The notes: generated by a model not told the origin, from the letters alone. Positions 1 to 64,000 are shown, numbered from the stretch's first letter. The stretch: DNA of 64,000 bases from a virus (IMGVR_UViG_3300032307_000369:181551-245550), one strand, 5' to 3'. Numbers and translations are program-made.

Positions 1-780
1 CTGTATGGTCATGAAGCGTTTGTTGTTCCTATCGTTAAGTTCTCTAAATGCTTTAGCCACTACATCAAAAAACTCTTTATCACAATTTTCTAAAAACTCT
101 TTAATTTGTAATGGGTCAGTGGTGTTGCCTTCTGTAGTGTCAATACGCTTAATTCCGTTTAACATCTGCATGAGAGTAGCATCTGCTAGACGTCCCATGG
201 CGTTTGCTGCCATGTCAATACGCTGTTCTTCACTGAGATCTTCGTTTTGTATAATGGCTTGTAGCACACGATTACTGTCAAAACTTAGTAGGCTATAGTC
301 AGTTAATACCTTGTAGGTCACTGGCTCAATGTATATGGTCATATCGTTGTTGACTTTGACTTCTTCTTCCCAAAAGGTATTTTCCACAATTTGATCTAAC
401 AACGGTCTCAAGTCAATTTCAAAAGGTTCTTTTTCATTGGTGCCTGGAATACTCACATCCATGGTCATTTTTTCGCCGTATGTGGCAATGCGTATGGCAA
501 TTAATATTGCATCTAAATCTAAACTTGGACACTTCCAAGGATCTAAAATATTTGGCACACAGCTTTTAATCACGTCCACAGTGGTACGTCCGTTGAACAA
601 TGCATCTGGAGTTCTGATCAACAGCTCGTCTTTAACGGTCAGTCCATATACAGGGAACTCTCCGTTAGCTGGTATTTCTAAACTGCCTTCAGGCCAAAAG
701 CGTCCTTGGCTGGGCAATTTAAGAAATAGTTTGGGTCTTCTCATAAAAGAAGACAGGGGATTTTTACGTGGACTTTCCAT
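1..780 (-). CDS. 26: Baseplate hub protein, gp26 family (partial, runs off left edge)
   Basis: Reading the minus strand from an ATG at 780 gives 260 codons without a stop to the window edge. The N-terminus carries PKLFLKLPSQGRFWPEG, then VYGLTVKDELLIRTPDAL, DVIKSCVPN and LDAILIAIRIATYGEKM. This is the layout of the T4 baseplate-hub assembly family (T4_baseplate, gp26-like) in marine T4-like phages. Members help build the central hub of the baseplate at the tail tip. Many relatives have a CPxC zinc-ribbon after the YGEKM motif; here that stretch reads SIPGTNEKEPF and has no cysteines. A GGAG ribosome site lies 7 nt upstream and a perfect TATAAATA late box lies at 811-818 on the same strand. 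It is transcribed divergently from the next gene. The family call is by recognised motifs, not alignment; the C-terminus is missing from the window. Confidence 0.75.
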   Translation of the reverse strand, partial: MESPRKNPLSSFMRRPKLFLKLPSQGRFWPEGSLEIPANGEFPVYGLTVKDELLIRTPDALFNGRTTVDVIKSCVPNILDPWKCPSLDLDAILIAIRIATYGEKMTMDVSIPGTNEKEPFEIDLRPLLDQIVENTFWEEEVKVNNDMTIYIEPVTYKVLTDYSLLSFDSNRVLQAIIQNEDLSEEQRIDMAANAMGRLADATLMQMLNGIKRIDTTEGNTTDPLQIKEFLENCDKEFFDVVAKAFRELNDRNNKRFMTIQ

Positions 781-791
781 TTTTTAACTCC

Positions 792-799
792 GATAAATA
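792..799 (+). promoter_or_regulatory. Late promoter box (GATAAATA) for the tape-measure-like gene
   Basis: GATAAATA differs from the T4 late consensus only in the first base. It lies 43 nt before the ATG at 843 and overlaps the leader of the divergent gene, so the 62-nt gap holds a back-to-back promoter pair. Confidence 0.5.
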
Positions 800-810
800 A
801 TATACTGCAT

Positions 811-818
811 TATTTATA
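811..818 (-). promoter_or_regulatory. T4-type late promoter box for the gp26-like gene
   Basis: The minus strand reads TATAAATA, an exact match to the T4 late (gp55-dependent) -10 consensus. It lies 30 nt before the ATG at 780, with a GGAG ribosome site between them. Confidence 0.7.
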
Positions 819-842
819 TGCGTATATTTCTGGGAAAATTAA

Positions 843-3236
843 ATGTCTGAAGTAACTGGTACACTGGGAAGCGAAAGTATTAGACTGCGTGGTATGGCGC
901 TGGAAGAAACACAGCGTGAACTATTGCTGACCTTGCAAAAAATAGCTAAAATAGACTCTAAGAGTGTGGGTGGATTCTTTGGAGCAATTGGTGATGCTTC
1001 CAAAGATACTAGCGGAAAACTAGGAGTGCTTGGCGGAGCCGTGTCTAAATTTAGCGGTGTTGTTGGAGTTATTACTGGTGCTGGCAAAGTATTAGGCAGT
1101 ATTTTAACTGATCTAACTGGTGGATTTGAAGGAGTGTCGCAACAAATTAGAACTTCTAGTGGAGCCATAAGAGATCAAACTAACAACTTGCGCATATTAG
1201 GATCACGCACTACTGGAGCTACTAGTGCCATTTACAAGTTTGCCGCTGAAGGGATTGGTCAATTAGAAGAACAATTTGATGTTTACAAGCGACTGAGCAA
1301 TATTGGCGGGGTAGTTGCAGGGGACTTTGACAATCTAAGAATTAATGCTAGTACACTAGGCGTTACTATGCAAGAGTACGCTGGATTAATGGAAGAAAAC
1401 TTCCTTAATTTACGATTAAACGGCACTAGTGCAAGAAATGGCATGAGAGATTTGCGTCTATCTGCACAAAGTATGCGTGATAGCGGTGAAGCATTCAACG
1501 ATCAATTCATGCGATTAGGCATTGGAGCAAATGATTACGGAAAAGTTATATTACAAAATTCCATGTTGTTTGGTGGTTTGACTAAAGCACAACAGACTTA
1601 TGGTTCCATGTTTAATGACAAGATGTTGCAGACTACAAAAACTGTAACTCAATTGGGAGATGCATTTGGCTTCAACAGAGAAGTCATTATGAAAGCTGCC
1701 AACGAAGCATTGCAAGATGCTCGCAATAGAACAATCTTTAATAACATTAGAGAAGAAGGTAAGCAACAGATGCTATCTCTAATGACTGGCATGTTTGGCG
1801 GAGATGCACAAAAAGGCATGCGAGCAACCATTGCGGCTTACACAGGGCGTTTTGATGAACAAAGTGCCGTGCTTGCTGGCATGGCTCCTGACCTAATGCA
1901 AAAAATGAAAGCTCTATCGGCAGCAGTGGCCAAAGGTGTGCCAGTAATGGATGCTATCAAACAAGTTGATTTAGGTCCTACGTTCGCAAGGATAGAAAGT
2001 CAGTCAAATGATTTAGCACAAGGATTTTTAGATAATGCTGGCGCTCCTGGTATTGCTGCCAATGCATTGTTAAACTTACAGCAAATGTTTGGCGATATGC
2101 CAGCTGTTCAGAAAAGATTAGAAGATTCCACAAACAGTTTGACAAGTCAGCAAGGTAAGAATTTAGATGCATTAGGCACATTTCAAAGAGAAAATATTAG
2201 AATAGCTGTTAGCATGGGTGAAGCAAATAAAGTATTAAACACATTTGGTTTAGGAGTTGCTCTCAGTTCACAAATTATTACTTCAGCTGTTGGAGAAATT
2301 GCAAAAGGTATAGGAAAATTAGGGGATGACGCATTTTTAAAAAGTAATATAGATGCTGTTACAAGATTAAAAGAGTTGAATATATCAGCAACAAAAGAAA
2401 TACGCGAGTTTAGTAAAACAAGCAGTGAAGGAATTGACAAGATAATTGATCGTGCTGTGAATAAGTTTAACGAATTGACAGGCGGTACTAATACACAAAG
2501 TGGTAATCAAAATCAATCAAGAAATGGATCCCAAGCACAAGGCTCTCCACAAACGCCAAATAATGGCAACGCACAACAAGCATCTGCACAGTCTGCACCA
2601 GCGGCAAACGCAGGAGCTCCTGCAAGACAAGCATTAGGACCTGCGGCTAATGCATTGTTAGGAGCTATTGAAGGTGTTCAAAGAACCAATAGCACTCTTC
2701 CAGATACTGAAAAACTTCGTGGTGGTGTAAAATTTGATTACAAGATTAATAAAGGTCAAGAAGTATCTAGAGAAGTTGACCAGATTAAAAACTTAATGGC
2801 ACAGGCTAACTTAAAAGAAGGAACTGATTTTAAGTTGTCTAGTCAGTATGATGGTACTACTGGTAAAGTTGGAGTTGAATTTATGTCAACTGAGGCCGCA
2901 GATAAATTTGCACAAGTGGCTTCAAAAATTAAAAATCCACCACCGGCACCTCCTGCACCAACCGCATCCGCTCCAAGACCAGAAACGAGTGCGGTGGTAC
3001 AACCTAGAGCTGCCACTCCTACTACCAATACTGCTGAAAGACCTGTGCAAGTATCCACTTCTGCTCAGGAAGCATCACAAAATCAGTTAAATAATAGCAG
3101 AACACAAGTGGCTACATTAGGAACAGACTCTGACATGCTTGCTAGATTAATTCAGAACGATAATGAAAATACCACAAGAGTTATTGACAAATTAGAATCG
3201 TTGACTCAATCTGTTATGAGATCAATACCAGCGTAA
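843..3236 (+). CDS. Tape-measure-like tail protein (797 aa)
   Basis: A long, mostly helical protein. Residues about 41-100 are rich in Gly, Val and Ala and look membrane-compatible (GGFFGAIGDAS, GGAVSKFSGVVGVITGAG). A long helical body follows, then a Gln/Asn/Pro/Ala-rich linker around residues 550-600, a Pro/Ala-rich segment near 700-740, and a C-terminal coiled-coil ending TQSVMRSIPA. This composition suits a tail tape measure or hub protein such as T4 gp29 (590 aa), which sets tail length and helps DNA pass the inner membrane. It is longer than T4 gp29. It sits between a divergent hub gene (gp26-like) and the portal gene, so it is surely a virion gene. I do not see a diagnostic motif, and another internal or tail structural role is possible. 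GGGA upstream of the ATG can serve as ribosome site. Confidence 0.45.
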   Translation: MSEVTGTLGSESIRLRGMALEETQRELLLTLQKIAKIDSKSVGGFFGAIGDASKDTSGKLGVLGGAVSKFSGVVGVITGAGKVLGSILTDLTGGFEGVSQQIRTSSGAIRDQTNNLRILGSRTTGATSAIYKFAAEGIGQLEEQFDVYKRLSNIGGVVAGDFDNLRINASTLGVTMQEYAGLMEENFLNLRLNGTSARNGMRDLRLSAQSMRDSGEAFNDQFMRLGIGANDYGKVILQNSMLFGGLTKAQQTYGSMFNDKMLQTTKTVTQLGDAFGFNREVIMKAANEALQDARNRTIFNNIREEGKQQMLSLMTGMFGGDAQKGMRATIAAYTGRFDEQSAVLAGMAPDLMQKMKALSAAVAKGVPVMDAIKQVDLGPTFARIESQSNDLAQGFLDNAGAPGIAANALLNLQQMFGDMPAVQKRLEDSTNSLTSQQGKNLDALGTFQRENIRIAVSMGEANKVLNTFGLGVALSSQIITSAVGEIAKGIGKLGDDAFLKSNIDAVTRLKELNISATKEIREFSKTSSEGIDKIIDRAVNKFNELTGGTNTQSGNQNQSRNGSQAQGSPQTPNNGNAQQASAQSAPAANAGAPARQALGPAANALLGAIEGVQRTNSTLPDTEKLRGGVKFDYKINKGQEVSREVDQIKNLMAQANLKEGTDFKLSSQYDGTTGKVGVEFMSTEAADKFAQVASKIKNPPPAPPAPTASAPRPETSAVVQPRAATPTTNTAERPVQVSTSAQEASQNQLNNSRTQVATLGTDSDMLARLIQNDNENTTRVIDKLESLTQSVMRSIPA

Positions 3237-3245
3237 GGATTAAGA

Positions 3246-4982
3246 ATGGCTTGGAAAAAGTTTTTTACACCAGTTAAAGTTAACAATGATGGAGGCTCAA
3301 AGAGTCTTATATCAGGATCGGGCGGTTCAAATTATAACGCATTCAGAAGCAACTATTCCAGTTTCCTTCCTGATGTATATTCAGGGCATCCAAATAGATT
3401 AGAACGATATCAGCAGTATAATACTATGGATGCTGACAGCGAGGTCAATGCGGCATTAGACATTTTAGCTGAATTTTGCACACAAAAGAACAAGGACAAC
3501 GGTACTGCGTTCAACATTGATTATAGAGAACAAGCAACAAATACCGAAGTTAAACTATTAAAGAAATGTTTACAACAGTGGCACAAACTGAATCAATTTG
3601 ATGTAAGAATTTTTAAAACAATCCGTAATCTTTTTAAGTTTGGTGATTGTTTCTTTGTACGTGATCCAGAAACTCAAAAATGGGTTTACATTGATCCTAG
3701 TAAAGTTGACAAAATTATTGTTAACGAAAGTGAAGGCAAAGAGCCTGAGCAATATGTTATTCGAGACCTAAACGTTAACTTACAAAGTTTAACAGTAACA
3801 CAAATCAATCCAAATGCTCCTAATGCAACTCCAGGCAACGCGGCATACGTTACTGGTGGTGGCTTTCAGCGTGGTATGGTTGGTGGTTACCCTCAACTAA
3901 CAGGCAGCAGATTCAGTAACAGTCAAGAACAAGTGGCTATTGATGCTAACCATGTGATACATTTGAGTCTAAGTGAAGGACTTGACAGTAACTTCCCATT
4001 TGGTAATAGCTTGCTTGAAATGTGTTTTAAAGTATACAAGCAAAAAGAATTGCTAGAAGATGCGATCATTATCTATCGTGTGATGAGAGCTCCAGAAAGA
4101 CGTGTGTTCTATGTTGACGTGGGTAACATGCCTAGTCACTTGGCCATGAGCTTTGTTGAACGTGTTAAAAACGAAGTAAATCAAAGACGTATTCCTAGTG
4201 TTACTGGTGGCGGACAAAGTGTTATTGACAGTGGATTTAACCCACTAGCCATTAACGAAGATTACTTTTTCCCACAAACTGCTGAAGGTCGTGGCAGTAA
4301 AGTTGAAGTACTTCCAGGCGGTAGTAACTTAGGTGAAATTGAAGATTTACGCTTCTTTACTAACAAATTATTCCGTGCATTACGTATACCAAGTAGCTAC
4401 TTGCCTACAGGTCCAGACGATTCAAATGCAAGTTTTAGTGATGGTCGTGTAGGCACTGCCTACATACAAGAGCTACGTTTTAACTTTTATTGTGAACGTT
4501 TACAAAGTTTATTCACAGAAGCATTTGATTTAGAATTTAAATTATATCTCAAAAACTGCGGAATTAACATTGATCCAAACTTATTTGATTTAAAATTCAA
4601 TCCTCCACAAAACTTTGCGTCTTATAGACAAGCAGAGATGGATGGACAACGTGTTAGCACGTTCCAGGCAGTTGCAGAAGTTCCATATATGAGTAAACGT
4701 TTTGCTCTAAAACGCTTCTTAGGTCTCAGTGCAGAAGAAATGCAAGAGAACGAAATGCTATGGCGTCAAGAAAACATTGTTGGTAACACTGGCAGTGGAC
4801 AGAATCCAGGACAAGAAATGCGTGGAGCGGGTATAACTCCAGGCGGTATTCAAGGTGACTTGGATGAGTTTACTGACAATGAAGGTGACTCAGGAGTACC
4901 ACCACCAGGTGCAGAACCCACAGGAGAAGCGGGTGGCACAGGCGGAGCAGGCGCCCCACCAAGTCCTGCACAATCGCAATAA
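3246..4982 (+). CDS. 20: Portal vertex protein (gp20)
   Basis: The portal is the dodecameric ring at the unique head vertex through which DNA is packaged and to which the neck attaches. The 578-residue protein has typical T4-type portal segments: RYQQYNTMDADSEVNAALDI near residue 57, KTIRNLFKFGDCFFVRD, KELLEDAIIIYRVMRAPERR, FYVDVGNMP and LFRALRIPSSYLPTGPDD. T4 gp20 has 524 residues; here the C-terminus adds a Gly/Pro/Ala-rich tail from about residue 515. AAGGA lies upstream of the ATG, 9 nt after the preceding gene. It is followed, as in T4, by two small acidic core genes, protease, scaffold and capsid. The identification is firm. Confidence 0.95.
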   Translation: MAWKKFFTPVKVNNDGGSKSLISGSGGSNYNAFRSNYSSFLPDVYSGHPNRLERYQQYNTMDADSEVNAALDILAEFCTQKNKDNGTAFNIDYREQATNTEVKLLKKCLQQWHKLNQFDVRIFKTIRNLFKFGDCFFVRDPETQKWVYIDPSKVDKIIVNESEGKEPEQYVIRDLNVNLQSLTVTQINPNAPNATPGNAAYVTGGGFQRGMVGGYPQLTGSRFSNSQEQVAIDANHVIHLSLSEGLDSNFPFGNSLLEMCFKVYKQKELLEDAIIIYRVMRAPERRVFYVDVGNMPSHLAMSFVERVKNEVNQRRIPSVTGGGQSVIDSGFNPLAINEDYFFPQTAEGRGSKVEVLPGGSNLGEIEDLRFFTNKLFRALRIPSSYLPTGPDDSNASFSDGRVGTAYIQELRFNFYCERLQSLFTEAFDLEFKLYLKNCGINIDPNLFDLKFNPPQNFASYRQAEMDGQRVSTFQAVAEVPYMSKRFALKRFLGLSAEEMQENEMLWRQENIVGNTGSGQNPGQEMRGAGITPGGIQGDLDEFTDNEGDSGVPPPGAEPTGEAGGTGGAGAPPSPAQSQ

Positions 4983-4985
4983 ATA
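4978..4985 (+). promoter_or_regulatory. Late promoter box (AATAAATA) overlapping the portal stop codon
   Basis: AATAAATA spans the stop codon of the portal gene and ends only 7 nt before the ATG at 4993, where no Shine-Dalgarno sequence is present. If used like a T4 late box, the transcript would begin almost at the start codon. Confidence 0.45.
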
Positions 4986-4992
4986 CATTACT

Positions 4993-5253
4993 ATGTTCTT
5001 ACGCGAATTCATTTACTTCAATAAAGATTCACTTGGTCAAGATGACTACGATAATCAACCTTTGGAAGACAAAAGGTATAACTCTGATGATGACAAAGAT
5101 GTTCTTAAATTGTCAGATACAAGAAAAACTAGATTGTCGTTGAAGCAAATTAATCAAATGCGCAAGAATCATGAAGCACATGTTTCTGAAATGGCTGAAG
5201 AGTCTGAGCTAATACAAGCTCAGTATGCTACTCCAGTTCAGGCTCCTGCTTAA
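4993..5253 (+). CDS. Small charged prohead core protein, gp67 position
   Basis: An 86-residue, strongly charged protein starting MFLREFIYFNKDSLGQDDYD and ending in a Gln/Ala/Pro-rich tail. It lies directly after the portal gene, exactly where T4 carries gene 67 (80 aa), an acidic component of the prohead core that the head protease degrades. Size, charge and position agree with gp67. There is little sequence to compare, so the role is inferred from synteny. The N-terminal FLRE fits the (L/I)xE cleavage rule of the T4 head protease. The start was chosen at the first ATG after the portal gene; longer in-frame readings overlap the portal and lack a start signal. Confidence 0.6.
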   Translation: MFLREFIYFNKDSLGQDDYDNQPLEDKRYNSDDDKDVLKLSDTRKTRLSLKQINQMRKNHEAHVSEMAEESELIQAQYATPVQAPA

Positions 5254-5284
5254 TAAAATTCTTAACATTTAAATAAAAAATTGT

Positions 5285-5302
5285 CAAAAAGACGTCTTTT
5301 TG
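5285..5302 (+). terminator. AT-rich inverted repeat, possible weak terminator
   Basis: A perfect 18-nt palindrome (CAAAAAG, ACGT, CTTTTTG) lies in the 129-nt gap between the two core genes. The right arm contains five Ts and is followed by GCATATTTT. It could form a 7-bp hairpin, but the run of Ts is inside the stem, so termination would be weak at best. Confidence 0.35.
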
Positions 5303-5332
5303 GCATATTTTCGCTATATATATTATCTACGC

Positions 5333-5340
5333 TGTAAATA
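5333..5340 (+). promoter_or_regulatory. Late promoter-like box (TGTAAATA)
   Basis: TGTAAATA keeps the TAAATA core and lies 42 nt before the ATG at 5383. Together with the hairpin at 5285 it suggests a new transcription unit for the core-protease-scaffold-capsid genes. Confidence 0.4.
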
Positions 5341-5382
5341 TACTCGACAGCCTTGCCTATACTATCAAAGGAGAATTTCGCA

Positions 5383-6225
5383 ATGCAAAATAAATTTGAA
5401 CAATTATTAGATTATCTAATTAACGAAGAAACACAAAAAGCCAACGAACTGTTTCATCAGATCGTTGTTGAAAAAAGCCGCGGTATCTACGAGAGTTTAA
5501 TTTCTGAAGAAGAAAAGAAAGAAGACGACGAAGATAACAGCGAAGACAAAGCTGAAAAAACTGATGAGAATTTTGGTTTTGACAGTGGTGAACAAGTTAT
5601 TGAAATCGGCGGTGATCCATCAGACGACCTAATGAAGGATGTTGAAATGGATGGCGACGATGAAGGTGCAGAAGATGACATGGCCATGGACGCAGAGTTT
5701 GGCGATGATTCAGAAATGGGCGGTGACGGTGATGTAGAAGATCGTGTTCAAGATTTAGAAGACGAACTAGAGTCACTTAAAGCAGAATTTGAAGCTCTTA
5801 TCGCAGGTGAAGGTTCTGATATGGGATCTGAAGAAGGCGAAGAAGAAGGTGAAGAAGGCGAAGAAGAAGGTGAAGATGAAGAAGACATGCTTCGCGAATA
5901 TACAGAACAAGTTGGTGGAAAGCAGTACAACCAATTTGGTAAAATGGGTGACGACGGACAGAACACTAAGTCAATCGTTGCTGGAAAGAACGACATGGGT
6001 GGCACAGCAAGCAACATTGCACAAGGCGGTGAAGCTAAAGGCGAAGGCACAAAAGGTGGTTTATTGAACCCAAGTGCTAAAGAAGAAAATGCTGGCAACA
6101 TTAATGTTCCAGGCGGCAATGCTGGTAAAACAGCGTTCAAGAAGAAAGAACCTGGTCATGGCGCAGAGAAGAAAGGCGCTGGTGAGCAAGCAGGTAATAC
6201 TAAGAGCCCACTAGGTTCTAAGTAA
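5383..6225 (+). CDS. Acidic prohead core/scaffold protein, gp68 position
   Basis: A 280-residue protein with a basic/helical start (MQNKFEQLLDYLINEETQKA), a very acidic centre rich in Glu, Asp and Gly (residues about 50-185, with repeated EEGEE blocks and a short coiled-coil DRVQDLEDELESL), and a basic Gly/Lys-rich C-terminus. It occupies the place of T4 gene 68 between the portal and the protease and is probably an internal scaffold component that is digested during maturation. T4 gp68 is half this size. The ATG at 5383 is chosen because AAAGGAG lies just before it; an upstream in-frame TTG has no ribosome site. The head-core role is inferred from composition and synteny. Confidence 0.6.
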   Translation: MQNKFEQLLDYLINEETQKANELFHQIVVEKSRGIYESLISEEEKKEDDEDNSEDKAEKTDENFGFDSGEQVIEIGGDPSDDLMKDVEMDGDDEGAEDDMAMDAEFGDDSEMGGDGDVEDRVQDLEDELESLKAEFEALIAGEGSDMGSEEGEEEGEEGEEEGEDEEDMLREYTEQVGGKQYNQFGKMGDDGQNTKSIVAGKNDMGGTASNIAQGGEAKGEGTKGGLLNPSAKEENAGNINVPGGNAGKTAFKKKEPGHGAEKKGAGEQAGNTKSPLGSK

Positions 6226-6240
6226 TTTTAGGATAAGTTA

Positions 6241-6867
6241 ATGAGCTTTTTATTGCGCGAAAGTTTGTCGTTTGATCAAGCACGTTGTGTTGTTGAATCA
6301 GACGACAAAGACGGCAAGAACCTTTATATGAAGGGGATTTGTATCCAAGGCGGGATTCGTAATGCGAATCAGCGTGTATATCCTGTTGATCAAATAGGCA
6401 ACGCTGTCAACACGTTAATTGATCAAATTAAAAACGGATACAGCGTATTAGGCGAAGTTGACCATCCAGATGATTTGAAAGTTAATTTGGACCGCGTAAG
6501 TCACATGATTACAGATATGTGGATGGACGGTCCAAATGGTTACGGCAAGTTTAAAATCTTGCCAACACCAATGGGAAATTTAGTCCGTACCATGCTAGAG
6601 TCTGGCGTTAAGCTAGGCGTTTCTAGTCGTGGTAGCGGCAATGTTAATGATGGAACAGGCGAAGTATCAGACTTTGAAATCATAACAGTAGATGTAGTAG
6701 CACAACCAAGTGCGCCAGGAGCATATCCTACAGCCATTTATGAGCATTTTATGAATACTCGTGGTGGTAATAGAGCTATACAAGTGGCACATGAAGTTAG
6801 AGAAGATCCAAAGGCCCAAAAATATCTTAAGGAAAGTATCCTTAATATTATTCAAGGTCTAAAATAA
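6241..6867 (+). CDS. 21: Prohead core protease (gp21)
   Basis: Serine protease that cleaves core and capsid proteins during head maturation. The protein has 208 residues, close to T4 gp21 (212). The candidate catalytic histidine is H75 in GEVDHP, with a second conserved His in VSHMITDMW (H88), and the nucleophile is in GVSSRGSG (S128/S129). The motif VDVVAQPSAPGA that follows is typical of herpesvirus-like/T4-type head proteases. The N-terminal LLRE and several downstream proteins carry (L/I)xE sites suited to its specificity. It starts 15 nt after the core gene with AGGAT upstream, and lies in the T4 order before scaffold and capsid. Confidence 0.93.
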   Translation: MSFLLRESLSFDQARCVVESDDKDGKNLYMKGICIQGGIRNANQRVYPVDQIGNAVNTLIDQIKNGYSVLGEVDHPDDLKVNLDRVSHMITDMWMDGPNGYGKFKILPTPMGNLVRTMLESGVKLGVSSRGSGNVNDGTGEVSDFEIITVDVVAQPSAPGAYPTAIYEHFMNTRGGNRAIQVAHEVREDPKAQKYLKESILNIIQGLK

Positions 6868-6885
6868 GCCCGAGGAGAAAAAGAG

Positions 6886-7980
6886 ATGTTGGACGCATTC
6901 AAAAAACTTTTCGAAAGCGGAATGATTTCTGAGGAAATCAAGGCCGAAGTCGAAACAGCTTGGAACGCCAAACTTCAAGAAACTCGCGATGTACTGACAG
7001 CCGAACTTCGTGAAGAGTTCGCTCAACGTTATGAGCACGACCGTGCAACTATTGTTGAGTCACTTGACAAGATGATTGGTGAACAGTTAGAAAGCGAAAT
7101 TGCTGAATTCGTTGCTGACAAACAAAGCCTTGCGGAAGCAAGAGCTCAGTATGAAGCAAAGATTTCAAAAGATTCAGAAGTACTAGAAGCTTTTGTTGTT
7201 AAGAATTTGGCCAGAGAGTTAGGTGAATTTCAAAGCGATCGTCAGAAAGTTGCAGAAAACTTTGGAAAGCTAGAAGCTTTCGTAGTTGAAGCACTTGCTC
7301 GTGAGATTAAAGAATTCGCAGAAGATAAGAAAGACCTTGCAGAAACTAAAGTTAAATTAGTTCGCGAAGCAAAAGAAAAATTTGCTGAAATCAAACAACA
7401 GTTTATCGCTAAGAGCGCAACAATTGTTGAGAACGCAATTACAAAAAATCTTACAAAAGAGATTTCGCAATTACGTGAAGATATTGATAGCGCACGTCAA
7501 AATAACTTTGGACGCAAGATTTTCGAAGCTTTCAATGCAGAATATATGGCTAGTCATGTTAATGAAAAATCCACAACTTCACGTTTGTTGAAGATTGTAG
7601 ATAAGAAAGAAGCAGAACTAGCAGAGGCACAACAAGCTATTGCAGAAGTACAGCAATTGGTCGAAAGCAAAGAACGTGAAATCCGTATTGCTAAAGACAC
7701 AATGCAACGTAAAGAAGCAATGCAAGAATTACTAGCTCCGCTAAGTGGTGAAAAGAAAGCAGTTATGAGTCAGCTTTTAGAAAGTGTACAAACTTTCAAA
7801 TTGGCTGATGCTTTCGACAAGTACTTACCAGCGGTGATGGAAGGCAAGGCACACACTAAGGCACCAAAACAGGCACTAAATGAGAGTAAAGAGGTTACAG
7901 GCGACAAGCCAACCAAGATCACTGCCGAGGAAGGTATTGATAATTTAATTGACATCCGCAAACTAGCGGGTCTAAAATAA
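6886..7980 (+). CDS. 22: Prohead core scaffold protein (gp22)
   Basis: The major internal scaffold around which the capsid assembles. The protein has 364 residues and is almost wholly alpha-helical and charged, with heptad-like coiled-coil through most of its length and repeated blocks such as EAFVVKNLARELGEF and EAFVVEALAREIKEF. The C-terminus (ITAEEGIDNLIDIRKLAGLK) is typical of T4-like scaffolds. T4 gp22 has 269 residues. A strong GAGGAG ribosome site precedes the ATG. It sits between protease and capsid genes as in T4 and should be degraded to peptides by gp21. Confidence 0.85.
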   Translation: MLDAFKKLFESGMISEEIKAEVETAWNAKLQETRDVLTAELREEFAQRYEHDRATIVESLDKMIGEQLESEIAEFVADKQSLAEARAQYEAKISKDSEVLEAFVVKNLARELGEFQSDRQKVAENFGKLEAFVVEALAREIKEFAEDKKDLAETKVKLVREAKEKFAEIKQQFIAKSATIVENAITKNLTKEISQLREDIDSARQNNFGRKIFEAFNAEYMASHVNEKSTTSRLLKIVDKKEAELAEAQQAIAEVQQLVESKEREIRIAKDTMQRKEAMQELLAPLSGEKKAVMSQLLESVQTFKLADAFDKYLPAVMEGKAHTKAPKQALNESKEVTGDKPTKITAEEGIDNLIDIRKLAGLK

Positions 7981-7993
7981 TTAGGAGAAACAA

Positions 7994-9181
7994 ATGTCCG
8001 TATTGCTAAATGAAAAATGGCAAGATACAAAAGAGGCCCTACTAGAAGGCCTACAAGGCCACAAGCGTAGTGTCATGGGTGTGACCCTTGAAAACACTCG
8101 TAGGTATCTTGCAGAAAGTGCAACAGCTGGTTCAACCAGTGCAGGTAACGTTGCAACACTAAACCGCGTGATTCTTCCAGTAATCCGCCGTGTAATGCCA
8201 ACAGTCATTGCTAACGAAATCGTTGGCGTACAACCAATGACTGGTCCAGTTGGCCAAATCCACACACTACGTATTCGTTACGCAGATGGTGGTGATGGCG
8301 TAACAGCTGGAGATGAAGCACTAAGCCCATTCAAGATTGCGGCTGCTTATTCTGGTAACAACACAGACGCTACACCAGGTGCAAGTAGTACTGCTAGCCT
8401 AGAAGGCAACCCAGGTAAGCGTATGAGCATCCAAATCTTGAAACAAGCTGTAGAAGCCAAGACACGTAAGCTAAGTGCTCGTTGGACTTTTGAAGCTGCT
8501 CAAGATGCACAAGCTCAGCAAGGTATTGATATCGAAGCTGAAATTATGGCTGCTCTAGCACAAGAAATTACAGCTGAAATTGACCAAGAAATTCTTTCTA
8601 GCCTACGTGGTCTAGCAAGTGTTGGTCAAACTTATGACCAAGCTGCCGTATCTGGTACAGCTACATTCGTTGGTGACGAGCATGCCGCATTGGCAGTTCA
8701 AATCAACCGTGTTGCTAACCAAATCGCTCAGCGTACACGTCGTGGTGCAGGTAACTGGGCTGTTGTGTCTAACCAGGCATTGACAATTCTACAATCTGCA
8801 ACAACAAGTGCGTTTGCACGTACAACAGAAGGTACTTTCGAAGCTCCAACAAACACTAAGTTCGTTGGTACATTGAACGGTGCTATGCGTGTGTATGTTG
8901 ATACATACTTAGCAGACAGTGGTTCATCAACTATCAATGACAACCAAGTATTAGTTGGTTATAAGGGTCCTAGCGAGGCAGATGCTGCCGCGTTCTATTG
9001 CCCATATATTCCTCTAATGAGCTCTGGTGTTGTTCTAGATCCAGCTACTTTTGAACCAGTAGTTGGCTTCATGACACGTTATGGTTATGTAGAGTTAAAC
9101 AACACTGCTTCTTCTCTAGGTAACGCGGCTGACTATCTAAGCAAGGTATCTATTACCGCTGCTAACGTTAGCTTCCAATAA
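7994..9181 (+). CDS. 23: Major capsid protein (gp23)
   Basis: HK97-fold capsid subunit. The N-terminus has LNEKWQ and a probable protease cleavage site after LAE (residues 39-41), followed by SATAGSTSAGNVATLNRVIL and RRVMPTVIANEIVGVQPM, the most conserved stretch of T4-like gp23. Later motifs include ARWTFEAAQDAQAQ, AEIDQEIL, NWAVVSNQA and the C-terminal FMTRYGYVELNN. At 395 residues it is shorter than T4 gp23 (521), so an insertion domain is probably reduced or absent. AGGAG lies just upstream. A strong terminator follows the stop codon, closing the head-gene operon. Confidence 0.96.
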   Translation: MSVLLNEKWQDTKEALLEGLQGHKRSVMGVTLENTRRYLAESATAGSTSAGNVATLNRVILPVIRRVMPTVIANEIVGVQPMTGPVGQIHTLRIRYADGGDGVTAGDEALSPFKIAAAYSGNNTDATPGASSTASLEGNPGKRMSIQILKQAVEAKTRKLSARWTFEAAQDAQAQQGIDIEAEIMAALAQEITAEIDQEILSSLRGLASVGQTYDQAAVSGTATFVGDEHAALAVQINRVANQIAQRTRRGAGNWAVVSNQALTILQSATTSAFARTTEGTFEAPTNTKFVGTLNGAMRVYVDTYLADSGSSTINDNQVLVGYKGPSEADAAAFYCPYIPLMSSGVVLDPATFEPVVGFMTRYGYVELNNTASSLGNAADYLSKVSITAANVSFQ

Positions 9182-9205
9182 TCTTAAGAGATTAGAAGAA
9201 AAACA

Positions 9206-9231
9206 AAAAGCCCCAGCAATGGGGCTTTTTT
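9206..9231 (+). terminator. Rho-independent terminator after the capsid gene
   Basis: AAAAAGCCCC, loop AGCAAT, GGGGCTTTTTT: a 10-bp GC-centred hairpin with a T run, 24 nt after the gp23 stop codon. Confidence 0.9.
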
Positions 9232-9234
9232 GTG

Positions 9235-9242
9235 AGTAAATA
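9235..9242 (+). promoter_or_regulatory. Late promoter-like box (AGTAAATA)
   Basis: AGTAAATA lies just after the capsid terminator. It ends 5 nt before a GTG and 8 nt before the ATG of the next gene, with no ribosome site in between. Confidence 0.4.
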
Positions 9243-9250
9243 TAGTTGTG

Positions 9251-9529
9251 ATGGAAGATTATTCTATAACTAATAGTTTAGACTGGCAGTTGGTCAGATC
9301 TAGGATGTCTAAGAGTAAAGATAACTTGGGCATATTTAAACGCGACATTGATCGGTTACTTAGAGGTATTGATGTTGAAATTGTTAAATTAGGTAATCTA
9401 GAAATTACAGCAAGAAACAATAAAACACAGTCTAGTCTAGACCGTGCGCAAGCACAATTAGATGTAGTGAATCAACAAATAAAGACATTTAACAAATTTT
9501 ACATAATGGCTCTTATGACGCATAGCTAA
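9251..9529 (+). CDS. Small helical protein of unknown function
   Basis: A 92-residue protein (93 if the adjacent GTG at 9248 is used). It is charged and helical, with a coiled-coil-like stretch rich in Gln, Asn and Leu (SLDRAQAQLDVVNQQIKTFN). I do not recognise a family. It stands alone between the capsid terminator and the first fibre gene, with a late-type box almost touching its start and no Shine-Dalgarno sequence. A late structural or assembly role is inferred only from position. Confidence 0.6.
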   Translation: MEDYSITNSLDWQLVRSRMSKSKDNLGIFKRDIDRLLRGIDVEIVKLGNLEITARNNKTQSSLDRAQAQLDVVNQQIKTFNKFYIMALMTHS

Positions 9530-9544
9530 TGTTTTTTAGATACA

Positions 9545-9552
9545 GATAAATA
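9545..9552 (+). promoter_or_regulatory. Late promoter box (GATAAATA)
   Basis: GATAAATA lies 18 nt before the ATG at 9571, with ATAAGGA as ribosome site between them. It probably drives the first fibre genes. Confidence 0.5.
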
Positions 9553-9570
9553 TCATATAAGGAAAAATAC

Positions 9571-10662
9571 ATGTCTACAAGAGAAGTCATACGAACAACT
9601 GGTGATTGGCACGTACAAGCTACGCAAGACTTGCACCTAGAAACACAGTACCTAAATGGAAATAACGGTACTGTATATGTTTACGGTAATTTACTGGTTA
9701 GAGGTAATACTACCACTATTGAGTCAAATGACTTGTCCATTGGTGATAAAGTATTGATCTTAAACAAAGGCGAACCTGGAATAGCTGGCGGTACAGAAGC
9801 AGGTGTTAGTATAGACGGTATTTCAGGAATAAGCGTTAGCAGAGGCGGCCCAAACGACCCAGCAGAAAACGCCAACTGGTTTTTTAATCAAAATAAAAAT
9901 TGGAGCTACAATGGCACACTGACTAGTGGCATGTGGGAAGCTATTATTGGACCTCCAACTGGTGGTGTTGGAACACATTCAGGTGCAATACTAAACGCTA
10001 TTCGAACAGGCTCTGCAAATACTGATTTAAGTTTACTTGGCGCTGAAAACGCCAGTGCAGTAGTAACATTGAGCGGAGTTGTTAATTATACTCAACGCAT
10101 TGTATCTAGATCAAATCCAGATGATGTTCCAAACAAAGGTTATGTTGATTACGCTATTGAAGCACAGTTAGATAGAAGAAGAATTCAATTAAATTATAGA
10201 AATAATTTAGGCAACGTTGTACAAGTTTCCAATACGTTTGTGGAACTTACTGATGCAAATGTTCCTGGCTACGGCAGTCCTTCGTCAATACTTGAACCGC
10301 AATTACGCACAAGTATTGGTGGCAATCAATGGATTACTACATACAACAATAGAATTGTTGTTGGTGACATAAAGATTTTAGATTCAAATGAAATTACAAT
10401 GGACACAGCAAACTTGCCATTGGTACTTTCAACAAAACCTGGAGTATCAGCAACACTTAATCCTTCAGTAGAATTAAAAACTTCATTAAGCATGGTTATT
10501 GATACTACGTATTCAGAGCCTAATAATGAAGCTGGTAAAGTTAAACTTTATCCAGAACAAGAAGGTCCAGGGGGGACAGGCTTATATTTTGTAAATAGTG
10601 AAAACGTTAGAGACGAGCTAGTTAGTAAACGTCGTTCTTTCTTCGCTAGTCTAATGTTTTAA
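9571..10662 (+). CDS. Fibre-like virion structural protein
   Basis: A 363-residue protein rich in beta-strand, Asn, Gly and Thr. The N-terminal half has the fibre-type pattern YGNLLVRGNTTTIESNDLSIGDKVLILNKGE, often found at the start of T4-like fibre and tail-tip proteins, and residues about 185-192 read DVPNKGYVD, a motif repeated in many tail fibres. The C-terminus ends SKRRSFFASLMF. It leads a run of fibre genes with 9- to 0-nt spacing. It probably forms part of a fibre or its attachment, but no enzymatic motif is visible and the precise piece cannot be named. Confidence 0.6.
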   Translation: MSTREVIRTTGDWHVQATQDLHLETQYLNGNNGTVYVYGNLLVRGNTTTIESNDLSIGDKVLILNKGEPGIAGGTEAGVSIDGISGISVSRGGPNDPAENANWFFNQNKNWSYNGTLTSGMWEAIIGPPTGGVGTHSGAILNAIRTGSANTDLSLLGAENASAVVTLSGVVNYTQRIVSRSNPDDVPNKGYVDYAIEAQLDRRRIQLNYRNNLGNVVQVSNTFVELTDANVPGYGSPSSILEPQLRTSIGGNQWITTYNNRIVVGDIKILDSNEITMDTANLPLVLSTKPGVSATLNPSVELKTSLSMVIDTTYSEPNNEAGKVKLYPEQEGPGGTGLYFVNSENVRDELVSKRRSFFASLMF

Positions 10663-10671
10663 GGATAAAAA

Positions 10672-10986
10672 ATGATTACAGCAATTAATTTAGCAAATAC
10701 TAATAATACCGAAGCGTTCCTTTCAGATGGAGAAAATGGTATAACAACTTTGATGATTTGCAATCATCACGCAACTACTTCTGCCGTAGTAAATGTTTGG
10801 GTAGTTCCTCAAGGACAAGTAGCAGGAAACGCTAATCAAATTTTAAAAAATTTAGTTATAGTAGCCAGTGATACGTTTGTTATGGACATGGAAAAATTAG
10901 TGTTAAGTGATGGCGATACCATAATGGCTCAAGCAGATGTTGCCGATGTTGTAAACACTGTTATTAGTAGCATGGCGGTAGCATAA
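10672..10986 (+). CDS. Small beta-sandwich virion protein
   Basis: A 104-residue protein with alternating hydrophobic beta-strands (TLMICNHHATTSAVVNVWVV, LVIVASDTFVMDMEKLVL, DTIMAQADVADVVNTVISS). It resembles in pattern the 109-residue protein at 19079-19408: both look like the small beta-sandwich proteins encoded beside fibre genes in marine T4-like phages. The gene follows a fibre gene with AAGGAT upstream and shares the A of its stop codon with the next ATG. Function unknown; a fibre-associated structural role is inferred. Confidence 0.55.
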   Translation: MITAINLANTNNTEAFLSDGENGITTLMICNHHATTSAVVNVWVVPQGQVAGNANQILKNLVIVASDTFVMDMEKLVLSDGDTIMAQADVADVVNTVISSMAVA

Positions 10987-11714
10987 TGAAATTTATCAAA
11001 CGTAAAAACATTGACACGTATCGTCCAAAAAGTCAACGATTTACTGTTGAAGTAGATGGTCGTGCAATTATTGACACAAATAAATCTTTAACAGTTCCTA
11101 TTGGATCAACCGCTGATAGACCTGCTACAGGTATCCCAGGTATGATAAGATACAATACTGACGATGAAGATTTTGAAGTTTTTACTGGTTATGGTACTTG
11201 GGGTTGGGAAAGGTTAAGAACAAATCGTCCAAGTGAAATCACTGTAAACAACATTGGTACAGGTTTAGGCGATGGCACTGTTTCAGGTGTGCAAGTTACA
11301 GTGGGCGGATCTGGTTATTCGTCAGCACCAACAATTACTTTCAGCGCACCAGATGTTGGTACAGATGTTGCCACTGGCACAGTGAATGTGAATGGTGGTC
11401 AAATTGAATCAATCACTATGACTAATGATGGTTCTGGATATATCACAGTACCAACAGTTACAATTGACGGCGCAAATCAAACAGCTACACTGACTGCAAT
11501 ATTAACAGGAACACAAAATTATCCTTTACCTGCAATACCTGTTGATGATTTAGGAGCACTCAGCGCAACCAACGTGCAGATATATGTAGAAAACGTATTT
11601 CAAATACCAGGAGTAAACTATACTTTGGTACAAGTTGGTCCCACTGCTTCAGTTAAATTTGACGCACCAGTACCATTTGGAAAACCAATATACGCTATAT
11701 TTGGATTTGATTAA
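10986..11714 (+). CDS. Fibre-associated protein with GSGY repeats
   Basis: A 242-residue protein. Residues about 30-75 hold the module GSTADRPATGIPGMIRYNT...FTGYGTWGW, which recurs in at least four other fibre proteins of this window. Two GSGY..P repeats follow (VGGSGYSSAPTITF and NDGSGYITVPTVTI), the same repeat that fills part of the 3381-residue fibre. The C-terminal part (VYVENVFQIPGVNY-like pattern) resembles a small beta domain found in marine phage structural proteins. The start overlaps the preceding stop by one base. Probably a tail-fibre accessory or short fibre; no catalytic motif seen. Confidence 0.55.
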   Translation: MKFIKRKNIDTYRPKSQRFTVEVDGRAIIDTNKSLTVPIGSTADRPATGIPGMIRYNTDDEDFEVFTGYGTWGWERLRTNRPSEITVNNIGTGLGDGTVSGVQVTVGGSGYSSAPTITFSAPDVGTDVATGTVNVNGGQIESITMTNDGSGYITVPTVTIDGANQTATLTAILTGTQNYPLPAIPVDDLGALSATNVQIYVENVFQIPGVNYTLVQVGPTASVKFDAPVPFGKPIYAIFGFD

Positions 11715-11717
11715 TCC

Positions 11718-11725
11718 AATAAATA
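11718..11725 (+). promoter_or_regulatory. Late promoter box (AATAAATA)
   Basis: AATAAATA lies 21 nt before the ATG at 11747, directly after the previous stop codon, with a GATAGGA ribosome site between. Confidence 0.5.
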
Positions 11726-11746
11726 CTAGCATGATAGGAACATGCC

Positions 11747-14700
11747 ATGTCTAGTATTGGAAGAATAACAGGCCCTTTATTAAAAGATAACCTTTTAAGA
11801 AATGGTGTTGATCTTGCGTTTGAGACTGATTTAATATATCTCAATGTTAATGAAGATCGCATTGGTCTAAAAACAGATTCCCCAGCAAGAGAATTAGAAA
11901 TTGACAACTATGGTCAAACGACCAATCTAATAGTTGACGATAATATACACCTACCTAATATTGACATAGATAATGTTAGCAACATTACTACTTCAAATGG
12001 CATATTGTACTTAAATGCGGCTCAACAAATTAACGCAGTTGCACTTGCTGTTGATAATCTCAAAATAGATGCAAATAGACTTTCAACAAGACTTCCAAAT
12101 ACAGACTTAGAAATAAGACCAACTAGAAAATTAGTTATTAATACTAATACCTATGTTGATGCTGATCTACATGCTACAGGAAATATTACCTTTGATGGCA
12201 GTGTCATTTTTGGTAACGATGATACTGACAATGTTGTATTTGCTTCTGACATTAACAGCAGTGTATTTCCTAATATAACAAATGAATATGGCTTAGGCAA
12301 CTCAACGAATCAATGGAAAAAACTTTGGGCAAATTCAGTTAAAGGATCCACATTAACTGTTGATACAATGACTTCGCCTTCAGGAATTGACTTCCAATTG
12401 AGATTTACAAAATCATTATTTGTATCAGTAAACGGAAGTGATAGTAATGCAGGCAATCATCAAAATGCCCCATACGGCACAGTAAAACATGCACTGAGTC
12501 AAGCAACAGCGGGCGATACTATTTTTATTTTTCCTGGTGTATATGACGAGATCACTCCCTTAATAGTTCCTACTGGAGTTAACATTGTTGGCCTTGCCAT
12601 GCGTCAAACAATTATTACACCAGTTGAAGATACGTTGTTTAATGATGTTTTTTTATTAAATGGCGAAACTAGCATAGCAGATATTACTGTAAGAGGATTC
12701 TTATATAATAGTACTCTTAATACAGGTCACGCTTTTAGATTTGCGCCCAATTTTAAAGTAACTACTAGAAGTCCTTATATTCAAAATGTTTCAGTTATTA
12801 CTAGAGGCTCTTCAGTAACTGCTGGTGTTATTGAAATTTTGGATGGTGAATTTTCTAACAGTTATCTAGATCAGATTGCTGAAGGCGGCACATCATTTAC
12901 TGCAATCTTTGAGGCTTTGGCTAATGGCGGATTGTCTAATAATTCAGAAAGCTTTGATGCTAATGATATTTTAGGATTTAATGACGGCGATGCAGGACGA
13001 GGAGTCTACCTAGATGGCAGTGTCGCAGACCCAACAAGTAATGAAGCAAGTATGCTATTCCATTCTTGTACATTTATTACTCCCGGTGTAGATGCAGTAA
13101 CAATGACTAACGGCATTAGAGCTGAGTTGATCAATTGTTTTACATATTTTGCCAACAGAGGATTTTACGCAATACAACCTCCAGGTCCTACAGAGGAAAT
13201 TACAGTAGGACCGGCCTCTACATTATTTTCTTTCACTAGCGATAGTGTAACTTTATCTAAAGAATTTTATAGTCAAAATCTTGTAGATTCTTTAGTAGGT
13301 CAAACAGCAGTTATTGACAGGTATCCTAATCCTCCACTCATTTATACAGTTGTATCAATTGAAACAGAACCATCTTCACCAACACTATGGAGAATGACTG
13401 TTGATACAACTTTCAATTCAGCAGGACAACTTAAACCTATTAGCTTTTATCCAGATGCTGGATCAATAGAGCTGATTACTAATGATATTTGGGATACAAC
13501 AGGCAACTCAGTTGGCGAAAAATGGGTAGCTTGGTTTAAAACTAATTTACCTGTTAATTTTGAAACCACTGTACAACCTGGTTGGACGATCAATGTAGCC
13601 GGAACATTGTATATTGTTGATTACATAGTGCAAGATCCAGTCAATGCCAATCAATGGAGAATATATGTTACTACTTCTCTTGTTGGTGGTGTTGGAATTC
13701 CTATTTTTTCTTCACCATTTACTGTAACATCAGGTTCACTTGGTGCTGAAGTTCGAAGCATTGGTTCAGCTAACGTCTACGGTAATTATGGCGCAGTAGC
13801 AGATGGTACAGATACATTAATGTATCTAATTGGACATAATTTTGGTTATATAGGAAGTGGGTTAGACGCATCTAACGACAACACTTTAGCTATACAGGCT
13901 AACGAAACCGTAGAACTTAATACTGGTAAAATTTATTACACTAGTCAAGCACAAGACGGCGATTTTAGAGTTGGTGATCAATTCTACATTGATTTAGAAA
14001 ACGGCATTGTTTCTTTTGATACTTCAGGAATTTCCGCTAACGGTCCAAGTAGTTTAGCCATAGAAGGCACTAATTCTAGACTATTCATAGATGCTTCTAA
14101 AATTGAATTAGGAGATTTTAGACTTAGCGGCAACACTATTGAGACTCTGACTCAACCATTCAATTTACTAGCCGCTAACGGACAAACGACATTTGCTGAC
14201 AACGTCCAAGTTGGCAAAAATTTAGCTATAACTGGAGATTTGCAAACTGACGGGACTCTAACATTTGGTAATCAAACTCAAGACACAGTTACATTTAACA
14301 CTGACTTAAGTCAAAACTTAAACCCTAAAATCACTAACTCTTTTGATATAGGAGCAGTGGGTAAGATTTGGCGTGACATTTATATTGCCAATATTAAGAC
14401 ACAAGATATCAACATTGGTAGTAATAGAATAGAAACTACATTGACTGATAGTAATCTTTTATTATCAGGTAATGATACTGGAAACACTAGATTAGAGGGA
14501 ATATTATTTGGCAACAACAGTATAACTTCTACAGTGCTTAACAGTAATATAGTGCTGGCTCCATCTAGTAATTCCAACCTAGTTATCGCTAGTAGTACAG
14601 CATTTCGTGTTCCTAGAACCACTGTTACATTAAACAGAATGGGCGAGGTACGATTCAATACAGCAACTGGGTTGTTTGATGGATTTAGTACAGCATTAGT

Positions 14701-15229
14701 TGGATTTGGTGGTGTATATTCTGCTGATAGACAAACAAGTCTACTGGCTCATCCAACAAATAACACCATAATATTTAGGGCAGATAACGTTGCTACAACT
14801 GTGATTGATTCTACAGGATTGACAACAAATGCACTTCACAGCGATGGCCTACAACTTAATAATAACACAATAACTGCTATTGGGACAAATGATCTTGTCT
14901 TAGTAGCAGATAGTGTAAACGTACAAAATCTTACCATAAACGACAACACCATAAGTCCTAGTACACCAAATACTAATTTAGAATTAGGAACTACTGGAAA
15001 TGCTGGCTACATACAATTTACTGGAACCGGGGCATTAGAGTTTCCTGTAGGCGATAATGCAAGTAGACCATCTTCTCCTGTAGTTGGAAATACTAGATTC
15101 AATCCTGAAGTTCAATACACGGAAGTTTGGAGTGGAACTGCATGGATTCCAGTGACTGGTGTTGGTGAACTTTCCACGTTTGAATACGCTAACGAACAGA
15201 CTACTCTTTGGTCTATCATCTTAGGTTAA
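11747..15229 (+). CDS. Beta-helix tail fibre, paralogue A (1160 aa)
   Basis: Large fibre protein. The N-terminus (IGRITGPLLKDNLLRNGVDL, then AFETDLIYLNV) is shared with the next large gene and is probably the attachment end. Residues about 225-475 form a pectin-lyase-like/DUF1565 beta-helix (VNGSDSNAGNHQNAPYGTVK, then FIFPGVYDEITPLIVP and NGETSIADITVRGF). A variable domain follows (about 480-660), then a module shared with two other fibres (VRSIGSANVYGNYGAVADG, MYLIGHNFGYIGSG, GDFRVGDQFYID). The C-terminus repeats fibre beta-strands and ends with the RPSSPVVGNTRFN...WSGTAW module. Likely role: host-surface binding or polysaccharide recognition. Depolymerase activity cannot be read from the sequence. 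Confidence 0.7.
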   Translation: MSSIGRITGPLLKDNLLRNGVDLAFETDLIYLNVNEDRIGLKTDSPARELEIDNYGQTTNLIVDDNIHLPNIDIDNVSNITTSNGILYLNAAQQINAVALAVDNLKIDANRLSTRLPNTDLEIRPTRKLVINTNTYVDADLHATGNITFDGSVIFGNDDTDNVVFASDINSSVFPNITNEYGLGNSTNQWKKLWANSVKGSTLTVDTMTSPSGIDFQLRFTKSLFVSVNGSDSNAGNHQNAPYGTVKHALSQATAGDTIFIFPGVYDEITPLIVPTGVNIVGLAMRQTIITPVEDTLFNDVFLLNGETSIADITVRGFLYNSTLNTGHAFRFAPNFKVTTRSPYIQNVSVITRGSSVTAGVIEILDGEFSNSYLDQIAEGGTSFTAIFEALANGGLSNNSESFDANDILGFNDGDAGRGVYLDGSVADPTSNEASMLFHSCTFITPGVDAVTMTNGIRAELINCFTYFANRGFYAIQPPGPTEEITVGPASTLFSFTSDSVTLSKEFYSQNLVDSLVGQTAVIDRYPNPPLIYTVVSIETEPSSPTLWRMTVDTTFNSAGQLKPISFYPDAGSIELITNDIWDTTGNSVGEKWVAWFKTNLPVNFETTVQPGWTINVAGTLYIVDYIVQDPVNANQWRIYVTTSLVGGVGIPIFSSPFTVTSGSLGAEVRSIGSANVYGNYGAVADGTDTLMYLIGHNFGYIGSGLDASNDNTLAIQANETVELNTGKIYYTSQAQDGDFRVGDQFYIDLENGIVSFDTSGISANGPSSLAIEGTNSRLFIDASKIELGDFRLSGNTIETLTQPFNLLAANGQTTFADNVQVGKNLAITGDLQTDGTLTFGNQTQDTVTFNTDLSQNLNPKITNSFDIGAVGKIWRDIYIANIKTQDINIGSNRIETTLTDSNLLLSGNDTGNTRLEGILFGNNSITSTVLNSNIVLAPSSNSNLVIASSTAFRVPRTTVTLNRMGEVRFNTATGLFDGFSTALVGFGGVYSADRQTSLLAHPTNNTIIFRADNVATTVIDSTGLTTNALHSDGLQLNNNTITAIGTNDLVLVADSVNVQNLTINDNTISPSTPNTNLELGTTGNAGYIQFTGTGALEFPVGDNASRPSSPVVGNTRFNPEVQYTEVWSGTAWIPVTGVGELSTFEYANEQTTLWSIILG

Positions 15230-15349
15230 TTTCAAAAGCAACTAAATAATAGTACTGCAAACAATGACCAATTGTTTGCGAAATCATACTGTGGTAAACC
15301 CGCAATGCAAGGTGGTTAACCGTGAAACACGGGGTACAAGGAGTGAACG
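15230..15349 (+). promoter_or_regulatory. Structured intergenic leader before fibre paralogue B
   Basis: This 120-nt gap is long for the region. It holds a late-type box ACTAAATA at 15241-15248 and a perfect 9-bp hairpin at 15257-15279 (GCAAACAAT, loop GACCA, ATTGTTTGC) not followed by a T run. A palindrome GGTTAACC and a 5-bp hairpin CCGTG-AAA-CACGG (15320-15332) lie just before the AAGGAG ribosome site. A transcript from the box would carry a folded leader of about 95 nt. No ORF is visible. Confidence 0.4.
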
Positions 15350-18300
15350 ATGGCTGTTGGTCGAATTTCCGGTCCGCTCTTAAAGGCAAATCTGCTTCGT
15401 AACGGAGTTGATCTGGCTTTTGAGACAGACCTATTATACTTAGATGTTAACAATCTCCGAGTTGGTGTTAAGACTAACAACCCTAGCCACGATTTACACG
15501 TAAACGGTACCACAAGAACAACTACATTAGAAGTAACTGACCAATTAGACATTGGTGAAATCACTGTTACTAACAATACAATTAGCACAACTGCTAGTCA
15601 ATTGACTTTGAATCCTGCAGGATTAAATCCTGTAGTTTATCAGCAAAAAATTGTCATTGATGATTTAGACATTGAAAATAATTCCATAACGGCCAACATA
15701 GCTGATACTGATATTGAGCTGACTGCTAGTGGAACTGGACGTGTAACAGTATTTTCAGACACGCTGATTAACGGTAATTTACACGCAACTGGAACAATCA
15801 CTGCTGACGGTGACATCCAATTGGGCGACGCTAATACTGACAACGTTGTTTTCAATGCTGACATTGACAGTGACTTTATTCCTAATCTAAATATACAGTA
15901 TGATTTGGGATCAACATCAAAACGTTGGAAAGATTTATGGGCAAATGACATTCAGGTTGCCAATTTAGACATTTCAAATACGTTTTTACTTAATGGCGTA
16001 GATCTAACTCTTCGTCCAGGAAATACATTTTTTGTTTCAGAAAATGGCAACAACACACGTACTGGAACTCATCAAAACGATCCGTTTGCAACAGTGGCAC
16101 ATGCATTAAGCGTGGCGCAAGCTGGGGACGTAGTTTATATATATGCTGGAACATATACTGAAACAACACCATTAACAGTGCCTGCAGGAGTTACAATTAA
16201 GGGAGCAGGTCTACGCTCAGTGACTATACAGCCAGCAGTTGGCACCATTAGTAATGACGTCTTCTTACTAAATGGCGAAACTACAATTGAGGATCTAACT
16301 GTTACAGGGTTTAGATATAATAGTGTAGCAAATACTGGTCATGCTTTTAGATTTGCAAACAATTTTACAGTAACATCAAGAAGCCCTTATGTTAGAAACA
16401 TAAGTGTAATTACAACTGGCTCTACTACTTCAGTTAGCGATCCAAGAGGATTTAACAGCGGTAATGCTGGCCGAGGGGCCTACTTAGATGGTAGTGTTGC
16501 CACTGCGCAAAGCAGAGAAGCCGCAATGCTATTCCATAGTGCAACTTTTATTACACCTGGAGTGGATGCCATTACAGCAACCAATGGTGTACGAGTTGAA
16601 TGGCTAAACAGCTTTACATATTTTGCTAACAGAGGATTCGTAGGCCTAAGCGGTTCAACAGGATTTGCTGGATCTGGAAAAACTGAATTAAGAGTTAGTG
16701 GAGTTACTGGCACACTTGCAGTTGGACAAACATTAACTTATTATTCAACATTTCCAACCGTACTAGCAAGCGGTGTAATTAGCAGTATAGCAAGTGATGG
16801 AAAACTTACTCTAACTGGAAAAGTAACTGGTTTACAAACAGCAGTAGAGCGTGGCGGTAAAACAATAACAGCCAACGGAAATGCTAAACTTAGCACTGTA
16901 CAGAAGAAATTTGGTACAGCTAGTCTACTACTAGACGGCACTGGTGACTATGCTACTGTACTTAGTACAGACGATTTTGCTTTTGGCACATCTGATTTTT
17001 GTTTAGAAGCATGGGTTTATCCTACTAGCACTGGTGCTTATAGAACTTTATTTGATATGAGAACAGCCTCTCCATCAGACGGGGGCGGAATTATTTTAGG
17101 TATAACTGATGCTAATCAATTATATTTTTATCATAATTTTAATTTTAGAATTGGACCAGTAGGAACTATATCACAGAACACTTGGACACACGTTGCATTA
17201 TCAAGAGTTTCTGGAAACACGCGAGCATTTATCAACGGTACCCAAGTGGGATCAACCTATGTAGACACAAATAACTATACTATTAAACCAGTAAGGGTTG
17301 GTGCAGATCCAAATGGAAACTTTGCATTTGCTGGATATATAGATGATTTACGCATCAGTAAAGGAGCTGGAAGATATTCTACAAACTTTACAGCACCAAT
17401 CAGTAGATTACCTAATGATCAAAATACTGTTTTATTAAGTAGATTTGATGGTTCAGATAATAGCACAGTGTTTATAGATGAAACTGTGTTGATACAAGAT
17501 ATTAGAAGTAGTGGTGGTGCAACAGCGACCTCTATTACATTAGTTGACTATAGTGACTTTGGTGTAGAAGTTCGTAGTATTGGATCAGCTAACATTTACG
17601 GTAACTTTGGCGCAGTAGGTGACGGGGTTGGAGTAATAATGTATCTAATAGGTCATAACATGGCCTACATTGGTACTGGGTTGCGTAGCGACAACGATGT
17701 CACGTATGTTATACAAGCCAATGAAGTTGTTGAATCAAACGGCGCAAAAATTTATTACAGCAGTGTTGATCATAAAGGTGATTTCCGTGTTGGCGATCTT
17801 TTCTACGTTAATCAACAAACTGGTGAAGTTACATTTACTTCTGCTAATTTTAATATTAATAGTGCGGGCGGACTTACTTTTACTAGCGGCTCAAATGTTA
17901 CCTATATTGATGGTAATGAGATTGACACTGGCAACTTAAAATTAAGCGGTAACACTTTAGAATCTGTTGTTGGACCGTTAAATCTTGTTGCAGCCAACGA
18001 TCAAATCAATTTATTAAACAACGTATCAGTAACAGGTAATTTAGATGTAGTTGGTAATGTTACAATTGGTGGTAACATTATTATTGGTGATGAGATTACT
18101 GACAGTATTAATTTTGTTGCAGGAATCAACAGCAATCTAATACCAAATATCACCAATACCTATGATATTGGCACTAATGATTTACGTTGGAAAGATTTAT
18201 ACGCAAATAGAACATTGGTTGGCAATATTAGTATTACTGGCAACCAAATAACCACTACTAATACCAACGGAAATTTAGAACTAGTTGCAAACGGAACTGG

Positions 18301-19075
18301 TCATGTTGCACTTGAAGGATTCATAGTACAAGAAAATCAAATCAGTACCACTACTGGCGATATGACTCTACAGCCAAGCGGCACTGGCGTAGTTGACATT
18401 GCATCTACAAAGAGTGTAGTTATTCCTGTTGGTACAGAAATTGAGAGACCTAGCGTACCACAAACTGGTATGATTCGTTTTAACACTACGATGGGAAGAT
18501 TTGAAGGATACAACGGAACAACTTGGGTATTCTTAGATGGTGTAACTGACTTAGATGGAAACACTAGAGTAACGGCAGAACTAACTCCAGGAGCAAATGA
18601 CGACACAATACGTTTTTATACTAACGGTGTAGTGGTCGCTGATTTAAACTCCACTAGACTGAATGTGTCTAAAGTTGTAGTTGATGATATTGAACTAAAT
18701 GGTTCATCCATTACCAATACAGCTGGCGGTAATTTGTCATTACAAACTGCTGGTTCTGGTAATGTAGTAGTTGAAAACTTTACCGTTAATGGTAGTGCTA
18801 TTACAAATACAGTATCAAACGCAGTTACAACACTTACATCTACAGGCACTGGTTACGTTAGAATTGCTGGTCAGGGCGGATTTGTTGTACCTTCTGGTAT
18901 ACAATCATTTAGACCAACATTGCCTGTTACTGGCATGATGAGATTTGATACACAGCTAGGTCGTATGGAAGTTTATGACGGCGCTGACTGGATTTCAGTT
19001 GCTGGTGCGGCAACTGGTGTAACAAGAGCAGAAGTAGAAGATTTAGCATTGCAATATGCAATTGCATTAGGATAA
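15350..19075 (+). CDS. Beta-helix tail fibre with LamG-like domain, paralogue B (1241 aa)
   Basis: Paralogue of the preceding fibre: same N-terminus (GRISGPLLKANLLRNGVDL, then AFETDLLYLDV), same pectin-lyase-like region (residues about 225-430; GNTFFVSENGNNTRTG, YIYAGTYTETTPLTVP) and same downstream module (VRSIGSANIYGNFGAVGDG, GDFRVGDLFYV). Between them is a domain not present in paralogue A: residues about 510-700 read like a LamG/concanavalin-type jelly roll (LLLDGTGDYATVLSTDDFAF, DFCLEAWVYPT, WTHVALSRVSGNTRAFINGT, GYIDDLRISKGAGRY). The C-terminus carries two RP..P..GM.RF.T modules. It probably binds carbohydrate on the host surface. Start supported by AAGGAG. Confidence 0.75.
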   Translation: MAVGRISGPLLKANLLRNGVDLAFETDLLYLDVNNLRVGVKTNNPSHDLHVNGTTRTTTLEVTDQLDIGEITVTNNTISTTASQLTLNPAGLNPVVYQQKIVIDDLDIENNSITANIADTDIELTASGTGRVTVFSDTLINGNLHATGTITADGDIQLGDANTDNVVFNADIDSDFIPNLNIQYDLGSTSKRWKDLWANDIQVANLDISNTFLLNGVDLTLRPGNTFFVSENGNNTRTGTHQNDPFATVAHALSVAQAGDVVYIYAGTYTETTPLTVPAGVTIKGAGLRSVTIQPAVGTISNDVFLLNGETTIEDLTVTGFRYNSVANTGHAFRFANNFTVTSRSPYVRNISVITTGSTTSVSDPRGFNSGNAGRGAYLDGSVATAQSREAAMLFHSATFITPGVDAITATNGVRVEWLNSFTYFANRGFVGLSGSTGFAGSGKTELRVSGVTGTLAVGQTLTYYSTFPTVLASGVISSIASDGKLTLTGKVTGLQTAVERGGKTITANGNAKLSTVQKKFGTASLLLDGTGDYATVLSTDDFAFGTSDFCLEAWVYPTSTGAYRTLFDMRTASPSDGGGIILGITDANQLYFYHNFNFRIGPVGTISQNTWTHVALSRVSGNTRAFINGTQVGSTYVDTNNYTIKPVRVGADPNGNFAFAGYIDDLRISKGAGRYSTNFTAPISRLPNDQNTVLLSRFDGSDNSTVFIDETVLIQDIRSSGGATATSITLVDYSDFGVEVRSIGSANIYGNFGAVGDGVGVIMYLIGHNMAYIGTGLRSDNDVTYVIQANEVVESNGAKIYYSSVDHKGDFRVGDLFYVNQQTGEVTFTSANFNINSAGGLTFTSGSNVTYIDGNEIDTGNLKLSGNTLESVVGPLNLVAANDQINLLNNVSVTGNLDVVGNVTIGGNIIIGDEITDSINFVAGINSNLIPNITNTYDIGTNDLRWKDLYANRTLVGNISITGNQITTTNTNGNLELVANGTGHVALEGFIVQENQISTTTGDMTLQPSGTGVVDIASTKSVVIPVGTEIERPSVPQTGMIRFNTTMGRFEGYNGTTWVFLDGVTDLDGNTRVTAELTPGANDDTIRFYTNGVVVADLNSTRLNVSKVVVDDIELNGSSITNTAGGNLSLQTAGSGNVVVENFTVNGSAITNTVSNAVTTLTSTGTGYVRIAGQGGFVVPSGIQSFRPTLPVTGMMRFDTQLGRMEVYDGADWISVAGAATGVTRAEVEDLALQYAIALG

Positions 19076-19078
19076 AAC

Positions 19079-19408
19079 ATGGCAACGAATTTTAAGAACA
19101 AAGTATTAGCAGATGTGGGAACAACTCCACAAGTGTTAGTGACTGCTGGATTGACCGCCAAGATTACAGTAATTGGATTGAGTATTACCAATACTACTGA
19201 CGGGGTTGTACTAGCATCATTACAATTAACAGACGATCTTGGAACTAGCGGATATTTTATTAGAAATGTACCAATTCCACCTAACCAAAGTTTACGTGTA
19301 ATCAATGGTGGTGAAAAATTAATTGTGGCACCATCTAATATTTTAACAGCGGTAGCAGATCAAGACACAAGTCTTGATATCATTGCTAGTTTTGTTGAAA
19401 TTACATAA
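19079..19408 (+). CDS. Small beta-sandwich virion protein
   Basis: A 109-residue, beta-rich protein (AKITVIGLSITNTTDGVVLA, then SLQLTDDLGTSGYFIRNVPI and PPNQSLRVINGGEKLIV). It resembles in layout the 104-residue protein at 10672-10986 and small fibre-associated proteins of cyanophage-type genomes. The spacing of 3 nt to the preceding fibre and 11 nt to the next gene indicates one transcript. Function unknown; a structural role at the tail fibre is inferred from context. Confidence 0.55.
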   Translation: MATNFKNKVLADVGTTPQVLVTAGLTAKITVIGLSITNTTDGVVLASLQLTDDLGTSGYFIRNVPIPPNQSLRVINGGEKLIVAPSNILTAVADQDTSLDIIASFVEIT

Positions 19409-19419
19409 GGAATAATTTT

Positions 19420-19785
19420 ATGGCACAAATTAGTATAGGCAATTGGGGTGGGGATAGTCCGTTAGGACCATCAGAACAAAGATATTTCTATGCGCTACGC
19501 ACTGATGAAGAAGGCAATTTGTATTTTACTAGAATAGATCAATGGACTAGTAAAGACAGTGTTCAAATAAACAGACCTGGCGACGGAGATGATGATTTTG
19601 AAGGATTTGAAATTGGTATTGATCACTTTGACGGTAAGGATCCGGACACGCACGAACGACCTTATCCTAATTTAGTTTACGATCAATATAGATTTGACAG
19701 TAAATCGATATACTACTACCTAAACGAAGATGGTGAATTAGTAGTTAGAATTAATAAGACTTACACTTATCCCAGTGATGTGTAA
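19420..19785 (+). CDS. Small unknown virion-associated protein
   Basis: A 121-residue acidic protein with many aromatic residues (QRYFYALRTDEEGNLYFTRI, then DQYRFDSKSIYYYLNEDGEL). The N-terminus AQISIGNWGGDSPLGPSEQR and repeated short beta-strands suggest a compact beta fold. No family recognised. It lies between two fibre genes, with AAGGAAT upstream of the ATG, and precedes a strong late box. Likely a structural partner of the fibres, by position only. Confidence 0.5.
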   Translation: MAQISIGNWGGDSPLGPSEQRYFYALRTDEEGNLYFTRIDQWTSKDSVQINRPGDGDDDFEGFEIGIDHFDGKDPDTHERPYPNLVYDQYRFDSKSIYYYLNEDGELVVRINKTYTYPSDV

Positions 19786-19787
19786 GA

Positions 19788-19795
19788 TATAAATA
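19788..19795 (+). promoter_or_regulatory. Consensus late promoter box (TATAAATA) for the giant fibre gene
   Basis: Exact T4 late consensus TATAAATA, immediately after the previous stop codon and 38 nt before the ATG at 19834; an AAAAGGAAT ribosome site precedes the start. Confidence 0.7.
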
Positions 19796-19833
19796 TAGTA
19801 ACACATTTTTAGAATGGATAAAAAGGAATAAAA

Positions 19834-22800
19834 ATGGCCGAATTTAAACTAGGTAGACTAAGATTCGTATGGAAAGGCACTTGGACTGCCACTACCGCAT
19901 ACGTAAAAGACGATATTGTTCGTCACGGTGGTAAAACATACGTTGCTAAAACAGCGCATACATCAGCATCAAACTTCTATACAGATTCAGATGCAAACAG
20001 ATGGGAACTAATGGCAGATGGTATTCAATGGATTAATACTCCTTGGACTGCTAGCACCACTTATAAAGAAGGTGACTTAGTTCGATATGGCGGAAAAGTT
20101 TATCTATGTATAGACGGTCATACTGCTAATGCTACACAGAACGGCGGCTTTTATACAGATTTAGGTATTAACAAATGGAGTCTATTTGTTGATGGTATCA
20201 CTGCTGTTGGTGATTGGACAGTTAGCACTTACTATAAGTTAGGTGACATTGCCAAATACAATGGTCTTACTTACATTTGTACAGAAGGACACACTTCTTC
20301 ATCTACAACTAGTAGTGGTTTAGAAGCAGACATTGGTAAATGGGATGTCTTTGCTGAAGGTATTAAATATCGAGGTGCTTGGTCAGGCACAACTCGTTAC
20401 ATTCTAAATGACGTAGTTAAATTTGGTGCTAGTTTATATATTTGCGCACTACCACACACAAGTACTAGTGTGTTTGAAGATAACAGATGGTTCTTATTCA
20501 CATCTGGATTTGAATTTGGCGGAGAGTGGACCAATTTAACAGAATATCAAATTGGTGACGTAGTTCGTTATGGTGGTTACTTGTACGTAGCCGTTTCTAG
20601 AAATACTGGACAAGTTCCAACTGGAACTTCTGGTAATTGGACATTGTTGTCCATGGCATATAGTACTAATGGTACTTACAGTAACGTTGCTACATATAAA
20701 CCAGGTGAAGTGGTAAGACACGGTGGTAATACATTCGTAGCCAATCAAGAAATTGGCGTAGGTGAAACACCAGTTAGTGATGTTGCCAAATGGGACTTGC
20801 TAGTTTCAGGTGTTCGTTGGACTGGTGATTGGACTGCGACTCCAACTGAAGTAACTTACAAGATTAATGATCTAGTAAAATATGTTGCTACAACATACGT
20901 TTGCGTAACAGAACATGATCCTACAAACTTAAATCGTCCTGACTTAGATGCACTTGGAACAAATTGGATTCCTTTTGCAGAAGGTGCAGACGTAAACGTT
21001 ATGGTTCGTAGAGGTGATTTAGTCACTCGTAATGCCATACAGAATATTAGATTACCAGTGGGTGATGCTGGACAAATTCTAAAGGTGCAGAATAACGGCC
21101 TTGATTTAACTTGGGGTAACGTTGGTAGTATCACTAACATTTATTATGTTAGTACTGAAGGTCTTGATGGCCCAACACGTGGAACATCTATTGACCAGCC
21201 ATTTAGAACAATCAAGTACGCTTGTGATTATGTAAGAACAGTTGCTCCTGCTGGATTTGATAGCCCAGCAGTTATTAATGTTAAGGCAGGTGTTTACACT
21301 GAAATCTTCCCAATAAGTTTACCAAAATTTACATCCTTGGTAGGTGATGAACTACGTATGAGTATTGTTCAACCAACACCTGAAACAAGTCACTTGGACA
21401 AGTTTAGAATGCGTGATAGTACAACTATCCGTAACTTTACATTCCGTGGGGCAACTGGTGCACCAGGCGGTGGATTTACAGATGTTAATCAGTATGGAAC
21501 AAGACGTCCAACTGGTGCGGCATGGTGCTGTTTAGATCCAGGTACTGGTCCTAATGATGAAAGCGTATGGGTAGGCGCACGTTCACCTTACATTCAAAAC
21601 GTAACAACATTTGGTGATAACTGCGTTGGTCAAAAAATTGACGGTGCATTACACAATGGTGGTAACAAGTCTATTACATCAAACGACTTTACACAAGTTA
21701 TGAGTGATAGTATTGGTGCTTGGTGTACTAACCAAGGTCGTGCAGAACTTGTTTCTGTGTTCACATACTATAGCTACATTGGTTATCTATGTGAAAACGG
21801 CGGTGTTATTCGTGCAACTAACGGTAACAACTCTTATGGTACATTTGGCTCGGTGTCTGAAGGCGTTGACCCAACTGAAATTTCTCGTACTGCCACTGTT
21901 GACAATAGAAGATTAAACGCAATTGTTGATGTTACACAAACAGATGGTGAAAGCGTTTTATACTTAGAATATTTAAATGCTGGTGAAAATTATACCTCAG
22001 CAACTTATGGATTTACTGGTTCAGGTGTAAGTGCAAGTCTTAGTGCGACTGCTGATATTGCCGCAGGCGGTGTAGCAGAAGTTCGAGTATTAGCTGACGG
22101 TGATAGTTATGTTGGCGTACAAAACAACGCACAGTTGGGTGATGCAACTTATATTAGACTAGGCGCATCAGATATCCAAATTACAAATGGATACAACGGA
22201 ATGCGTATCCTTTTAATTGACGGTACTGGTACTGGACAATATGCCTACATTAGTGCTTTTGATGGCGGTAGTAAAGATTTAACAGTCAATAAAGAAACAT
22301 TTACACCGTTAACTGTTACTGCGGTTGCTTCAACTGGTAATCTATTTACAACAGCAGACACTAGCACATTGACATTAAACATGCCAATTAATTTCCAAGG
22401 AACAGTACTTGGAAACGTTGTTGCAGATACAATTTATTATGTTAAAACTATTCCAGGTGGAACAACATTTACAGTCAGTGCTTCTATCAGTGGTGGTGTA
22501 GCTGGTACAACATTTAACCCAGGAACTGCTACTGGCACTATGGTTTTACATGCAGTTGGTTGGGACGTATTTGCTGACAATATTGTTACAAACATTGGCG
22601 GCGCAACTCAAGCTAACCCAGTAGTAATTACAACATCAACACCACACGGATTAAAGTCTACTTGGAACGCTAGAATTAGTGGCGTGACTGGTATGACACA
22701 GTTGAATGGTAACACATACTTTGTTGACGTGTTGTCAAATACAACATTTGCCCTATACACAGATTTTGGATTAACTTCGTCAGTTAACGGAACAGCATAT

Positions 22801-25800
22801 GGCGCATATTCTTCTGGTGGTGCAGTTAACGGAAAACAAAGCATTGCTCCATTCTTGAATACAACGACAAGATATGTAATTGAACCACGACCAGTTTTCT
22901 CAACAGGTTCAGGCGCAAGTGCAACTCCTGTTAGAACATTAGGTATTGATGCTTTTACTATTGTTAACGGCGGTAAAGGTTACACAGACGCACCTACACC
23001 AATCATTGCAGGCCCAGACACTGTATTAGACGCGGTTAATGCAACAGCGACAACTACTATTTCTGGACCAGTTGACACTGTAACTGTTTATTCTAGAGGT
23101 GGTGGCTATACTAGCGCACCTACTTTACAGTTTGTAGGTGGAGGCTTACCAACAGATTATGTTGATTTTGCGGCAGAAGCTGTTGTTACATTAGGTACTG
23201 CAATTTTTGTTCCTGGAACTTTAAGATTTTATGAAGTAACTGTTGCTGGAACACTTGGACTAACAGCGCCAACACACACTAGCGGAACTGCTACTAACGG
23301 AACTGCTACCGTAAGATACTTAGGTAGAAGAGCCAGTGCAACTGCTAACATGACCAATATTATTAAAACATTGGTATTGAATAGTGGCGGTGTTGGATAC
23401 ACTAGCACTCCTAGTGTGCAAGTAAGTGGGGCTAGTGGTTCAGGAGCAATTATTTCTGCAACCATCAGTCAGGTTATTAACCAAATTACACTTGATACAC
23501 CAGGTGCTGGATATAACACTGCTCCTACAGTCACTCTAATAGGCGGAGATCCGTTAGAGTTTGCAACAGCTCAAGCAGTACTAGATGCTACGTTAACTGG
23601 AGTTACTATCGTTGAAGGTGGTAACGGATATGTTCCTGCATCAACAACAGTTATTGTATCTGCTCCACCTGCTGGCGGTACAACTGCTACTGCTGAAGCA
23701 GTTATTGACTTTGGTGCATATATTCCAGGAATTACACCAGGAGCAGTTACCAGCATTAATATTCTTACTGCTGGTAGTGGTTATGCAACATCGCCTGCAA
23801 TAATTATTAATGGTGTTGGTAGCGGAGCTAGTGCTCAAACAATTATTACTGGTGAAATTGATAGAATTGAAGTGATCAACAGAGGTAGAGGATACGAATC
23901 TACTCCAGCAGTTAGTATTACTGGTGGCGGCGGATTTGGTGCAACAGCTACAGCTAGCAGAACAGGCTCAGTAAACACTATTACAATTATTGATGGTGGA
24001 GCTGGATTTACTGGCAATCCTACATTAGAATTTATTGGCGGTGGTCTACCCAACGGAAGTCCAAGTCATGCAACAGCCGTAGTTTCAGCAATTGACTCTG
24101 TAGTCTCAACTGTCACTCTTGTAGACGCTGGTGATAATTATACTTCAAACCCTGCAATTTCTGTAACAGGTGGTGGCGGAACAGGACCAACACTAAGAGC
24201 TAGAATTAATGGTCAGATTAGAACTATCACAGTAACTGATCCAGGTAGTGATTATAGTGCTGTAGTAGCACCAGTCATTGCGTTTAGTGGTGGTCGAGTG
24301 TACAAATCACCAGTTGCTGGTCTAAGATATTATACAAATGCCAGTGCATTAACCGCAATTGGTATTAGTCAGTTGACTCAAACACTTGCTGGTATTGCAA
24401 GAGCAACTGTTCTAGCTAAAAACGTTGTTGCTAACACAAACCCTGTGACCTCATATCAACAAGCAGTGACTCGTACTGCTGGCGGTGTAGGTTATACTCA
24501 GCCAACAAACATTGGTTTTGCAATTGACAGTTGGATGAACGGTGTATATTACACAATTGAAAACGGTCAAAATCATGTCAATGCCGCACAAGTGCTAAGA
24601 CTAAACAGACGTTTTTTAAGAACAGACGCAATGCAGTTCTTGGCAAACAACTATCCAGCTGTTTCAGATAGTACTTGGAGCAGAGATATTGGATTGATAA
24701 TTGATGCAATTGCAAAAGATATTGAAACACGCGGAGTAGTTAACTCTTCAACAGTTGCAATTAAACAGGCTTTCATAGATGCTAGAACTGCTGAACCTTT
24801 GGCAGTATTAGGCGTAATGGATTTCTTAAGAGATAGTATTGTTAGCATTGTTCAAAACATAGTATTAACTCCACAAGTTGATGGAACTACTACTTGGGAA
24901 GGACTATGGGTAGATGCTAAGAGCTATCAAACTAATGATGTGGTGTTCTTTGCAGGCAAGACTTATACTGCACAAAGCAATCATTTCTCTAACACATTGT
25001 TCAGTGTTGATTTGGCAGCTGGTCGCTGGGTTGAAAATATCAATGGTCAACAGACTTTAGATCTTCCATTAGAACCAGGCGCTATTACCGCTACTGAAAA
25101 TTTAGGAAATTACATTAAAGGGATATTACAATATCCACCAGCTAATGCATCTTGGACAGCGGCTGCAACATTGTTGTCAAGTAACCAATCTTATATCAAA
25201 GCAGAAGTAATTGCTTATATAAACAACACATATGAAGATTTTGTATACAATCAATCACTATGTGCTCGTGATATTGGATTTATTTTAGATGCTGTAGCAT
25301 ACGACTTATTAAATGCTCTAATTGCAGAAGCTACTGCTACTGCTAGCACAACTGGTGTTATATCAAAACTTACAGTTGATACTGGCGGTGAAGGATATAG
25401 TGGAGGGGTTGTAATTGCACTTGCAGGTGGTGGCGCTAGCGGAGCACCAACAGTTAATGCAACTGCAACTGCCATTAGAAATCAACTAACTGGTGCAATC
25501 ACTGGCTTTACAATGACTAATAAGGGTAAAGGATACGCTTCTTTACCAACTGTTACAATTACTCCTGATACAGGTAGTGGCGTAGTTGCTAGATGCCGAG
25601 TTGTTGGTGGTAACGTAAGTAAAGTGAATATTATTCATCCAGGTAGTGGCTATACTTCTGGACCGTTCCTAAGACTAGTTGATCCAAATAACAGTGGAGA
25701 TGCGGCATTCCAAGTGCGTGTTGCAAACGGCGTTCTAAAACAGCCTAAATTTACTGGTAGAGGAACAGGATTCTTAACTGCTGCCGTTGACATTAGTGGT

Positions 25801-28800
25801 GACGGATTTGCTGAAATTGCACAAACAGGTAGCTTTATATATGTTAAGAACTTAACAAATATTCCTACTCCAGGTGCAAACATACAGTTTGAAGATAATG
25901 ACACATTCTATAAACTAGTTACAGTTCGTGAAGTTATTGGACCACAAGGAACAATTAATGCTAGAGCAATTTTACTAGCTAACAAAGCGTTCGTACAGGC
26001 AGAAGTTATTAGCTATTTGAATAACTTCACATTTGACAGTGTAAAATGCTCACGAGATATTGGTTATATTATTGATGCTTTAGCTGATGATTCATTAACT
26101 GGATCTAATCAAAGACTATTAGCAGTAAGATGGCAGTATGCTAGAGGATTATATACTACATTTGACCGTCAAAGAATGCAAACTGCGTATGTATTAGAAT
26201 ACTTGCAGACAGAAATTAATCAATTATTCAACTATGCTGATAATGAAATATCTCAAACATTGAATGATTTGATTGAGTGGATTAAGAACGAAGAATATTA
26301 TAAAGATATTAAAGTTCCTTTAAATCCTCCTGCTGGATATGATGCAGAAAACGATGCTGGTTCTGCTGTACTAACTGCTAACCGAGAGTTTATTGCAGGA
26401 AATGCGCTAAGAAGATTTATCAACAATGCCCCTGCTGGCACATATACTTACAACTTAGAAATATGGTTGCAAGAATTTAGACAAGTAGTCGACAGTGTTG
26501 CATATGACTTAATGTACGCTGGAAATCAACAAGTGATCGAACACAGCTCAACTTTCTATAGTGGAGCAAACTTCATACTTGCTGGTTATACTGGTGACAC
26601 AAGTTTAGTAAAAGCAGAATTTGTAAACACGTTAACTTACATTAAGACATTGGCACAAGACATTGTACAGAATAATGTAATAGCTTCATTACAATCTGGA
26701 TATACAGTTAGCGGAACTGTTGCGGTGGTCAACGCATCAACAGGCGCTGTTACTGGTCCTGCACAAGACAGAACTCTAAGTGCTGGTGATACTGGTACCG
26801 CATTCCGTTCAGGCGGATTGTGTGATGACTTTATTTCAATTGTTAACAATAGTCCAACAACTATTGGCACAACTGTTACAGCTACCGGTACTTCCTTTGC
26901 AGGATTTGCTAGTGGCGATGTTGCTAAGAGAACAACGCTTCTAAATGCTAAACCAACATTGCGTACACAAGCAACAACTTGGATGACTGACAACTTTGTT
27001 GATTTTACGTATGATCAAGAAAAATGTTCTAGAGACGTTGGAATTATCGTTCAAGCAATTGCTGATGATATATATGGTGACGTAGCTAAATCTGTTGAAG
27101 CAGGTCAACGATATTATGCAGCCACTGCGGCTTTAGTGATTAGTGCGCAGAAGCCACAAACTATCGCAGCCATTAATTGGATTGGTGAAGTAGTACGCCG
27201 TGTTACAAATAACGTTACATGGGTAAGAACACAGAATCGTGTTTTCCAAGAACGATTCCCAAGTTTAACTGGCATGAGCGAAGCATTACCAGTACTACAA
27301 GAACGTGTAAACATTATTAAACGAATTGTTGAATATGGTGCATTCTTTGATCAAGTTAAACAAATTCTTTTAGATAACAAGTCTTATATTCAAGCTGAAG
27401 TAGTAAGTTTTGTTGACGCAACTTATGAAAACTTAAACTACAGTAGATCACTATGTTCTAGAGATGCAGGTTTAATTGTAGACGCATTGATATATGACGT
27501 ATATGGCGGATTGAGTAGAAGTCGTGAAGCTGGTCTACGTTATTATCAAAGCGCCAGTGCGTTGCTTGCCATTACTGGAGATCAATTGATTCCAACAACT
27601 ACTGCTATTAACTATCTAAGACAGTTAGCACAAGCAGTAATTTTAAATCAAAATCCTTCAGTTCAGTTCCAAGAAGCTGTTCTAAGAACAAGTATCAACA
27701 CAAACACTGGATCAATAGCGTTTGTAGCAGTTACTCCAGGATCTAATTATAGCCAAGGTACAAGTATCACAGTGAATACTGGTGGTAGTGGATCAATTGC
27801 TGGCGAAATTGATGCTGTGGTTGATGTTGCTACTGGTAGTATTATTGAAGCAACAGTTGTTAATGGTGGTTCAGGATTTAATAATGCACCAAGTTTAGCA
27901 ATAACAAAACCTGTTGCAGTGGTAAAAACTTATGCTAATATTTCAGGAACAACGTTGACTGTAAGTGACACTGTTGGAATATTTGTTGGCATGGAAGTTA
28001 CTGGTACAGGATTTACTAGCAATCAACGTGTAGTATCTATTAACAGTAATGGAATTGCAGTTGAACTTAGTGCAACGTCTGACGGTACTCCTGCAGGCAA
28101 TATCACATTCACTGATATTGGTAGTGGAGCAAGCGCAACCGCTATTTTAGGAGTTGCTTATAATACTGCACATGTATCAGAACTACTAGTTGATGAGAAG
28201 ATTGACGAAGCAACTGCGGCACTATTGGCAGTTATTGCTGGCGGTCCAAGTGTATTACCTGCTGGTAGATATGCGGCACGTCTACAAGTTAGTCCAGAGA
28301 TTCCAATTCAAATTAGTCCTCCACATGACACAAACACTGTGGTACGTAGTAAGTACTCACAAGTTCGTTTAACTGGTCACGACTTCTTGAATATTGGTAC
28401 TGGTAACAAGAACGATACCAACTACCCAGGCATTCCATTGAACGCTCCAGATCAAGCTAACGAAGTTGTTGAAGTTGGCGGTGGTCGTGTGTTCTACACC
28501 TCAACTGACCAAGACGGTAACTTTAGAGTTGGTGAACTATTCCGAGTTGAACAGTCAACTGGTATTGCTACATTGAATGCTGATGCGTTTAACTTGAGTG
28601 GTTTGAACGAACTATCACTTGGTGGTGTTACACTAGGCGGTTCAGGCGCTGTTATTCGTGAATTCTCAACAGACAGTACATTCTTTGCTAATAGTGACAA
28701 TATTGTTCCAACACAGAAAGCTATTAAGACTTACATTCAAAGTGCTTTAGGTTCTGGTGGTGGTAACATTGCTGTTAACGCGGTTATTGCTGGTGAGATT

Positions 28801-29979
28801 TTGATTACTGGTGATGAGATCACAACAACAAGCGGTGTACCAGTTAGATTTACTAATGCCCCAGGTCTACAATTTGAAGGCGGAGCAAACAGTACAAGTA
28901 CAACTACTGGTACAATTAGAGTTGGTACTGTATTAACTCCAGGTGGTATTGGTGTAACAGGTAACGTGTTTGTTGGCGGAACTGTTAACACACAAAGTTT
29001 AGTTGCTGCCGCCCTTGATAACACACCAATTGGTTCAAATACTCGTAGTACAGCATTGTTTACTACACTGGGTGCTAACGGTATTGTAACATTAACTGCT
29101 GGTTTGGCAGCGACAGGTAACACTACTGGAACATTGCGTGTTCAAGGTGGCGCTGGTATTACTGGTGATATTTTTGCAGGCGGTAATATTAGTACAACTG
29201 GTAGTTTAGAAGGCGCTAGTTTAGACAATACACCAATTGGTGCAACTGTTCGAAGCTCAGCATTGTTTACTACACTGGCTGCTAACGACAACGTACAGTT
29301 TACTAAAAATACAAACAGCACAAGTACTGGTACAGGAACACTAGTAGTAGTTGGTGGTGCAGGATTTAGTGGTAACATCACAGTTGGACAGCAACTAAGA
29401 CTTTCTGGATCAACAAGCGGTGTTACTGGATTCCAAGCTCCAGCTAGTGCAGGTAGCACAATTTATGTACTACCAGGTGCAGACGGTGCCGCAGGAACTA
29501 GTTTGGTTACTAACGGTAGTGGTGTTTTAAGTTGGGGTCAAGCAGGCGCAACAATTGCTGATGATACAACTACGAACAGCACGTTCTATCCAGCACTTTC
29601 AAACGTAACTACAGGTGGCGTTACAAGTTTAAGAGTGTCAAGTACTAAGTTTACATTTAATCCAAGCAGTGGTTTGCTAACTGTTACAGCACTAACAGAA
29701 AGTTCAAGTATTGCATTGAAACAAAATGTTAACCCAATTACTGATGCATTGGATAATGTGTTAAAACTAGTTGGTGTTACATACGATCGTAAAGATGGTA
29801 CACGTGACAACGAACCAGGATTGATTGCGGAAGATGTTAATAAAGTAATTCCAAACTTGGTAACTAAAGATGCACAAGGAAATCCAGATGGTATTCACTA
29901 TAGTAAGTTAACTGCTTATTTGGTTGAAGCAATTAAAGCACTAAAAGCAGAAATTGACGATTTGAAAAACGGTAAGTAA
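19834..29979 (+). CDS. Giant multidomain tail fibre with S74 chaperone end (3381 aa)
   Basis: The largest gene here, in order: (1) seven repeats of about 55 residues (residues 10-400), each W..Y..GD.V.YGG..Y....HT...W, resembling carbohydrate-binding CBM5/12-type modules; (2) a pectin-lyase-like helix (about 430-690; IYYVSTEGLDGPTRGTSIDQ, INVKAGVYTEIFPI); (3) beta-rich linkers, then GSGY/GAGY..P repeats (about 1040-1490); (4) a long helical region with six copies of a CSRDIG.IIDA..D motif (about 1610-2560), interrupted by an eighth CBM-like repeat; (5) the DGNFRVGELFRV module shared with both beta-helix fibres; (6) fibre repeats; (7) a C-terminal S74 peptidase/intramolecular chaperone of about 90 residues beginning near residue 3290 (SSIALKQNV, GLIAEDVNKVIP). 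S74 domains trimerise fibres and then cut themselves off. This is probably the main long fibre or a distal spike. Confidence 0.85.
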   Translation: MAEFKLGRLRFVWKGTWTATTAYVKDDIVRHGGKTYVAKTAHTSASNFYTDSDANRWELMADGIQWINTPWTASTTYKEGDLVRYGGKVYLCIDGHTANATQNGGFYTDLGINKWSLFVDGITAVGDWTVSTYYKLGDIAKYNGLTYICTEGHTSSSTTSSGLEADIGKWDVFAEGIKYRGAWSGTTRYILNDVVKFGASLYICALPHTSTSVFEDNRWFLFTSGFEFGGEWTNLTEYQIGDVVRYGGYLYVAVSRNTGQVPTGTSGNWTLLSMAYSTNGTYSNVATYKPGEVVRHGGNTFVANQEIGVGETPVSDVAKWDLLVSGVRWTGDWTATPTEVTYKINDLVKYVATTYVCVTEHDPTNLNRPDLDALGTNWIPFAEGADVNVMVRRGDLVTRNAIQNIRLPVGDAGQILKVQNNGLDLTWGNVGSITNIYYVSTEGLDGPTRGTSIDQPFRTIKYACDYVRTVAPAGFDSPAVINVKAGVYTEIFPISLPKFTSLVGDELRMSIVQPTPETSHLDKFRMRDSTTIRNFTFRGATGAPGGGFTDVNQYGTRRPTGAAWCCLDPGTGPNDESVWVGARSPYIQNVTTFGDNCVGQKIDGALHNGGNKSITSNDFTQVMSDSIGAWCTNQGRAELVSVFTYYSYIGYLCENGGVIRATNGNNSYGTFGSVSEGVDPTEISRTATVDNRRLNAIVDVTQTDGESVLYLEYLNAGENYTSATYGFTGSGVSASLSATADIAAGGVAEVRVLADGDSYVGVQNNAQLGDATYIRLGASDIQITNGYNGMRILLIDGTGTGQYAYISAFDGGSKDLTVNKETFTPLTVTAVASTGNLFTTADTSTLTLNMPINFQGTVLGNVVADTIYYVKTIPGGTTFTVSASISGGVAGTTFNPGTATGTMVLHAVGWDVFADNIVTNIGGATQANPVVITTSTPHGLKSTWNARISGVTGMTQLNGNTYFVDVLSNTTFALYTDFGLTSSVNGTAYGAYSSGGAVNGKQSIAPFLNTTTRYVIEPRPVFSTGSGASATPVRTLGIDAFTIVNGGKGYTDAPTPIIAGPDTVLDAVNATATTTISGPVDTVTVYSRGGGYTSAPTLQFVGGGLPTDYVDFAAEAVVTLGTAIFVPGTLRFYEVTVAGTLGLTAPTHTSGTATNGTATVRYLGRRASATANMTNIIKTLVLNSGGVGYTSTPSVQVSGASGSGAIISATISQVINQITLDTPGAGYNTAPTVTLIGGDPLEFATAQAVLDATLTGVTIVEGGNGYVPASTTVIVSAPPAGGTTATAEAVIDFGAYIPGITPGAVTSINILTAGSGYATSPAIIINGVGSGASAQTIITGEIDRIEVINRGRGYESTPAVSITGGGGFGATATASRTGSVNTITIIDGGAGFTGNPTLEFIGGGLPNGSPSHATAVVSAIDSVVSTVTLVDAGDNYTSNPAISVTGGGGTGPTLRARINGQIRTITVTDPGSDYSAVVAPVIAFSGGRVYKSPVAGLRYYTNASALTAIGISQLTQTLAGIARATVLAKNVVANTNPVTSYQQAVTRTAGGVGYTQPTNIGFAIDSWMNGVYYTIENGQNHVNAAQVLRLNRRFLRTDAMQFLANNYPAVSDSTWSRDIGLIIDAIAKDIETRGVVNSSTVAIKQAFIDARTAEPLAVLGVMDFLRDSIVSIVQNIVLTPQVDGTTTWEGLWVDAKSYQTNDVVFFAGKTYTAQSNHFSNTLFSVDLAAGRWVENINGQQTLDLPLEPGAITATENLGNYIKGILQYPPANASWTAAATLLSSNQSYIKAEVIAYINNTYEDFVYNQSLCARDIGFILDAVAYDLLNALIAEATATASTTGVISKLTVDTGGEGYSGGVVIALAGGGASGAPTVNATATAIRNQLTGAITGFTMTNKGKGYASLPTVTITPDTGSGVVARCRVVGGNVSKVNIIHPGSGYTSGPFLRLVDPNNSGDAAFQVRVANGVLKQPKFTGRGTGFLTAAVDISGDGFAEIAQTGSFIYVKNLTNIPTPGANIQFEDNDTFYKLVTVREVIGPQGTINARAILLANKAFVQAEVISYLNNFTFDSVKCSRDIGYIIDALADDSLTGSNQRLLAVRWQYARGLYTTFDRQRMQTAYVLEYLQTEINQLFNYADNEISQTLNDLIEWIKNEEYYKDIKVPLNPPAGYDAENDAGSAVLTANREFIAGNALRRFINNAPAGTYTYNLEIWLQEFRQVVDSVAYDLMYAGNQQVIEHSSTFYSGANFILAGYTGDTSLVKAEFVNTLTYIKTLAQDIVQNNVIASLQSGYTVSGTVAVVNASTGAVTGPAQDRTLSAGDTGTAFRSGGLCDDFISIVNNSPTTIGTTVTATGTSFAGFASGDVAKRTTLLNAKPTLRTQATTWMTDNFVDFTYDQEKCSRDVGIIVQAIADDIYGDVAKSVEAGQRYYAATAALVISAQKPQTIAAINWIGEVVRRVTNNVTWVRTQNRVFQERFPSLTGMSEALPVLQERVNIIKRIVEYGAFFDQVKQILLDNKSYIQAEVVSFVDATYENLNYSRSLCSRDAGLIVDALIYDVYGGLSRSREAGLRYYQSASALLAITGDQLIPTTTAINYLRQLAQAVILNQNPSVQFQEAVLRTSINTNTGSIAFVAVTPGSNYSQGTSITVNTGGSGSIAGEIDAVVDVATGSIIEATVVNGGSGFNNAPSLAITKPVAVVKTYANISGTTLTVSDTVGIFVGMEVTGTGFTSNQRVVSINSNGIAVELSATSDGTPAGNITFTDIGSGASATAILGVAYNTAHVSELLVDEKIDEATAALLAVIAGGPSVLPAGRYAARLQVSPEIPIQISPPHDTNTVVRSKYSQVRLTGHDFLNIGTGNKNDTNYPGIPLNAPDQANEVVEVGGGRVFYTSTDQDGNFRVGELFRVEQSTGIATLNADAFNLSGLNELSLGGVTLGGSGAVIREFSTDSTFFANSDNIVPTQKAIKTYIQSALGSGGGNIAVNAVIAGEILITGDEITTTSGVPVRFTNAPGLQFEGGANSTSTTTGTIRVGTVLTPGGIGVTGNVFVGGTVNTQSLVAAALDNTPIGSNTRSTALFTTLGANGIVTLTAGLAATGNTTGTLRVQGGAGITGDIFAGGNISTTGSLEGASLDNTPIGATVRSSALFTTLAANDNVQFTKNTNSTSTGTGTLVVVGGAGFSGNITVGQQLRLSGSTSGVTGFQAPASAGSTIYVLPGADGAAGTSLVTNGSGVLSWGQAGATIADDTTTNSTFYPALSNVTTGGVTSLRVSSTKFTFNPSSGLLTVTALTESSSIALKQNVNPITDALDNVLKLVGVTYDRKDGTRDNEPGLIAEDVNKVIPNLVTKDAQGNPDGIHYSKLTAYLVEAIKALKAEIDDLKNGK
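19860..21000 (+). repeat. Seven in-frame CBM5/12-like repeats in the giant fibre
   Basis: Seven degenerate coding repeats of about 160 nt encode W(T/S)....Y..GD.V.YGG..Y.C...HT....W.....G(I/V/F). The repeats are diverged at DNA level, so they are old duplications. An eighth copy lies apart near 24890-25050. Confidence 0.8.
24640..27520 (+). repeat. Helical CSRDIG repeats in the giant fibre
   Basis: Six copies of a helical motif of the form (K/L)C(S/A)RD(I/V)G.I(I/L)DA(I/L/V)..D occur near 24672, 25257, 26046, 26470 (degenerate), 27024 and 27453. Most are preceded by a stretch like A.(L/V)..NK..(I/V)QAEV(I/V)S(Y/F)......F.Y. GSGY-type beta segments separate some copies. Confidence 0.7.
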
Positions 29980-29986
29980 TAATACT

Positions 29987-31039
29987 ATGGCGATATTAAA
30001 AAATACTTCTTTTAGAGATTCCAACAGCGTACTCACAATACCTTCTGGAACTACTGCACAACGTCCATTGCGCCCGCCTAACGGCGCAATGAGATTTAAC
30101 ACGTCATTTGGTGTCACAGAGATTTATATGAATAATGGTTGGCACGATGCATCTAACGGTTCTAGACTGATTGATGCTTGGCCAACCAGTATTGATAGCG
30201 GTGGCATGTTTGTTGAACTTTGGGGTGGTGGCGGTGGGGGCGGAAGACCAGGCGGCTGGAGTCAAGGATCAGAAGGAGGAGCTGGCGGATATTCTTGGGG
30301 TTGGATAAACACTGAAGTAGTTCCAACTGGATCAACGCTTATATTGCAAGTAGCTGGCGGTGGCGCAGTTGGAGGTACTTCTAGTGCTTTCCCAGGCGGC
30401 GGAACAGTTATTGGCGGCGGCGATAATAGATATGGATCGGCTGGCGGTGGATATTCTGGTTTATTTCTAACCACGGTCACACAGGCTAATGCAATTTTAA
30501 TCGCAGGCGGTGGTGGTGGTGGCGGCAGTAGTCGAGCAAATACAGGTAATATTGGTGGCGCAGGCGGTGGCATTGAAGGCAGAGATGGGCACAGTCCATA
30601 TGATTCAAAAGAAGAATGGCGTGGTCGTGGCGGCACACAGACATTTGCTGGTGAAGCAAGTGGTCGTGATAGATACGGTATAACTTGTAACAATTCAAGT
30701 GATCAACAAGGCGCACTGCAAGGCGGTCGATGTACAGTTGGCAGTGGCTACGGTGGTGGCGGAGGCGGCGGTTACTGGGGTGGATCAGGAGGCGGCTATT
30801 CAGAATCAAACACCATGGCAGGTGGTGGCGGCGGTAGCGGATTTGTACACCCATCAAGAATTGTAGGGGGCGGCACGCTAGCAGGCGCTTGGAGAACTCC
30901 ACCAAATCCACCTAGCGGTAGTTTAGGATACGGCGGAACAAACAGTAGTGCTGGAAATAACGGATTTGCAAGGATAACTAGAAATGGCGTAGTAACCACA
31001 TACAGTTTTACTGGCAGTAATGTGACGATCACCTTATAA
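29987..31039 (+). CDS. Glycine-rich adhesin with ALK/LTK-like Gly-rich domain
   Basis: A 350-residue protein. The N-terminus (MAILKNTSFRDSNSVLTIPS, then GTTAQRP..P.GAMRFNT) is shared with the next two genes and is probably the attachment segment. Residues about 75-335 are a glycine-rich domain: GGGGGGRPGGWSQGSEGGAG, then ILIAGGGGGGGSS, CTVGSGYGGGGGGGYWGGSG and GGGGGSGFVHPSR. The order of features (AGGGGGG block, a Cys-containing loop, a GGGGGGGYWGG block, then SGF.HP) resembles the Gly_rich (PF12810) domain of ALK/LTK receptors, which folds as bundles of polyglycine-II helices. Phage gp38-type tip adhesins also use polyglycine-II sandwiches. Likely role: receptor-binding tip. It starts 7 nt after the giant fibre. 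Confidence 0.7.
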   Translation: MAILKNTSFRDSNSVLTIPSGTTAQRPLRPPNGAMRFNTSFGVTEIYMNNGWHDASNGSRLIDAWPTSIDSGGMFVELWGGGGGGGRPGGWSQGSEGGAGGYSWGWINTEVVPTGSTLILQVAGGGAVGGTSSAFPGGGTVIGGGDNRYGSAGGGYSGLFLTTVTQANAILIAGGGGGGGSSRANTGNIGGAGGGIEGRDGHSPYDSKEEWRGRGGTQTFAGEASGRDRYGITCNNSSDQQGALQGGRCTVGSGYGGGGGGGYWGGSGGGYSESNTMAGGGGGSGFVHPSRIVGGGTLAGAWRTPPNPPSGSLGYGGTNSSAGNNGFARITRNGVVTTYSFTGSNVTITL

Positions 31040-31052
31040 TGGAATAATAAGA

Positions 31053-32969
31053 ATGGCAATTTTAAGAAATACAACTTTTAGTGAAACTGGTGGATTTTTA
31101 TCCTTACCCGCTGGTACAACAGCCCAGCGTCCTGGACTTTATACTTCAGCTACAATTGTACAGTTAACTACAGTGGGCACTAGTACATGGACGGTTCCAG
31201 CAGGGGTTACTACTATTGAAGTATTATTAGTTGCTGGAGGTGGTGGTGGCGGTTTCCAAGTTGGCGGTGGTGGTGGTGGTGGCGGAGTAGTATACCGTCC
31301 ATTTTATCCAGTAACTCCTGGCGCAAATATCACGTATACTATTGGTGGTGGCGGAACTGGCGCAGCCAATAGTGGTGTCGCTGGCACAAACGGACAAGAT
31401 ACTACGTTTGGTTCTGGCGGCGATCAAGTGGTAGCTAAAGGCGGTGGCGCCGGAGCAAATCATAGTACTAGCGTTGGAGGTTATGACGGGATTGGTCAAT
31501 CAGGCGGGTCAGGTGGTGGCGGCGCTGGAGATAGTTCTAGTAGAAGTCAACGTGGCGGATATCCAGTAGACGGTCAAGGTTACCCAGGCGGAAGAGGTCG
31601 AGGTGGTAATCATCCAGGATTTAGTGGGAATGCTTGGGCAGGCGGTGGTGGTGGTGGCGCTGGTGGCCCAGGCCAAGATTCAAACGTAAATGGTCAAGGT
31701 GGTAATGGTGGTCCAGGCATTACAACAAACATAACATGGAACGGCACTGGCGCACAAACACTAACAAATTACGGCGGTGGCGGTGGTGGATGTAGCGGCC
31801 CAGGTTCATCTGGCCACCGTGCTGGTGGTGGTATTGGTGGTGGCGGTTCTGGTGCTGGAGATGGCGACAGTGGAGCTCCTAAAAACGGTGTTGCTAACAC
31901 AGGTGGCGGTGGTGGTGGCGTTCGCGACACTTCAGGTGCTGCCGGAAATGGCGGAAGTGGTATTATCATAATTCGTTATTTTGCTGATAGACAGCCCTTA
32001 ATGTCTGGATCTATTAGATTAAACACTGACACTGGTAGAGTTGAACAGTTTCAAAGCAATGGTGTTTGGGGTGAAGTTGCTATTCCATTTTTAACAAGAC
32101 AAATTATTACCACTGCATACATGTTAGGTGGTTACAAAGATGCGGCAGCTTGGAATAACGTTAATAGAACTAGTGTGGCTACTGATGTAACTATTAACAT
32201 TGGTGATAACTCTATTGAAAGAAGTTTTAATTACCAAGGTGGTGCGTGTAGCACTAACCTAGCCTACGTTTTTGGTGCAGGTAACGGCCATGCTATTAAC
32301 AGTAACTATGTTATAGCGTTCAACATGCGAACAGAACAAGCGTATAACCCAGGCAGCGGCATGAGCAGAACTATGGCAGGTAGTAGATGGACGTTTGGTA
32401 CAATGTTCAAAGAAACTTATTTGGCATGGAGTGCTGGCGGTGGCGATGCAAGATTAGAAGAATATAACATGACCACTCAAACTCTAGTGGGAACAATTAC
32501 AAGTGTTAGACAAGGTGGAAATACATGGGCCATGAGCCATGAAAATTTTGGATACATTTATTGGGCAAATGATCAAGATAGATTTGATTTTGCCACCCGA
32601 ACATTGCAGTCTGCGGGTATTCGAAATGGCATATCCAACCACGATCAACAAAAATCTATACAAAGTAAATACATGTGGGCATGGGCAGGAAATGAAGGAA
32701 GTTATAACGGCGGAAATAGTCTAAGAAGAACTAACATGCAAACAGACACTACTATGGGAACATATGGTAAACCAGTTGGTAATAGTGGTGAAGAAAATCT
32801 TACTATGGGACAAGACTGGCAATACATGATAGGCATGTATAACGGCGCACAAAATAATATTAGTTGGAAATGGTATTACTACACTGAAACTGGTGCACAA
32901 AACTCAAGCACACTTGAACCAAAAGGTAAGGGCGGAGCGAGTTCTGGTACATGTAGCTGGAGAGATTAA
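31053..32969 (+). CDS. Glycine-rich tail-tip protein with conserved C-terminal domain
   Basis: A 638-residue protein of three parts. The N-terminus (MAILRNTTFSETGGFLSLPA, then GTTAQRP) matches its neighbours. Residues about 35-310 are a phage-type Gly-rich domain opening with TWTVPAGVTTIEVLLVAGGG and containing many GGGG blocks, ending GSGIIIIRYF, a pattern common in tail-tip adhesins. Residues about 320-638 form a domain also found in the next gene (FLTRQIITTAYMLGGY, GEENLTMGQDWQYM, SSGTCSWRD), often seen in T4-like marine phage structural proteins. It is probably a receptor-binding protein of the same tip complex. Its stop overlaps the next start by one base. Confidence 0.7.
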   Translation: MAILRNTTFSETGGFLSLPAGTTAQRPGLYTSATIVQLTTVGTSTWTVPAGVTTIEVLLVAGGGGGGFQVGGGGGGGGVVYRPFYPVTPGANITYTIGGGGTGAANSGVAGTNGQDTTFGSGGDQVVAKGGGAGANHSTSVGGYDGIGQSGGSGGGGAGDSSSRSQRGGYPVDGQGYPGGRGRGGNHPGFSGNAWAGGGGGGAGGPGQDSNVNGQGGNGGPGITTNITWNGTGAQTLTNYGGGGGGCSGPGSSGHRAGGGIGGGGSGAGDGDSGAPKNGVANTGGGGGGVRDTSGAAGNGGSGIIIIRYFADRQPLMSGSIRLNTDTGRVEQFQSNGVWGEVAIPFLTRQIITTAYMLGGYKDAAAWNNVNRTSVATDVTINIGDNSIERSFNYQGGACSTNLAYVFGAGNGHAINSNYVIAFNMRTEQAYNPGSGMSRTMAGSRWTFGTMFKETYLAWSAGGGDARLEEYNMTTQTLVGTITSVRQGGNTWAMSHENFGYIYWANDQDRFDFATRTLQSAGIRNGISNHDQQKSIQSKYMWAWAGNEGSYNGGNSLRRTNMQTDTTMGTYGKPVGNSGEENLTMGQDWQYMIGMYNGAQNNISWKWYYYTETGAQNSSTLEPKGKGGASSGTCSWRD

Positions 32970-34021
32970 TGGCAAATTTAAGAAATACACGAATTAACGA
33001 CACTGGTTTTTTAACTTTACCAGGCCCAGTTTTTAATACTAGCGGGCAAGCACAAATACGATATAATCCAGGAAGAAATGCAATTGAAACCTTTAGTCCA
33101 ACGGAAGCAGGACAATATGGACAAGGCACTTGGCGCATTGCATCAATTCCATTCTTTACCAGACAAATTATAACCACTGGATACTTGCACGGCGGGTATC
33201 AGTCAAGCGTGGTTTTTAACACAACCAACAGGACTGTATTTGCAACAGATACAACTATTGATTTAACTGGCGCAACACAAAAGCAAGAAGCGGCGCACAA
33301 TTATCAAAGTGAAGCTCATAGCGGCACATTTAGTTTTACATGGGGAGCTTCAGGAAGCCACTGCGTGGCTGCTGCCAACGTTATTTGTTTTAACATGAGA
33401 ACAGAAGTTAGAAAAACTTCTGGATACACAAGAAGTTGGCCATTTGCGCACATTAATAACGGCACTGTACAACAAGATTTGGTAAAAGCATGGGTCACTA
33501 GTACATATGGTTCTAGTGCAACGTACGAGTTCGACCTTGTTACTGAAACGCTGGGTGCTAATTTAGGTAATAGTACTGGCGGACAAAACTGGGGGACTAG
33601 TCATGACAATTTGGGAATTTTTTATGGCAACGGAGAACGTAATTTTTACTTTGCCACTAGAACAATGACTACTCGATCAGGAACTGCGGTAGCAGGAGAC
33701 GGTCTACAACATACAATTCAATTCAAACAAGGCATGCACATGTCTGGTAGAGAAGGAAACCCAAGTACAAACTGGCGAGAAACTGACATGATTACTAATG
33801 CTTCAAGAGATGTTGTTGGAGCAAAACCAAACGTAAGTGGCGAAGAAAACATGACCGTAGGTCAAGATTGGGGCTACTGCTTAGGGTTTTACAACGGAGC
33901 ACACGTCAATACCACATATAAATTTATCTATCAAACAAGAACTGGACAAACCATGGGCAGTACAACTGAGCCTAAAGGTAATGGTGGAAACAGTTCCGCA
34001 ACTATGTCCTGGCGAGATTAA
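32969..34021 (+). CDS. Tail-tip protein, paralogue of the preceding C-terminal domain
   Basis: A 350-residue protein without the glycine-rich domain. Its N-terminus (MANLRNTRINDTGFLTLPGP) resembles the two preceding genes, and residues about 75-350 are a diverged copy of the C-terminal domain of the preceding protein (FFTRQIITTGYLHGGY, GEENMTVGQDWGYC, NSSATMSWRD). The GGY, GEEN and C-terminal SWRD landmarks are kept. The pair suggests gene duplication followed by gain or loss of the adhesin domain. Probably a structural piece of the fibre tip. The start codon shares its A with the preceding TAA. Confidence 0.65.
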   Translation: MANLRNTRINDTGFLTLPGPVFNTSGQAQIRYNPGRNAIETFSPTEAGQYGQGTWRIASIPFFTRQIITTGYLHGGYQSSVVFNTTNRTVFATDTTIDLTGATQKQEAAHNYQSEAHSGTFSFTWGASGSHCVAAANVICFNMRTEVRKTSGYTRSWPFAHINNGTVQQDLVKAWVTSTYGSSATYEFDLVTETLGANLGNSTGGQNWGTSHDNLGIFYGNGERNFYFATRTMTTRSGTAVAGDGLQHTIQFKQGMHMSGREGNPSTNWRETDMITNASRDVVGAKPNVSGEENMTVGQDWGYCLGFYNGAHVNTTYKFIYQTRTGQTMGSTTEPKGNGGNSSATMSWRD

Positions 34022-34025
34022 TAAG

Positions 34026-34033
34026 GTTAAATA
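34026..34033 (+). promoter_or_regulatory. Late promoter-like box (GTTAAATA)
   Basis: GTTAAATA keeps the TAAATA core and lies 27 nt before the ATG at 34061, with AGAGGGA as ribosome site. Confidence 0.35.
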
Positions 34034-34060
34034 TAAGACTTAATATATTTAGAGGGACTT

Positions 34061-34936
34061 ATGACAGATAGAATTAAACAATACAACTCTCAGAGATTTC
34101 AAAGCACAATCAATACAGATGTAAGCATGATTGATGATGCTGGTAAAAAGTTGATTGAAAGAGCAATGAACAAAGAATGGACTAATCCAAAGTACAAATT
34201 GCGTTGGTTTGTGGGACAGCAACAAATTACTCCATTTTCTAAATATCGTCAATGGCTCTTAGAATTAAAAAGCAAAGAAGAGTCTTTAGAAAATATGGAA
34301 TATGAAATTGCAAAATTGCAAGTTGAATATGACAGATATAAAAGAATCAAAGACAACTCTACTGACGATTTAGATAAACGCCTTGCAGACATTGAAATGT
34401 GGAAAACTGATAGAAGCATTTATATGAGCAAGCGACGAATCCAAGATTGGTATTTGGAAAGACAGCACCTAATTGATCTAATTGAAGAATTTATGGCTTC
34501 AGATGAAGCTAAGTTGCCAGATGGATCTGGAAGAACTTATGCTGATGTTTTGGACACTGAAGAAGAAGATGTATATGAAGCGCAGTATTGGACAAACAGA
34601 CTAGCAAAACAGGCAGCTTGTGACATGTTGTTTTATGGTCGTATTGGCACTGGTAATATGGACGCCATACTAAGTATGAGTCCAGAACAGCAAGCAGAAA
34701 CACTTGCATTAACTGTGAACTTCAGTACTCAATTACAATCTTATCAAACAAGATTACAAAATGAAGCTACACAAATGTTACAGATGCAACAAGCAAGTGA
34801 TAATAAAGATTTGACATTTCCAACGTCATCACACTTGATTAATGATAGCAGTGCGCAAAATATTCAAAAAGCAGATGTATCAAACGATGCCGAGGACTTA
34901 TTAAATGTATATAGTATTCGAAACACTGGCGAGTAA
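34061..34936 (+). CDS. Helical/coiled-coil protein of unknown function
   Basis: A 291-residue, charged, almost entirely helical protein with a coiled-coil (LKSKEESLENMEYEIAKLQV and following residues, about 70-135) and a Gln/Met-rich C-terminal part (EATQMLQMQQASDNKD). No catalytic motif or known family recognised. It follows the tail-tip genes behind its own late-type box and overlaps the next gene by 32 nt, suggesting the two are translated together. A chaperone or assembly role for the fibres is possible, by analogy with helical fibre chaperones, but is only a guess. Confidence 0.6.
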   Translation: MTDRIKQYNSQRFQSTINTDVSMIDDAGKKLIERAMNKEWTNPKYKLRWFVGQQQITPFSKYRQWLLELKSKEESLENMEYEIAKLQVEYDRYKRIKDNSTDDLDKRLADIEMWKTDRSIYMSKRRIQDWYLERQHLIDLIEEFMASDEAKLPDGSGRTYADVLDTEEEDVYEAQYWTNRLAKQAACDMLFYGRIGTGNMDAILSMSPEQQAETLALTVNFSTQLQSYQTRLQNEATQMLQMQQASDNKDLTFPTSSHLINDSSAQNIQKADVSNDAEDLLNVYSIRNTGE

Positions 34937-35447
34937 TGATCCAAGATTAGATCCAAAGATGAATATCTTTGGCAAATACTGGCATTATAGTATTGCTTTT
35001 ATTGCTCCTGAGCATGAGGAAAGCGTCTATTTAAAATGGATGCCTCATGAAGTAATTTCAGAAAAGGTAGCTAAGTCTGACAAGTTAGCATCATCAATAG
35101 ATGGAGAAATTGCCTTATTGGTTAAAAACTTTGGTACGTATGAAGAGATTATCTCTCCTACTAGCAAAGGGGATAATAACTATAGAAAACAACTATACTA
35201 CTTGACTCCAGAAGACGATAAAAATTGCACAGATTTGTTAAAAGCTATTGCAAAAATACATATTTTAACCAAGTTATCAGAAGATAATGAGCCAAATGTT
35301 AAAGAAAGATTGCTGACAATTGTAAACCAGCTAACTAACTTAAATGATGCGCAAGTGTTCTTCCATAATTATTTTAATGTACAATTAACAGCGTATACAC
35401 ACAAGTTAGAAAAAACTGCTGAATTTGTTGCAAATTTTAATCCTTGA
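34905..35447 (+). CDS. Unknown protein (180 aa)
   Basis: An alpha/beta protein starting MYIVFETLASNDPRLDPKMN, with aromatic-rich N-terminal strands (FGKYWHYSIAFIAPEHEESV) and a helical C-terminal half (LLTIVNQLTNLNDAQVFFHN). No family recognised. The ATG at 34905 is chosen because GAGGA lies before it, although this overlaps the previous gene by 32 nt; an internal ATG at 34959 is the alternative. It ends this plus-strand late unit, followed by a promoter/terminator region at 35455-35504. Confidence 0.55.
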   Translation: MYIVFETLASNDPRLDPKMNIFGKYWHYSIAFIAPEHEESVYLKWMPHEVISEKVAKSDKLASSIDGEIALLVKNFGTYEEIISPTSKGDNNYRKQLYYLTPEDDKNCTDLLKAIAKIHILTKLSEDNEPNVKERLLTIVNQLTNLNDAQVFFHNYFNVQLTAYTHKLEKTAEFVANFNP

Positions 35448-35454
35448 GTTCAAT

Positions 35455-35483
35455 TTTACATTTTACTAGAAAGGTGCTATAAT
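35455..35483 (+). promoter_or_regulatory. Sigma-70-type promoter with extended -10 for the enzyme cassette
   Basis: TTTACA at 35455-35460 (5 of 6 to TTGACA), a 17-nt spacer, then TGC directly before TATAAT at 35478-35483, a perfect -10 with the extended TGn motif. Expected transcription start is near 35490, about 15 nt before the ATG at 35505. This is a host-polymerase (early) type promoter, unlike the late boxes elsewhere in the window. Confidence 0.7.
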
Positions 35484-35504
35484 AAGTATATAGTACCTTT
35501 TTTT
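35471..35504 (+). terminator. Rho-independent terminator overlapping the cassette promoter
   Basis: AAGGTGCTATA and TATAGTACCTT pair as an 11-bp stem (one G-U pair) around a short loop and are followed by further Ts up to 35504. It would end the upstream fibre transcript. The -10 box of the cassette promoter lies inside the left arm and loop. Confidence 0.6.
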
Positions 35505-37196
35505 ATGGCTCTTATGAAGAAAAAAATTTTTAGCGTTCCACTTAATCCAAAACTTTCTCCAGATCAATATCTAGAATTTTATAACTTTCTAGCGGAGTAT
35601 AAAGATTATATTCGAGATGTTTATTTCACTTCTCGAATTAAACCATTTATGCAAGATGCAATGGGAGACGTGTTTGTCATACAAGAAGATTATCAATATG
35701 CTATTGATGCGGCTTTGTATATTCAAAACACTTTGGGTATTCCTGTTAGTGCAACATTTAACAATATTAGTGTCCCACCAACACAGATTAACCTAGATAC
35801 CTTTATATCTAATTTCAAACCATTGTATGATAAGGGCATAAGAAATGCCACTATCCCACATACGCACTGGATGGCTACTGGTCAGATCAAGGCAGCATTT
35901 CCTGAACTGTATGTAAAAAATACAATTTTAAGAGAAGTGCATACCGCACAAGAAGTTGTTAATCTAGCCAAAGCAGGATTTGATTATGTTAATTTAGATA
36001 GAGATCTGATGAGAGATCGTGATGCTTTATTAAAGATTAAAAAGGCTAAAGAATATATTAAAGAAACAATGGGGAAAGATATTGCGATCAGTCTGCTATC
36101 TAATGAAGGTTGCTTAGGTGGCTGTTCCATGATGGTGGAACATTTTGAGTTCAATAACAATAGAATAGGCGCAAGCCCGCAATACTTTAATGATCCAATC
36201 AGTAGAGTTAGTTGTCCTAAATGGGACGTATTGGATCCAGCAGTGCATCTTAAAACAGCCAACTTTCCTCCTTGGAGAGCTGACTGGGTAGAATTTGTAG
36301 AGGAGTTAGGCATTGACAGTTTTAAAATGCACGGCAGAGAAGCAGTGTCAAGACTCTACGAGACAATGGAAATTATTAGAAGATTTGCTCGAGAAGAAGA
36401 AATTTTAATTGACGGGTTTGAAAAGTATTTAGAAGAAACAAATTTAGTAGATAAGCCAATTAACATATGGCGACAAAAAATTAAGAATTGCAAATTTGAA
36501 TGTTGGGAATGCCAATATTGTGATAAAATTTACGATAAAAAGGCAGCTGACATTAAGTATTCAGAACTTGTACAACACGTAGTTGAGTGTATAGCGGATA
36601 GTGGAATTCCAACAGTTAGTACAAATGTTCCAGGACTTACAAGTATTCGAGTTCAATCATTGTTAAATGCAATTGCATCAGGCGTTGATACGTATTTAGA
36701 AGTTGGATCAGGTGTTGGTGCAACAATGTCTGCGGTGTTAAAAAATAATCCTATACATGCTATTGCAGTTGATAACTGGCAGCAGAATATACAACCATTA
36801 ACTGATAACATAGCACAGCTACCTGAAAATACTGTAGAAAACTTTACTGAAAATATTAAAAAATATAGTGGCGCATCAAGAATTGATGTATATAACGGGG
36901 ATCTTTTTAGTATAGATACTAGTACATTTGAAAAACCAATCAAAATGTTTTTCTATGATGGCCCGCATGATTTAGCCAGCACTAAACGTGCAGTTCAACA
37001 TTATGCCAGTTGTTTAGATAACGAGGCAATTTTAATTTTTGATGATGCAAATTGGGAAGGCGTTGTTGAAGGCGCTAGACAAGGGATCAACGCTGTTGGA
37101 GGTCACGTGACTTATGAAAAATTAATTTTAAATAGTGTTGAAAATCCAAGAGAGTGGTGGAACGGCTTGTATATATTAGTAATGAGGAAAAGATGA
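35505..37196 (+). CDS. Fusion: U32-like TIM-barrel domain plus class I methyltransferase
   Basis: A 563-residue protein with two domains. Residues about 1-345 resemble the peptidase U32/UbiU-type family, a TIM barrel that in characterised members binds an Fe-S cluster: ATIPHTHWMATGQI, YVNLDRDLMRDR, NEGCLGGCSMM (C203, C207), RVSCPKWD (C237), DSFKMHGRE and a cluster C329, C333, C336, C339 (C-x3-C-x2-C-x2-C). Residues about 375-563 form a Methyltransf_24-like SAM-dependent methyltransferase: YLEVGSGVGATMSAVL (SAM loop), AIAVDNW, MFFYDGPHDLASTKRAV and ILIFDDANWEGV. U32 proteins act in tRNA or cofactor hydroxylation; the substrate here is unknown. It heads a cassette with a halogenase homologue and two oxygenases, and its stop overlaps the next start (ATGA). 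No Shine-Dalgarno is visible; a second ATG lies at 35514. Confidence 0.7.
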   Translation: MALMKKKIFSVPLNPKLSPDQYLEFYNFLAEYKDYIRDVYFTSRIKPFMQDAMGDVFVIQEDYQYAIDAALYIQNTLGIPVSATFNNISVPPTQINLDTFISNFKPLYDKGIRNATIPHTHWMATGQIKAAFPELYVKNTILREVHTAQEVVNLAKAGFDYVNLDRDLMRDRDALLKIKKAKEYIKETMGKDIAISLLSNEGCLGGCSMMVEHFEFNNNRIGASPQYFNDPISRVSCPKWDVLDPAVHLKTANFPPWRADWVEFVEELGIDSFKMHGREAVSRLYETMEIIRRFAREEEILIDGFEKYLEETNLVDKPINIWRQKIKNCKFECWECQYCDKIYDKKAADIKYSELVQHVVECIADSGIPTVSTNVPGLTSIRVQSLLNAIASGVDTYLEVGSGVGATMSAVLKNNPIHAIAVDNWQQNIQPLTDNIAQLPENTVENFTENIKKYSGASRIDVYNGDLFSIDTSTFEKPIKMFFYDGPHDLASTKRAVQHYASCLDNEAILIFDDANWEGVVEGARQGINAVGGHVTYEKLILNSVENPREWWNGLYILVMRKR

Positions 37197-38704
37197 TTAG
37201 TAAGGTAAAAAATATAGTAATTTTTGGCGGAGGTACAAGCGGTTGGCTTACTGCGGCCTACATGGTAAACAATTTAAAAATACCAACTAAGATTACATTA
37301 ATAGAAGATACTTCTCTTGGACCAATTGGTGTTGGAGAAGGTACTCAACCATTGACTGCACAATTTTTACATCAGTGCGGTATTCCACCAAAAATGTGGA
37401 TGAAACCAAGCCAAGCAAGTTTTAAATTTGGTGTTGAATTGGTTGGTTGGAATGACGAGCCATATTTTGTAGATAACGACACTATCAATAATGCAGTTAT
37501 ATCAGAAGACTTTTTTACTAGTGATTACTTTTTAAATAAGGACCCTAAAGAATTTAGAGATTGGCATCCTGCTTATCAATTGGCAAAAGAAAACATTTGT
37601 CCTAAAATTGAAGGAAGTATGGATGTAAATTTTGGTTCAGGAGAGGCTGGATATGGCGCAGTACATTTTAATGCTTACGAAATTATAAAAACAATAAAAG
37701 ATATCATACTTGATAAAATTACATATATTGATACTAAAATTGAAAATATTGAAAAAGACATATATGGAATTACTAAGCTAGTTGATGACAAGAATAACTC
37801 TTACACTGCTGATTTGTTTATAGATTGCAGTGGGTTTAAATCACTGTTACTTGAAAAAACATTAGGATCTCCATTCACTTCATACACAGATTATTTGCCG
37901 TGTGACAAGGCAGTAGTACTTCCAACACAATATACTGATCCTGAAAAAGAATGTTTTCCTTACACTCGTGCAACAACCATGACGTCAGGTTGGAGATTTA
38001 CGATTCCAATTTTTACAAGGGTTGGTAATGGTTACATTTATAGCAGTAAATTTATCAGTAAAGAAGATGCAGAAAAAGAGTTAAGAGAAAGCGTTGGCGA
38101 ATTTGATGCAACTGCAAGACACTTAGATATGAAATGTGGAACACATAAAGAAATTGCTGTTAAAAATGTCTGTGCAGTGGGATTAAGTGCAGGGTTTGTG
38201 GAACCATTGGAAGCAACTGGCATCACTTTTACTACTGCTGTGGTAAGATCAATTACTGACTTATTAAACATGAGTGGAAATGTTTGGAATCAACAAGTAA
38301 AAGACTACATTAACAGAGGATTTCATGAAATGACTACTGAAATTGTAGCATTTGTTTGGGCCCACTACCACTTTGCTACAAGACGAGACACAGATTTTTG
38401 GAAAAATATTGGTGAACAACGCTTAGAAAATTTGCCAGAAGATGTACAGTATGTATTAAGCAATTTTTACCCAATGCCAAGTAAGTATCTTTATTTTAGT
38501 CCTGGCTCAATGTTTAACGCTGTGCAATGGTTTAGTGTTATTCATGCTGGTAAGGGATATGCTAACGTAAAAAATACACTGTCAGAAAAACAAGAACTTT
38601 ACGGAAAATATTTTAAAGAAGTACATGAATCAAGAGTTGGCATGGCAAAGAATACTTTTCCAAATCAATATCAGTATCTAAAGGATTGGTATGCAAAAGT
38701 GTAA
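37193..38704 (+). CDS. Flavin-dependent (tryptophan-type) halogenase homologue
   Basis: A 503-residue member of the tryptophan halogenase family (PF04820), which uses FADH2, O2 and halide to chlorinate or brominate an aromatic substrate. Visible are the FAD-binding GGGTSGW (residues 12-18), GPIGVGEGTQP, the catalytic lysine in ASFKFGVELVGW (K78, like PrnA K79), the FAD segment GLSAGFVEPLEATGITF with the family's catalytic Glu (E340), and DCSGF. The signature WxWxIP reads WRFTIP (267-272), with Phe for the second Trp. No flavin reductase lies in this window, so a host reductase would be needed. The ATG at 37193 is chosen because GAGG precedes it and it overlaps the preceding TGA (ATGA); a GTG start further upstream lacks these signals. 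Substrate unknown. Confidence 0.88.
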   Translation: MISKVKNIVIFGGGTSGWLTAAYMVNNLKIPTKITLIEDTSLGPIGVGEGTQPLTAQFLHQCGIPPKMWMKPSQASFKFGVELVGWNDEPYFVDNDTINNAVISEDFFTSDYFLNKDPKEFRDWHPAYQLAKENICPKIEGSMDVNFGSGEAGYGAVHFNAYEIIKTIKDIILDKITYIDTKIENIEKDIYGITKLVDDKNNSYTADLFIDCSGFKSLLLEKTLGSPFTSYTDYLPCDKAVVLPTQYTDPEKECFPYTRATTMTSGWRFTIPIFTRVGNGYIYSSKFISKEDAEKELRESVGEFDATARHLDMKCGTHKEIAVKNVCAVGLSAGFVEPLEATGITFTTAVVRSITDLLNMSGNVWNQQVKDYINRGFHEMTTEIVAFVWAHYHFATRRDTDFWKNIGEQRLENLPEDVQYVLSNFYPMPSKYLYFSPGSMFNAVQWFSVIHAGKGYANVKNTLSEKQELYGKYFKEVHESRVGMAKNTFPNQYQYLKDWYAKV

Positions 38705-39269
38705 ACTTTTTAGAGCTGATCTGTTTTTAGAATCAAATGTTGGTACAGATGAGCAATACAATGATTTACTAAAACAAATTAGATTCGCTCAGAGTATGAA
38801 TAGTAATCCTGCTCCTCACAGTAATGAGAACTGTTGGAGAACTGAAACACAGTATCAAAATATTGGATGGTTACTGCAAGGTTTAAGAAAGTTGTTAGAT
38901 GAATTTATTCTTGAATATAAACATGAATTAGACTATAAGAATTTAGATTACAATAAAATTTCATATTTTTATTGGACAAACATCAATGCACCACATAGTA
39001 AAAATGCTAGACACGCACATGTCAAAAGTCATTTTTCAGCGGTGTACTACTTGCAATCAGAAAATACTGGAGCCCTTAGACTAATTAATCCAGCAAACGG
39101 ACTGTCTGAATGTAACCCAGGCGCTCCGTATATTTCAGACGTTGTTTATCCACCAAAGGATCGAGATTTAGTAATGTGGCCTGCCTGGGTTCCACATGAA
39201 GTTGATCCAAATTATTCAAATAAAGAAAGAATAAACTTAACATTTGATATTACAATAGGTCCAAAATGA
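38691..39269 (+). CDS. 2OG-Fe(II) oxygenase family protein
   Basis: A 192-residue double-stranded beta-helix dioxygenase of the putative 2OG-Fe(II) type (PF13759-like), which hydroxylates or otherwise oxidises a substrate using 2-oxoglutarate and iron. Key region: NARHAHVKSHFSAVYYLQ (H108, H110), then MWPAWVPHEVDP (H169) and KERINLTFDI (R180, likely 2-oxoglutarate binding). AAGGA lies 6 nt before the ATG, and the start overlaps the halogenase gene by 14 nt, so the two are translationally coupled. It may act on the halogenase product or on a partner substrate. The family call is good; the substrate is unknown. Confidence 0.75.
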   Translation: MQKCKLFRADLFLESNVGTDEQYNDLLKQIRFAQSMNSNPAPHSNENCWRTETQYQNIGWLLQGLRKLLDEFILEYKHELDYKNLDYNKISYFYWTNINAPHSKNARHAHVKSHFSAVYYLQSENTGALRLINPANGLSECNPGAPYISDVVYPPKDRDLVMWPAWVPHEVDPNYSNKERINLTFDITIGPK

Positions 39270-40003
39270 AAGATATAATTTTCTTCTCAACGGTTGAGGG
39301 AGTTTCAGAAGTTTGTCCAATTGTTCCCGCATTAAAATCATTACCAGCCTGGACGAATGTTGCTAGAGAAAAATACATTAAGGAAAAAAATGACAGTAAC
39401 GAAAGAGTTAGTCATCTTTATCAATGCCCAGGAATTTTTGATTTGTATAACTATGGATATATAGTTACAGCTTGGCACGATTTTGTAATTAAAACTGATC
39501 AAAATAAACAAGGGTTTGCTTGGACTATTCCACATTCAGAATTGGCAGATTTGATGAACGGTATAGATATTATTGGTACACATCAACAAAGAATAAGTGA
39601 ACTTATTCCATCTCGACCAACTTCGATCAAACAGATTATTAAACTTAATACACCTTGGCATGTGATTGCACCAAAAGGAATCAAATTTATTGTACTACCT
39701 ATCGCATATCCTGATTCATTTGAATTTGATAGTCATATTGGTATTTTGGATCCTTCTGTCAGTTCTGAAATTAATGTCCAATTAAACTGGAATGTTAAAG
39801 ATGGCGAAACATTAATCAAAGCAGGAACGCCTTTAGCACACCTAATACCAATTAGCGAAGATAAATTTAATCTAATTTGTAGAGATGCAACTGACAATGA
39901 CAAGCGTTGGTTGCGAAAAAGAAATTTCTTTAACAATTTCACTTTTAAACTCAAAAGAAATGTGATTAAAGAATTTTATTATAAACATTTTTATGGAAAA
40001 TAA
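39266..40003 (+). CDS. Unknown protein of the enzyme cassette (DUF6065-like pattern)
   Basis: A 245-residue protein: VEGVSEVCPIVPALKSLPAW, YQCPGIFDLYNYGYIVTAWH, then a central beta-rich part (NTPWHVIAPKGIKFIVLPIA) and a C-terminal basic helix (WLRKRNFFNNFTFKLKRNVI). The C.P..D....GY.I pattern and the PW.....KG...L...P motif resemble proteins I associate with DUF6065, found near halogenase and oxygenase genes in marine phages; I cannot confirm this here. A cupin-like or double-stranded beta-helix fold is possible. It overlaps the preceding gene by 4 nt (ATGA), tying it to the cassette. Confidence 0.5.
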   Translation: MKDIIFFSTVEGVSEVCPIVPALKSLPAWTNVAREKYIKEKNDSNERVSHLYQCPGIFDLYNYGYIVTAWHDFVIKTDQNKQGFAWTIPHSELADLMNGIDIIGTHQQRISELIPSRPTSIKQIIKLNTPWHVIAPKGIKFIVLPIAYPDSFEFDSHIGILDPSVSSEINVQLNWNVKDGETLIKAGTPLAHLIPISEDKFNLICRDATDNDKRWLRKRNFFNNFTFKLKRNVIKEFYYKHFYGK

Positions 40004-40005
40004 TT

Positions 40006-40404
40006 ATGCTACACGAAATCAATGACGGAGAATTCGCAACATATATTGTTGTTGAGAGGAAAGTTAAAGACGAATATACTGCAAGAAAAGTACAAAAAGA
40101 TAGACGTAAATTGCAAATATGGTTAGATGCATTATTAAGTGATCGCCATGTTATTATCTTCTATAAAGACGGTATTGAAGAAAAAATGTTTGTGGGTAGT
40201 AAAAAAGAAATGTTTGGTGAACTACCAACAACTCCTATGAATATTGACATTGTTAATAACAAAGTAAAATTACAAAGCTATTACTGCACTTGTTTTGAAG
40301 TTCCCAATAGAACTCCTGTTGCTGTACATGTTGATTCTGTGACTAAATTTATTGTTAAGCAAGAAGGATTATCAGAACTCAGTTCAAGGATTAGATTTAT
40401 ATGA
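40006..40404 (+). CDS. Unknown small protein of the enzyme cassette
   Basis: A 132-residue protein with a basic helix near residues 20-36 (KDEYTARKVQKDRRKLQIWL), beta-strands HVIIFYKDGIEEKMFVGSKK and SYYCTCFEVPNRTPVAVHVD. No family recognised. It is placed 2 nt after the preceding gene and overlaps the next by 4 nt, inside the oxygenase/halogenase cassette. An accessory role is inferred from this spacing only. Confidence 0.5.
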   Translation: MLHEINDGEFATYIVVERKVKDEYTARKVQKDRRKLQIWLDALLSDRHVIIFYKDGIEEKMFVGSKKEMFGELPTTPMNIDIVNNKVKLQSYYCTCFEVPNRTPVAVHVDSVTKFIVKQEGLSELSSRIRFI

Positions 40405-40985
40405 TTGAAAACGATTTTATTGGGGTATACGACCAAGCGTTGACCAAGGAAGAGTGTGATGAAATCATACGCTACTTTGAAGAGATGAAAAAATTAAACT
40501 TAGTATTTGACCGCCAAAGTTTAAAAGACGGACATGCCCACGAAAAACAAGATGAAACTTGTTTTCCTATGGAACTAGATGAGTTCTATGTTGACAAAAC
40601 TCATCCAACTCTTAAATTATTTTTTGATAAATTTTGGCCATGCTACGAAGAATATGTAAAAAAATACAGTGTGTTAGCAACATCGGTCAAACACGGATCA
40701 CTTGGTATTAGAGTTCAAAAAACCCCAATTGGTGGCGGGTACCATCCTTGGCATTACGAAAATGATGGAAGATTGTCATCATCACGTGTCATAGCATTTA
40801 TGCTATACCTTAACACTGTTACTATTGGTGGTGAGACAGAATTTTTATATCAGCACAAACGAGTCAGTCCAACGCAAGGTAGAGTAGTAATTTGGCCCGC
40901 AGGATTTACGCATACTCATAGAGGAAACCCTCCATTAAGCGGTGAAAAATATATTGTCACTGGTTGGTTAGAGTGGATGGCTTAA
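40401..40985 (+). CDS. Prolyl-4-hydroxylase-type 2OG-Fe(II) oxygenase
   Basis: A 194-residue P4H-like dioxygenase: RVQKTPIGGGYHPWHYENDG gives the first iron ligands as H118 and E120 (HxE rather than HxD); GGETEFLYQHKRVSPTQGRV follows; WPAGFTHTHRGNPPLSG supplies the distal His (H171 or H173); and KYIVTGW the basic residue for 2-oxoglutarate (K183). Such enzymes are common in marine T4-like phages and are thought to hydroxylate proline or related residues in a protein, perhaps the phage fibres. It is the last gene of the cassette and converges on the minus-strand protease gene, overlapping it by 4 nt. Confidence 0.82.
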   Translation: MIENDFIGVYDQALTKEECDEIIRYFEEMKKLNLVFDRQSLKDGHAHEKQDETCFPMELDEFYVDKTHPTLKLFFDKFWPCYEEYVKKYSVLATSVKHGSLGIRVQKTPIGGGYHPWHYENDGRLSSSRVIAFMLYLNTVTIGGETEFLYQHKRVSPTQGRVVIWPAGFTHTHRGNPPLSGEKYIVTGWLEWMA

Positions 40986-42856
40986 TTGACAATCATTATC
41001 ATGCCACGCATTGTAGTATGGTATTGACAATTATAGTATAATTCATCAGGAGCATCCATAGGCACAACAAATGTGATAGTGCCGTTATCTGTTCCGTTAT
41101 TACCTACACCATAATATGCATCAACAGATCCTAATGTTAGCGTAGTTTTGATCCAAAATGGATGTCCCACAGCATTAATGTTGAACACATATCGCTGACC
41201 TCTAGTTAAGGTAAACATTGGATTAATACCTGATACACCTCCACTAAAGACATAATTTCCTGATCCGTTGTTTGTAACATTAAATGCAACTGGCGCAGGA
41301 TTTGTGTAGCCCACTTCTGTGGTTACTTCATACACAACGCTTCTATTAAATGGCTGACGTAAAAATCTATTAGGAGCAGATTGCAAACTTTGTACGTCTG
41401 TGTATCCTCCGCCAGTATCACTTAATCTACCAGTTCTGGCAATGGTCTGTACCCAAGTTCTAACTTTTGCAGGAGTCCAATTTTTTCTACTTTGTAACAT
41501 ACATGCAACAACGCCTGCAACTTGTGGACCTGCCATACTAGTGCCGCTAGATTTGACAGATTTAAAGTTACTATCTGTTGGGTAATCAACTGACCCTGAA
41601 TCAAATAAGGAACCAACAGCTGCCGCACTGATAATATTTTCTCCAGGAGCAAATACGTCTACTCTTGGGCCACAGCAACTGAAAAAACTTTTACCTTCTG
41701 GATTAGCTGATTTTACAGAACCAACACTTATTACGCCTGAAGTTGAACTAGGAGTGGAACCTCTATGATAATATATTGTTCCGTTAACTGTACTGGTATA
41801 GCTGTTATTATAATCAGTTCCTGTAGGTATATCTATTTTGTGAGCATCGTTTCCAGCAGAGCCTACTAGTATGACCCCTGCATCTATACAATCTGCAATA
41901 TCAGCGTCTACAGAAGCAACTCTAACAGGGTGAATATAAACAAAGTTTGGGCTTACTCCAGTTCTATTGTATAATGTTTGAATCATACCATAAGCACTGA
42001 CCATACTGGATCCAGTCCATGGAGTACCACGATATGATCCGCCATTTATATTAGTATACGAATTAAAATAACCCCAACTCATATTGACCACTGTAGGTCT
42101 TCTTGCACCATCAAGAGCATTTACTGGCTTACTTAGATGCCAAGCTCGTATCATGTTGAAGCTAGCACTAACACCAAATGCATCAGTATCAAATATTTTG
42201 ATAGCATATATATTGGCTTCTTTAGCCCAACCATATAATCTTCCTGCAACAGTTCCAGCACAATGTGTTCCATGACCTTCTTGGTCAGTATAATGACTTG
42301 AACCTTGTGTATAAGTTCCAGTTAATCCGCTAATTCCAGGCCAATTTACCTGTTGAAATCTAGAGGCTGTGCCTTCTAAATTAAGCCATTCTGGATGAGT
42401 AGGATCAATACCACTGTCTTGGATTACTACATCAACACCATTTCCACTTAAAGAATATGCATGTTGAAAATTCAATGTTGTTGTAGTGTAAGGATTTGTT
42501 GCGGCGACACAAGCAGGAAACGCCCAATTATAATGTGAGGAGTCCACAGTTATTGATTTGTCGTAAACCCTAGAGTCTTCTAATATATGAGGTTTTAAAA
42601 AGATATTATTTTCTTGCTTTGTTCCATATCTAACATCAATAATTCTTGGATCGCCTTTTAATGTTTCTGCTTCTAACCTAGTTAATACAAAATCAACATT
42701 ACGCAAGCTGTCTATTTTTTCATTATATAATTCTACAGGTCTATTGGGCATGAATTCGTTATGATTTTTGCCACTGACCATGTCCTCAATAAATGCGTCA
42801 ACGTCTACACCTTTATGTAGAGTGACAACTGCTTTGTTTGTATCTTCTGTACTCAT
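40982..42856 (-). CDS. Subtilisin-like serine protease with C-terminal cupredoxin-like domain
   Basis: A 624-residue S8 family protease. Residues about 1-125 look like a propeptide or virion-anchor region. The catalytic triad is complete: D147 in VVIQDSGID, H195 in EGHGTHCAGT and S440 in SSGTSMAGPQVAG, with oxyanion N336 in GSAGNDA. There is no signal peptide. Residues about 520-624 form a small beta domain with a full type-1 copper ligand set: H565 in VGHPFWIK, then C610, H613 and M616 in YYNCQYHTTMRGM. The gene heads toward the cassette and shares its strand and 2-nt spacing with fibre genes, so a virion-associated protease that could clip surface or fibre proteins is likely. Copper binding is inferred from ligand spacing. 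Confidence 0.85.
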   Translation of the reverse strand: MSTEDTNKAVVTLHKGVDVDAFIEDMVSGKNHNEFMPNRPVELYNEKIDSLRNVDFVLTRLEAETLKGDPRIIDVRYGTKQENNIFLKPHILEDSRVYDKSITVDSSHYNWAFPACVAATNPYTTTTLNFQHAYSLSGNGVDVVIQDSGIDPTHPEWLNLEGTASRFQQVNWPGISGLTGTYTQGSSHYTDQEGHGTHCAGTVAGRLYGWAKEANIYAIKIFDTDAFGVSASFNMIRAWHLSKPVNALDGARRPTVVNMSWGYFNSYTNINGGSYRGTPWTGSSMVSAYGMIQTLYNRTGVSPNFVYIHPVRVASVDADIADCIDAGVILVGSAGNDAHKIDIPTGTDYNNSYTSTVNGTIYYHRGSTPSSTSGVISVGSVKSANPEGKSFFSCCGPRVDVFAPGENIISAAAVGSLFDSGSVDYPTDSNFKSVKSSGTSMAGPQVAGVVACMLQSRKNWTPAKVRTWVQTIARTGRLSDTGGGYTDVQSLQSAPNRFLRQPFNRSVVYEVTTEVGYTNPAPVAFNVTNNGSGNYVFSGGVSGINPMFTLTRGQRYVFNINAVGHPFWIKTTLTLGSVDAYYGVGNNGTDNGTITFVVPMDAPDELYYNCQYHTTMRGMIMIVN

Positions 42857-42858
42857 TT

Positions 42859-43956
42859 TTAAATTCCTGTTGTATCCGCGTTGTAGAAAAAGTATCCAGT
42901 ACCATCACTTGTTGTGGCAATTCCTGGACCACTAAATGAAAATGTTATGAAGGCAGCTCCTACACCATTTCCGTATAATACTCTAACTGGATAGTATGTA
43001 CCAGCTGTCAATTGTATATTCCCACTTGTGACTGTACCAGTATTAAATGTGGCAAACACATTGGCATTGCCAGTAGTATAACCACTAACGGCATTGTTAC
43101 CAATCCAAAAATAACTGCCATCATCAGATGCTAGTCTAAAATTATAAATTCCAGTTGTTGGTGCTAGGAAGTAACCTACCCATTGGTAGCTGATGTTATC
43201 ACCAATTGACGGATAATTAACTGCGTTAGTTGCACCTTCTGCCGTAGGGGCGGTCATGTAATTCACGTTTTCGTTATGATAACCCAGTTGATATGATTGA
43301 TATAATCCTGCAATTGGATATATGGTTCCTCGTATTTGCATCCAATCAATTCTAAAATCGTCAACGGCTGTGGCTCCAAAATCAAATCTAATACCAGTAA
43401 TGGTATTATTGGTCCAGTCAGTGCCTCCAGCTGTTAAATTTCTATTATCAATGATCATGTATTGATAGTCAACCCCGTTCCATGTTGGTTGAGTGTAAAC
43501 GTTTCTAAATGAATTTGACTCACCATGACCACCAGTTGTGTAGTAGAATGTACCGTCCCATCCAGTGCCTCCAGTTCTAAGTAATGAAACTTCAACATAT
43601 GGATATCTACTGCCATCAAAACTCAAACCTGTTCTTCTAAGCTGGGGATCAACTGTTGTGGCATCTAAAGTTGAATATGTTGAACCAGATGCAGTCAAAG
43701 TAGCATTAGTGGTAGTAAAGGATTGATTAGTTGCGCCAAAATCAAAAACAATACCAGGACCAGCAGTTGTAACTCCTACTGGCACAATTGCATTGCTTTT
43801 TCCATAGCCATCAGCAGCCAATCGTATGGCTCCTGCACCAACTCCATATAGAGTTCTAACAGATGCTTGTCCTAAAGATATTTGTGTAGTGCCAGTAAGT
43901 CCTAGCTCTACGTTAATATCACTAAAGTCTATTTGTCCGTTTGCTGGTAATGGCAT
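42859..43956 (-). CDS. Fibre-associated protein with PA14/GLEYA-like lectin domain
   Basis: A 365-residue protein. The N-terminus (NGQIDFSDINVELGLTGTTQ, then ISLGQASVRTLYG) is a known start of phage tail-fibre-associated proteins. Residues about 215-350 resemble a PA14/GLEYA adhesin domain: WVGYFLAPTTGIYNFRLASD, then the DD pair of SDDGSYFWIG that in this fold binds calcium and sugar, and AGTYYPVRVLYGNG. It probably binds host-surface carbohydrate. It lies 2 nt from both neighbours in the minus-strand fibre operon (protease and S74 fibre). The lectin call is by motif, not alignment. Confidence 0.68.
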   Translation of the reverse strand: MPLPANGQIDFSDINVELGLTGTTQISLGQASVRTLYGVGAGAIRLAADGYGKSNAIVPVGVTTAGPGIVFDFGATNQSFTTTNATLTASGSTYSTLDATTVDPQLRRTGLSFDGSRYPYVEVSLLRTGGTGWDGTFYYTTGGHGESNSFRNVYTQPTWNGVDYQYMIIDNRNLTAGGTDWTNNTITGIRFDFGATAVDDFRIDWMQIRGTIYPIAGLYQSYQLGYHNENVNYMTAPTAEGATNAVNYPSIGDNISYQWVGYFLAPTTGIYNFRLASDDGSYFWIGNNAVSGYTTGNANVFATFNTGTVTSGNIQLTAGTYYPVRVLYGNGVGAAFITFSFSGPGIATTSDGTGYFFYNADTTGI

Positions 43957-43957
43957 G

Positions 43958-46900
43958 TTAACCTAACTTCTTTTTAATTTCGTCAACTTGATCTGCTAGC
44001 TCATTAATTGCTTGAATAATCAAACCAGCCATTTTTTCATACTTGACCGCTTTATGTCCGTCTGGACGTGTGGCAACTACCTCTGGTAGTACTACTTCAA
44101 CATCTTGTGCAATCACACCAGTGTCATGTTTGCGCACAAAATAATCATCTTCGCCTCCACGACGTTCAACTTCTTCGTCAGTCCAATCAAACATAACACC
44201 AGTAATTTGTCTTAGTTTTCCCAATGCATTTTCAATTGGTTGAATATTTTCTTTTAGATTTCTGTCTGAAGAAAAGTATGCAGTGATTTCGTTTGTAGCA
44301 CGGATTTCACCAGTAGTAGAACTAGCCGCTGTGCCTACTCCAAGTGAACTATATTGTGGATAGGCAGAACCACTTAACGATGCAGTTGCACTTTCTGATA
44401 AACGCAATCTTACTCCATTGCAGAAATTAAATGTACCATCGTCGCCATTACGTACACACAACAATATCCATGTATGAGGTACTTCTAATGCCGATGTATA
44501 ACTAGCAACTCTAAAGTTTGCTGCCGTACTAGTAAAAGTACTTCCTGTTGGAAGAATATAATACAATGCTTCCCATGCGGCTAGTGGAACTCCTGCCGCA
44601 GTGGCTGTTTTATTTGCCGCTCCACCAACACCAGTTACAGTGCCACTGGTAGGACAGGTAATATCAAAATAACCAGCAGTGCTGAATGTTGCGCCAAAAC
44701 CGTTGGAAATAACAATAAATCTAGTAGCCCATAATACGCTTCCAGTAGAATTGACAGTGATTGCTCCTCCACCACTAACATTAAAGCCTGCTTTGATGCT
44801 TGCTGAATATGTGGCTTGCACAATGCCATTGTATTGAGTTGCAGTTGTAGCAGTTCCCGATAACGTTCCAACAGTCAGCGTGTTTGTATTTGGATTATAT
44901 GTAAATTCTGCCGCACTGTCTTGTAATAGACCATAGTTGCCAGTAGTTGATACAGTTGTATTAGCAAATGGAACTTTGAAAGCACTGTTAGTATTTGATG
45001 CTGTTAATGCAACGTTTGTTGCGTTGGTTGCAGTTGTGGCTGTAGAAGAAGTGACTCCAGTTAAGTTAGCACCATTTCCATAAAAAGCGTTGGCATATAT
45101 GTTACCAGTCACGCCCATACCACCAGTAACACGCAATGTGCCTGTGCTAGTACTTGTTGCCGCACTATTTTGCGTAAACGAAATTGTACCAGACGCAGTT
45201 AATGCGTTACCAAAATTTACTGCACCGCCTACACCTAACCCACCAGTGACTGTTAATGCACCAGTATTTGTACTAGAACTTGCAGTATTATTTGTAAAAT
45301 TAGTAATTCCTGAAACGTTACCACCAGCAAAAGTTTGCGCAATTACACCAGTTAAGTTTGCACCACTACCGTAAAACCCAGTAGCGTACACATCACCAGC
45401 AACTCCTAAGCCGCCGTCTACAATTAATGCTCCAGTACTTGTTGAACTGCTTGCATCAGTGTTTGTTATTTCAATAGCGCCAGCATGTGTTAGTTTACCA
45501 GTACTTGCCCATTGTGCTCTTATGTTTCCTTGTCCATCAGCAATAATAATATTATTGTCGGATGTGGCAATACTTGTGCCGTCATACATACCTAGAATCA
45601 AGTTGTTACTACCAGTAGTAATTGCACTACCTGAGCCACTTCCAACTGTGGTATTCTGAATACCAGTCACATTTAATAAACTATTGTAACCTATACTTGT
45701 GTTGTGATCACCAGTCGCACCAACTGATTGTGAAAATGTACCAACCGCAACGTTAGTTGACCCTTCATTAGCTTTAAGAACATCAGTACCAATAGCAACG
45801 TTTGAACCACCACCTGTTTTAGCACCCATGGCATTATAGCCAATAGACACGTTATTGTTAGTAGTAGTAAGCTGACCTTGGTTACTATAACCAATTGCAA
45901 TATTATTTTGTCCACCAATGTTTGAACCTAATGGAGCATTTACTCCTGATCCACCACCAATGGCCACGTTGGTATCATAGTTTTGACCGCCAGCACCAAA
46001 AGCAATACCGCCAGATTTAAATGTTCCGCCAACGTTCAAGTTACCTTGAACACCCATACCACCAACAACACGTATGGCACCAGTGGTTGTACTAGTACTA
46101 GGAGTCACGTTGTTAACAACCAATGTTCCAGTAATTGTACCACCATTATAACTACCGCTAGCACTGGTCAATACTGGACTGCCAGCCACATAAATTGTGC
46201 CGCCAAAATATCCATCGCCACCTACACCAATACCACCGCCAACAATTAAGGCACCAGTTGTCGTACTAGTACTGGCTGTTACCGCTTGAATTTGAATAGC
46301 GTTTGGAACTGCACCACCCGCAAATTGACTACTAGCCGCATCAACGTATGCTTTGTTAACAGCATCTGTACTTTCAGTTGGACTGGCTACGTTAACAATT
46401 TTACTGCCACTAACGTTAACCTCGCCAGGAGCATCAATAATAAAATCACTACCGCTGGTAAATTTAAGTGCGCCGGTGGTGTCATCAAATAGTGTTTTAA
46501 CTTTTAACTTACCACTAACTATTAGATCATTGCCTACAGTGATGTCATTATAAACGGCTAGGTTATTACCAACTGTTGCATTAGACACTGTAGAAAACAA
46601 TCCAGTAACTTGTGCATTTGTAGCAGTTAATTTGTTAGTTGCTGGGTCCCATGTTAAATCAGATGACGTGTCATCAACTACTGTTCCACTAGCAGTATAA
46701 TAGGCTAATCTATTAACAACACCAGAACTTACTGTTCCACTAGCACTTAAATCTAAACTACCAATTTCTGTGTCAACATAAGTTTTAACTGCTTTTTCGG
46801 TTGGTACTGCCGCATCACTATTACCTGCTAGTGTTCCGTCAATACTAAATTCACTAACTGTCGCACCTTGTGCAAATCCTAAACTGGTAATTGTAATACT

Positions 46901-47311
46901 GGCATTTAAACTGCCAGTAACTGTTAGGTTTTGTGCTGTAAGTGTTCCTGTTGCATCATTCCAAGTTAATGCGGCACTAGTTCCTGATGTAATACCTTGA
47001 GCATTATAGTAAGCAACACGTCCAGGACTTCCTGTACCTAATGGCAAGTTAGTCAGTTGACTACCATCACCAACAAAACTTTGCGCGGTGATTGTTCCGC
47101 TAGCATTTACGGTTCCTGTGTTTATTCCAGGAGTAGTGACCGACCCTGCAGATAAAGGACCAGTAATAGTAGCACTGGTAGAAGTAATTGATGAAAAAGT
47201 AGGACTGTTATTTGGTCTTAAATCCCAAGTGGTGCCATTCCATTCCCAGGTTGTTGTACCAGAAGTATATGTTTGATTTAGTGTTGGACTTAGTGGAAAA
47301 TTAACTGGCAT
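43958..47311 (-). CDS. Tail fibre with S74 intramolecular chaperone (1117 aa)
   Basis: The N-terminus (FPLSPTLNQTYTSGTTTWEW, then NGTTWDLRP) is typical of phage fibre bases. The body has several copies of a TS(T)TGAL.V.GG.GV.G....G repeat, about 25 residues each after spacing, and a YadA/Hia head-like segment of NxxIG repeats near residues 450-565 (NIAIGYSN, NVSIGYNA, NVAIGTD, NTSIGYN). The C-terminal 104 residues are an S74 domain: SSDRNLKENIQPIENALGKL, GVIAQDVEVVLPEVV, then a helix ending KKKLG. These chaperones trimerise the fibre and are cut off at the serine pair. AGGAGAAT precedes the ATG. A host-recognition fibre; this is the second S74 fibre in the window. Confidence 0.88.
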   Translation of the reverse strand: MPVNFPLSPTLNQTYTSGTTTWEWNGTTWDLRPNNSPTFSSITSTSATITGPLSAGSVTTPGINTGTVNASGTITAQSFVGDGSQLTNLPLGTGSPGRVAYYNAQGITSGTSAALTWNDATGTLTAQNLTVTGSLNASITITSLGFAQGATVSEFSIDGTLAGNSDAAVPTEKAVKTYVDTEIGSLDLSASGTVSSGVVNRLAYYTASGTVVDDTSSDLTWDPATNKLTATNAQVTGLFSTVSNATVGNNLAVYNDITVGNDLIVSGKLKVKTLFDDTTGALKFTSGSDFIIDAPGEVNVSGSKIVNVASPTESTDAVNKAYVDAASSQFAGGAVPNAIQIQAVTASTSTTTGALIVGGGIGVGGDGYFGGTIYVAGSPVLTSASGSYNGGTITGTLVVNNVTPSTSTTTGAIRVVGGMGVQGNLNVGGTFKSGGIAFGAGGQNYDTNVAIGGGSGVNAPLGSNIGGQNNIAIGYSNQGQLTTTNNNVSIGYNAMGAKTGGGSNVAIGTDVLKANEGSTNVAVGTFSQSVGATGDHNTSIGYNSLLNVTGIQNTTVGSGSGSAITTGSNNLILGMYDGTSIATSDNNIIIADGQGNIRAQWASTGKLTHAGAIEITNTDASSSTSTGALIVDGGLGVAGDVYATGFYGSGANLTGVIAQTFAGGNVSGITNFTNNTASSSTNTGALTVTGGLGVGGAVNFGNALTASGTISFTQNSAATSTSTGTLRVTGGMGVTGNIYANAFYGNGANLTGVTSSTATTATNATNVALTASNTNSAFKVPFANTTVSTTGNYGLLQDSAAEFTYNPNTNTLTVGTLSGTATTATQYNGIVQATYSASIKAGFNVSGGGAITVNSTGSVLWATRFIVISNGFGATFSTAGYFDITCPTSGTVTGVGGAANKTATAAGVPLAAWEALYYILPTGSTFTSTAANFRVASYTSALEVPHTWILLCVRNGDDGTFNFCNGVRLRLSESATASLSGSAYPQYSSLGVGTAASSTTGEIRATNEITAYFSSDRNLKENIQPIENALGKLRQITGVMFDWTDEEVERRGGEDDYFVRKHDTGVIAQDVEVVLPEVVATRPDGHKAVKYEKMAGLIIQAINELADQVDEIKKKLG

Positions 47312-47312
47312 C

Positions 47313-47582
47313 TTATTCTCCTAAATCCGCAACATTTACCACATGCACTCTATTTTCTAAACAGCAGTTATATCCGCCGTTAATTGAATGTTGTGACTCG
47401 TCCCATAACATTTGAAAGAAATCTTCTCTTTCAAATATTCTAGTCAATTGATCCATTTTAATTGCTGTATTGGTTACAGTATTAAACAAGGTTAAATCGT
47501 ATAAGGAATTAATAGTGCCATCAGCAGACTGTCGTGTGCCGTTCTCAGTTATTGTATATTTCCATGTTCCTAATATTTGCAT
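47313..47582 (-). CDS. Small unknown protein between two fibre genes
   Basis: An 89-residue protein (MQILGTWKYTITENGTRQSA, then YDLTLFNTVTNTAIKMDQLT, CCLENRVHVVNVADLGE). The ATG follows an AGGAT ribosome site, and 1-nt gaps separate it from both fibres, so it is co-transcribed with them. No family recognised. A fibre assembly or connector role is possible only from location. Confidence 0.5.
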   Translation of the reverse strand: MQILGTWKYTITENGTRQSADGTINSLYDLTLFNTVTNTAIKMDQLTRIFEREDFFQMLWDESQHSINGGYNCCLENRVHVVNVADLGE

Positions 47583-47583
47583 T

Positions 47584-50343
47584 TTAATATCCTACCACGA
47601 AAGAGTTATTACCAGCACCACCAATTCCCATTATTGAATAATGTTTTGTTGTTTGTGGTAAAATTGTAAATGTTTGGCTAGTTGTTGGAGTCATTGTTGC
47701 ATTAGTTCCGCCCTGTAAAGTTAGCGTGGTATTTGAACCTGACACACTTGCTGTTACATACAGTTTGGTTTCTACACCAGGGATAACATTCGTTAATGTT
47801 ATAGTTGCTGATGTACTAGATAGATTAAAATGGAACGCCCTAGCTGTTCTACAATCAATAGTAGTAGTACCACTAGTGTCAATTTCGTTAGCAGGCTCAA
47901 TATAAATGTTTCCAACCATTGCTGGGTGCAACGTACAAATATACTGATAACGTCCTACAGTGTCTCTAGGAATTTGCCAATATAAAGTACCACTTATTTT
48001 TGCTTGAGCTGAAGCACCTGTTGATACAGTGCCATCTCTTGTAATATGCACTAGACCTAAATTGTAATTTGAACCTGCTTGATCAAGAATTGCAAATGGA
48101 TGTGTCCCTTGCATTGTGTTCAAATTAAATGCAATAGTCTGACCAGCTTTAAAATATAAAGTTGGATTATCAGTTGTACCTGTAAAATTAGTAAATGTGT
48201 AGGATAATAAACTATTGTTTACTACATCTAATGATGTACTCGCTGACAATACAATTCTATCCATGGTGAATGTTGGATAATTTTTCCAACCAGTACCGTC
48301 ATAGTATAGTACTTGACCCAAACTTAAATTATTACCTACACCGCCAATTGTTACGTCGCTTAGTTCGTCTAAAGTGGTTGCACCCGTTGTGCCAGTCAAC
48401 GTTATAGTATCAGTAGTTGCATTTGTAGTAATAGTAATACCGCCTGCACCAACTAAGGTCAATGTATCAGTGGTTCCATCAGCTACTACACTAGTCTGTC
48501 CAGCAACTGCGATTGTTTCAAAACTATTACTTGCGGCACCACCTGCACCAGCATTGTCAGTTCCTGGTACCCATTGTGCTAGCGCACCGTTGTATTTTAA
48601 TACTTGTCCATCAGTTGGCGTCACTGATATTTGTACATCAGACAAATCATCTAATGTTGTAGGTACTGTAGGTATTGTTGGACCAGTAAAGGTAATAGTG
48701 TCAGTGGTTGCATTTGTGGTGATAGTGATACCACCTGCACCAACAAATGTTAAATTATCTGCTGGTATGTCAGCAGTGACTGTGGGTTGTGCTTGTACAA
48801 TAATGTTAGCAAACGTATTTTGTTGTGTAATAGTTTGCGTATTATTAATGGTTATAGTATCAGTGGCAGCATCTGTTATTAGAGAAATGTTGGTTCCTGC
48901 AACTAATGTCAATGTATCTGCACTAGAATCTGCAATTACGTTAGGCTGACCACTTACTGCAATAGTACTAAATGAAGTAGCAACTCCTGAGCCAGACAAA
49001 CTTGCACTAATACTGATTGTATTTGCATCAACTCTAGTTAGACTAACGTTAGCACCTTCTTCAAACAAAACGTTTTGGGTTGTATTGTCACTACCAGCTA
49101 GCCTTACGTTAACACCGCCAGCGGCTGGTTGTGTATTAAAAGTATATGTTGTTTGAGCAGGCACGGTCGCCGCAATAGTGATAGTGTCAGCAGTTGAATT
49201 TGAAGTTAATGATATGTTGCTACCAGCAACTAATGTCAAAGTATCTGTTGGACTATCTGCAACAACGCTTGCTTGTCCTGCAATTGATATTGTTCTAAAA
49301 CTATCGCTAGCTGAACTTCCGCTTAAATCAGGAGCATTAACCCATTGTGTCCCGTCATATTTTAAAACTTCACCATTTGTTGGTCCAGACACTGCGACAT
49401 CTGACAAACTAATTAATCTTGGATTCACAAACTGTATATTAGAACCCATATTGCGATGGTTGTAGCACCAGTAGTATAATGTTGTTGGAAAATTATTTCC
49501 AACAGTTAATTCCACAGTTCTAGTAGTAGCTCCATTAAAAGCAGTGCCATTGTACACTTGACTAGTTACGACTACACCGTCTAATTTGTAGACCACATTG
49601 GTCACAAAGGCTGTACCACCATCACGTTCGCCGTTTAATTGATCTGCGCTAAAATTTAAATTGTGTGGGTTTGGAGTTGTGCCATTAGCATTGGGAAAAT
49701 ATACGTTTGTGTCATCGCTTTGATCAAACACATAGGTATAGCCTCGTTGTAAAATCAGTGGTGACGGCTTGTACTCGCCATTAATTCTATACTTGTTGCC
49801 AATATCAGGAGCTTGAGGAGGTACTATGGTAACAACAAAGGTTACTTTTGGTGTTAAGGTAGTATCAACGGCACTACTGCCTTGTAAATCAGCACTGTTA
49901 GTCCAAAAAGCACCATTCCACTTTAATACTTGTCCAACTGACGGACTGCCTACCACGCTAACATCAGTAAGCTGTGTTAGTGCTGTTGCTCCTCCACCGC
50001 CACCTGCGCCACCCCCTGCTTGCCCAAACTGTGGCATTGCAGGTTGTACCCATTGATTGCTGTCACCGTCATCTACATAGACATACAAAACGCCAGTATT
50101 AGTATTAAACCACAAACTGCCGCTACGACTGTTTGATGGTGGAACTTGTGCTACTGCTACCCCAAGACCGCTTTTAGCGTTAGTCAAATCTGCACGTAAA
50201 AGTGGAATTCCGCCCTTAATTAAGCCGTCATAAAGCACCAATGTTTTTTGATCTGCATCGTAGTACAGATCCCCATTGTTGAATCTACTGTCTAAAAAAT
50301 CGCTGTCGTTTGGGACTAGTCTAATTGAACGTAGCGGCGTCAT
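47584..50343 (-). CDS. Fibre protein with two cupredoxin-like copper-site domains (919 aa)
   Basis: The N-terminus (MTPLRSIRLVPNDSDFLDSR, then FNNGDLYYDADQKTLVLYDG) is a fibre-base motif. Residues about 165-308 and 695-818 each form a small beta domain with a complete type-1 copper ligand set: H227 with C293, H296, M299 (YYWCYNHRNMG), and H748 (GTHPFAIL) with C803, H806, M809 (YQYICTLHPAMVG). Between them are four repeats of about 46 residues (F.TI.V.GQ..V.AD...DTLTLV.G..I...T...DTIT) and four copies of L..L.DV......GQVLK.(D/N)G..W. An adhesin/fibre that may also hold copper. AGAGGAT and a late-type box at 50369 precede the start. Copper binding is inferred. Confidence 0.75.
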   Translation of the reverse strand: MTPLRSIRLVPNDSDFLDSRFNNGDLYYDADQKTLVLYDGLIKGGIPLLRADLTNAKSGLGVAVAQVPPSNSRSGSLWFNTNTGVLYVYVDDGDSNQWVQPAMPQFGQAGGGAGGGGGATALTQLTDVSVVGSPSVGQVLKWNGAFWTNSADLQGSSAVDTTLTPKVTFVVTIVPPQAPDIGNKYRINGEYKPSPLILQRGYTYVFDQSDDTNVYFPNANGTTPNPHNLNFSADQLNGERDGGTAFVTNVVYKLDGVVVTSQVYNGTAFNGATTRTVELTVGNNFPTTLYYWCYNHRNMGSNIQFVNPRLISLSDVAVSGPTNGEVLKYDGTQWVNAPDLSGSSASDSFRTISIAGQASVVADSPTDTLTLVAGSNISLTSNSTADTITIAATVPAQTTYTFNTQPAAGGVNVRLAGSDNTTQNVLFEEGANVSLTRVDANTISISASLSGSGVATSFSTIAVSGQPNVIADSSADTLTLVAGTNISLITDAATDTITINNTQTITQQNTFANIIVQAQPTVTADIPADNLTFVGAGGITITTNATTDTITFTGPTIPTVPTTLDDLSDVQISVTPTDGQVLKYNGALAQWVPGTDNAGAGGAASNSFETIAVAGQTSVVADGTTDTLTLVGAGGITITTNATTDTITLTGTTGATTLDELSDVTIGGVGNNLSLGQVLYYDGTGWKNYPTFTMDRIVLSASTSLDVVNNSLLSYTFTNFTGTTDNPTLYFKAGQTIAFNLNTMQGTHPFAILDQAGSNYNLGLVHITRDGTVSTGASAQAKISGTLYWQIPRDTVGRYQYICTLHPAMVGNIYIEPANEIDTSGTTTIDCRTARAFHFNLSSTSATITLTNVIPGVETKLYVTASVSGSNTTLTLQGGTNATMTPTTSQTFTILPQTTKHYSIMGIGGAGNNSFVVGY

Positions 50344-50368
50344 CTCATTTAAATCCTCTTAATAGTAC

Positions 50369-50376
50369 TATTTACC
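50369..50376 (-). promoter_or_regulatory. Late promoter-like box (GGTAAATA) for the minus-strand fibre operon
   Basis: On the minus strand GGTAAATA lies 25 nt before the ATG at 50343, with an AGAGGAT ribosome site between. It would drive the five minus-strand fibre/protease genes. Confidence 0.45.
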
Positions 50377-50401
50377 AACTTTCAAACCAATACTTAAAAG
50401 G

Positions 50402-50836
50402 TCAAATGATGTTGATTAAGTCAAATACTGTTTCTAGTTTGGTTCTAATAATCTTATTAGAAAAGCTACTTTTTAGCCCTTGATGCAATGGTTTGGGCGA
50501 ATGATCCATCTCTGACCAGCACCAACCTTTGTGCTCGCCGTTGAGCTTGGGGATAAATTCGTCTTCTATAATCATTAGATATGTGTGATAAAAGAACTTG
50601 TCGTCCTTACTCACAAATAGCTCTAAGGGAATTGTCTTTTTTACATCAGGCATTACCCCAATTTCTTCAACAATTTCTCTCTTCAAAGCTTCAAAATTAT
50701 TGGCGTCTGTATCTTCTTGTTTCCCGCCCACAATGCCCCAAGTACCGCTAGTCCTGCCGCCATTGCGAAGCAAGAATAAAAATCTCTTGGTTGATTTGGC
50801 ATAGAAAAGTGCTCCACTACAGACTATATCGTTCAT
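50402..50836 (-). CDS. NUDIX hydrolase
   Basis: A 144-residue NUDIX enzyme, a family that hydrolyses nucleoside diphosphates linked to another group (oxidised nucleotides, NADH, ADP-ribose, capped RNA). The NUDIX box is clear around residues 37-61: GGKQED, then REIVEEIGV, with one residue more than usual between the Gly pair and Arg53. The ATG at 50836 is chosen because it overlaps the gp15 TGA (ATGA) on the same strand; a TTG further upstream lacks support. It lies between neck and fibre genes, an odd place for a metabolic enzyme. Substrate unknown. Confidence 0.82.
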   Translation of the reverse strand: MNDIVCSGALFYAKSTKRFLFLLRNGGRTSGTWGIVGGKQEDTDANNFEALKREIVEEIGVMPDVKKTIPLELFVSKDDKFFYHTYLMIIEDEFIPKLNGEHKGWCWSEMDHSPKPLHQGLKSSFSNKIIRTKLETVFDLINII

Positions 50837-52284
50837 AAAATAATTTGCCAACTTCCGTTATCAAAGGTTCCTTCCATACTCTTGGTCCATGTTTCTCCGT
50901 CCCATTTGTATTGAATACCTGTATAAGCATTAGTTATGAACGTTGGGCCATTTTGCGCACCACTATTGAAAATAACGTGCCAAGTTGTGCCATCCCATTG
51001 AATTACATCATTAGCATTGGCTCTTAAAAATGTAGTTCCATTTGCATTTCTAAAATATGGAACACTGTCTGCAAAATCTACAATACTTGCAGGATTAATT
51101 TCTTCTAAGATTAAAAATCTCATGTCTACTGTTTTAGATGCTGGTAGTGGACGAGTAGGATCTACGATCGCATCCACTGTGCCTCTTGCGGCTGTTACTG
51201 CTCCAGCACCTGCAATCAATGTATTAGTTGGAAGACTTTGATTATCAAAGGTTAGATGCATTATTGTTTCGTCAGCAGAATCCAAACTCAATGTAGCAGT
51301 GGCAATTTTTCCATCTGCTTTGGTCAATTGTAACTTACTGTAGCCAGCAACAAATTTTCCTGGATAGCGTTCTAAAATTTCTCTCCAATTAATATTTTGT
51401 CCTAGTTTAGAAATTTGTGTATCAAATGTGTTAGTAACACCTTCAACGTTACCAAGCAGTTTGGCAATATATTGTGGACTACCACTAGAAGAATTATTAG
51501 TAATCATTACTCCATAGCCGTACAGCGTGATCACTTGTCTACTGATCATACTACCTGCTAATAGGTCGTTGGTAATATTTCCTTCTTCATCAAATACTCT
51601 AGCAATGATGCTTGTAATAACGCCTTGACGTTTGACTTTTGCAGGCGGGCTCAACCAAATAGGAGCCATAAATTTCAAACTGGCAACTTCTAAATCTTGG
51701 TCGCCTGTTGGAATAGTTTGGTTAGTATAATTAATTTCCATCAACTCTAGTGTGGTCAAACTAGTCCAATCTAGATAGTTGCTAGTAGTTTGTAATTCAA
51801 TTGCAGGATTAAACAACACTACTATCTGTTCTAAAATTTGTAATTTTTGATCAATGTTAGTTGTCCATATGTCTGCTTTTAAACTCAACTGATATGGATT
51901 AGGCATTAAACGTTCTACGGTTACGTCTGCACCACGCTTTGCCGCATAGTCTTCAATGAATTGTCCATAAGTGGGACTGTTAATATTTTCATCAGTATAT
52001 CCGTACTCACGTTCAATAACGTGTACTTTGCTCACATACGTAGGGTCCTGCATTCTTGTACGACTTAATTCTAAATTTTCAATGTAAGCACTAATAAAAG
52101 GTGCCTGCATTAAAAAGTTTTCACTGTTTTGTCTAAGAATTGATGCAGTTTGTTTGTTTAAGGTACCAAAACGTACAGGAACTTGTACTAGATTACCTTC
52201 ACCGTCTTGATAATGAAATCCACTCAATGCTCTTATAAATTGAGTAAGATATCTTCTTATTTGTCCATCGTAAAAGAAATCCAT
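50833..52284 (-). CDS. 15: Tail sheath stabiliser / tail completion protein (gp15)
   Basis: gp15 caps the contracted-tail end and joins tail to neck. The N-terminal half shows the gp15 pattern: FFYDGQIRRYLTQFIRALSG, LVQVPVRFGTLNKQ, FISAYIENLELSR, then PYQLSLKADIWTTNIDQKLQ with ILEQIVVLFNPAIELQTT and a TLELMEINYTNQ...EVASLKF strand pair. T4 gp15 has 272 residues; this one has 483, with an extra C-terminal beta region that ends in (Q/K)WDG.TW motifs like those of fibre proteins. It starts with the base shared with the gp14 stop (TAATG). Order 14-15 on one strand supports the call. Confidence 0.8.
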   Translation of the reverse strand: MDFFYDGQIRRYLTQFIRALSGFHYQDGEGNLVQVPVRFGTLNKQTASILRQNSENFLMQAPFISAYIENLELSRTRMQDPTYVSKVHVIEREYGYTDENINSPTYGQFIEDYAAKRGADVTVERLMPNPYQLSLKADIWTTNIDQKLQILEQIVVLFNPAIELQTTSNYLDWTSLTTLELMEINYTNQTIPTGDQDLEVASLKFMAPIWLSPPAKVKRQGVITSIIARVFDEEGNITNDLLAGSMISRQVITLYGYGVMITNNSSSGSPQYIAKLLGNVEGVTNTFDTQISKLGQNINWREILERYPGKFVAGYSKLQLTKADGKIATATLSLDSADETIMHLTFDNQSLPTNTLIAGAGAVTAARGTVDAIVDPTRPLPASKTVDMRFLILEEINPASIVDFADSVPYFRNANGTTFLRANANDVIQWDGTTWHVIFNSGAQNGPTFITNAYTGIQYKWDGETWTKSMEGTFDNGSWQIIL

Positions 52285-53513
52285 TATGGGTTATCCGCCT
52301 TTGGTTTTAAATTTTTGCCAATCTCTAAAGGTTTAGATATTGACTGACGCTCGTCAATCTCTTTGTTACCAATAGTTGTTTTATTTTTATTATTAATGAA
52401 ACTGGTCTTCTGCGTCATGCGTGTTGAATTGTTGGTCATGGTCATACGCACATTGTTCTCAAATACTGACCATTTGCCTGTGTCGTATCTAAACAATCTA
52501 CTTGGCATAAAATCTGTTCTTAAGAAGAAATTACCCTCTTCTGGATTTGAAGGAAATTGCGCACCCATGCCATTAGGGCTAGAACTGTCACCTGTTAATT
52601 TAAGTCCATTTGGTGGTATGTTATCTCCCACCATGTAGCCTAGATAATAATTTTGTCTAGGCGTTTTTAATGTAACACTGGAATCTAATCCCAATGTGCT
52701 AGCATCTACTAGCGTTTGACTTGCATCATTTAACATGACCTTGCCATTTCTGTCAACTGGTACCATCCACAATTTTTCAGTACTGTAACCACTGAATGGT
52801 GCTTCAATTTCTGCTTGTTCAACAATCTTTTGATTAATTTCTAAGTTGGTATTATAAGAGCTAATTAGGTCTCTCAATGCTAACTGATCATCTGTAGGAG
52901 CATATGGACTCATTGGGTCTTCAGCAGACTTGTCCAATATATCTTTAAATTCTTGGCTATCAACAAGTGGTTTACATTTTAATTTAATCAAGTGTGGATA
53001 CCATGTTTGACTGAAACCTTCTGTTGGTCGCAGTACATCGTCAACCACATAAAATCTTCTTAAAGCTACTTGTGCATCATTTAATGCGTATGGATCTTTT
53101 AAGTGTGGAAGTTCTAAGACATCCCCAGCCATTATTTTGCGACCAATACGTTTTACACTGTCAGTTAAGTGTACGTGAATAAAAATTGTATCTTGTGCTA
53201 GAAAAAGTCCAAACTGTGTTAGACTCCAATCCAACTGTTGCATATTGTAAATGCAACGCATTACATATACGTCATCGCTGTATTTTCTATCTCTATTTTC
53301 TAGTAGTAAAAGATCTTGGATTCCTAACTCTGGGATCGCATTGCCGTTAGTGGGTTGCGCAGGGCTAGCGGTCCCTTCAATAGGATCTTTTGGTCCTAAA
53401 TACTTATGAACGTAAATATCGGTGCCACCCACCATAAATTGTTCTAAGATAGTTCTATCTAGAAATTTATAGTCGTGTGCTTTTTCTGGTCTGTATAGGC
53501 TTAGTCTTGGCAT
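52284..53513 (-). CDS. 14: Neck protein (gp14 family)
   Basis: Component of the neck that closes the filled head and receives the tail. The 409-residue protein contains RTILEQFMVGGTDIYVHKYL, LLLLENRDRKYSDDVYVMRC, then QFGLFLAQDTIFIHVHLTDS, GRKIMAGDVLELPHL, FYVVDDVLRP and YPHLIKLKCKPL, matching the neck protein that accompanies gp13 and gp15 in marine T4-like phages. It is longer than T4 gp14 (256 aa); the C-terminus has a low-complexity Asn/Lys-rich tail. The ATG at 53513 is chosen: the longer reading from 53603 would overlap the divergent gp13 gene and lacks a ribosome site. A late box lies 7 nt upstream. Confidence 0.68.
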   Translation of the reverse strand: MPRLSLYRPEKAHDYKFLDRTILEQFMVGGTDIYVHKYLGPKDPIEGTASPAQPTNGNAIPELGIQDLLLLENRDRKYSDDVYVMRCIYNMQQLDWSLTQFGLFLAQDTIFIHVHLTDSVKRIGRKIMAGDVLELPHLKDPYALNDAQVALRRFYVVDDVLRPTEGFSQTWYPHLIKLKCKPLVDSQEFKDILDKSAEDPMSPYAPTDDQLALRDLISSYNTNLEINQKIVEQAEIEAPFSGYSTEKLWMVPVDRNGKVMLNDASQTLVDASTLGLDSSVTLKTPRQNYYLGYMVGDNIPPNGLKLTGDSSSPNGMGAQFPSNPEEGNFFLRTDFMPSRLFRYDTGKWSVFENNVRMTMTNNSTRMTQKTSFINNKNKTTIGNKEIDERQSISKPLEIGKNLKPKADNP

Positions 53514-53520
53514 AGTAGTA

Positions 53521-53528
53521 TATTTATT
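53521..53528 (-). promoter_or_regulatory. Late promoter box (AATAAATA, minus strand) for gp14-gp15
   Basis: AATAAATA on the minus strand ends 7 nt before the ATG at 53513, with no ribosome site. It is back-to-back with a plus-strand box at 53541. Confidence 0.5.
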
Positions 53529-53540
53529 GTAATAGGATAA

Positions 53541-53548
53541 GGTAAATA
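53541..53548 (+). promoter_or_regulatory. Late promoter-like box (GGTAAATA) touching the gp13 start
   Basis: GGTAAATA ends 5 nt before the ATG at 53554. The same stretch includes AAGG, which could act as a ribosome site if transcription starts further upstream. Confidence 0.35.
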
Positions 53549-53553
53549 TAAGC

Positions 53554-54327
53554 ATGAGTGAACAAATTGATATTCTAAAAGACGAAAAAGAAAAGGTATT
53601 CAACTACTGCAAGGCTTTCTTAGCGGATGGCATGGTAGATGTTGAATTAGACCCAATTCATTACGAAACTGCATTAGAAAAGTCATTGGCTATATATCGC
53701 CAACGCAGTCCTAACAGTGTAGAAGAAAGCTATGCATTTTTAGACATGGTTAGAGATCAAAACGAGTATATTTTACCTGCAGAAATTATACAAGTGCGTG
53801 AAATATTCCGTAGAAGTATTGGATCTAGAACTGGTGGTGGTGATGGCGGTACTTTATTTGAGCCGTTTAACCTTGCCTATACAAATACATATTTGTTAAG
53901 TTCTAGTAACATGGGCGGCTTGGCCACATATTATATGTTTGGCGGATATCAAAAACTTGTAGGCAAAATGTTTGGTAGTTTTATCAATTTTACATTTAGT
54001 CCTACCACACGAAAATTAGTAGTTCAACAACGCCCACAAAGCAATGAACGTGTGCTCTTGCAAATCTATAACAAACGCCCTGATTTTGCGTTTTTACAAG
54101 ATACCTATGCTAACATTTGGATCAAAGAATACACTCTTGCCAACTGTAAGCTGATGCTAGGTGAAGCACGTGAAAAGTTTGGCACCATTGCTAGTCCACA
54201 AGGCGGCACACAACTTAACGGAACAGCTCTAAAAGCAGAAGCTACTGCTAGAATCAAAGAACTTGAAGACGAACTCAAGAAGGGCGATGCGGCAGCAATG
54301 GGCGGTTATACCTGGATTATTGGTTAA
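53554..54327 (+). CDS. 13: Neck protein (gp13 family)
   Basis: Head-completion/neck protein. The 257-residue protein has the marine T4-like gp13 pattern: ELDPIHYETALEKSLAIYRQ with RSPNSVEESYAFLDM, NEYILPAEIIQVREIFRRSI, GGLATYYMFGGYQKLVGKMF with GSFINFTFSPTTRKLVV, then ANIWIKEYTLANCKLMLGEA and REKFGTIASPQGGTQLNG near the C-terminus, plus a coiled-coil (RIKELEDEL). It starts divergently from gp14 with overlapping promoter elements. gp13, 14 and 15 act together, so opposite-strand placement is unusual compared with T4, where they lie in one operon. Confidence 0.78.
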   Translation: MSEQIDILKDEKEKVFNYCKAFLADGMVDVELDPIHYETALEKSLAIYRQRSPNSVEESYAFLDMVRDQNEYILPAEIIQVREIFRRSIGSRTGGGDGGTLFEPFNLAYTNTYLLSSSNMGGLATYYMFGGYQKLVGKMFGSFINFTFSPTTRKLVVQQRPQSNERVLLQIYNKRPDFAFLQDTYANIWIKEYTLANCKLMLGEAREKFGTIASPQGGTQLNGTALKAEATARIKELEDELKKGDAAAMGGYTWIIG

Positions 54328-54336
54328 CCATTTCAC

Positions 54337-54365
54337 TTGACATCCCAGTAGAAACAATATAAAAT
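54337..54365 (+). promoter_or_regulatory. Sigma-70-type promoter for the dNMP kinase gene
   Basis: A perfect TTGACA at 54337-54342, 17-nt spacer, then TAAAAT at 54360-54365 (5 of 6). Expected start near 54372; ATG at 54389 with a GGGGG ribosome site. This is an early-type promoter inside the late cluster. Confidence 0.68.
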
Positions 54366-54388
54366 ATGTAGTATCACTTGGGGGTACT

Positions 54389-55051
54389 ATGATTATAGGC
54401 GTTTGCGGATTCATTGGTAGCGGCAAAGATACCATTGCTGATTACCTAGTAAATTTTCACGGTTTTAGAAGAGAAAGTTTTGCCAACAGTTTAAAAGATG
54501 CTGTGGCACAAGTATTTGGTTGGGACAGAACCATGCTTGAAGGGCGCACAAAGCAAGCCCGTGAATGGCGGGAGCAAGTAGATCCTTGGTGGGCAGAACG
54601 CTTGAACATGCCCAATCTTACACCACGCTTAATGTTACAGCTATGGGGCACTGAAGTGTGTCGCCGAGGATTTCATGACGATATTTGGATCGCCAGCTTA
54701 GAAAACAAACTACGCAACTCAAAAGACGACATTGTGATTAGTGATTGTCGGTTCCCTAACGAAATCAAATCAATCCGCAACGCTGGTGGCCAAATTGTGT
54801 GGGTCAAACGTGGTGAACTTCCTGAATGGTATGATTGGGCACTGAATGCCAACAAGGGCGAGGTTCAAAATTTTAATTGGTCTACCAGTAAGTCTAAACT
54901 AGAACAAGCAGGTATTCACGCTAGCGAAACTGCTTGGGTTGGTACAAAGTTTGATGCAGAATTTGACAATAACGGATCCATAGACGACTTATTCTTACAG
55001 ATTAAAGATCTGGTGTCAAATCGCCTTGCTTCCAGCCCAGCCCTTGTTTGA
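54389..55051 (+). CDS. 1: Deoxynucleoside monophosphate kinase (T4 gp1 family)
   Basis: A 220-residue P-loop kinase that phosphorylates dNMPs for phage DNA synthesis. The Walker A motif is GFIGSGKDT (residues 7-15, K13); the lid region and substrate loop include GRTKQAREWREQVDPWWAER, LMLQLWGTEVCRRGFHDDIW and DDIVISDCRFPNE, the last two typical of the T4 gp1-like dNMP kinases. Its sigma-70-like promoter and strong ribosome site fit early expression between neck and sheath genes. The C-terminal 16 codons overlap, on the opposite strand, the end of the HNH gene. Confidence 0.88.
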   Translation: MIIGVCGFIGSGKDTIADYLVNFHGFRRESFANSLKDAVAQVFGWDRTMLEGRTKQAREWREQVDPWWAERLNMPNLTPRLMLQLWGTEVCRRGFHDDIWIASLENKLRNSKDDIVISDCRFPNEIKSIRNAGGQIVWVKRGELPEWYDWALNANKGEVQNFNWSTSKSKLEQAGIHASETAWVGTKFDAEFDNNGSIDDLFLQIKDLVSNRLASSPALV

Positions 55052-55340
55052 TCAGCATTCTTTGGCAGTTTGCGCACACCGTTTTAAGATTACTGTGTGC
55101 GCAATTGTTTAAATTTCCGTCCACGTGATAAACATCAAAGACCATTGGTTGCCCGCTAGTAAATCCGCATTTATCACACTTATTTTTCTTTTTGTAACCA
55201 CTGCGTGACCATCTAGGTTCTAAAACCGTAGTTCCTCTAGCACAGCTATCACATACACTTCGATAGTATACCCTGTTGTCTTTGTGGTAGTTAATCGCAG
55301 ACAAGTTCTTTTTACAATTCTTACACAAAGGTCGTTTCAT
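55002..55340 (-). CDS. HNH-type homing endonuclease-like protein
   Basis: A 112-residue protein with four CxxC pairs (CKNC, CDSC, CDKC, CANC) and a HNH core FDVYHVDGNLNN with NLKTVCANC following. HNH nucleases of this size in T4-like phages are usually free-standing homing endonucleases. It lies opposite to its neighbours, overlaps the dNMP kinase 3' end by 50 nt, and sits before the sheath gene. The ATG at 55340 is chosen; an upstream in-frame TTG (55391) would add 17 basic residues but has no ribosome site. Activity is not shown by the sequence; the fold call is from Cys/His spacing. Confidence 0.7.
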   Translation of the reverse strand: MKRPLCKNCKKNLSAINYHKDNRVYYRSVCDSCARGTTVLEPRWSRSGYKKKNKCDKCGFTSGQPMVFDVYHVDGNLNNCAHSNLKTVCANCQRMLIKQGLGWKQGDLTPDL

Positions 55341-55405
55341 ATAATTAATTAGCCCTTTTCGTGCCCTTTTCTGCCTTGTATAACCAGCCAAATATTAAAA
55401 ATATC

Positions 55406-55413
55406 ACTAAATA
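55406..55413 (+). promoter_or_regulatory. Late promoter-like box (ACTAAATA) for the sheath gene
   Basis: ACTAAATA lies 35 nt before the ATG at 55449; a TAAGGAG ribosome site lies between. Confidence 0.45.
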
Positions 55414-55448
55414 TTATGGAACAAGGATCCCACTAAGGAGATTAGGAC

Positions 55449-58400
55449 ATGGCACAATTAGGATCACCTGGCGTACAAGTTAACGTCATTGATGAAAGTT
55501 TTTACAATCCTGCGCAACCAGGAACAATCCCATTGATTGTTTTAGCAACTGCGCAAGATAAATCAAATGCATCTGGTACAGGCATTGCTCCTGGAACACA
55601 AGCCGCAAACGCTAACAGTTTATATTTGGCAACTAGCCAAAAAGATCTAACTGATAGATTTGGCGTGCCAGTATTCCAGAAGGATAACAGCGGAAACGCT
55701 ATTCAAGGAAGCGAACTAAACGAATACGGTTTATTTGCAACCTACAGTTATTTGGGTGCAAGCAACAGCGCATATATTTTAAGAGCACCTGTTGATTTAG
55801 GAGCACTAACTAGCAGATCATCTGCTCCAGTTGGTAACCCAGCGGCAGATAGTTATTGGTTTGATACAGCATCATCACGCTTTGGTATTTTTGAATGGAA
55901 CAAAGACTCACAGTCATTTGTTAACAAAAATACATTAGTTTTGAATTCAGCAAATGATGTAGTTGGTACAAGCGGTGGAACAGCTTATCAGCCAAAAGCA
56001 AGCATTGGAGTTGCAGGCGACTACGCTATTGTAACTTACAGCGTTGAAGGAAACCCAAATGACAAAAACGTGTTATGGTTTAAAAATAACGATAGCGCAT
56101 GGGTCAAAGTAGGTAGCAAAAATGGCACAACATTTAGTGGCACAAGTTTTACTGCTGGTGACTGGACTGCTAGTTGGCCAACAGTTTCTTCTAAGGCATT
56201 CACTAATGTTGATGTAAGCGCAATTACATATACCAGCGTTAGCGCCACAGGCGGTGACGGTACTGGTGCAACATTTAACGTTACACGTAATGGCACACAA
56301 TATACTAGCGTAACAGTAGTTCCAGCAAGCGGCGGAGCTGGATCAGGAAGTTCAGGAACTGGTACTGGTTATGCAACGGGCAACGTGTTGACAATTCCAG
56401 GTACAAGTTTAGGCGGAACAAGCCCAACAAACGATTTAACAATTAGTTTAGCCAGCATGAGTGGTGGCGGAACTATTTTTAACGGTAACATTACACCAAA
56501 CCCATCAGCTATTGCAGTTTCTACTAGCAACTTGGGTATGAAAGTTACTGTTGGTAACTATGATAGATCTGGAAGCCCAAGTGTAATTAACTTTTCAGTT
56601 GATGGCGGTGGCAGTGGAAGTAGTCAGGGAGTTGAAGCAAGTCCAGCAGAGATTGCTACTCAACTAAATGCTCTATTACCAGCAAGCGTTTCCGTAAGAG
56701 TGAAAAATGGTAAATTAGAATTTATTGCTCAAAGCGATGTGTATATCAAGTTAGAAGATCCAGTATCTGGAACAACATTGCTTGCTCCAGCAGGATCTTC
56801 TGATGCCGCAATAGCTTCAAGTCCATTAGGAATTGAAGTTGGTACATACAATGCGCCATCAGTACAATTCAGTGATCACACTAAAGTTCCATTCTGGAAC
56901 GAAGATGACGTATTGTTAACATATCCAAGTGGCAGACCAAGTGGAAGTTTGTGGGTTAAGACTACAGAATTTAACCTAGGCGCTAAATGGGTTGTTAAGC
57001 GTTTCAATGGCGATACAAGAATTTATGAAACTAAGTCAGCACCTGTTTATGTTGGCACAGCTGAAGCACTAGCAAAGTTAGATCCACTAGGTGGCGGCGC
57101 AAATATTCCTGTAAATTCATTGTTTGTTAACGCAAACTTTGAACAAGATACTGATGCTAATTTTAGAATCATGTACAGAGCAGGTACAGGAGCAACTAGT
57201 GTTACTACAACATTAGATGCCAACTTTGTGACAACTAATGAAACAGTGATCATAGCAGAAACAACAACAGGTAGTGCAACAGTTAATGCTGTATCAATTC
57301 CTACAGGCGGCACAATTAGTGCGGCTGATTTTGTGGCGTTGATCCAAGCATCTGCACTAACCAAAGTTACTGCCACATATAATACTACTACAAGAAGTTT
57401 CACACTAACTCACGCAAGTGGTGGTGAAATTATGCTAAGTGGTACTACTTGGGCAGACGTGTTTACTGGCGACGAAAGCGATTTATATACAGGTCCAAGT
57501 GGCACAACATATGAGTTTAGAGTTAGCAACTGGAAGCCATTATCAACTGATGGTTACACAGTGTCTGGCACACAACCAACAGATGTTCCAGCAGACAGCA
57601 CATTATGGTATGCAGGTTATCAAAATCAAGTGGACATTATGGTTCATAATGGTACTACTTGGGTTGGTTACTTACAAGCATATCCAGCAACTAACGCAAC
57701 TGGCCCATTTGTACAGGCAACTAAGCCAACAAGACAAACTGATGGTACAGCACTAGTTGAAAATGATCTATGGATTGATACAAGTGATCAAGACATGTAT
57801 GGTCAAAACATCAAACGCTGGAATGATCGTAGCAAGACATGGGACGCAGTTACAACAACTGATCACACAAGTCAATTTGGTATTATCTACTCAGATGCAC
57901 GTTGGGGTGCAAGCGGCGACAGTACTACAGCAGGCTCAATTGTTGAATTGCTATCAAGTAGCTATGTTGACTTTGATGCTCCAGATCCAACAGCATATCC
58001 ACGCGGCATGCTATTGTGGAATACACGTAGAAGTGGTTTCAACATCAAGCAATACAGAGTTGGTTATGTAGATACAAGCGCAACTAACCCACGTCAAAGT
58101 GATGAGCCAATGACTGGTTACTTTGCTGATCGTTGGGTGAGCGTAAGTGGTCAAGATTTGAACCAAGTTTCATATTTTGGTCGTAAAGCACAAAGAGCAT
58201 ACGTTGTTGGTCAACTAAAAGTTGCTATCAATACAAATCAACGTATTTTAGATGAAGACAATATTTTCTTCAACCTAATTGCTTGCCCAGGATATCCAGA
58301 ACTAATTAGCGACATGGTGAACTTAAACAATTCACGCAATGGTACAGCACTTGTAGTTGGTGATACACCAATTCGTTTAGCAAGTGATGCTAACAGCATT

Positions 58401-59120
58401 GTTAACTATGGAACTGATTATTTTAACAGTGGTATTGATGGTGAACAAGGATTACATACAAACAGTGACCATTTAGCAGTGTACTATCCAAGCGGATTAA
58501 CTACTGACCTAAGTGGAAGCAACGTTGTTGTTCCAGCAAGTCACATGATGTTACGTACAATTGCAATTAGCGATCAACGTAGCTTCCAATGGTTTGCTCC
58601 AGCTGGTACACGTCGTGGTGGTGTTACTAACGCAACAAGCGTTGGTTACCTAAAAGACGGTAGTTTTGTGCCAGTTAGTTTAAATCAAGGAACCCGTGAC
58701 CAAATGGCACAGGTTAAGATCAATCCAATTACAAATATTCCTGGCGCAGGATTAGTTGCATTTGGACAGTATACAAAGACTGGAGTTAATAGTAGTTTAG
58801 ACAGAATTAACGTGGCACGTTTAGTCAGCTACCTACGTAGACAATTGGGTATTATCACTAAGCCATTCTTGTTTGAACCAAATGACAAACAGACACGTAG
58901 TGAGATTAAGAATGTTTGCGAAAGCCTAATGTTAGACTTAGTCAGCTTACGTGGTGTTTATGACTTTATTGTTGTTTGTGATGAAACTAATAACACACCA
59001 AACGTTATTAGCAACAACCAACTTTACGTAGACATTGCTGTTGAGCCAGTTAAGGCAGTTGAATTCATTTACATTCCTTTGAGATTGAAGAATGTGGGTG
59101 ATATTAAGTCACGTCAATAA
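55449..59120 (+). CDS. 18: Tail sheath protein (gp18), enlarged (1223 aa)
   Basis: Contractile sheath subunit. The N-terminus (LGSPGVQVNVIDESFYNPAQ, PGTIPLIVLATAQDKSNASG) and C-terminal third (LIACPGYPELISDMVNLNNS, YPSGLTTDLSGSNVVVPASH, RSFQWFAPAGTRRGGV, INVARLVSYLRRQLGIITKP, FEPNDKQTRSEIKNVCESLM) are standard T4-like sheath. T4 gp18 has 659 residues; this one has about 560 more, mostly between residues 130 and 860. The insert contains beta-rich, Gly/Ser/Thr-rich segments with fibre-like W(V/I)..G..W motifs and looks like surface decoration domains. It is followed by the tube gene 13 nt later with an AAGGAG site. Confidence 0.93.
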   Translation: MAQLGSPGVQVNVIDESFYNPAQPGTIPLIVLATAQDKSNASGTGIAPGTQAANANSLYLATSQKDLTDRFGVPVFQKDNSGNAIQGSELNEYGLFATYSYLGASNSAYILRAPVDLGALTSRSSAPVGNPAADSYWFDTASSRFGIFEWNKDSQSFVNKNTLVLNSANDVVGTSGGTAYQPKASIGVAGDYAIVTYSVEGNPNDKNVLWFKNNDSAWVKVGSKNGTTFSGTSFTAGDWTASWPTVSSKAFTNVDVSAITYTSVSATGGDGTGATFNVTRNGTQYTSVTVVPASGGAGSGSSGTGTGYATGNVLTIPGTSLGGTSPTNDLTISLASMSGGGTIFNGNITPNPSAIAVSTSNLGMKVTVGNYDRSGSPSVINFSVDGGGSGSSQGVEASPAEIATQLNALLPASVSVRVKNGKLEFIAQSDVYIKLEDPVSGTTLLAPAGSSDAAIASSPLGIEVGTYNAPSVQFSDHTKVPFWNEDDVLLTYPSGRPSGSLWVKTTEFNLGAKWVVKRFNGDTRIYETKSAPVYVGTAEALAKLDPLGGGANIPVNSLFVNANFEQDTDANFRIMYRAGTGATSVTTTLDANFVTTNETVIIAETTTGSATVNAVSIPTGGTISAADFVALIQASALTKVTATYNTTTRSFTLTHASGGEIMLSGTTWADVFTGDESDLYTGPSGTTYEFRVSNWKPLSTDGYTVSGTQPTDVPADSTLWYAGYQNQVDIMVHNGTTWVGYLQAYPATNATGPFVQATKPTRQTDGTALVENDLWIDTSDQDMYGQNIKRWNDRSKTWDAVTTTDHTSQFGIIYSDARWGASGDSTTAGSIVELLSSSYVDFDAPDPTAYPRGMLLWNTRRSGFNIKQYRVGYVDTSATNPRQSDEPMTGYFADRWVSVSGQDLNQVSYFGRKAQRAYVVGQLKVAINTNQRILDEDNIFFNLIACPGYPELISDMVNLNNSRNGTALVVGDTPIRLASDANSIVNYGTDYFNSGIDGEQGLHTNSDHLAVYYPSGLTTDLSGSNVVVPASHMMLRTIAISDQRSFQWFAPAGTRRGGVTNATSVGYLKDGSFVPVSLNQGTRDQMAQVKINPITNIPGAGLVAFGQYTKTGVNSSLDRINVARLVSYLRRQLGIITKPFLFEPNDKQTRSEIKNVCESLMLDLVSLRGVYDFIVVCDETNNTPNVISNNQLYVDIAVEPVKAVEFIYIPLRLKNVGDIKSRQ

Positions 59121-59133
59121 TAAGGAGCTATAA

Positions 59134-59760
59134 ATGGCAATTTCAAGTTTAAGTAGATTTTCAGTACCCGTTCCAGGGGGCCAAAGCGCAACTAGCCAAG
59201 GCTTACTAATGCCTAAGCTCAAGTACCGATTCCGTGTACTTTTAGATAACTTTGGCGTTACAAAACCAGCAACTGAACTGACCAAACAGGTTATGACAGT
59301 TGCACGTCCAAACGTACAGTTTGATAGTCAAACCATTGATGTTTACAACAGCAAGATTTTCTATGCTGGTAAGCACACATGGCAACCTATCCAAATGACT
59401 GTGCGTGATGATGTAAACGGTCAAGTTTCAAGACTAGTGGGCGAGCAAGTGCAAAAGCAATTTGACATGTTAGAACAAGTAAGTGCGGCTTCAGGCAGCG
59501 ATTACAAATTCACAATGCGTGTTGAATTGTTAGATGGCGGTAATGGAGCACAAGATCCAAACGTGTTAGAAACATTTGAACTTTATGGATGTTTCCTAAC
59601 AGATATCAACTACAACGAACTAACCTATGCGGAAAGTGGTCCAGTTGATATTACAATGTCAATCCAGTATGATAATGCGCTACAGTTAAACGGCGCAGGT
59701 AATCCTAATGGTATTGGTACGTTTGTTGGCAGAGCTTTACGTCAGACTTTGACAGGCTAA
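59134..59760 (+). CDS. 19: Tail tube protein (gp19)
   Basis: A 208-residue subunit of the inner tail tube through which DNA passes. The pattern PKLKYRFRVLLDNFG, KQVMTVARPNVQFDSQTIDV, YNSKIFYAGKHTWQPIQMTV, RDDVNGQVSRLVGEQV, FELYGCFLTDINYNELTYAE and SIQYDNALQ is standard for T4-like tube proteins (T4 gp19, 163 aa). It lies directly after the sheath gene, as in T4, and a strong terminator follows. Confidence 0.93.
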   Translation: MAISSLSRFSVPVPGGQSATSQGLLMPKLKYRFRVLLDNFGVTKPATELTKQVMTVARPNVQFDSQTIDVYNSKIFYAGKHTWQPIQMTVRDDVNGQVSRLVGEQVQKQFDMLEQVSAASGSDYKFTMRVELLDGGNGAQDPNVLETFELYGCFLTDINYNELTYAESGPVDITMSIQYDNALQLNGAGNPNGIGTFVGRALRQTLTG

Positions 59761-59781
59761 TACAAATTAGGGAGTGAATCG

Positions 59782-59809
59782 AAAAGCCTGGATTTTTCCA
59801 GGCTTTTTT
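59782..59809 (+). terminator. Rho-independent terminator after the tube gene
   Basis: AAAAGCCTGG, loop ATTTTT, CCAGGCTTTTTT: a strong hairpin with a T run 21 nt after the gp19 stop. Confidence 0.92.
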
Positions 59810-59814
59810 ATTAT

Positions 59815-59822
59815 ACTAAATA
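59815..59822 (+). promoter_or_regulatory. Late promoter-like box (ACTAAATA) touching the next start
   Basis: ACTAAATA lies just after the terminator and ends 5 nt before the ATG at 59828. No ribosome site lies between, and the terminator directly upstream argues for a fresh start here. Confidence 0.5.
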
Positions 59823-59827
59823 TTGTT

Positions 59828-61333
59828 ATGGCTAATATATTCACAAATTTCTTAAACAATGCCTCTGGTGACTTGGCGAATACCAATTTAAAAGATGCTA
59901 GACATGCCACTAGGCTGTTTGTGCAAAACTTTTATAGATTGGCTCCCAAACACGGATTTTTGTATTTTGTTCGATTTAGACTTAACCCAGAAGTGGCTAA
60001 TGCTGAAGCTTGGAGAACTAGCCGTCAAGATTTAGAACTAGGTATGTTGGTTAAAAAATGTGACTTGCCCAAAGTTACTTTTGAAGGTGGCACAGTTAAT
60101 GCCTATAACAAAAAACAACCAGTATATACCAAACTCACATATCAACCAATTAACATGGTCTTGCATGATGACAATGCAGGACTAGTAAGAAGTTTTTGGC
60201 AGTTGTATTATCAATATTATTCTGCAGACAGTTATTCAGGTGGGGCCAATCCTGCACCAGGTGCAGGAACTGTAAACTATATTAATAGATACATACGTCC
60301 AACACTACGTCCAAATGAACAACAAATAGCTCGTTCAAATCCAAGCGCAGGCAATTATTCAGATACAACAGATCCTGCACGTTATGGCTTGGACAGTGAT
60401 CCTGTAACACCACTAATACGTTCCATTGAAATATATCAGTTGAGTCGTAAGAACTTTTTCATGCACACGCTGATCAATCCAAAAATTAGAGCTTGGAACA
60501 TGGACACTGTGGCTAGTGATAAAAAAGATTTAATGGAACACAATGTTACTCTTGAATATGAGGGTATATATTTTGGTAAAGGCAGAGTCACACGTTTTAA
60601 TCCAGATGGTTGGACTGACTTACACTATGATTTAGATCCAAGTCCAATTGGTGGATTGTTTGGAAGAACTGACGGAACATTGTTTGGTCCATTTGGTTTA
60701 ATTGCAGACGGAACAACATTGTTCCAAGACTTACAAGGTATTGACAACGGTCAGCCAGTAGATCAAAGAACTGCACTTGCCATCCTACTTAAGTCTGCAA
60801 GATTAATAGGCAATGCAAGTAATTTAAATACGTCATTAGCAGAACAAGAAGTATTAAATGCCACACTAAATTCTGCAGGGTTTGGCATAACTGACACTGC
60901 AACTGGATCAGTAGTTGGTCTAGTAATCCCAAGTAACAATGTGACTAGCACTACCACAGTGGCACAACCAAGAAATGTAACACAGTCAACTGCTACACCA
61001 ACTACTACAACTACGACTACTACAACTTATAGTGATCCTTATTCAACACCTGATGGTAAACCAGTAAAAGTAAATAATGCAGATGTTGACACTGCCCTTA
61101 ATCAATTTTTAGCATCAAGTCCTTTTAATAGACAAGCATATAATAATCTTTCTGAAAATGACCAAATTGCGTTATACAATAAAGCAAATACAGCAATAAG
61201 TAATCCTGTTGTGCCTTATAGTGTTTATACCAGTGCAGATCAAGTTGCAGCCGCCAAAACGGGATATGCAAACAAAGTATTTTTAGAAAAATTACAAGCG
61301 GCAGCTATAAATTTAGCCGCTTACGGAACTTAA
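59828..61333 (+). CDS. Tail-tube paralogue (possible tube initiator/cap, gp48/gp54-like)
   Basis: A 501-residue protein. Residues about 30-250 parallel the tube protein just upstream: FLYFVRFRLNPE, KKCDLPKVTFEGGTVNAYNK with PVYTKLTYQPINMVLHDDN align in pattern with the tube strands. It is a tube-fold paralogue, like the T4 baseplate proteins gp48 and gp54 that start tube growth. From about residue 375 it becomes Thr/Ser/Pro-rich (a run of Thr), then a helical C-terminus (ALNQFLASSPFNRQAYNNL). The ATG at 59828 is chosen: a reading from 59774 would start inside or before the terminator. Which of gp48, gp54 or another tube-related protein it is cannot be told. Confidence 0.6.
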   Translation: MANIFTNFLNNASGDLANTNLKDARHATRLFVQNFYRLAPKHGFLYFVRFRLNPEVANAEAWRTSRQDLELGMLVKKCDLPKVTFEGGTVNAYNKKQPVYTKLTYQPINMVLHDDNAGLVRSFWQLYYQYYSADSYSGGANPAPGAGTVNYINRYIRPTLRPNEQQIARSNPSAGNYSDTTDPARYGLDSDPVTPLIRSIEIYQLSRKNFFMHTLINPKIRAWNMDTVASDKKDLMEHNVTLEYEGIYFGKGRVTRFNPDGWTDLHYDLDPSPIGGLFGRTDGTLFGPFGLIADGTTLFQDLQGIDNGQPVDQRTALAILLKSARLIGNASNLNTSLAEQEVLNATLNSAGFGITDTATGSVVGLVIPSNNVTSTTTVAQPRNVTQSTATPTTTTTTTTTYSDPYSTPDGKPVKVNNADVDTALNQFLASSPFNRQAYNNLSENDQIALYNKANTAISNPVVPYSVYTSADQVAAAKTGYANKVFLEKLQAAAINLAAYGT

Positions 61334-61334
61334 T

Positions 61335-61709
61335 ATGGCAAACGTATATTCAAATTTACCTAGTAAAGAACTAAACAGTTTACAAAAAGTTGTTCAATAT
61401 TTTGACGGTTACTATACAGCACCAATTGATTTAGATGTTGAAAGCATTGACATGCTCACTGGCTTTTTTGAAAGCAAAGGGTTTGATCAATCTAGTGCTC
61501 AAAATATTACCTATGTAATTTTAAAAACAGCCAAACAAAGTAACTACAAAGCTCAAGAAATTATTGACGCCCTAAACAGTTACAACTCATTACAGCTAAA
61601 TGAATTCCTATTAAGTATACTAAATTACAATAGAATAAAAACTAGTAGTCTTGGTTTGATCAAGAAAGTTAATTCATTAGAGGCTATTGAACGCAATATA
61701 AGAGCATGA
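61335..61709 (+). CDS. Small structural protein of unknown function
   Basis: A 124-residue helical protein (LDVESIDMLTGFFESKGFDQ, SSAQNITYVILKTAKQSNYK with AQEIIDALNSYNSLQLNEFL). It sits between the tube paralogue and the gp4-like gene, with a 1-nt gap and 4-nt overlap. The pattern is that of a small T4-like structural/assembly protein that I cannot assign to a T4 gene. A baseplate or head-completion role is only suggested by its neighbours. Confidence 0.55.
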   Translation: MANVYSNLPSKELNSLQKVVQYFDGYYTAPIDLDVESIDMLTGFFESKGFDQSSAQNITYVILKTAKQSNYKAQEIIDALNSYNSLQLNEFLLSILNYNRIKTSSLGLIKKVNSLEAIERNIRA

Positions 61710-62146
61710 GTTTAAAGTTTGCCAAAGGAAAATTTACTTTAAAAAATCCTGACAAGTATGTGGGATTAAAAGAACCAACCTATAGAAGCAGTTGGGAATG
61801 GCATTTTATGCACATGTGTGACAACCATCCTAACATTACCAACTGGGCCAGTGAAGGTGTTAAGATTCCCTACAGATGCCCGTTGACACAAAAACAAACA
61901 GTATATGTTCCAGACTTCTTAATACAGTATGATGACAAGCGTGGTAAGAGAAGAACTGAACTAGTTGAAATAAAACCTGCCAACCAAATGATTGCAGAAA
62001 AGGTGGGCAAAAATGCATATAACCAAGCACAGTTTATAAAGAATCAAGCAAAGTGGGCGGCAGCTGGGGCCTGGTGTAAGCAGAATGGTATTGTCTTCAG
62101 GATAATTAATGAGGAAGACATTTTTCACAACGGAAAGAAAAAATGA
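61706..62146 (+). CDS. 4: Head completion protein (gp4)
   Basis: A 146-residue protein, close to T4 gp4 (150 aa), needed for head completion before tail joining. The restriction-nuclease-like fold is visible: YRSSWEWHFMHMCDNHPNIT, then WASEGVKIPYRCPL and VYVPDFLIQY (D70), then ELVEIKPA (E88, K90), a PD..ExK nuclease core. TnsA N-terminal domains share this core. It overlaps its neighbours by 4 nt each, showing tight coupling with the gp16-like gene. Confidence 0.85.
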   Translation: MSLKFAKGKFTLKNPDKYVGLKEPTYRSSWEWHFMHMCDNHPNITNWASEGVKIPYRCPLTQKQTVYVPDFLIQYDDKRGKRRTELVEIKPANQMIAEKVGKNAYNQAQFIKNQAKWAAAGAWCKQNGIVFRIINEEDIFHNGKKK

Positions 62147-62634
62147 CCAAAAAATTAGAAGAACTGTTAGATTTGCCGCCTGTTGAAAATAAAAAAATTG
62201 CGGCAGAAATTATCGATCCAAAGAGTGTAGAAGAGCCTGCCGAAGACCGACTAAGAACTATTGAAGAATTTGATAAAATTAGTTCAGCACTACCGCAAGT
62301 CAAAGGGTTAGGTGACATGAGCGATGGTGAACTAGATGCACTAGCTCTTAGAGCCACTGAAGCCTACGACGATTTAATGGATTTAGGCATGAACGTAGAA
62401 GCACGTTATGGTCCTAGAATCTTTGAAGTTGCTAGTAGTATGCTAAAAAATGCTATCGATGCTAAAAGTGCTAAAATAGACAAAAAACTCAAAATGATTG
62501 AATTACAGCTTAAAAAGCAAGCATTAGACCAAAAAATGAATGGCATGGACGATCCAGGGGTAGTTGAAGGTAAGGCCTTTATTGTTTCAGACCGTAATAG
62601 TCTACTGCAAAAGTTAAAAAACATAGATAAATAA
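62143..62634 (+). CDS. 16: Terminase small subunit (gp16), probable
   Basis: A 163-residue helical protein of the size of T4 gp16 (164). The N-terminus has LLDLPPVE-type motifs; residues about 70-130 read GMNVEARYGPRIFEVASSML, then KNAIDAKSAKIDKKLKMIEL, and the end has GKAFIVSDRNSLLQKLKN. This matches the coiled-coil core and C-terminal ...FVGSTSELQK-type end of gp16 in marine T4-like phages, which recognises DNA and stimulates the large terminase. It is followed by internal-protein-like genes rather than gene 17, which is not in the window. The call is by pattern and position. Confidence 0.65.
   Translation: MTKKLEELLDLPPVENKKIAAEIIDPKSVEEPAEDRLRTIEEFDKISSALPQVKGLGDMSDGELDALALRATEAYDDLMDLGMNVEARYGPRIFEVASSMLKNAIDAKSAKIDKKLKMIELQLKKQALDQKMNGMDDPGVVEGKAFIVSDRNSLLQKLKNIDK
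62626..62633 (+). promoter_or_regulatory. Late promoter box (GATAAATA) overlapping the gp16 stop
   Basis: GATAAATA spans the end of the gp16-like gene and lies 21 nt before the ATG at 62655. Confidence 0.45.
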
Positions 62635-62654
62635 ATTAAAGGGCCATTGATAAC

Positions 62655-63236
62655 ATGAAAACTTTAAAAGATTACATTACTGAATCGTTTAAACAACGAA
62701 AATACCAATTCAAGGTAAAAATTGCTGGTGACGTCTCAGAAGACCAAGAAAAAGCGATTAAGACTTTATTAGAAAAGTTTGGCATTGACAACTTTGCTAA
62801 GAACAGCACTACGCCAATTCAAAGTTTACCACTAGACTTTCCTACATTAAAAAACGTCAACGTAAACATTTATGACGTTTCTTTAAACTATCCAACAACA
62901 CCGTTTGAATTAAAAGAATATATTTGTGGCGGTGCTAAATTACACGCAAACCAAGTGGTAGTTAGAAATCCAGCAGAGCCAACAGAACAATATCAGCAAC
63001 CAGTTGAAAAACGTAAGGGTGCATTGTTAGATGATCCTAACTACAAAGAAGCTGATAAGATTAAAACTGATGACTACTATGGTACTAAGTTCAATCAAAA
63101 CTTGTTAAAAGAATTAGCTAAAGAAAGTAAACAACGTGCTAAGGACCGTGGAGAAAAGAATCCTACAGAAGGAACAAAGAGTTCTCCAGAGTACGCTGAG
63201 GGTGCTAGTACAAGTCCAATTAGCGGGAAGAAATAA
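62655..63236 (+). CDS. Probable internal head protein with capsid-targeting N-terminus
   Basis: A 193-residue charged protein starting MKTLKDYITES. In T4, internal proteins IPI and IPIII start MKTYQEFIAEA, the capsid-targeting sequence that the head protease cuts after I-A-E; here I-T-E precedes S, matching residue for residue in pattern. The central part is alpha/beta (QFKVKIAGDVSEDQEKAIKT, NVNIYDVSLNYPTTPFELKE), and the C-terminus is a flexible Lys/Glu-rich tail. It may be packaged into the head and injected with the DNA, like T4 internal proteins; function after entry is unknown. It stands after gp16 behind its own late-type box. Confidence 0.6.
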   Translation: MKTLKDYITESFKQRKYQFKVKIAGDVSEDQEKAIKTLLEKFGIDNFAKNSTTPIQSLPLDFPTLKNVNVNIYDVSLNYPTTPFELKEYICGGAKLHANQVVVRNPAEPTEQYQQPVEKRKGALLDDPNYKEADKIKTDDYYGTKFNQNLLKELAKESKQRAKDRGEKNPTEGTKSSPEYAEGASTSPISGKK

Positions 63237-63238
63237 TT

Positions 63239-64000
63239 ATGAATTTTAGAGAACTGTTTAGCAAATTAGATGAGCTTATGGTGCCAGGCGATGACCAACC
63301 AATGGCAGATAAAATGGGCAAGACAGATCCAATGTCAAAGCCAGAAGTTCCTGCACAAGACATGCAAAAACCAATTCCAGGTGCACAGCCTCAATTGGGT
63401 GCAAAGCCTACTATGGTTGCTCCAGCAGTTCCATTTGGTAACAAAGAACCTGAACCGCAAGCAGTTCCTGATCCAAAATCAGATATCAATGCCATGGCTC
63501 GTGCGTTGCAAGTTATGGCCATGCAAAACAAACAAAGCCCCGCAAATATTGGCATGCAATCTACACCAACAAGTGCAGAAAAAGCCATGCCAGTTGGTAC
63601 ACAATCCAAACAAACAATTGGTAGACCAGGCGAGCCATTAGAAGAAAAATCAGAACCAAAAGGCGACACAAGTCGAATCTGGCTTGATAGAAAACTTAGA
63701 CCAGGTAAAACAGTTGATAATTGGATTGCTGACATTAAGAAAGATCCAAAAGCATATTATTCGATTACTGATCCTAAAGAAAGAGAAGCAGTTAGAAAAA
63801 TTATAAATGATGGCGATGCAGATCTAATTAATAAGATAAAGGCTGCTAATCCAAATGCACCTGCTCCAGCACCTGTTACTGATCCAAAAGCCACAGCAAC
63901 TGATCCAAAAGCCACAGCAACTGATCCAAAAGCCACAGCAACTGATCCAAAAGCCACAGCAACTGATCCAAAAGCCACAGCAACTGATCCAAAAGCCACA
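63239..64000 (+). CDS. Probable internal/structural head protein, repeat-rich (partial at right edge)
   Basis: Reading from the ATG at 63239 gives 254 codons with no stop to the window edge. The start [13 protein letters not shown] is similar in style to capsid-targeting sequences and has an LDE site. Residues about 12-130 are rich in Pro, Gln, Met and Ala ([20 protein letters not shown]). A folded part follows near residues 140-210 ([20 protein letters not shown], then [20 protein letters not shown]). The last 41 codons in the window are perfect repeats of TDPKATA. Composition suggests a virion-internal or scaffold-like protein. No family recognised. Confidence 0.55.
63878..64000 (+). repeat. 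Perfect 21-nt tandem repeat encoding TDPKATA
   Basis: The unit ACTGATCCAAAAGCCACAGC-A (21 nt) is repeated identically five times, and a sixth copy is cut by the window end after 18 nt. It lies in frame and encodes Thr-Asp-Pro-Lys-Ala-Thr-Ala units. The total copy number is unknown because the array continues beyond the window. Confidence 0.95.

Follow-up and report, generated by a model that had tools for sequence, protein, structure and literature searches.

Likely cupredoxin domains with a type-1 copper-type ligand set in a tail protease and a fibre of a large myovirus

Three regions in two tail proteins of a large myovirus, one at the C-terminus of a subtilisin-like protease and two in a fibre, are in our opinion very likely to be genuine cupredoxin domains that carry the ligand set of a type-1 copper-type site, His...Cys-x2-His-x2-Met; this assessment covers the fold and the copper-type site, and mechanism is judged separately below. 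Alignments show that, across a widely diverged family, the four ligands are kept or lost as a unit. Cupredoxins that recur, with their ligands conserved, as a common module of the baseplates, fibres and tail proteases of phages would imply that copper is a virion cofactor, and they widen to copper a debate on metals in phage tails that has so far been about iron.

Three domains in a tail protease and a fibre

The window, i.e., the whole stretch of DNA that was analysed, is the final 64 kb (G000:C1:181551-245550) of a 245,550-base virus record, which may be a genome fragment. The virus is a large myovirus, and the two proteins are surrounded by genes for a sheath stabiliser of the T4 gp15 type (PF16724), the sheath (PF17482), the tail tube and a head-tail adaptor; a fibre with an S74 chaperone and a PA14/GLEYA protein are further neighbours. 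The features discussed here are listed below in window coordinates.

40982..42856, minus strand: subtilisin-like (S8) protease, 624 aa, in the tail gene cluster, with a likely cupredoxin domain at its C-terminus
40985..41314, minus strand: domain 1, likely cupredoxin, protease residues 515-624 (extreme C-terminus), identified by AlphaFold, PDB fold matches and the family profile
41162..41164, minus strand: His565, predicted first ligand of domain 1, invariant in the 71 sequences of alignment A5
41009..41029, minus strand: predicted ligand loop of domain 1, Cys610-x2-His613-x2-Met616 (CQYHTTM), all three invariant in A5
47584..50343, minus strand: fibre or baseplate-connector-like protein, 919 aa, with two likely cupredoxin domains (phrog_677, phrog_9729)
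49414..49866, minus strand: domain 2, likely cupredoxin, fibre residues 160-310, identified by AlphaFold and PDB fold matches
49663..49665, minus strand: His227, predicted first ligand of domain 2, invariant in alignment A6
49447..49467, minus strand: predicted ligand loop of domain 2, Cys293-x2-His296-x2-Met299 (CYNHRNM), Cys and His invariant in A6
47884..48276, minus strand: domain 3, likely cupredoxin, fibre residues 690-820, identified from sequence only (phmmer, common family)
48100..48102, minus strand: His748, predicted first ligand of domain 3, invariant in alignment A4
47917..47937, minus strand: predicted ligand loop of domain 3, Cys803-x2-His806-x2-Met809 (CTLHPAM), all three invariant in A4

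The protease belongs to the peptidase S8 (subtilase) family: its residues 138-474 match PF00082 at an E-value of 3.1e-32, over the threshold, and it has Asp, His and Ser motifs of the catalytic type (DSGID at 147, HGTHCAG at 195 and GTSMAGP at 438). The whole length of the protease is covered by phrog_9158, while its C-terminus matches phrog_677 (E 3.5e-24). The latter family, annotated as baseplate wedge tail fiber protein connector, also matches the fibre (E 2.5e-62), as does the tail fiber family phrog_9729. The N-terminal domain T4_gp9_10_N (PF07880) was detected in neither the protease nor the fibre.

All twelve ligand residues were found at the positions that the initial annotation had assigned to them, and the real ORFs of the 64-kb stretch contain no C-x2-H-x2-M motif but these three. 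Shuffling of the protease residues gave a mean of 0.0045 such motifs, compared with one observed; shuffling of the fibre residues gave a mean of 0.0003, compared with two observed, a count never reached in 20,000 shuffles. The spacing of the loop had been described as constant in domains that have otherwise diverged, and this description holds, domains 2 and 3 being only 31% and 26% identical to domain 1. The first His and the Cys are unequally far apart (45, 66 and 55 residues in domains 1, 2 and 3, respectively), owing to insertions in the latter two domains.

The tail-tube region also bears on the identity of the phage. A second tube-like tail protein resembles those of large phages of the PA5oct-like Pseudomonas, rhizobial and Vibrio types, and no psbA was found in the window phage. 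Its assignment to the cyanophages is thus not supported, and it is not clearly a T4-like cyanophage.

Family relationships and predicted fold

Profile comparisons show the three domains to be homologous. Iterated searches started from each domain recover the other two; the profile seeded with domain 1, for example, finds the fibre domains at 5e-31 and 8e-29. In alignment A2, whose 28 members were picked from intact members of the family and are about 30% identical, seven columns are invariant: the four ligands (H53, C98, H101 and M104) together with G41, F46 and Y96. The first ligand is part of a His-Pro pair in 25 of these 28 sequences. Alignment A5, made of the 71 closer relatives of domain 1, has invariant H61, P62, Y104, C106, H109 and M112, so that the four ligands are invariant in both alignments.

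Searched against the PDB, the A2 profile finds 88 chains at E<1, and the best 60 of these 88 are all blue-copper or CuA proteins. The leading matches are a copper nitrite reductase (CuNiR, 1.5e-7), plastocyanin (1.9e-5) and pseudoazurin (2.2e-4), followed by amicyanin (1aac and relatives, 6.1e-4). Domain 3 as a single phmmer query matches CuNiR 9cck at E 0.0053 and amicyanins at E 0.39-1.2, aligned over the ligand loop. Pfam Copper-bind (PF00127) gives domain 3 of the fibre an E-value of 0.045 (14.6 bits, under the 21.2-bit cut-off), has no match in the protease, and matches 10 of the 28 relatives weakly, with a best E-value of 0.0012. It should be noted that this cut-off is a database threshold of one subfamily and not a defining biological feature.

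The predicted structures agree with the profiles. AlphaFold models domain 1 as a beta-sandwich of eight strands (pLDDT 93.3, pTM 0.81) and domain 2 likewise as a beta-sandwich (pLDDT 94.1, pTM 0.89). In Foldseek searches of the PDB, all 50 matches listed for domain 1 are cupredoxins, copper oxidases, nitrite reductases or CuA domains, the best being AcoP (1.5e-5, TM about 0.5). For domain 2 the best match is rusticyanin (2cak), followed by CuNiR and AcoP, and copper proteins make up most of the matches listed, among which a few are to an adhesin. With TM-scores to solved cupredoxins of about 0.4-0.56 and rmsd of 4-7 A, the match of the models to this fold is clear but distant. The order of strands in domain 1 is that of cupredoxins: H565 is placed just ahead of one strand, and the final two strands flank the Cys-His-Met loop. 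Compared with the models of BFVD, domain 1 matches cyanophage tail proteins at TM 0.7-0.84, and also giant-virus proteins labelled 'beta-sandwich' and a Fadolivirus 'blue type 1 copper protein'. The fold prediction for domains 1 and 2 therefore bears out the proposal that these are cupredoxin sandwiches.

The description of the sites as amicyanin-like stands in one respect. All three domains have the Cys-x2-His-x2-Met loop length in common with amicyanin, but membership in the amicyanins does not follow: CuNiR, plastocyanin and pseudoazurin score higher by sequence, AcoP and rusticyanin are closer by fold, and most members of the family have His-Pro at the first ligand. The cupredoxin domains of copper nitrite reductases and multicopper oxidases (6hbe, 9cck, 2dv6) are the best profile matches and are among the best fold matches, and the C-terminal cupredoxin of 9cck (YICTLHPWM) and domain 3 (YICTLHPAM) have nearly the same letters in the loop. 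In those proteins the cupredoxin is a module tethered to copper enzymes, whereas here it is tethered to tail fibres or to a subtilisin. AcoP and rusticyanin of Acidithiobacillus, which rank first in the Foldseek searches with domains 1 and 2 (TM-score about 0.4-0.5), have longer ligand loops and a role in the electron chains of iron oxidation. As to plastocyanin, its loop is Cys-x2-His-x4-Met, compared with x2 in the domains described here, and a search of the virus record for a plastocyanin gene gave no PF00127 match at E 1e-3.

Retention and loss of the ligands

The fate of the ligands was followed with a profile in which the ligand columns were masked; all loci were searched, and the domains that had recruited each locus were excluded. 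Primary matches from sub-alignment patterns were left out because these patterns include the Cys or the whole motif. Among the 51 non-redundant unselected domains thus obtained, 38 have four ligands, none has three, one has two, five have one and seven have none. Were the ligands lost independently, about 19 of the 51 would be expected to have four, 21 three, 9 two and 2 one or none. The all-or-none count observed, 50, was reached in none of 10,000 column shuffles, the best of which gave 33, in a test that ignores relatedness and is inflated by related sequences. On the tree there are four well-supported independent pairs, in which co-loss with the Cys amounts to 3.5 of 4 for the first His, 3.8 of 4 for the second His and 1.5 of 4 for the Met/Gln, too few pairs for significance. 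One ligandless match (L066) is probably spurious.

The initial annotation had taken the constant loop as a sign of selection on the metal site. Ligands are not lost at random among the relatives but are retained or lost jointly, in agreement with that interpretation. Minor variation does occur: a few members have Gln in place of the Met (three rows of A6, the alignment of domain 2 relatives), and a few have one extra residue between the His and the Met. Type-1 sites are known to vary in both of these ways.

A disulfide was considered as the purpose of the Cys and was rejected. The Cys is the only one in 160 of 173 intact domains and is absent from 15 of 15 domains that have lost the ligands; being alone in the former and missing from all of the latter, it is unlikely to be engaged in a disulfide.

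The fold itself persists without the ligands in several copies, one of which belongs to this genome (a fourth copy of the domain, G000:C1:165199-165480, which is part of a 4,748-aa frame and lies outside the window); therefore, the sandwich has a use that is free of metal.

Distribution and candidate roles

Within the phage collection the domain is almost confined to marine cyanophages. Its commonest place is the C-terminal end of gp9, a protein annotated 'baseplate wedge tail fiber connector' that resembles T4 gp9/gp10 at its N-terminus, and most T4-like cyanophages have the module on baseplate proteins of the gp9/10 type. In these proteins (phrog_677/gp9) the C-terminal domain is of the same family and has the same four ligands; T4_gp9_10_N is fused to it, e.g., in relatives L103, L106, L111 and L322, unlike in the protease and fibre of the window. 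The domain also occurs in the T7-like P-GSP1 and P-SCSP2, in S-TIM5, and in subtilisin-like proteins of S-H9-1 and S-CAM4. In one single-sequence search, about 340 cyanophage records (272 + 48 + 19) had the domain, compared with 459 that have a gp8-type baseplate gene, and in IMG/VR hundreds of contigs encode it. The last domain ends within five residues of the end of the frame in 114 of 260 domain-bearing frames, many of which are cut by contig ends. No solved structure was found for the P-SCSP2 relative, and for S-SSM5 gp9 the only phage matches were N-terminal ones of the T4 gp9/gp10 type. In the virion of S-SM1, 41 proteins were detected by Sullivan et al. 2010 (PMC3037559).

The position of the protease and the fibre in the virion is suggested by their relatives, and the domains would lie on its surface, facing outward. 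Copper is taken as the metal that would fill the predicted site, since type-1 ligand sets prefer copper; given that the host cytosol has nearly no free copper, it would probably be loaded elsewhere, either in the envelope or once the cell has lysed. The likeliest role, which we prefer over electron transfer and regard as having about an even chance of being correct, is that of a copper-locked, structural-adhesive tip domain. The Cys/2His/Met copper cluster would pin the loop at one end of the sandwich, and the pinned loop may lock a tip domain that binds a receptor or a neighbouring protein, thereby fixing its contact surface. The analogy is to the iron held in His-x-His sites at the tip of the T4 long fibre. 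Such sites, with a proposed role in attachment, are known from the fibres of T4 (gp37) and alterophage R22Y (PMC11705849); they hold octahedral iron via paired His, whereas the window domains have a predicted type-1 copper-type site in a sandwich domain. Locking of a tip is favoured because it fits both the frequent C-terminal place of the module and the survival of ligandless copies.

The main rival to the locked tip is a redox role, because a type-1 site exceeds the needs of a structural tie. Cupredoxins are textbook electron carriers, and type-1 sites are made for fast electron transfer; at the surface of the host, copper switching between Cu(I) and Cu(II) could act as a sensor for the redox state or the copper status of a living cell, or could donate electrons, as the phage adsorbs, to a partner on the surface or in the periplasm. 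The complete His2CysMet set has been retained rather than a simpler structural site, the axial Met is replaced in a few relatives by Gln, a substitution known from phytocyanins, and cellular relatives are found in CHRD or Lipoprotein_15 proteins. Nevertheless, no partner is known, neither the protease nor the fibre was found to have another redox domain, virions are without an electron source, and ligandless copies are still in use; we hold this role to be possible but doubtful. It is less likely that the domain is simply a surface beta-sandwich put to Ig-like use, its metal site merely inherited from cellular cupredoxins and in nature filled with zinc or empty. Ig-like surface sandwiches are frequent on phage tails, and copies that have lost their ligands jointly, gp10-like ones among them, retain the fold, but a vestige should decay residue by residue, and among the 51 unselected domains one is half-decayed and none has three ligands. 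Moreover, the lone Cys is retained in proteins that are otherwise poor in Cys.

Two further explanations carry less weight. One proposal is that iron carried by the tail fibres of phages engages siderophore receptors (PMC11705849), and a copper version of this 'Trojan horse', in which copper bound to the virion exploits or feeds a copper-uptake route of the host, is conceivable in a family common among aquatic phages; no receptor for it is known. With dissolved free copper at extremely low levels, and with picocyanobacteria sensitive to the metal, copper is quite improbable as a bait. That the CxxHxxM loops are zinc-like or random motifs, arisen by chance or convergence in unrelated beta-rich fibre sequence, would accord with the beta-rich, repetitive nature of fibres and with Pfam scores under the cut-off; it is extremely improbable given that profile, fold and conservation are concordant and that the motif count is above that of the shuffles.

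We propose, tentatively, that type-1 copper centres may occur on the baseplates and fibres of many aquatic tailed-phage virions, that the metal may be needed for infection, and that its redox state or availability may gate adsorption. If so, copper would be a virion cofactor, and phages would be part of dissolved copper chemistry. The cupredoxin fold, the amicyanin loop length and iron in tail fibres were already known; cupredoxins on phage tails seem not to have been named before. A literature search found no paper naming them, a weak form of evidence, as subscription papers lay mostly outside the search. Most domain-bearing cyanophage proteins are without informative annotation, the module having been seen on baseplate proteins only under 'baseplate wedge tail fiber connector' or as hypothetical.

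Outside phages, relatives are found mainly in Flavobacteriia, where the domain is C-terminal in CHRD or Lipoprotein_15 proteins. The family also touches PF25489, a domain known from eukaryotic proteins and named after the plant protein At5g54830: it matches 8 of the 28 members of A2, at best with 3.4e-4, and a relative from Planctomycetota exceeds its cut-off at 1.4e-12.

Relatives of the cupredoxin domain beyond the window

The cupredoxin family recurs in cellular as well as viral records. A Planctomycetota protein (L331:5143-6552) carries a copy that exceeds the cut-off of PF25489 (At5g54830-like), which ties the family to a domain named after a plant protein. The same family is found at the end of Flavobacteriia proteins containing CHRD or Lipoprotein_15 (loci L278-L319), where it apparently has no Pfam name of its own. 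At L322:4669-6300, on a contig that binning placed in a Rickettsiales MAG, the domain is fused to T4_gp9_10_N; because it encodes this fusion, the contig is probably of viral origin.

A fourth copy of the domain, lacking the ligands, lies beyond the window in the same virus (G000:C1:165199-165480, minus strand), within an open frame of 4,748 aa.

Tail genes and adjoining enzymes

A series of likely metabolic or modification genes (35505-40985) adjoins the tail cluster. The second tail-tube-like protein matches the tube proteins of PA5oct-like large phages, and the PA14/GLEYA protein is flanked by the protease and the S74 fibre.

Features of the tail region and the adjoining genes (window coordinates)
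35505-37196: methyltransferase-domain protein
within 35505-40985: tryptophan halogenase (PF04820, 3.4e-90)
38691-39269: first of two 2OG-Fe(II) oxygenases
40401-40985: second 2OG-Fe(II) oxygenase
42859-43956: 365-aa protein with a PA14/GLEYA domain (sugar-binding type)
50402-50851: NUDIX hydrolase, within the tail gene cluster
55449-59120: tail sheath protein, long at 1,223 aa (phrog_10581 match over its full length)
59134-61333: tandem pair of tail-tube-like proteins, 208 and 519 aa
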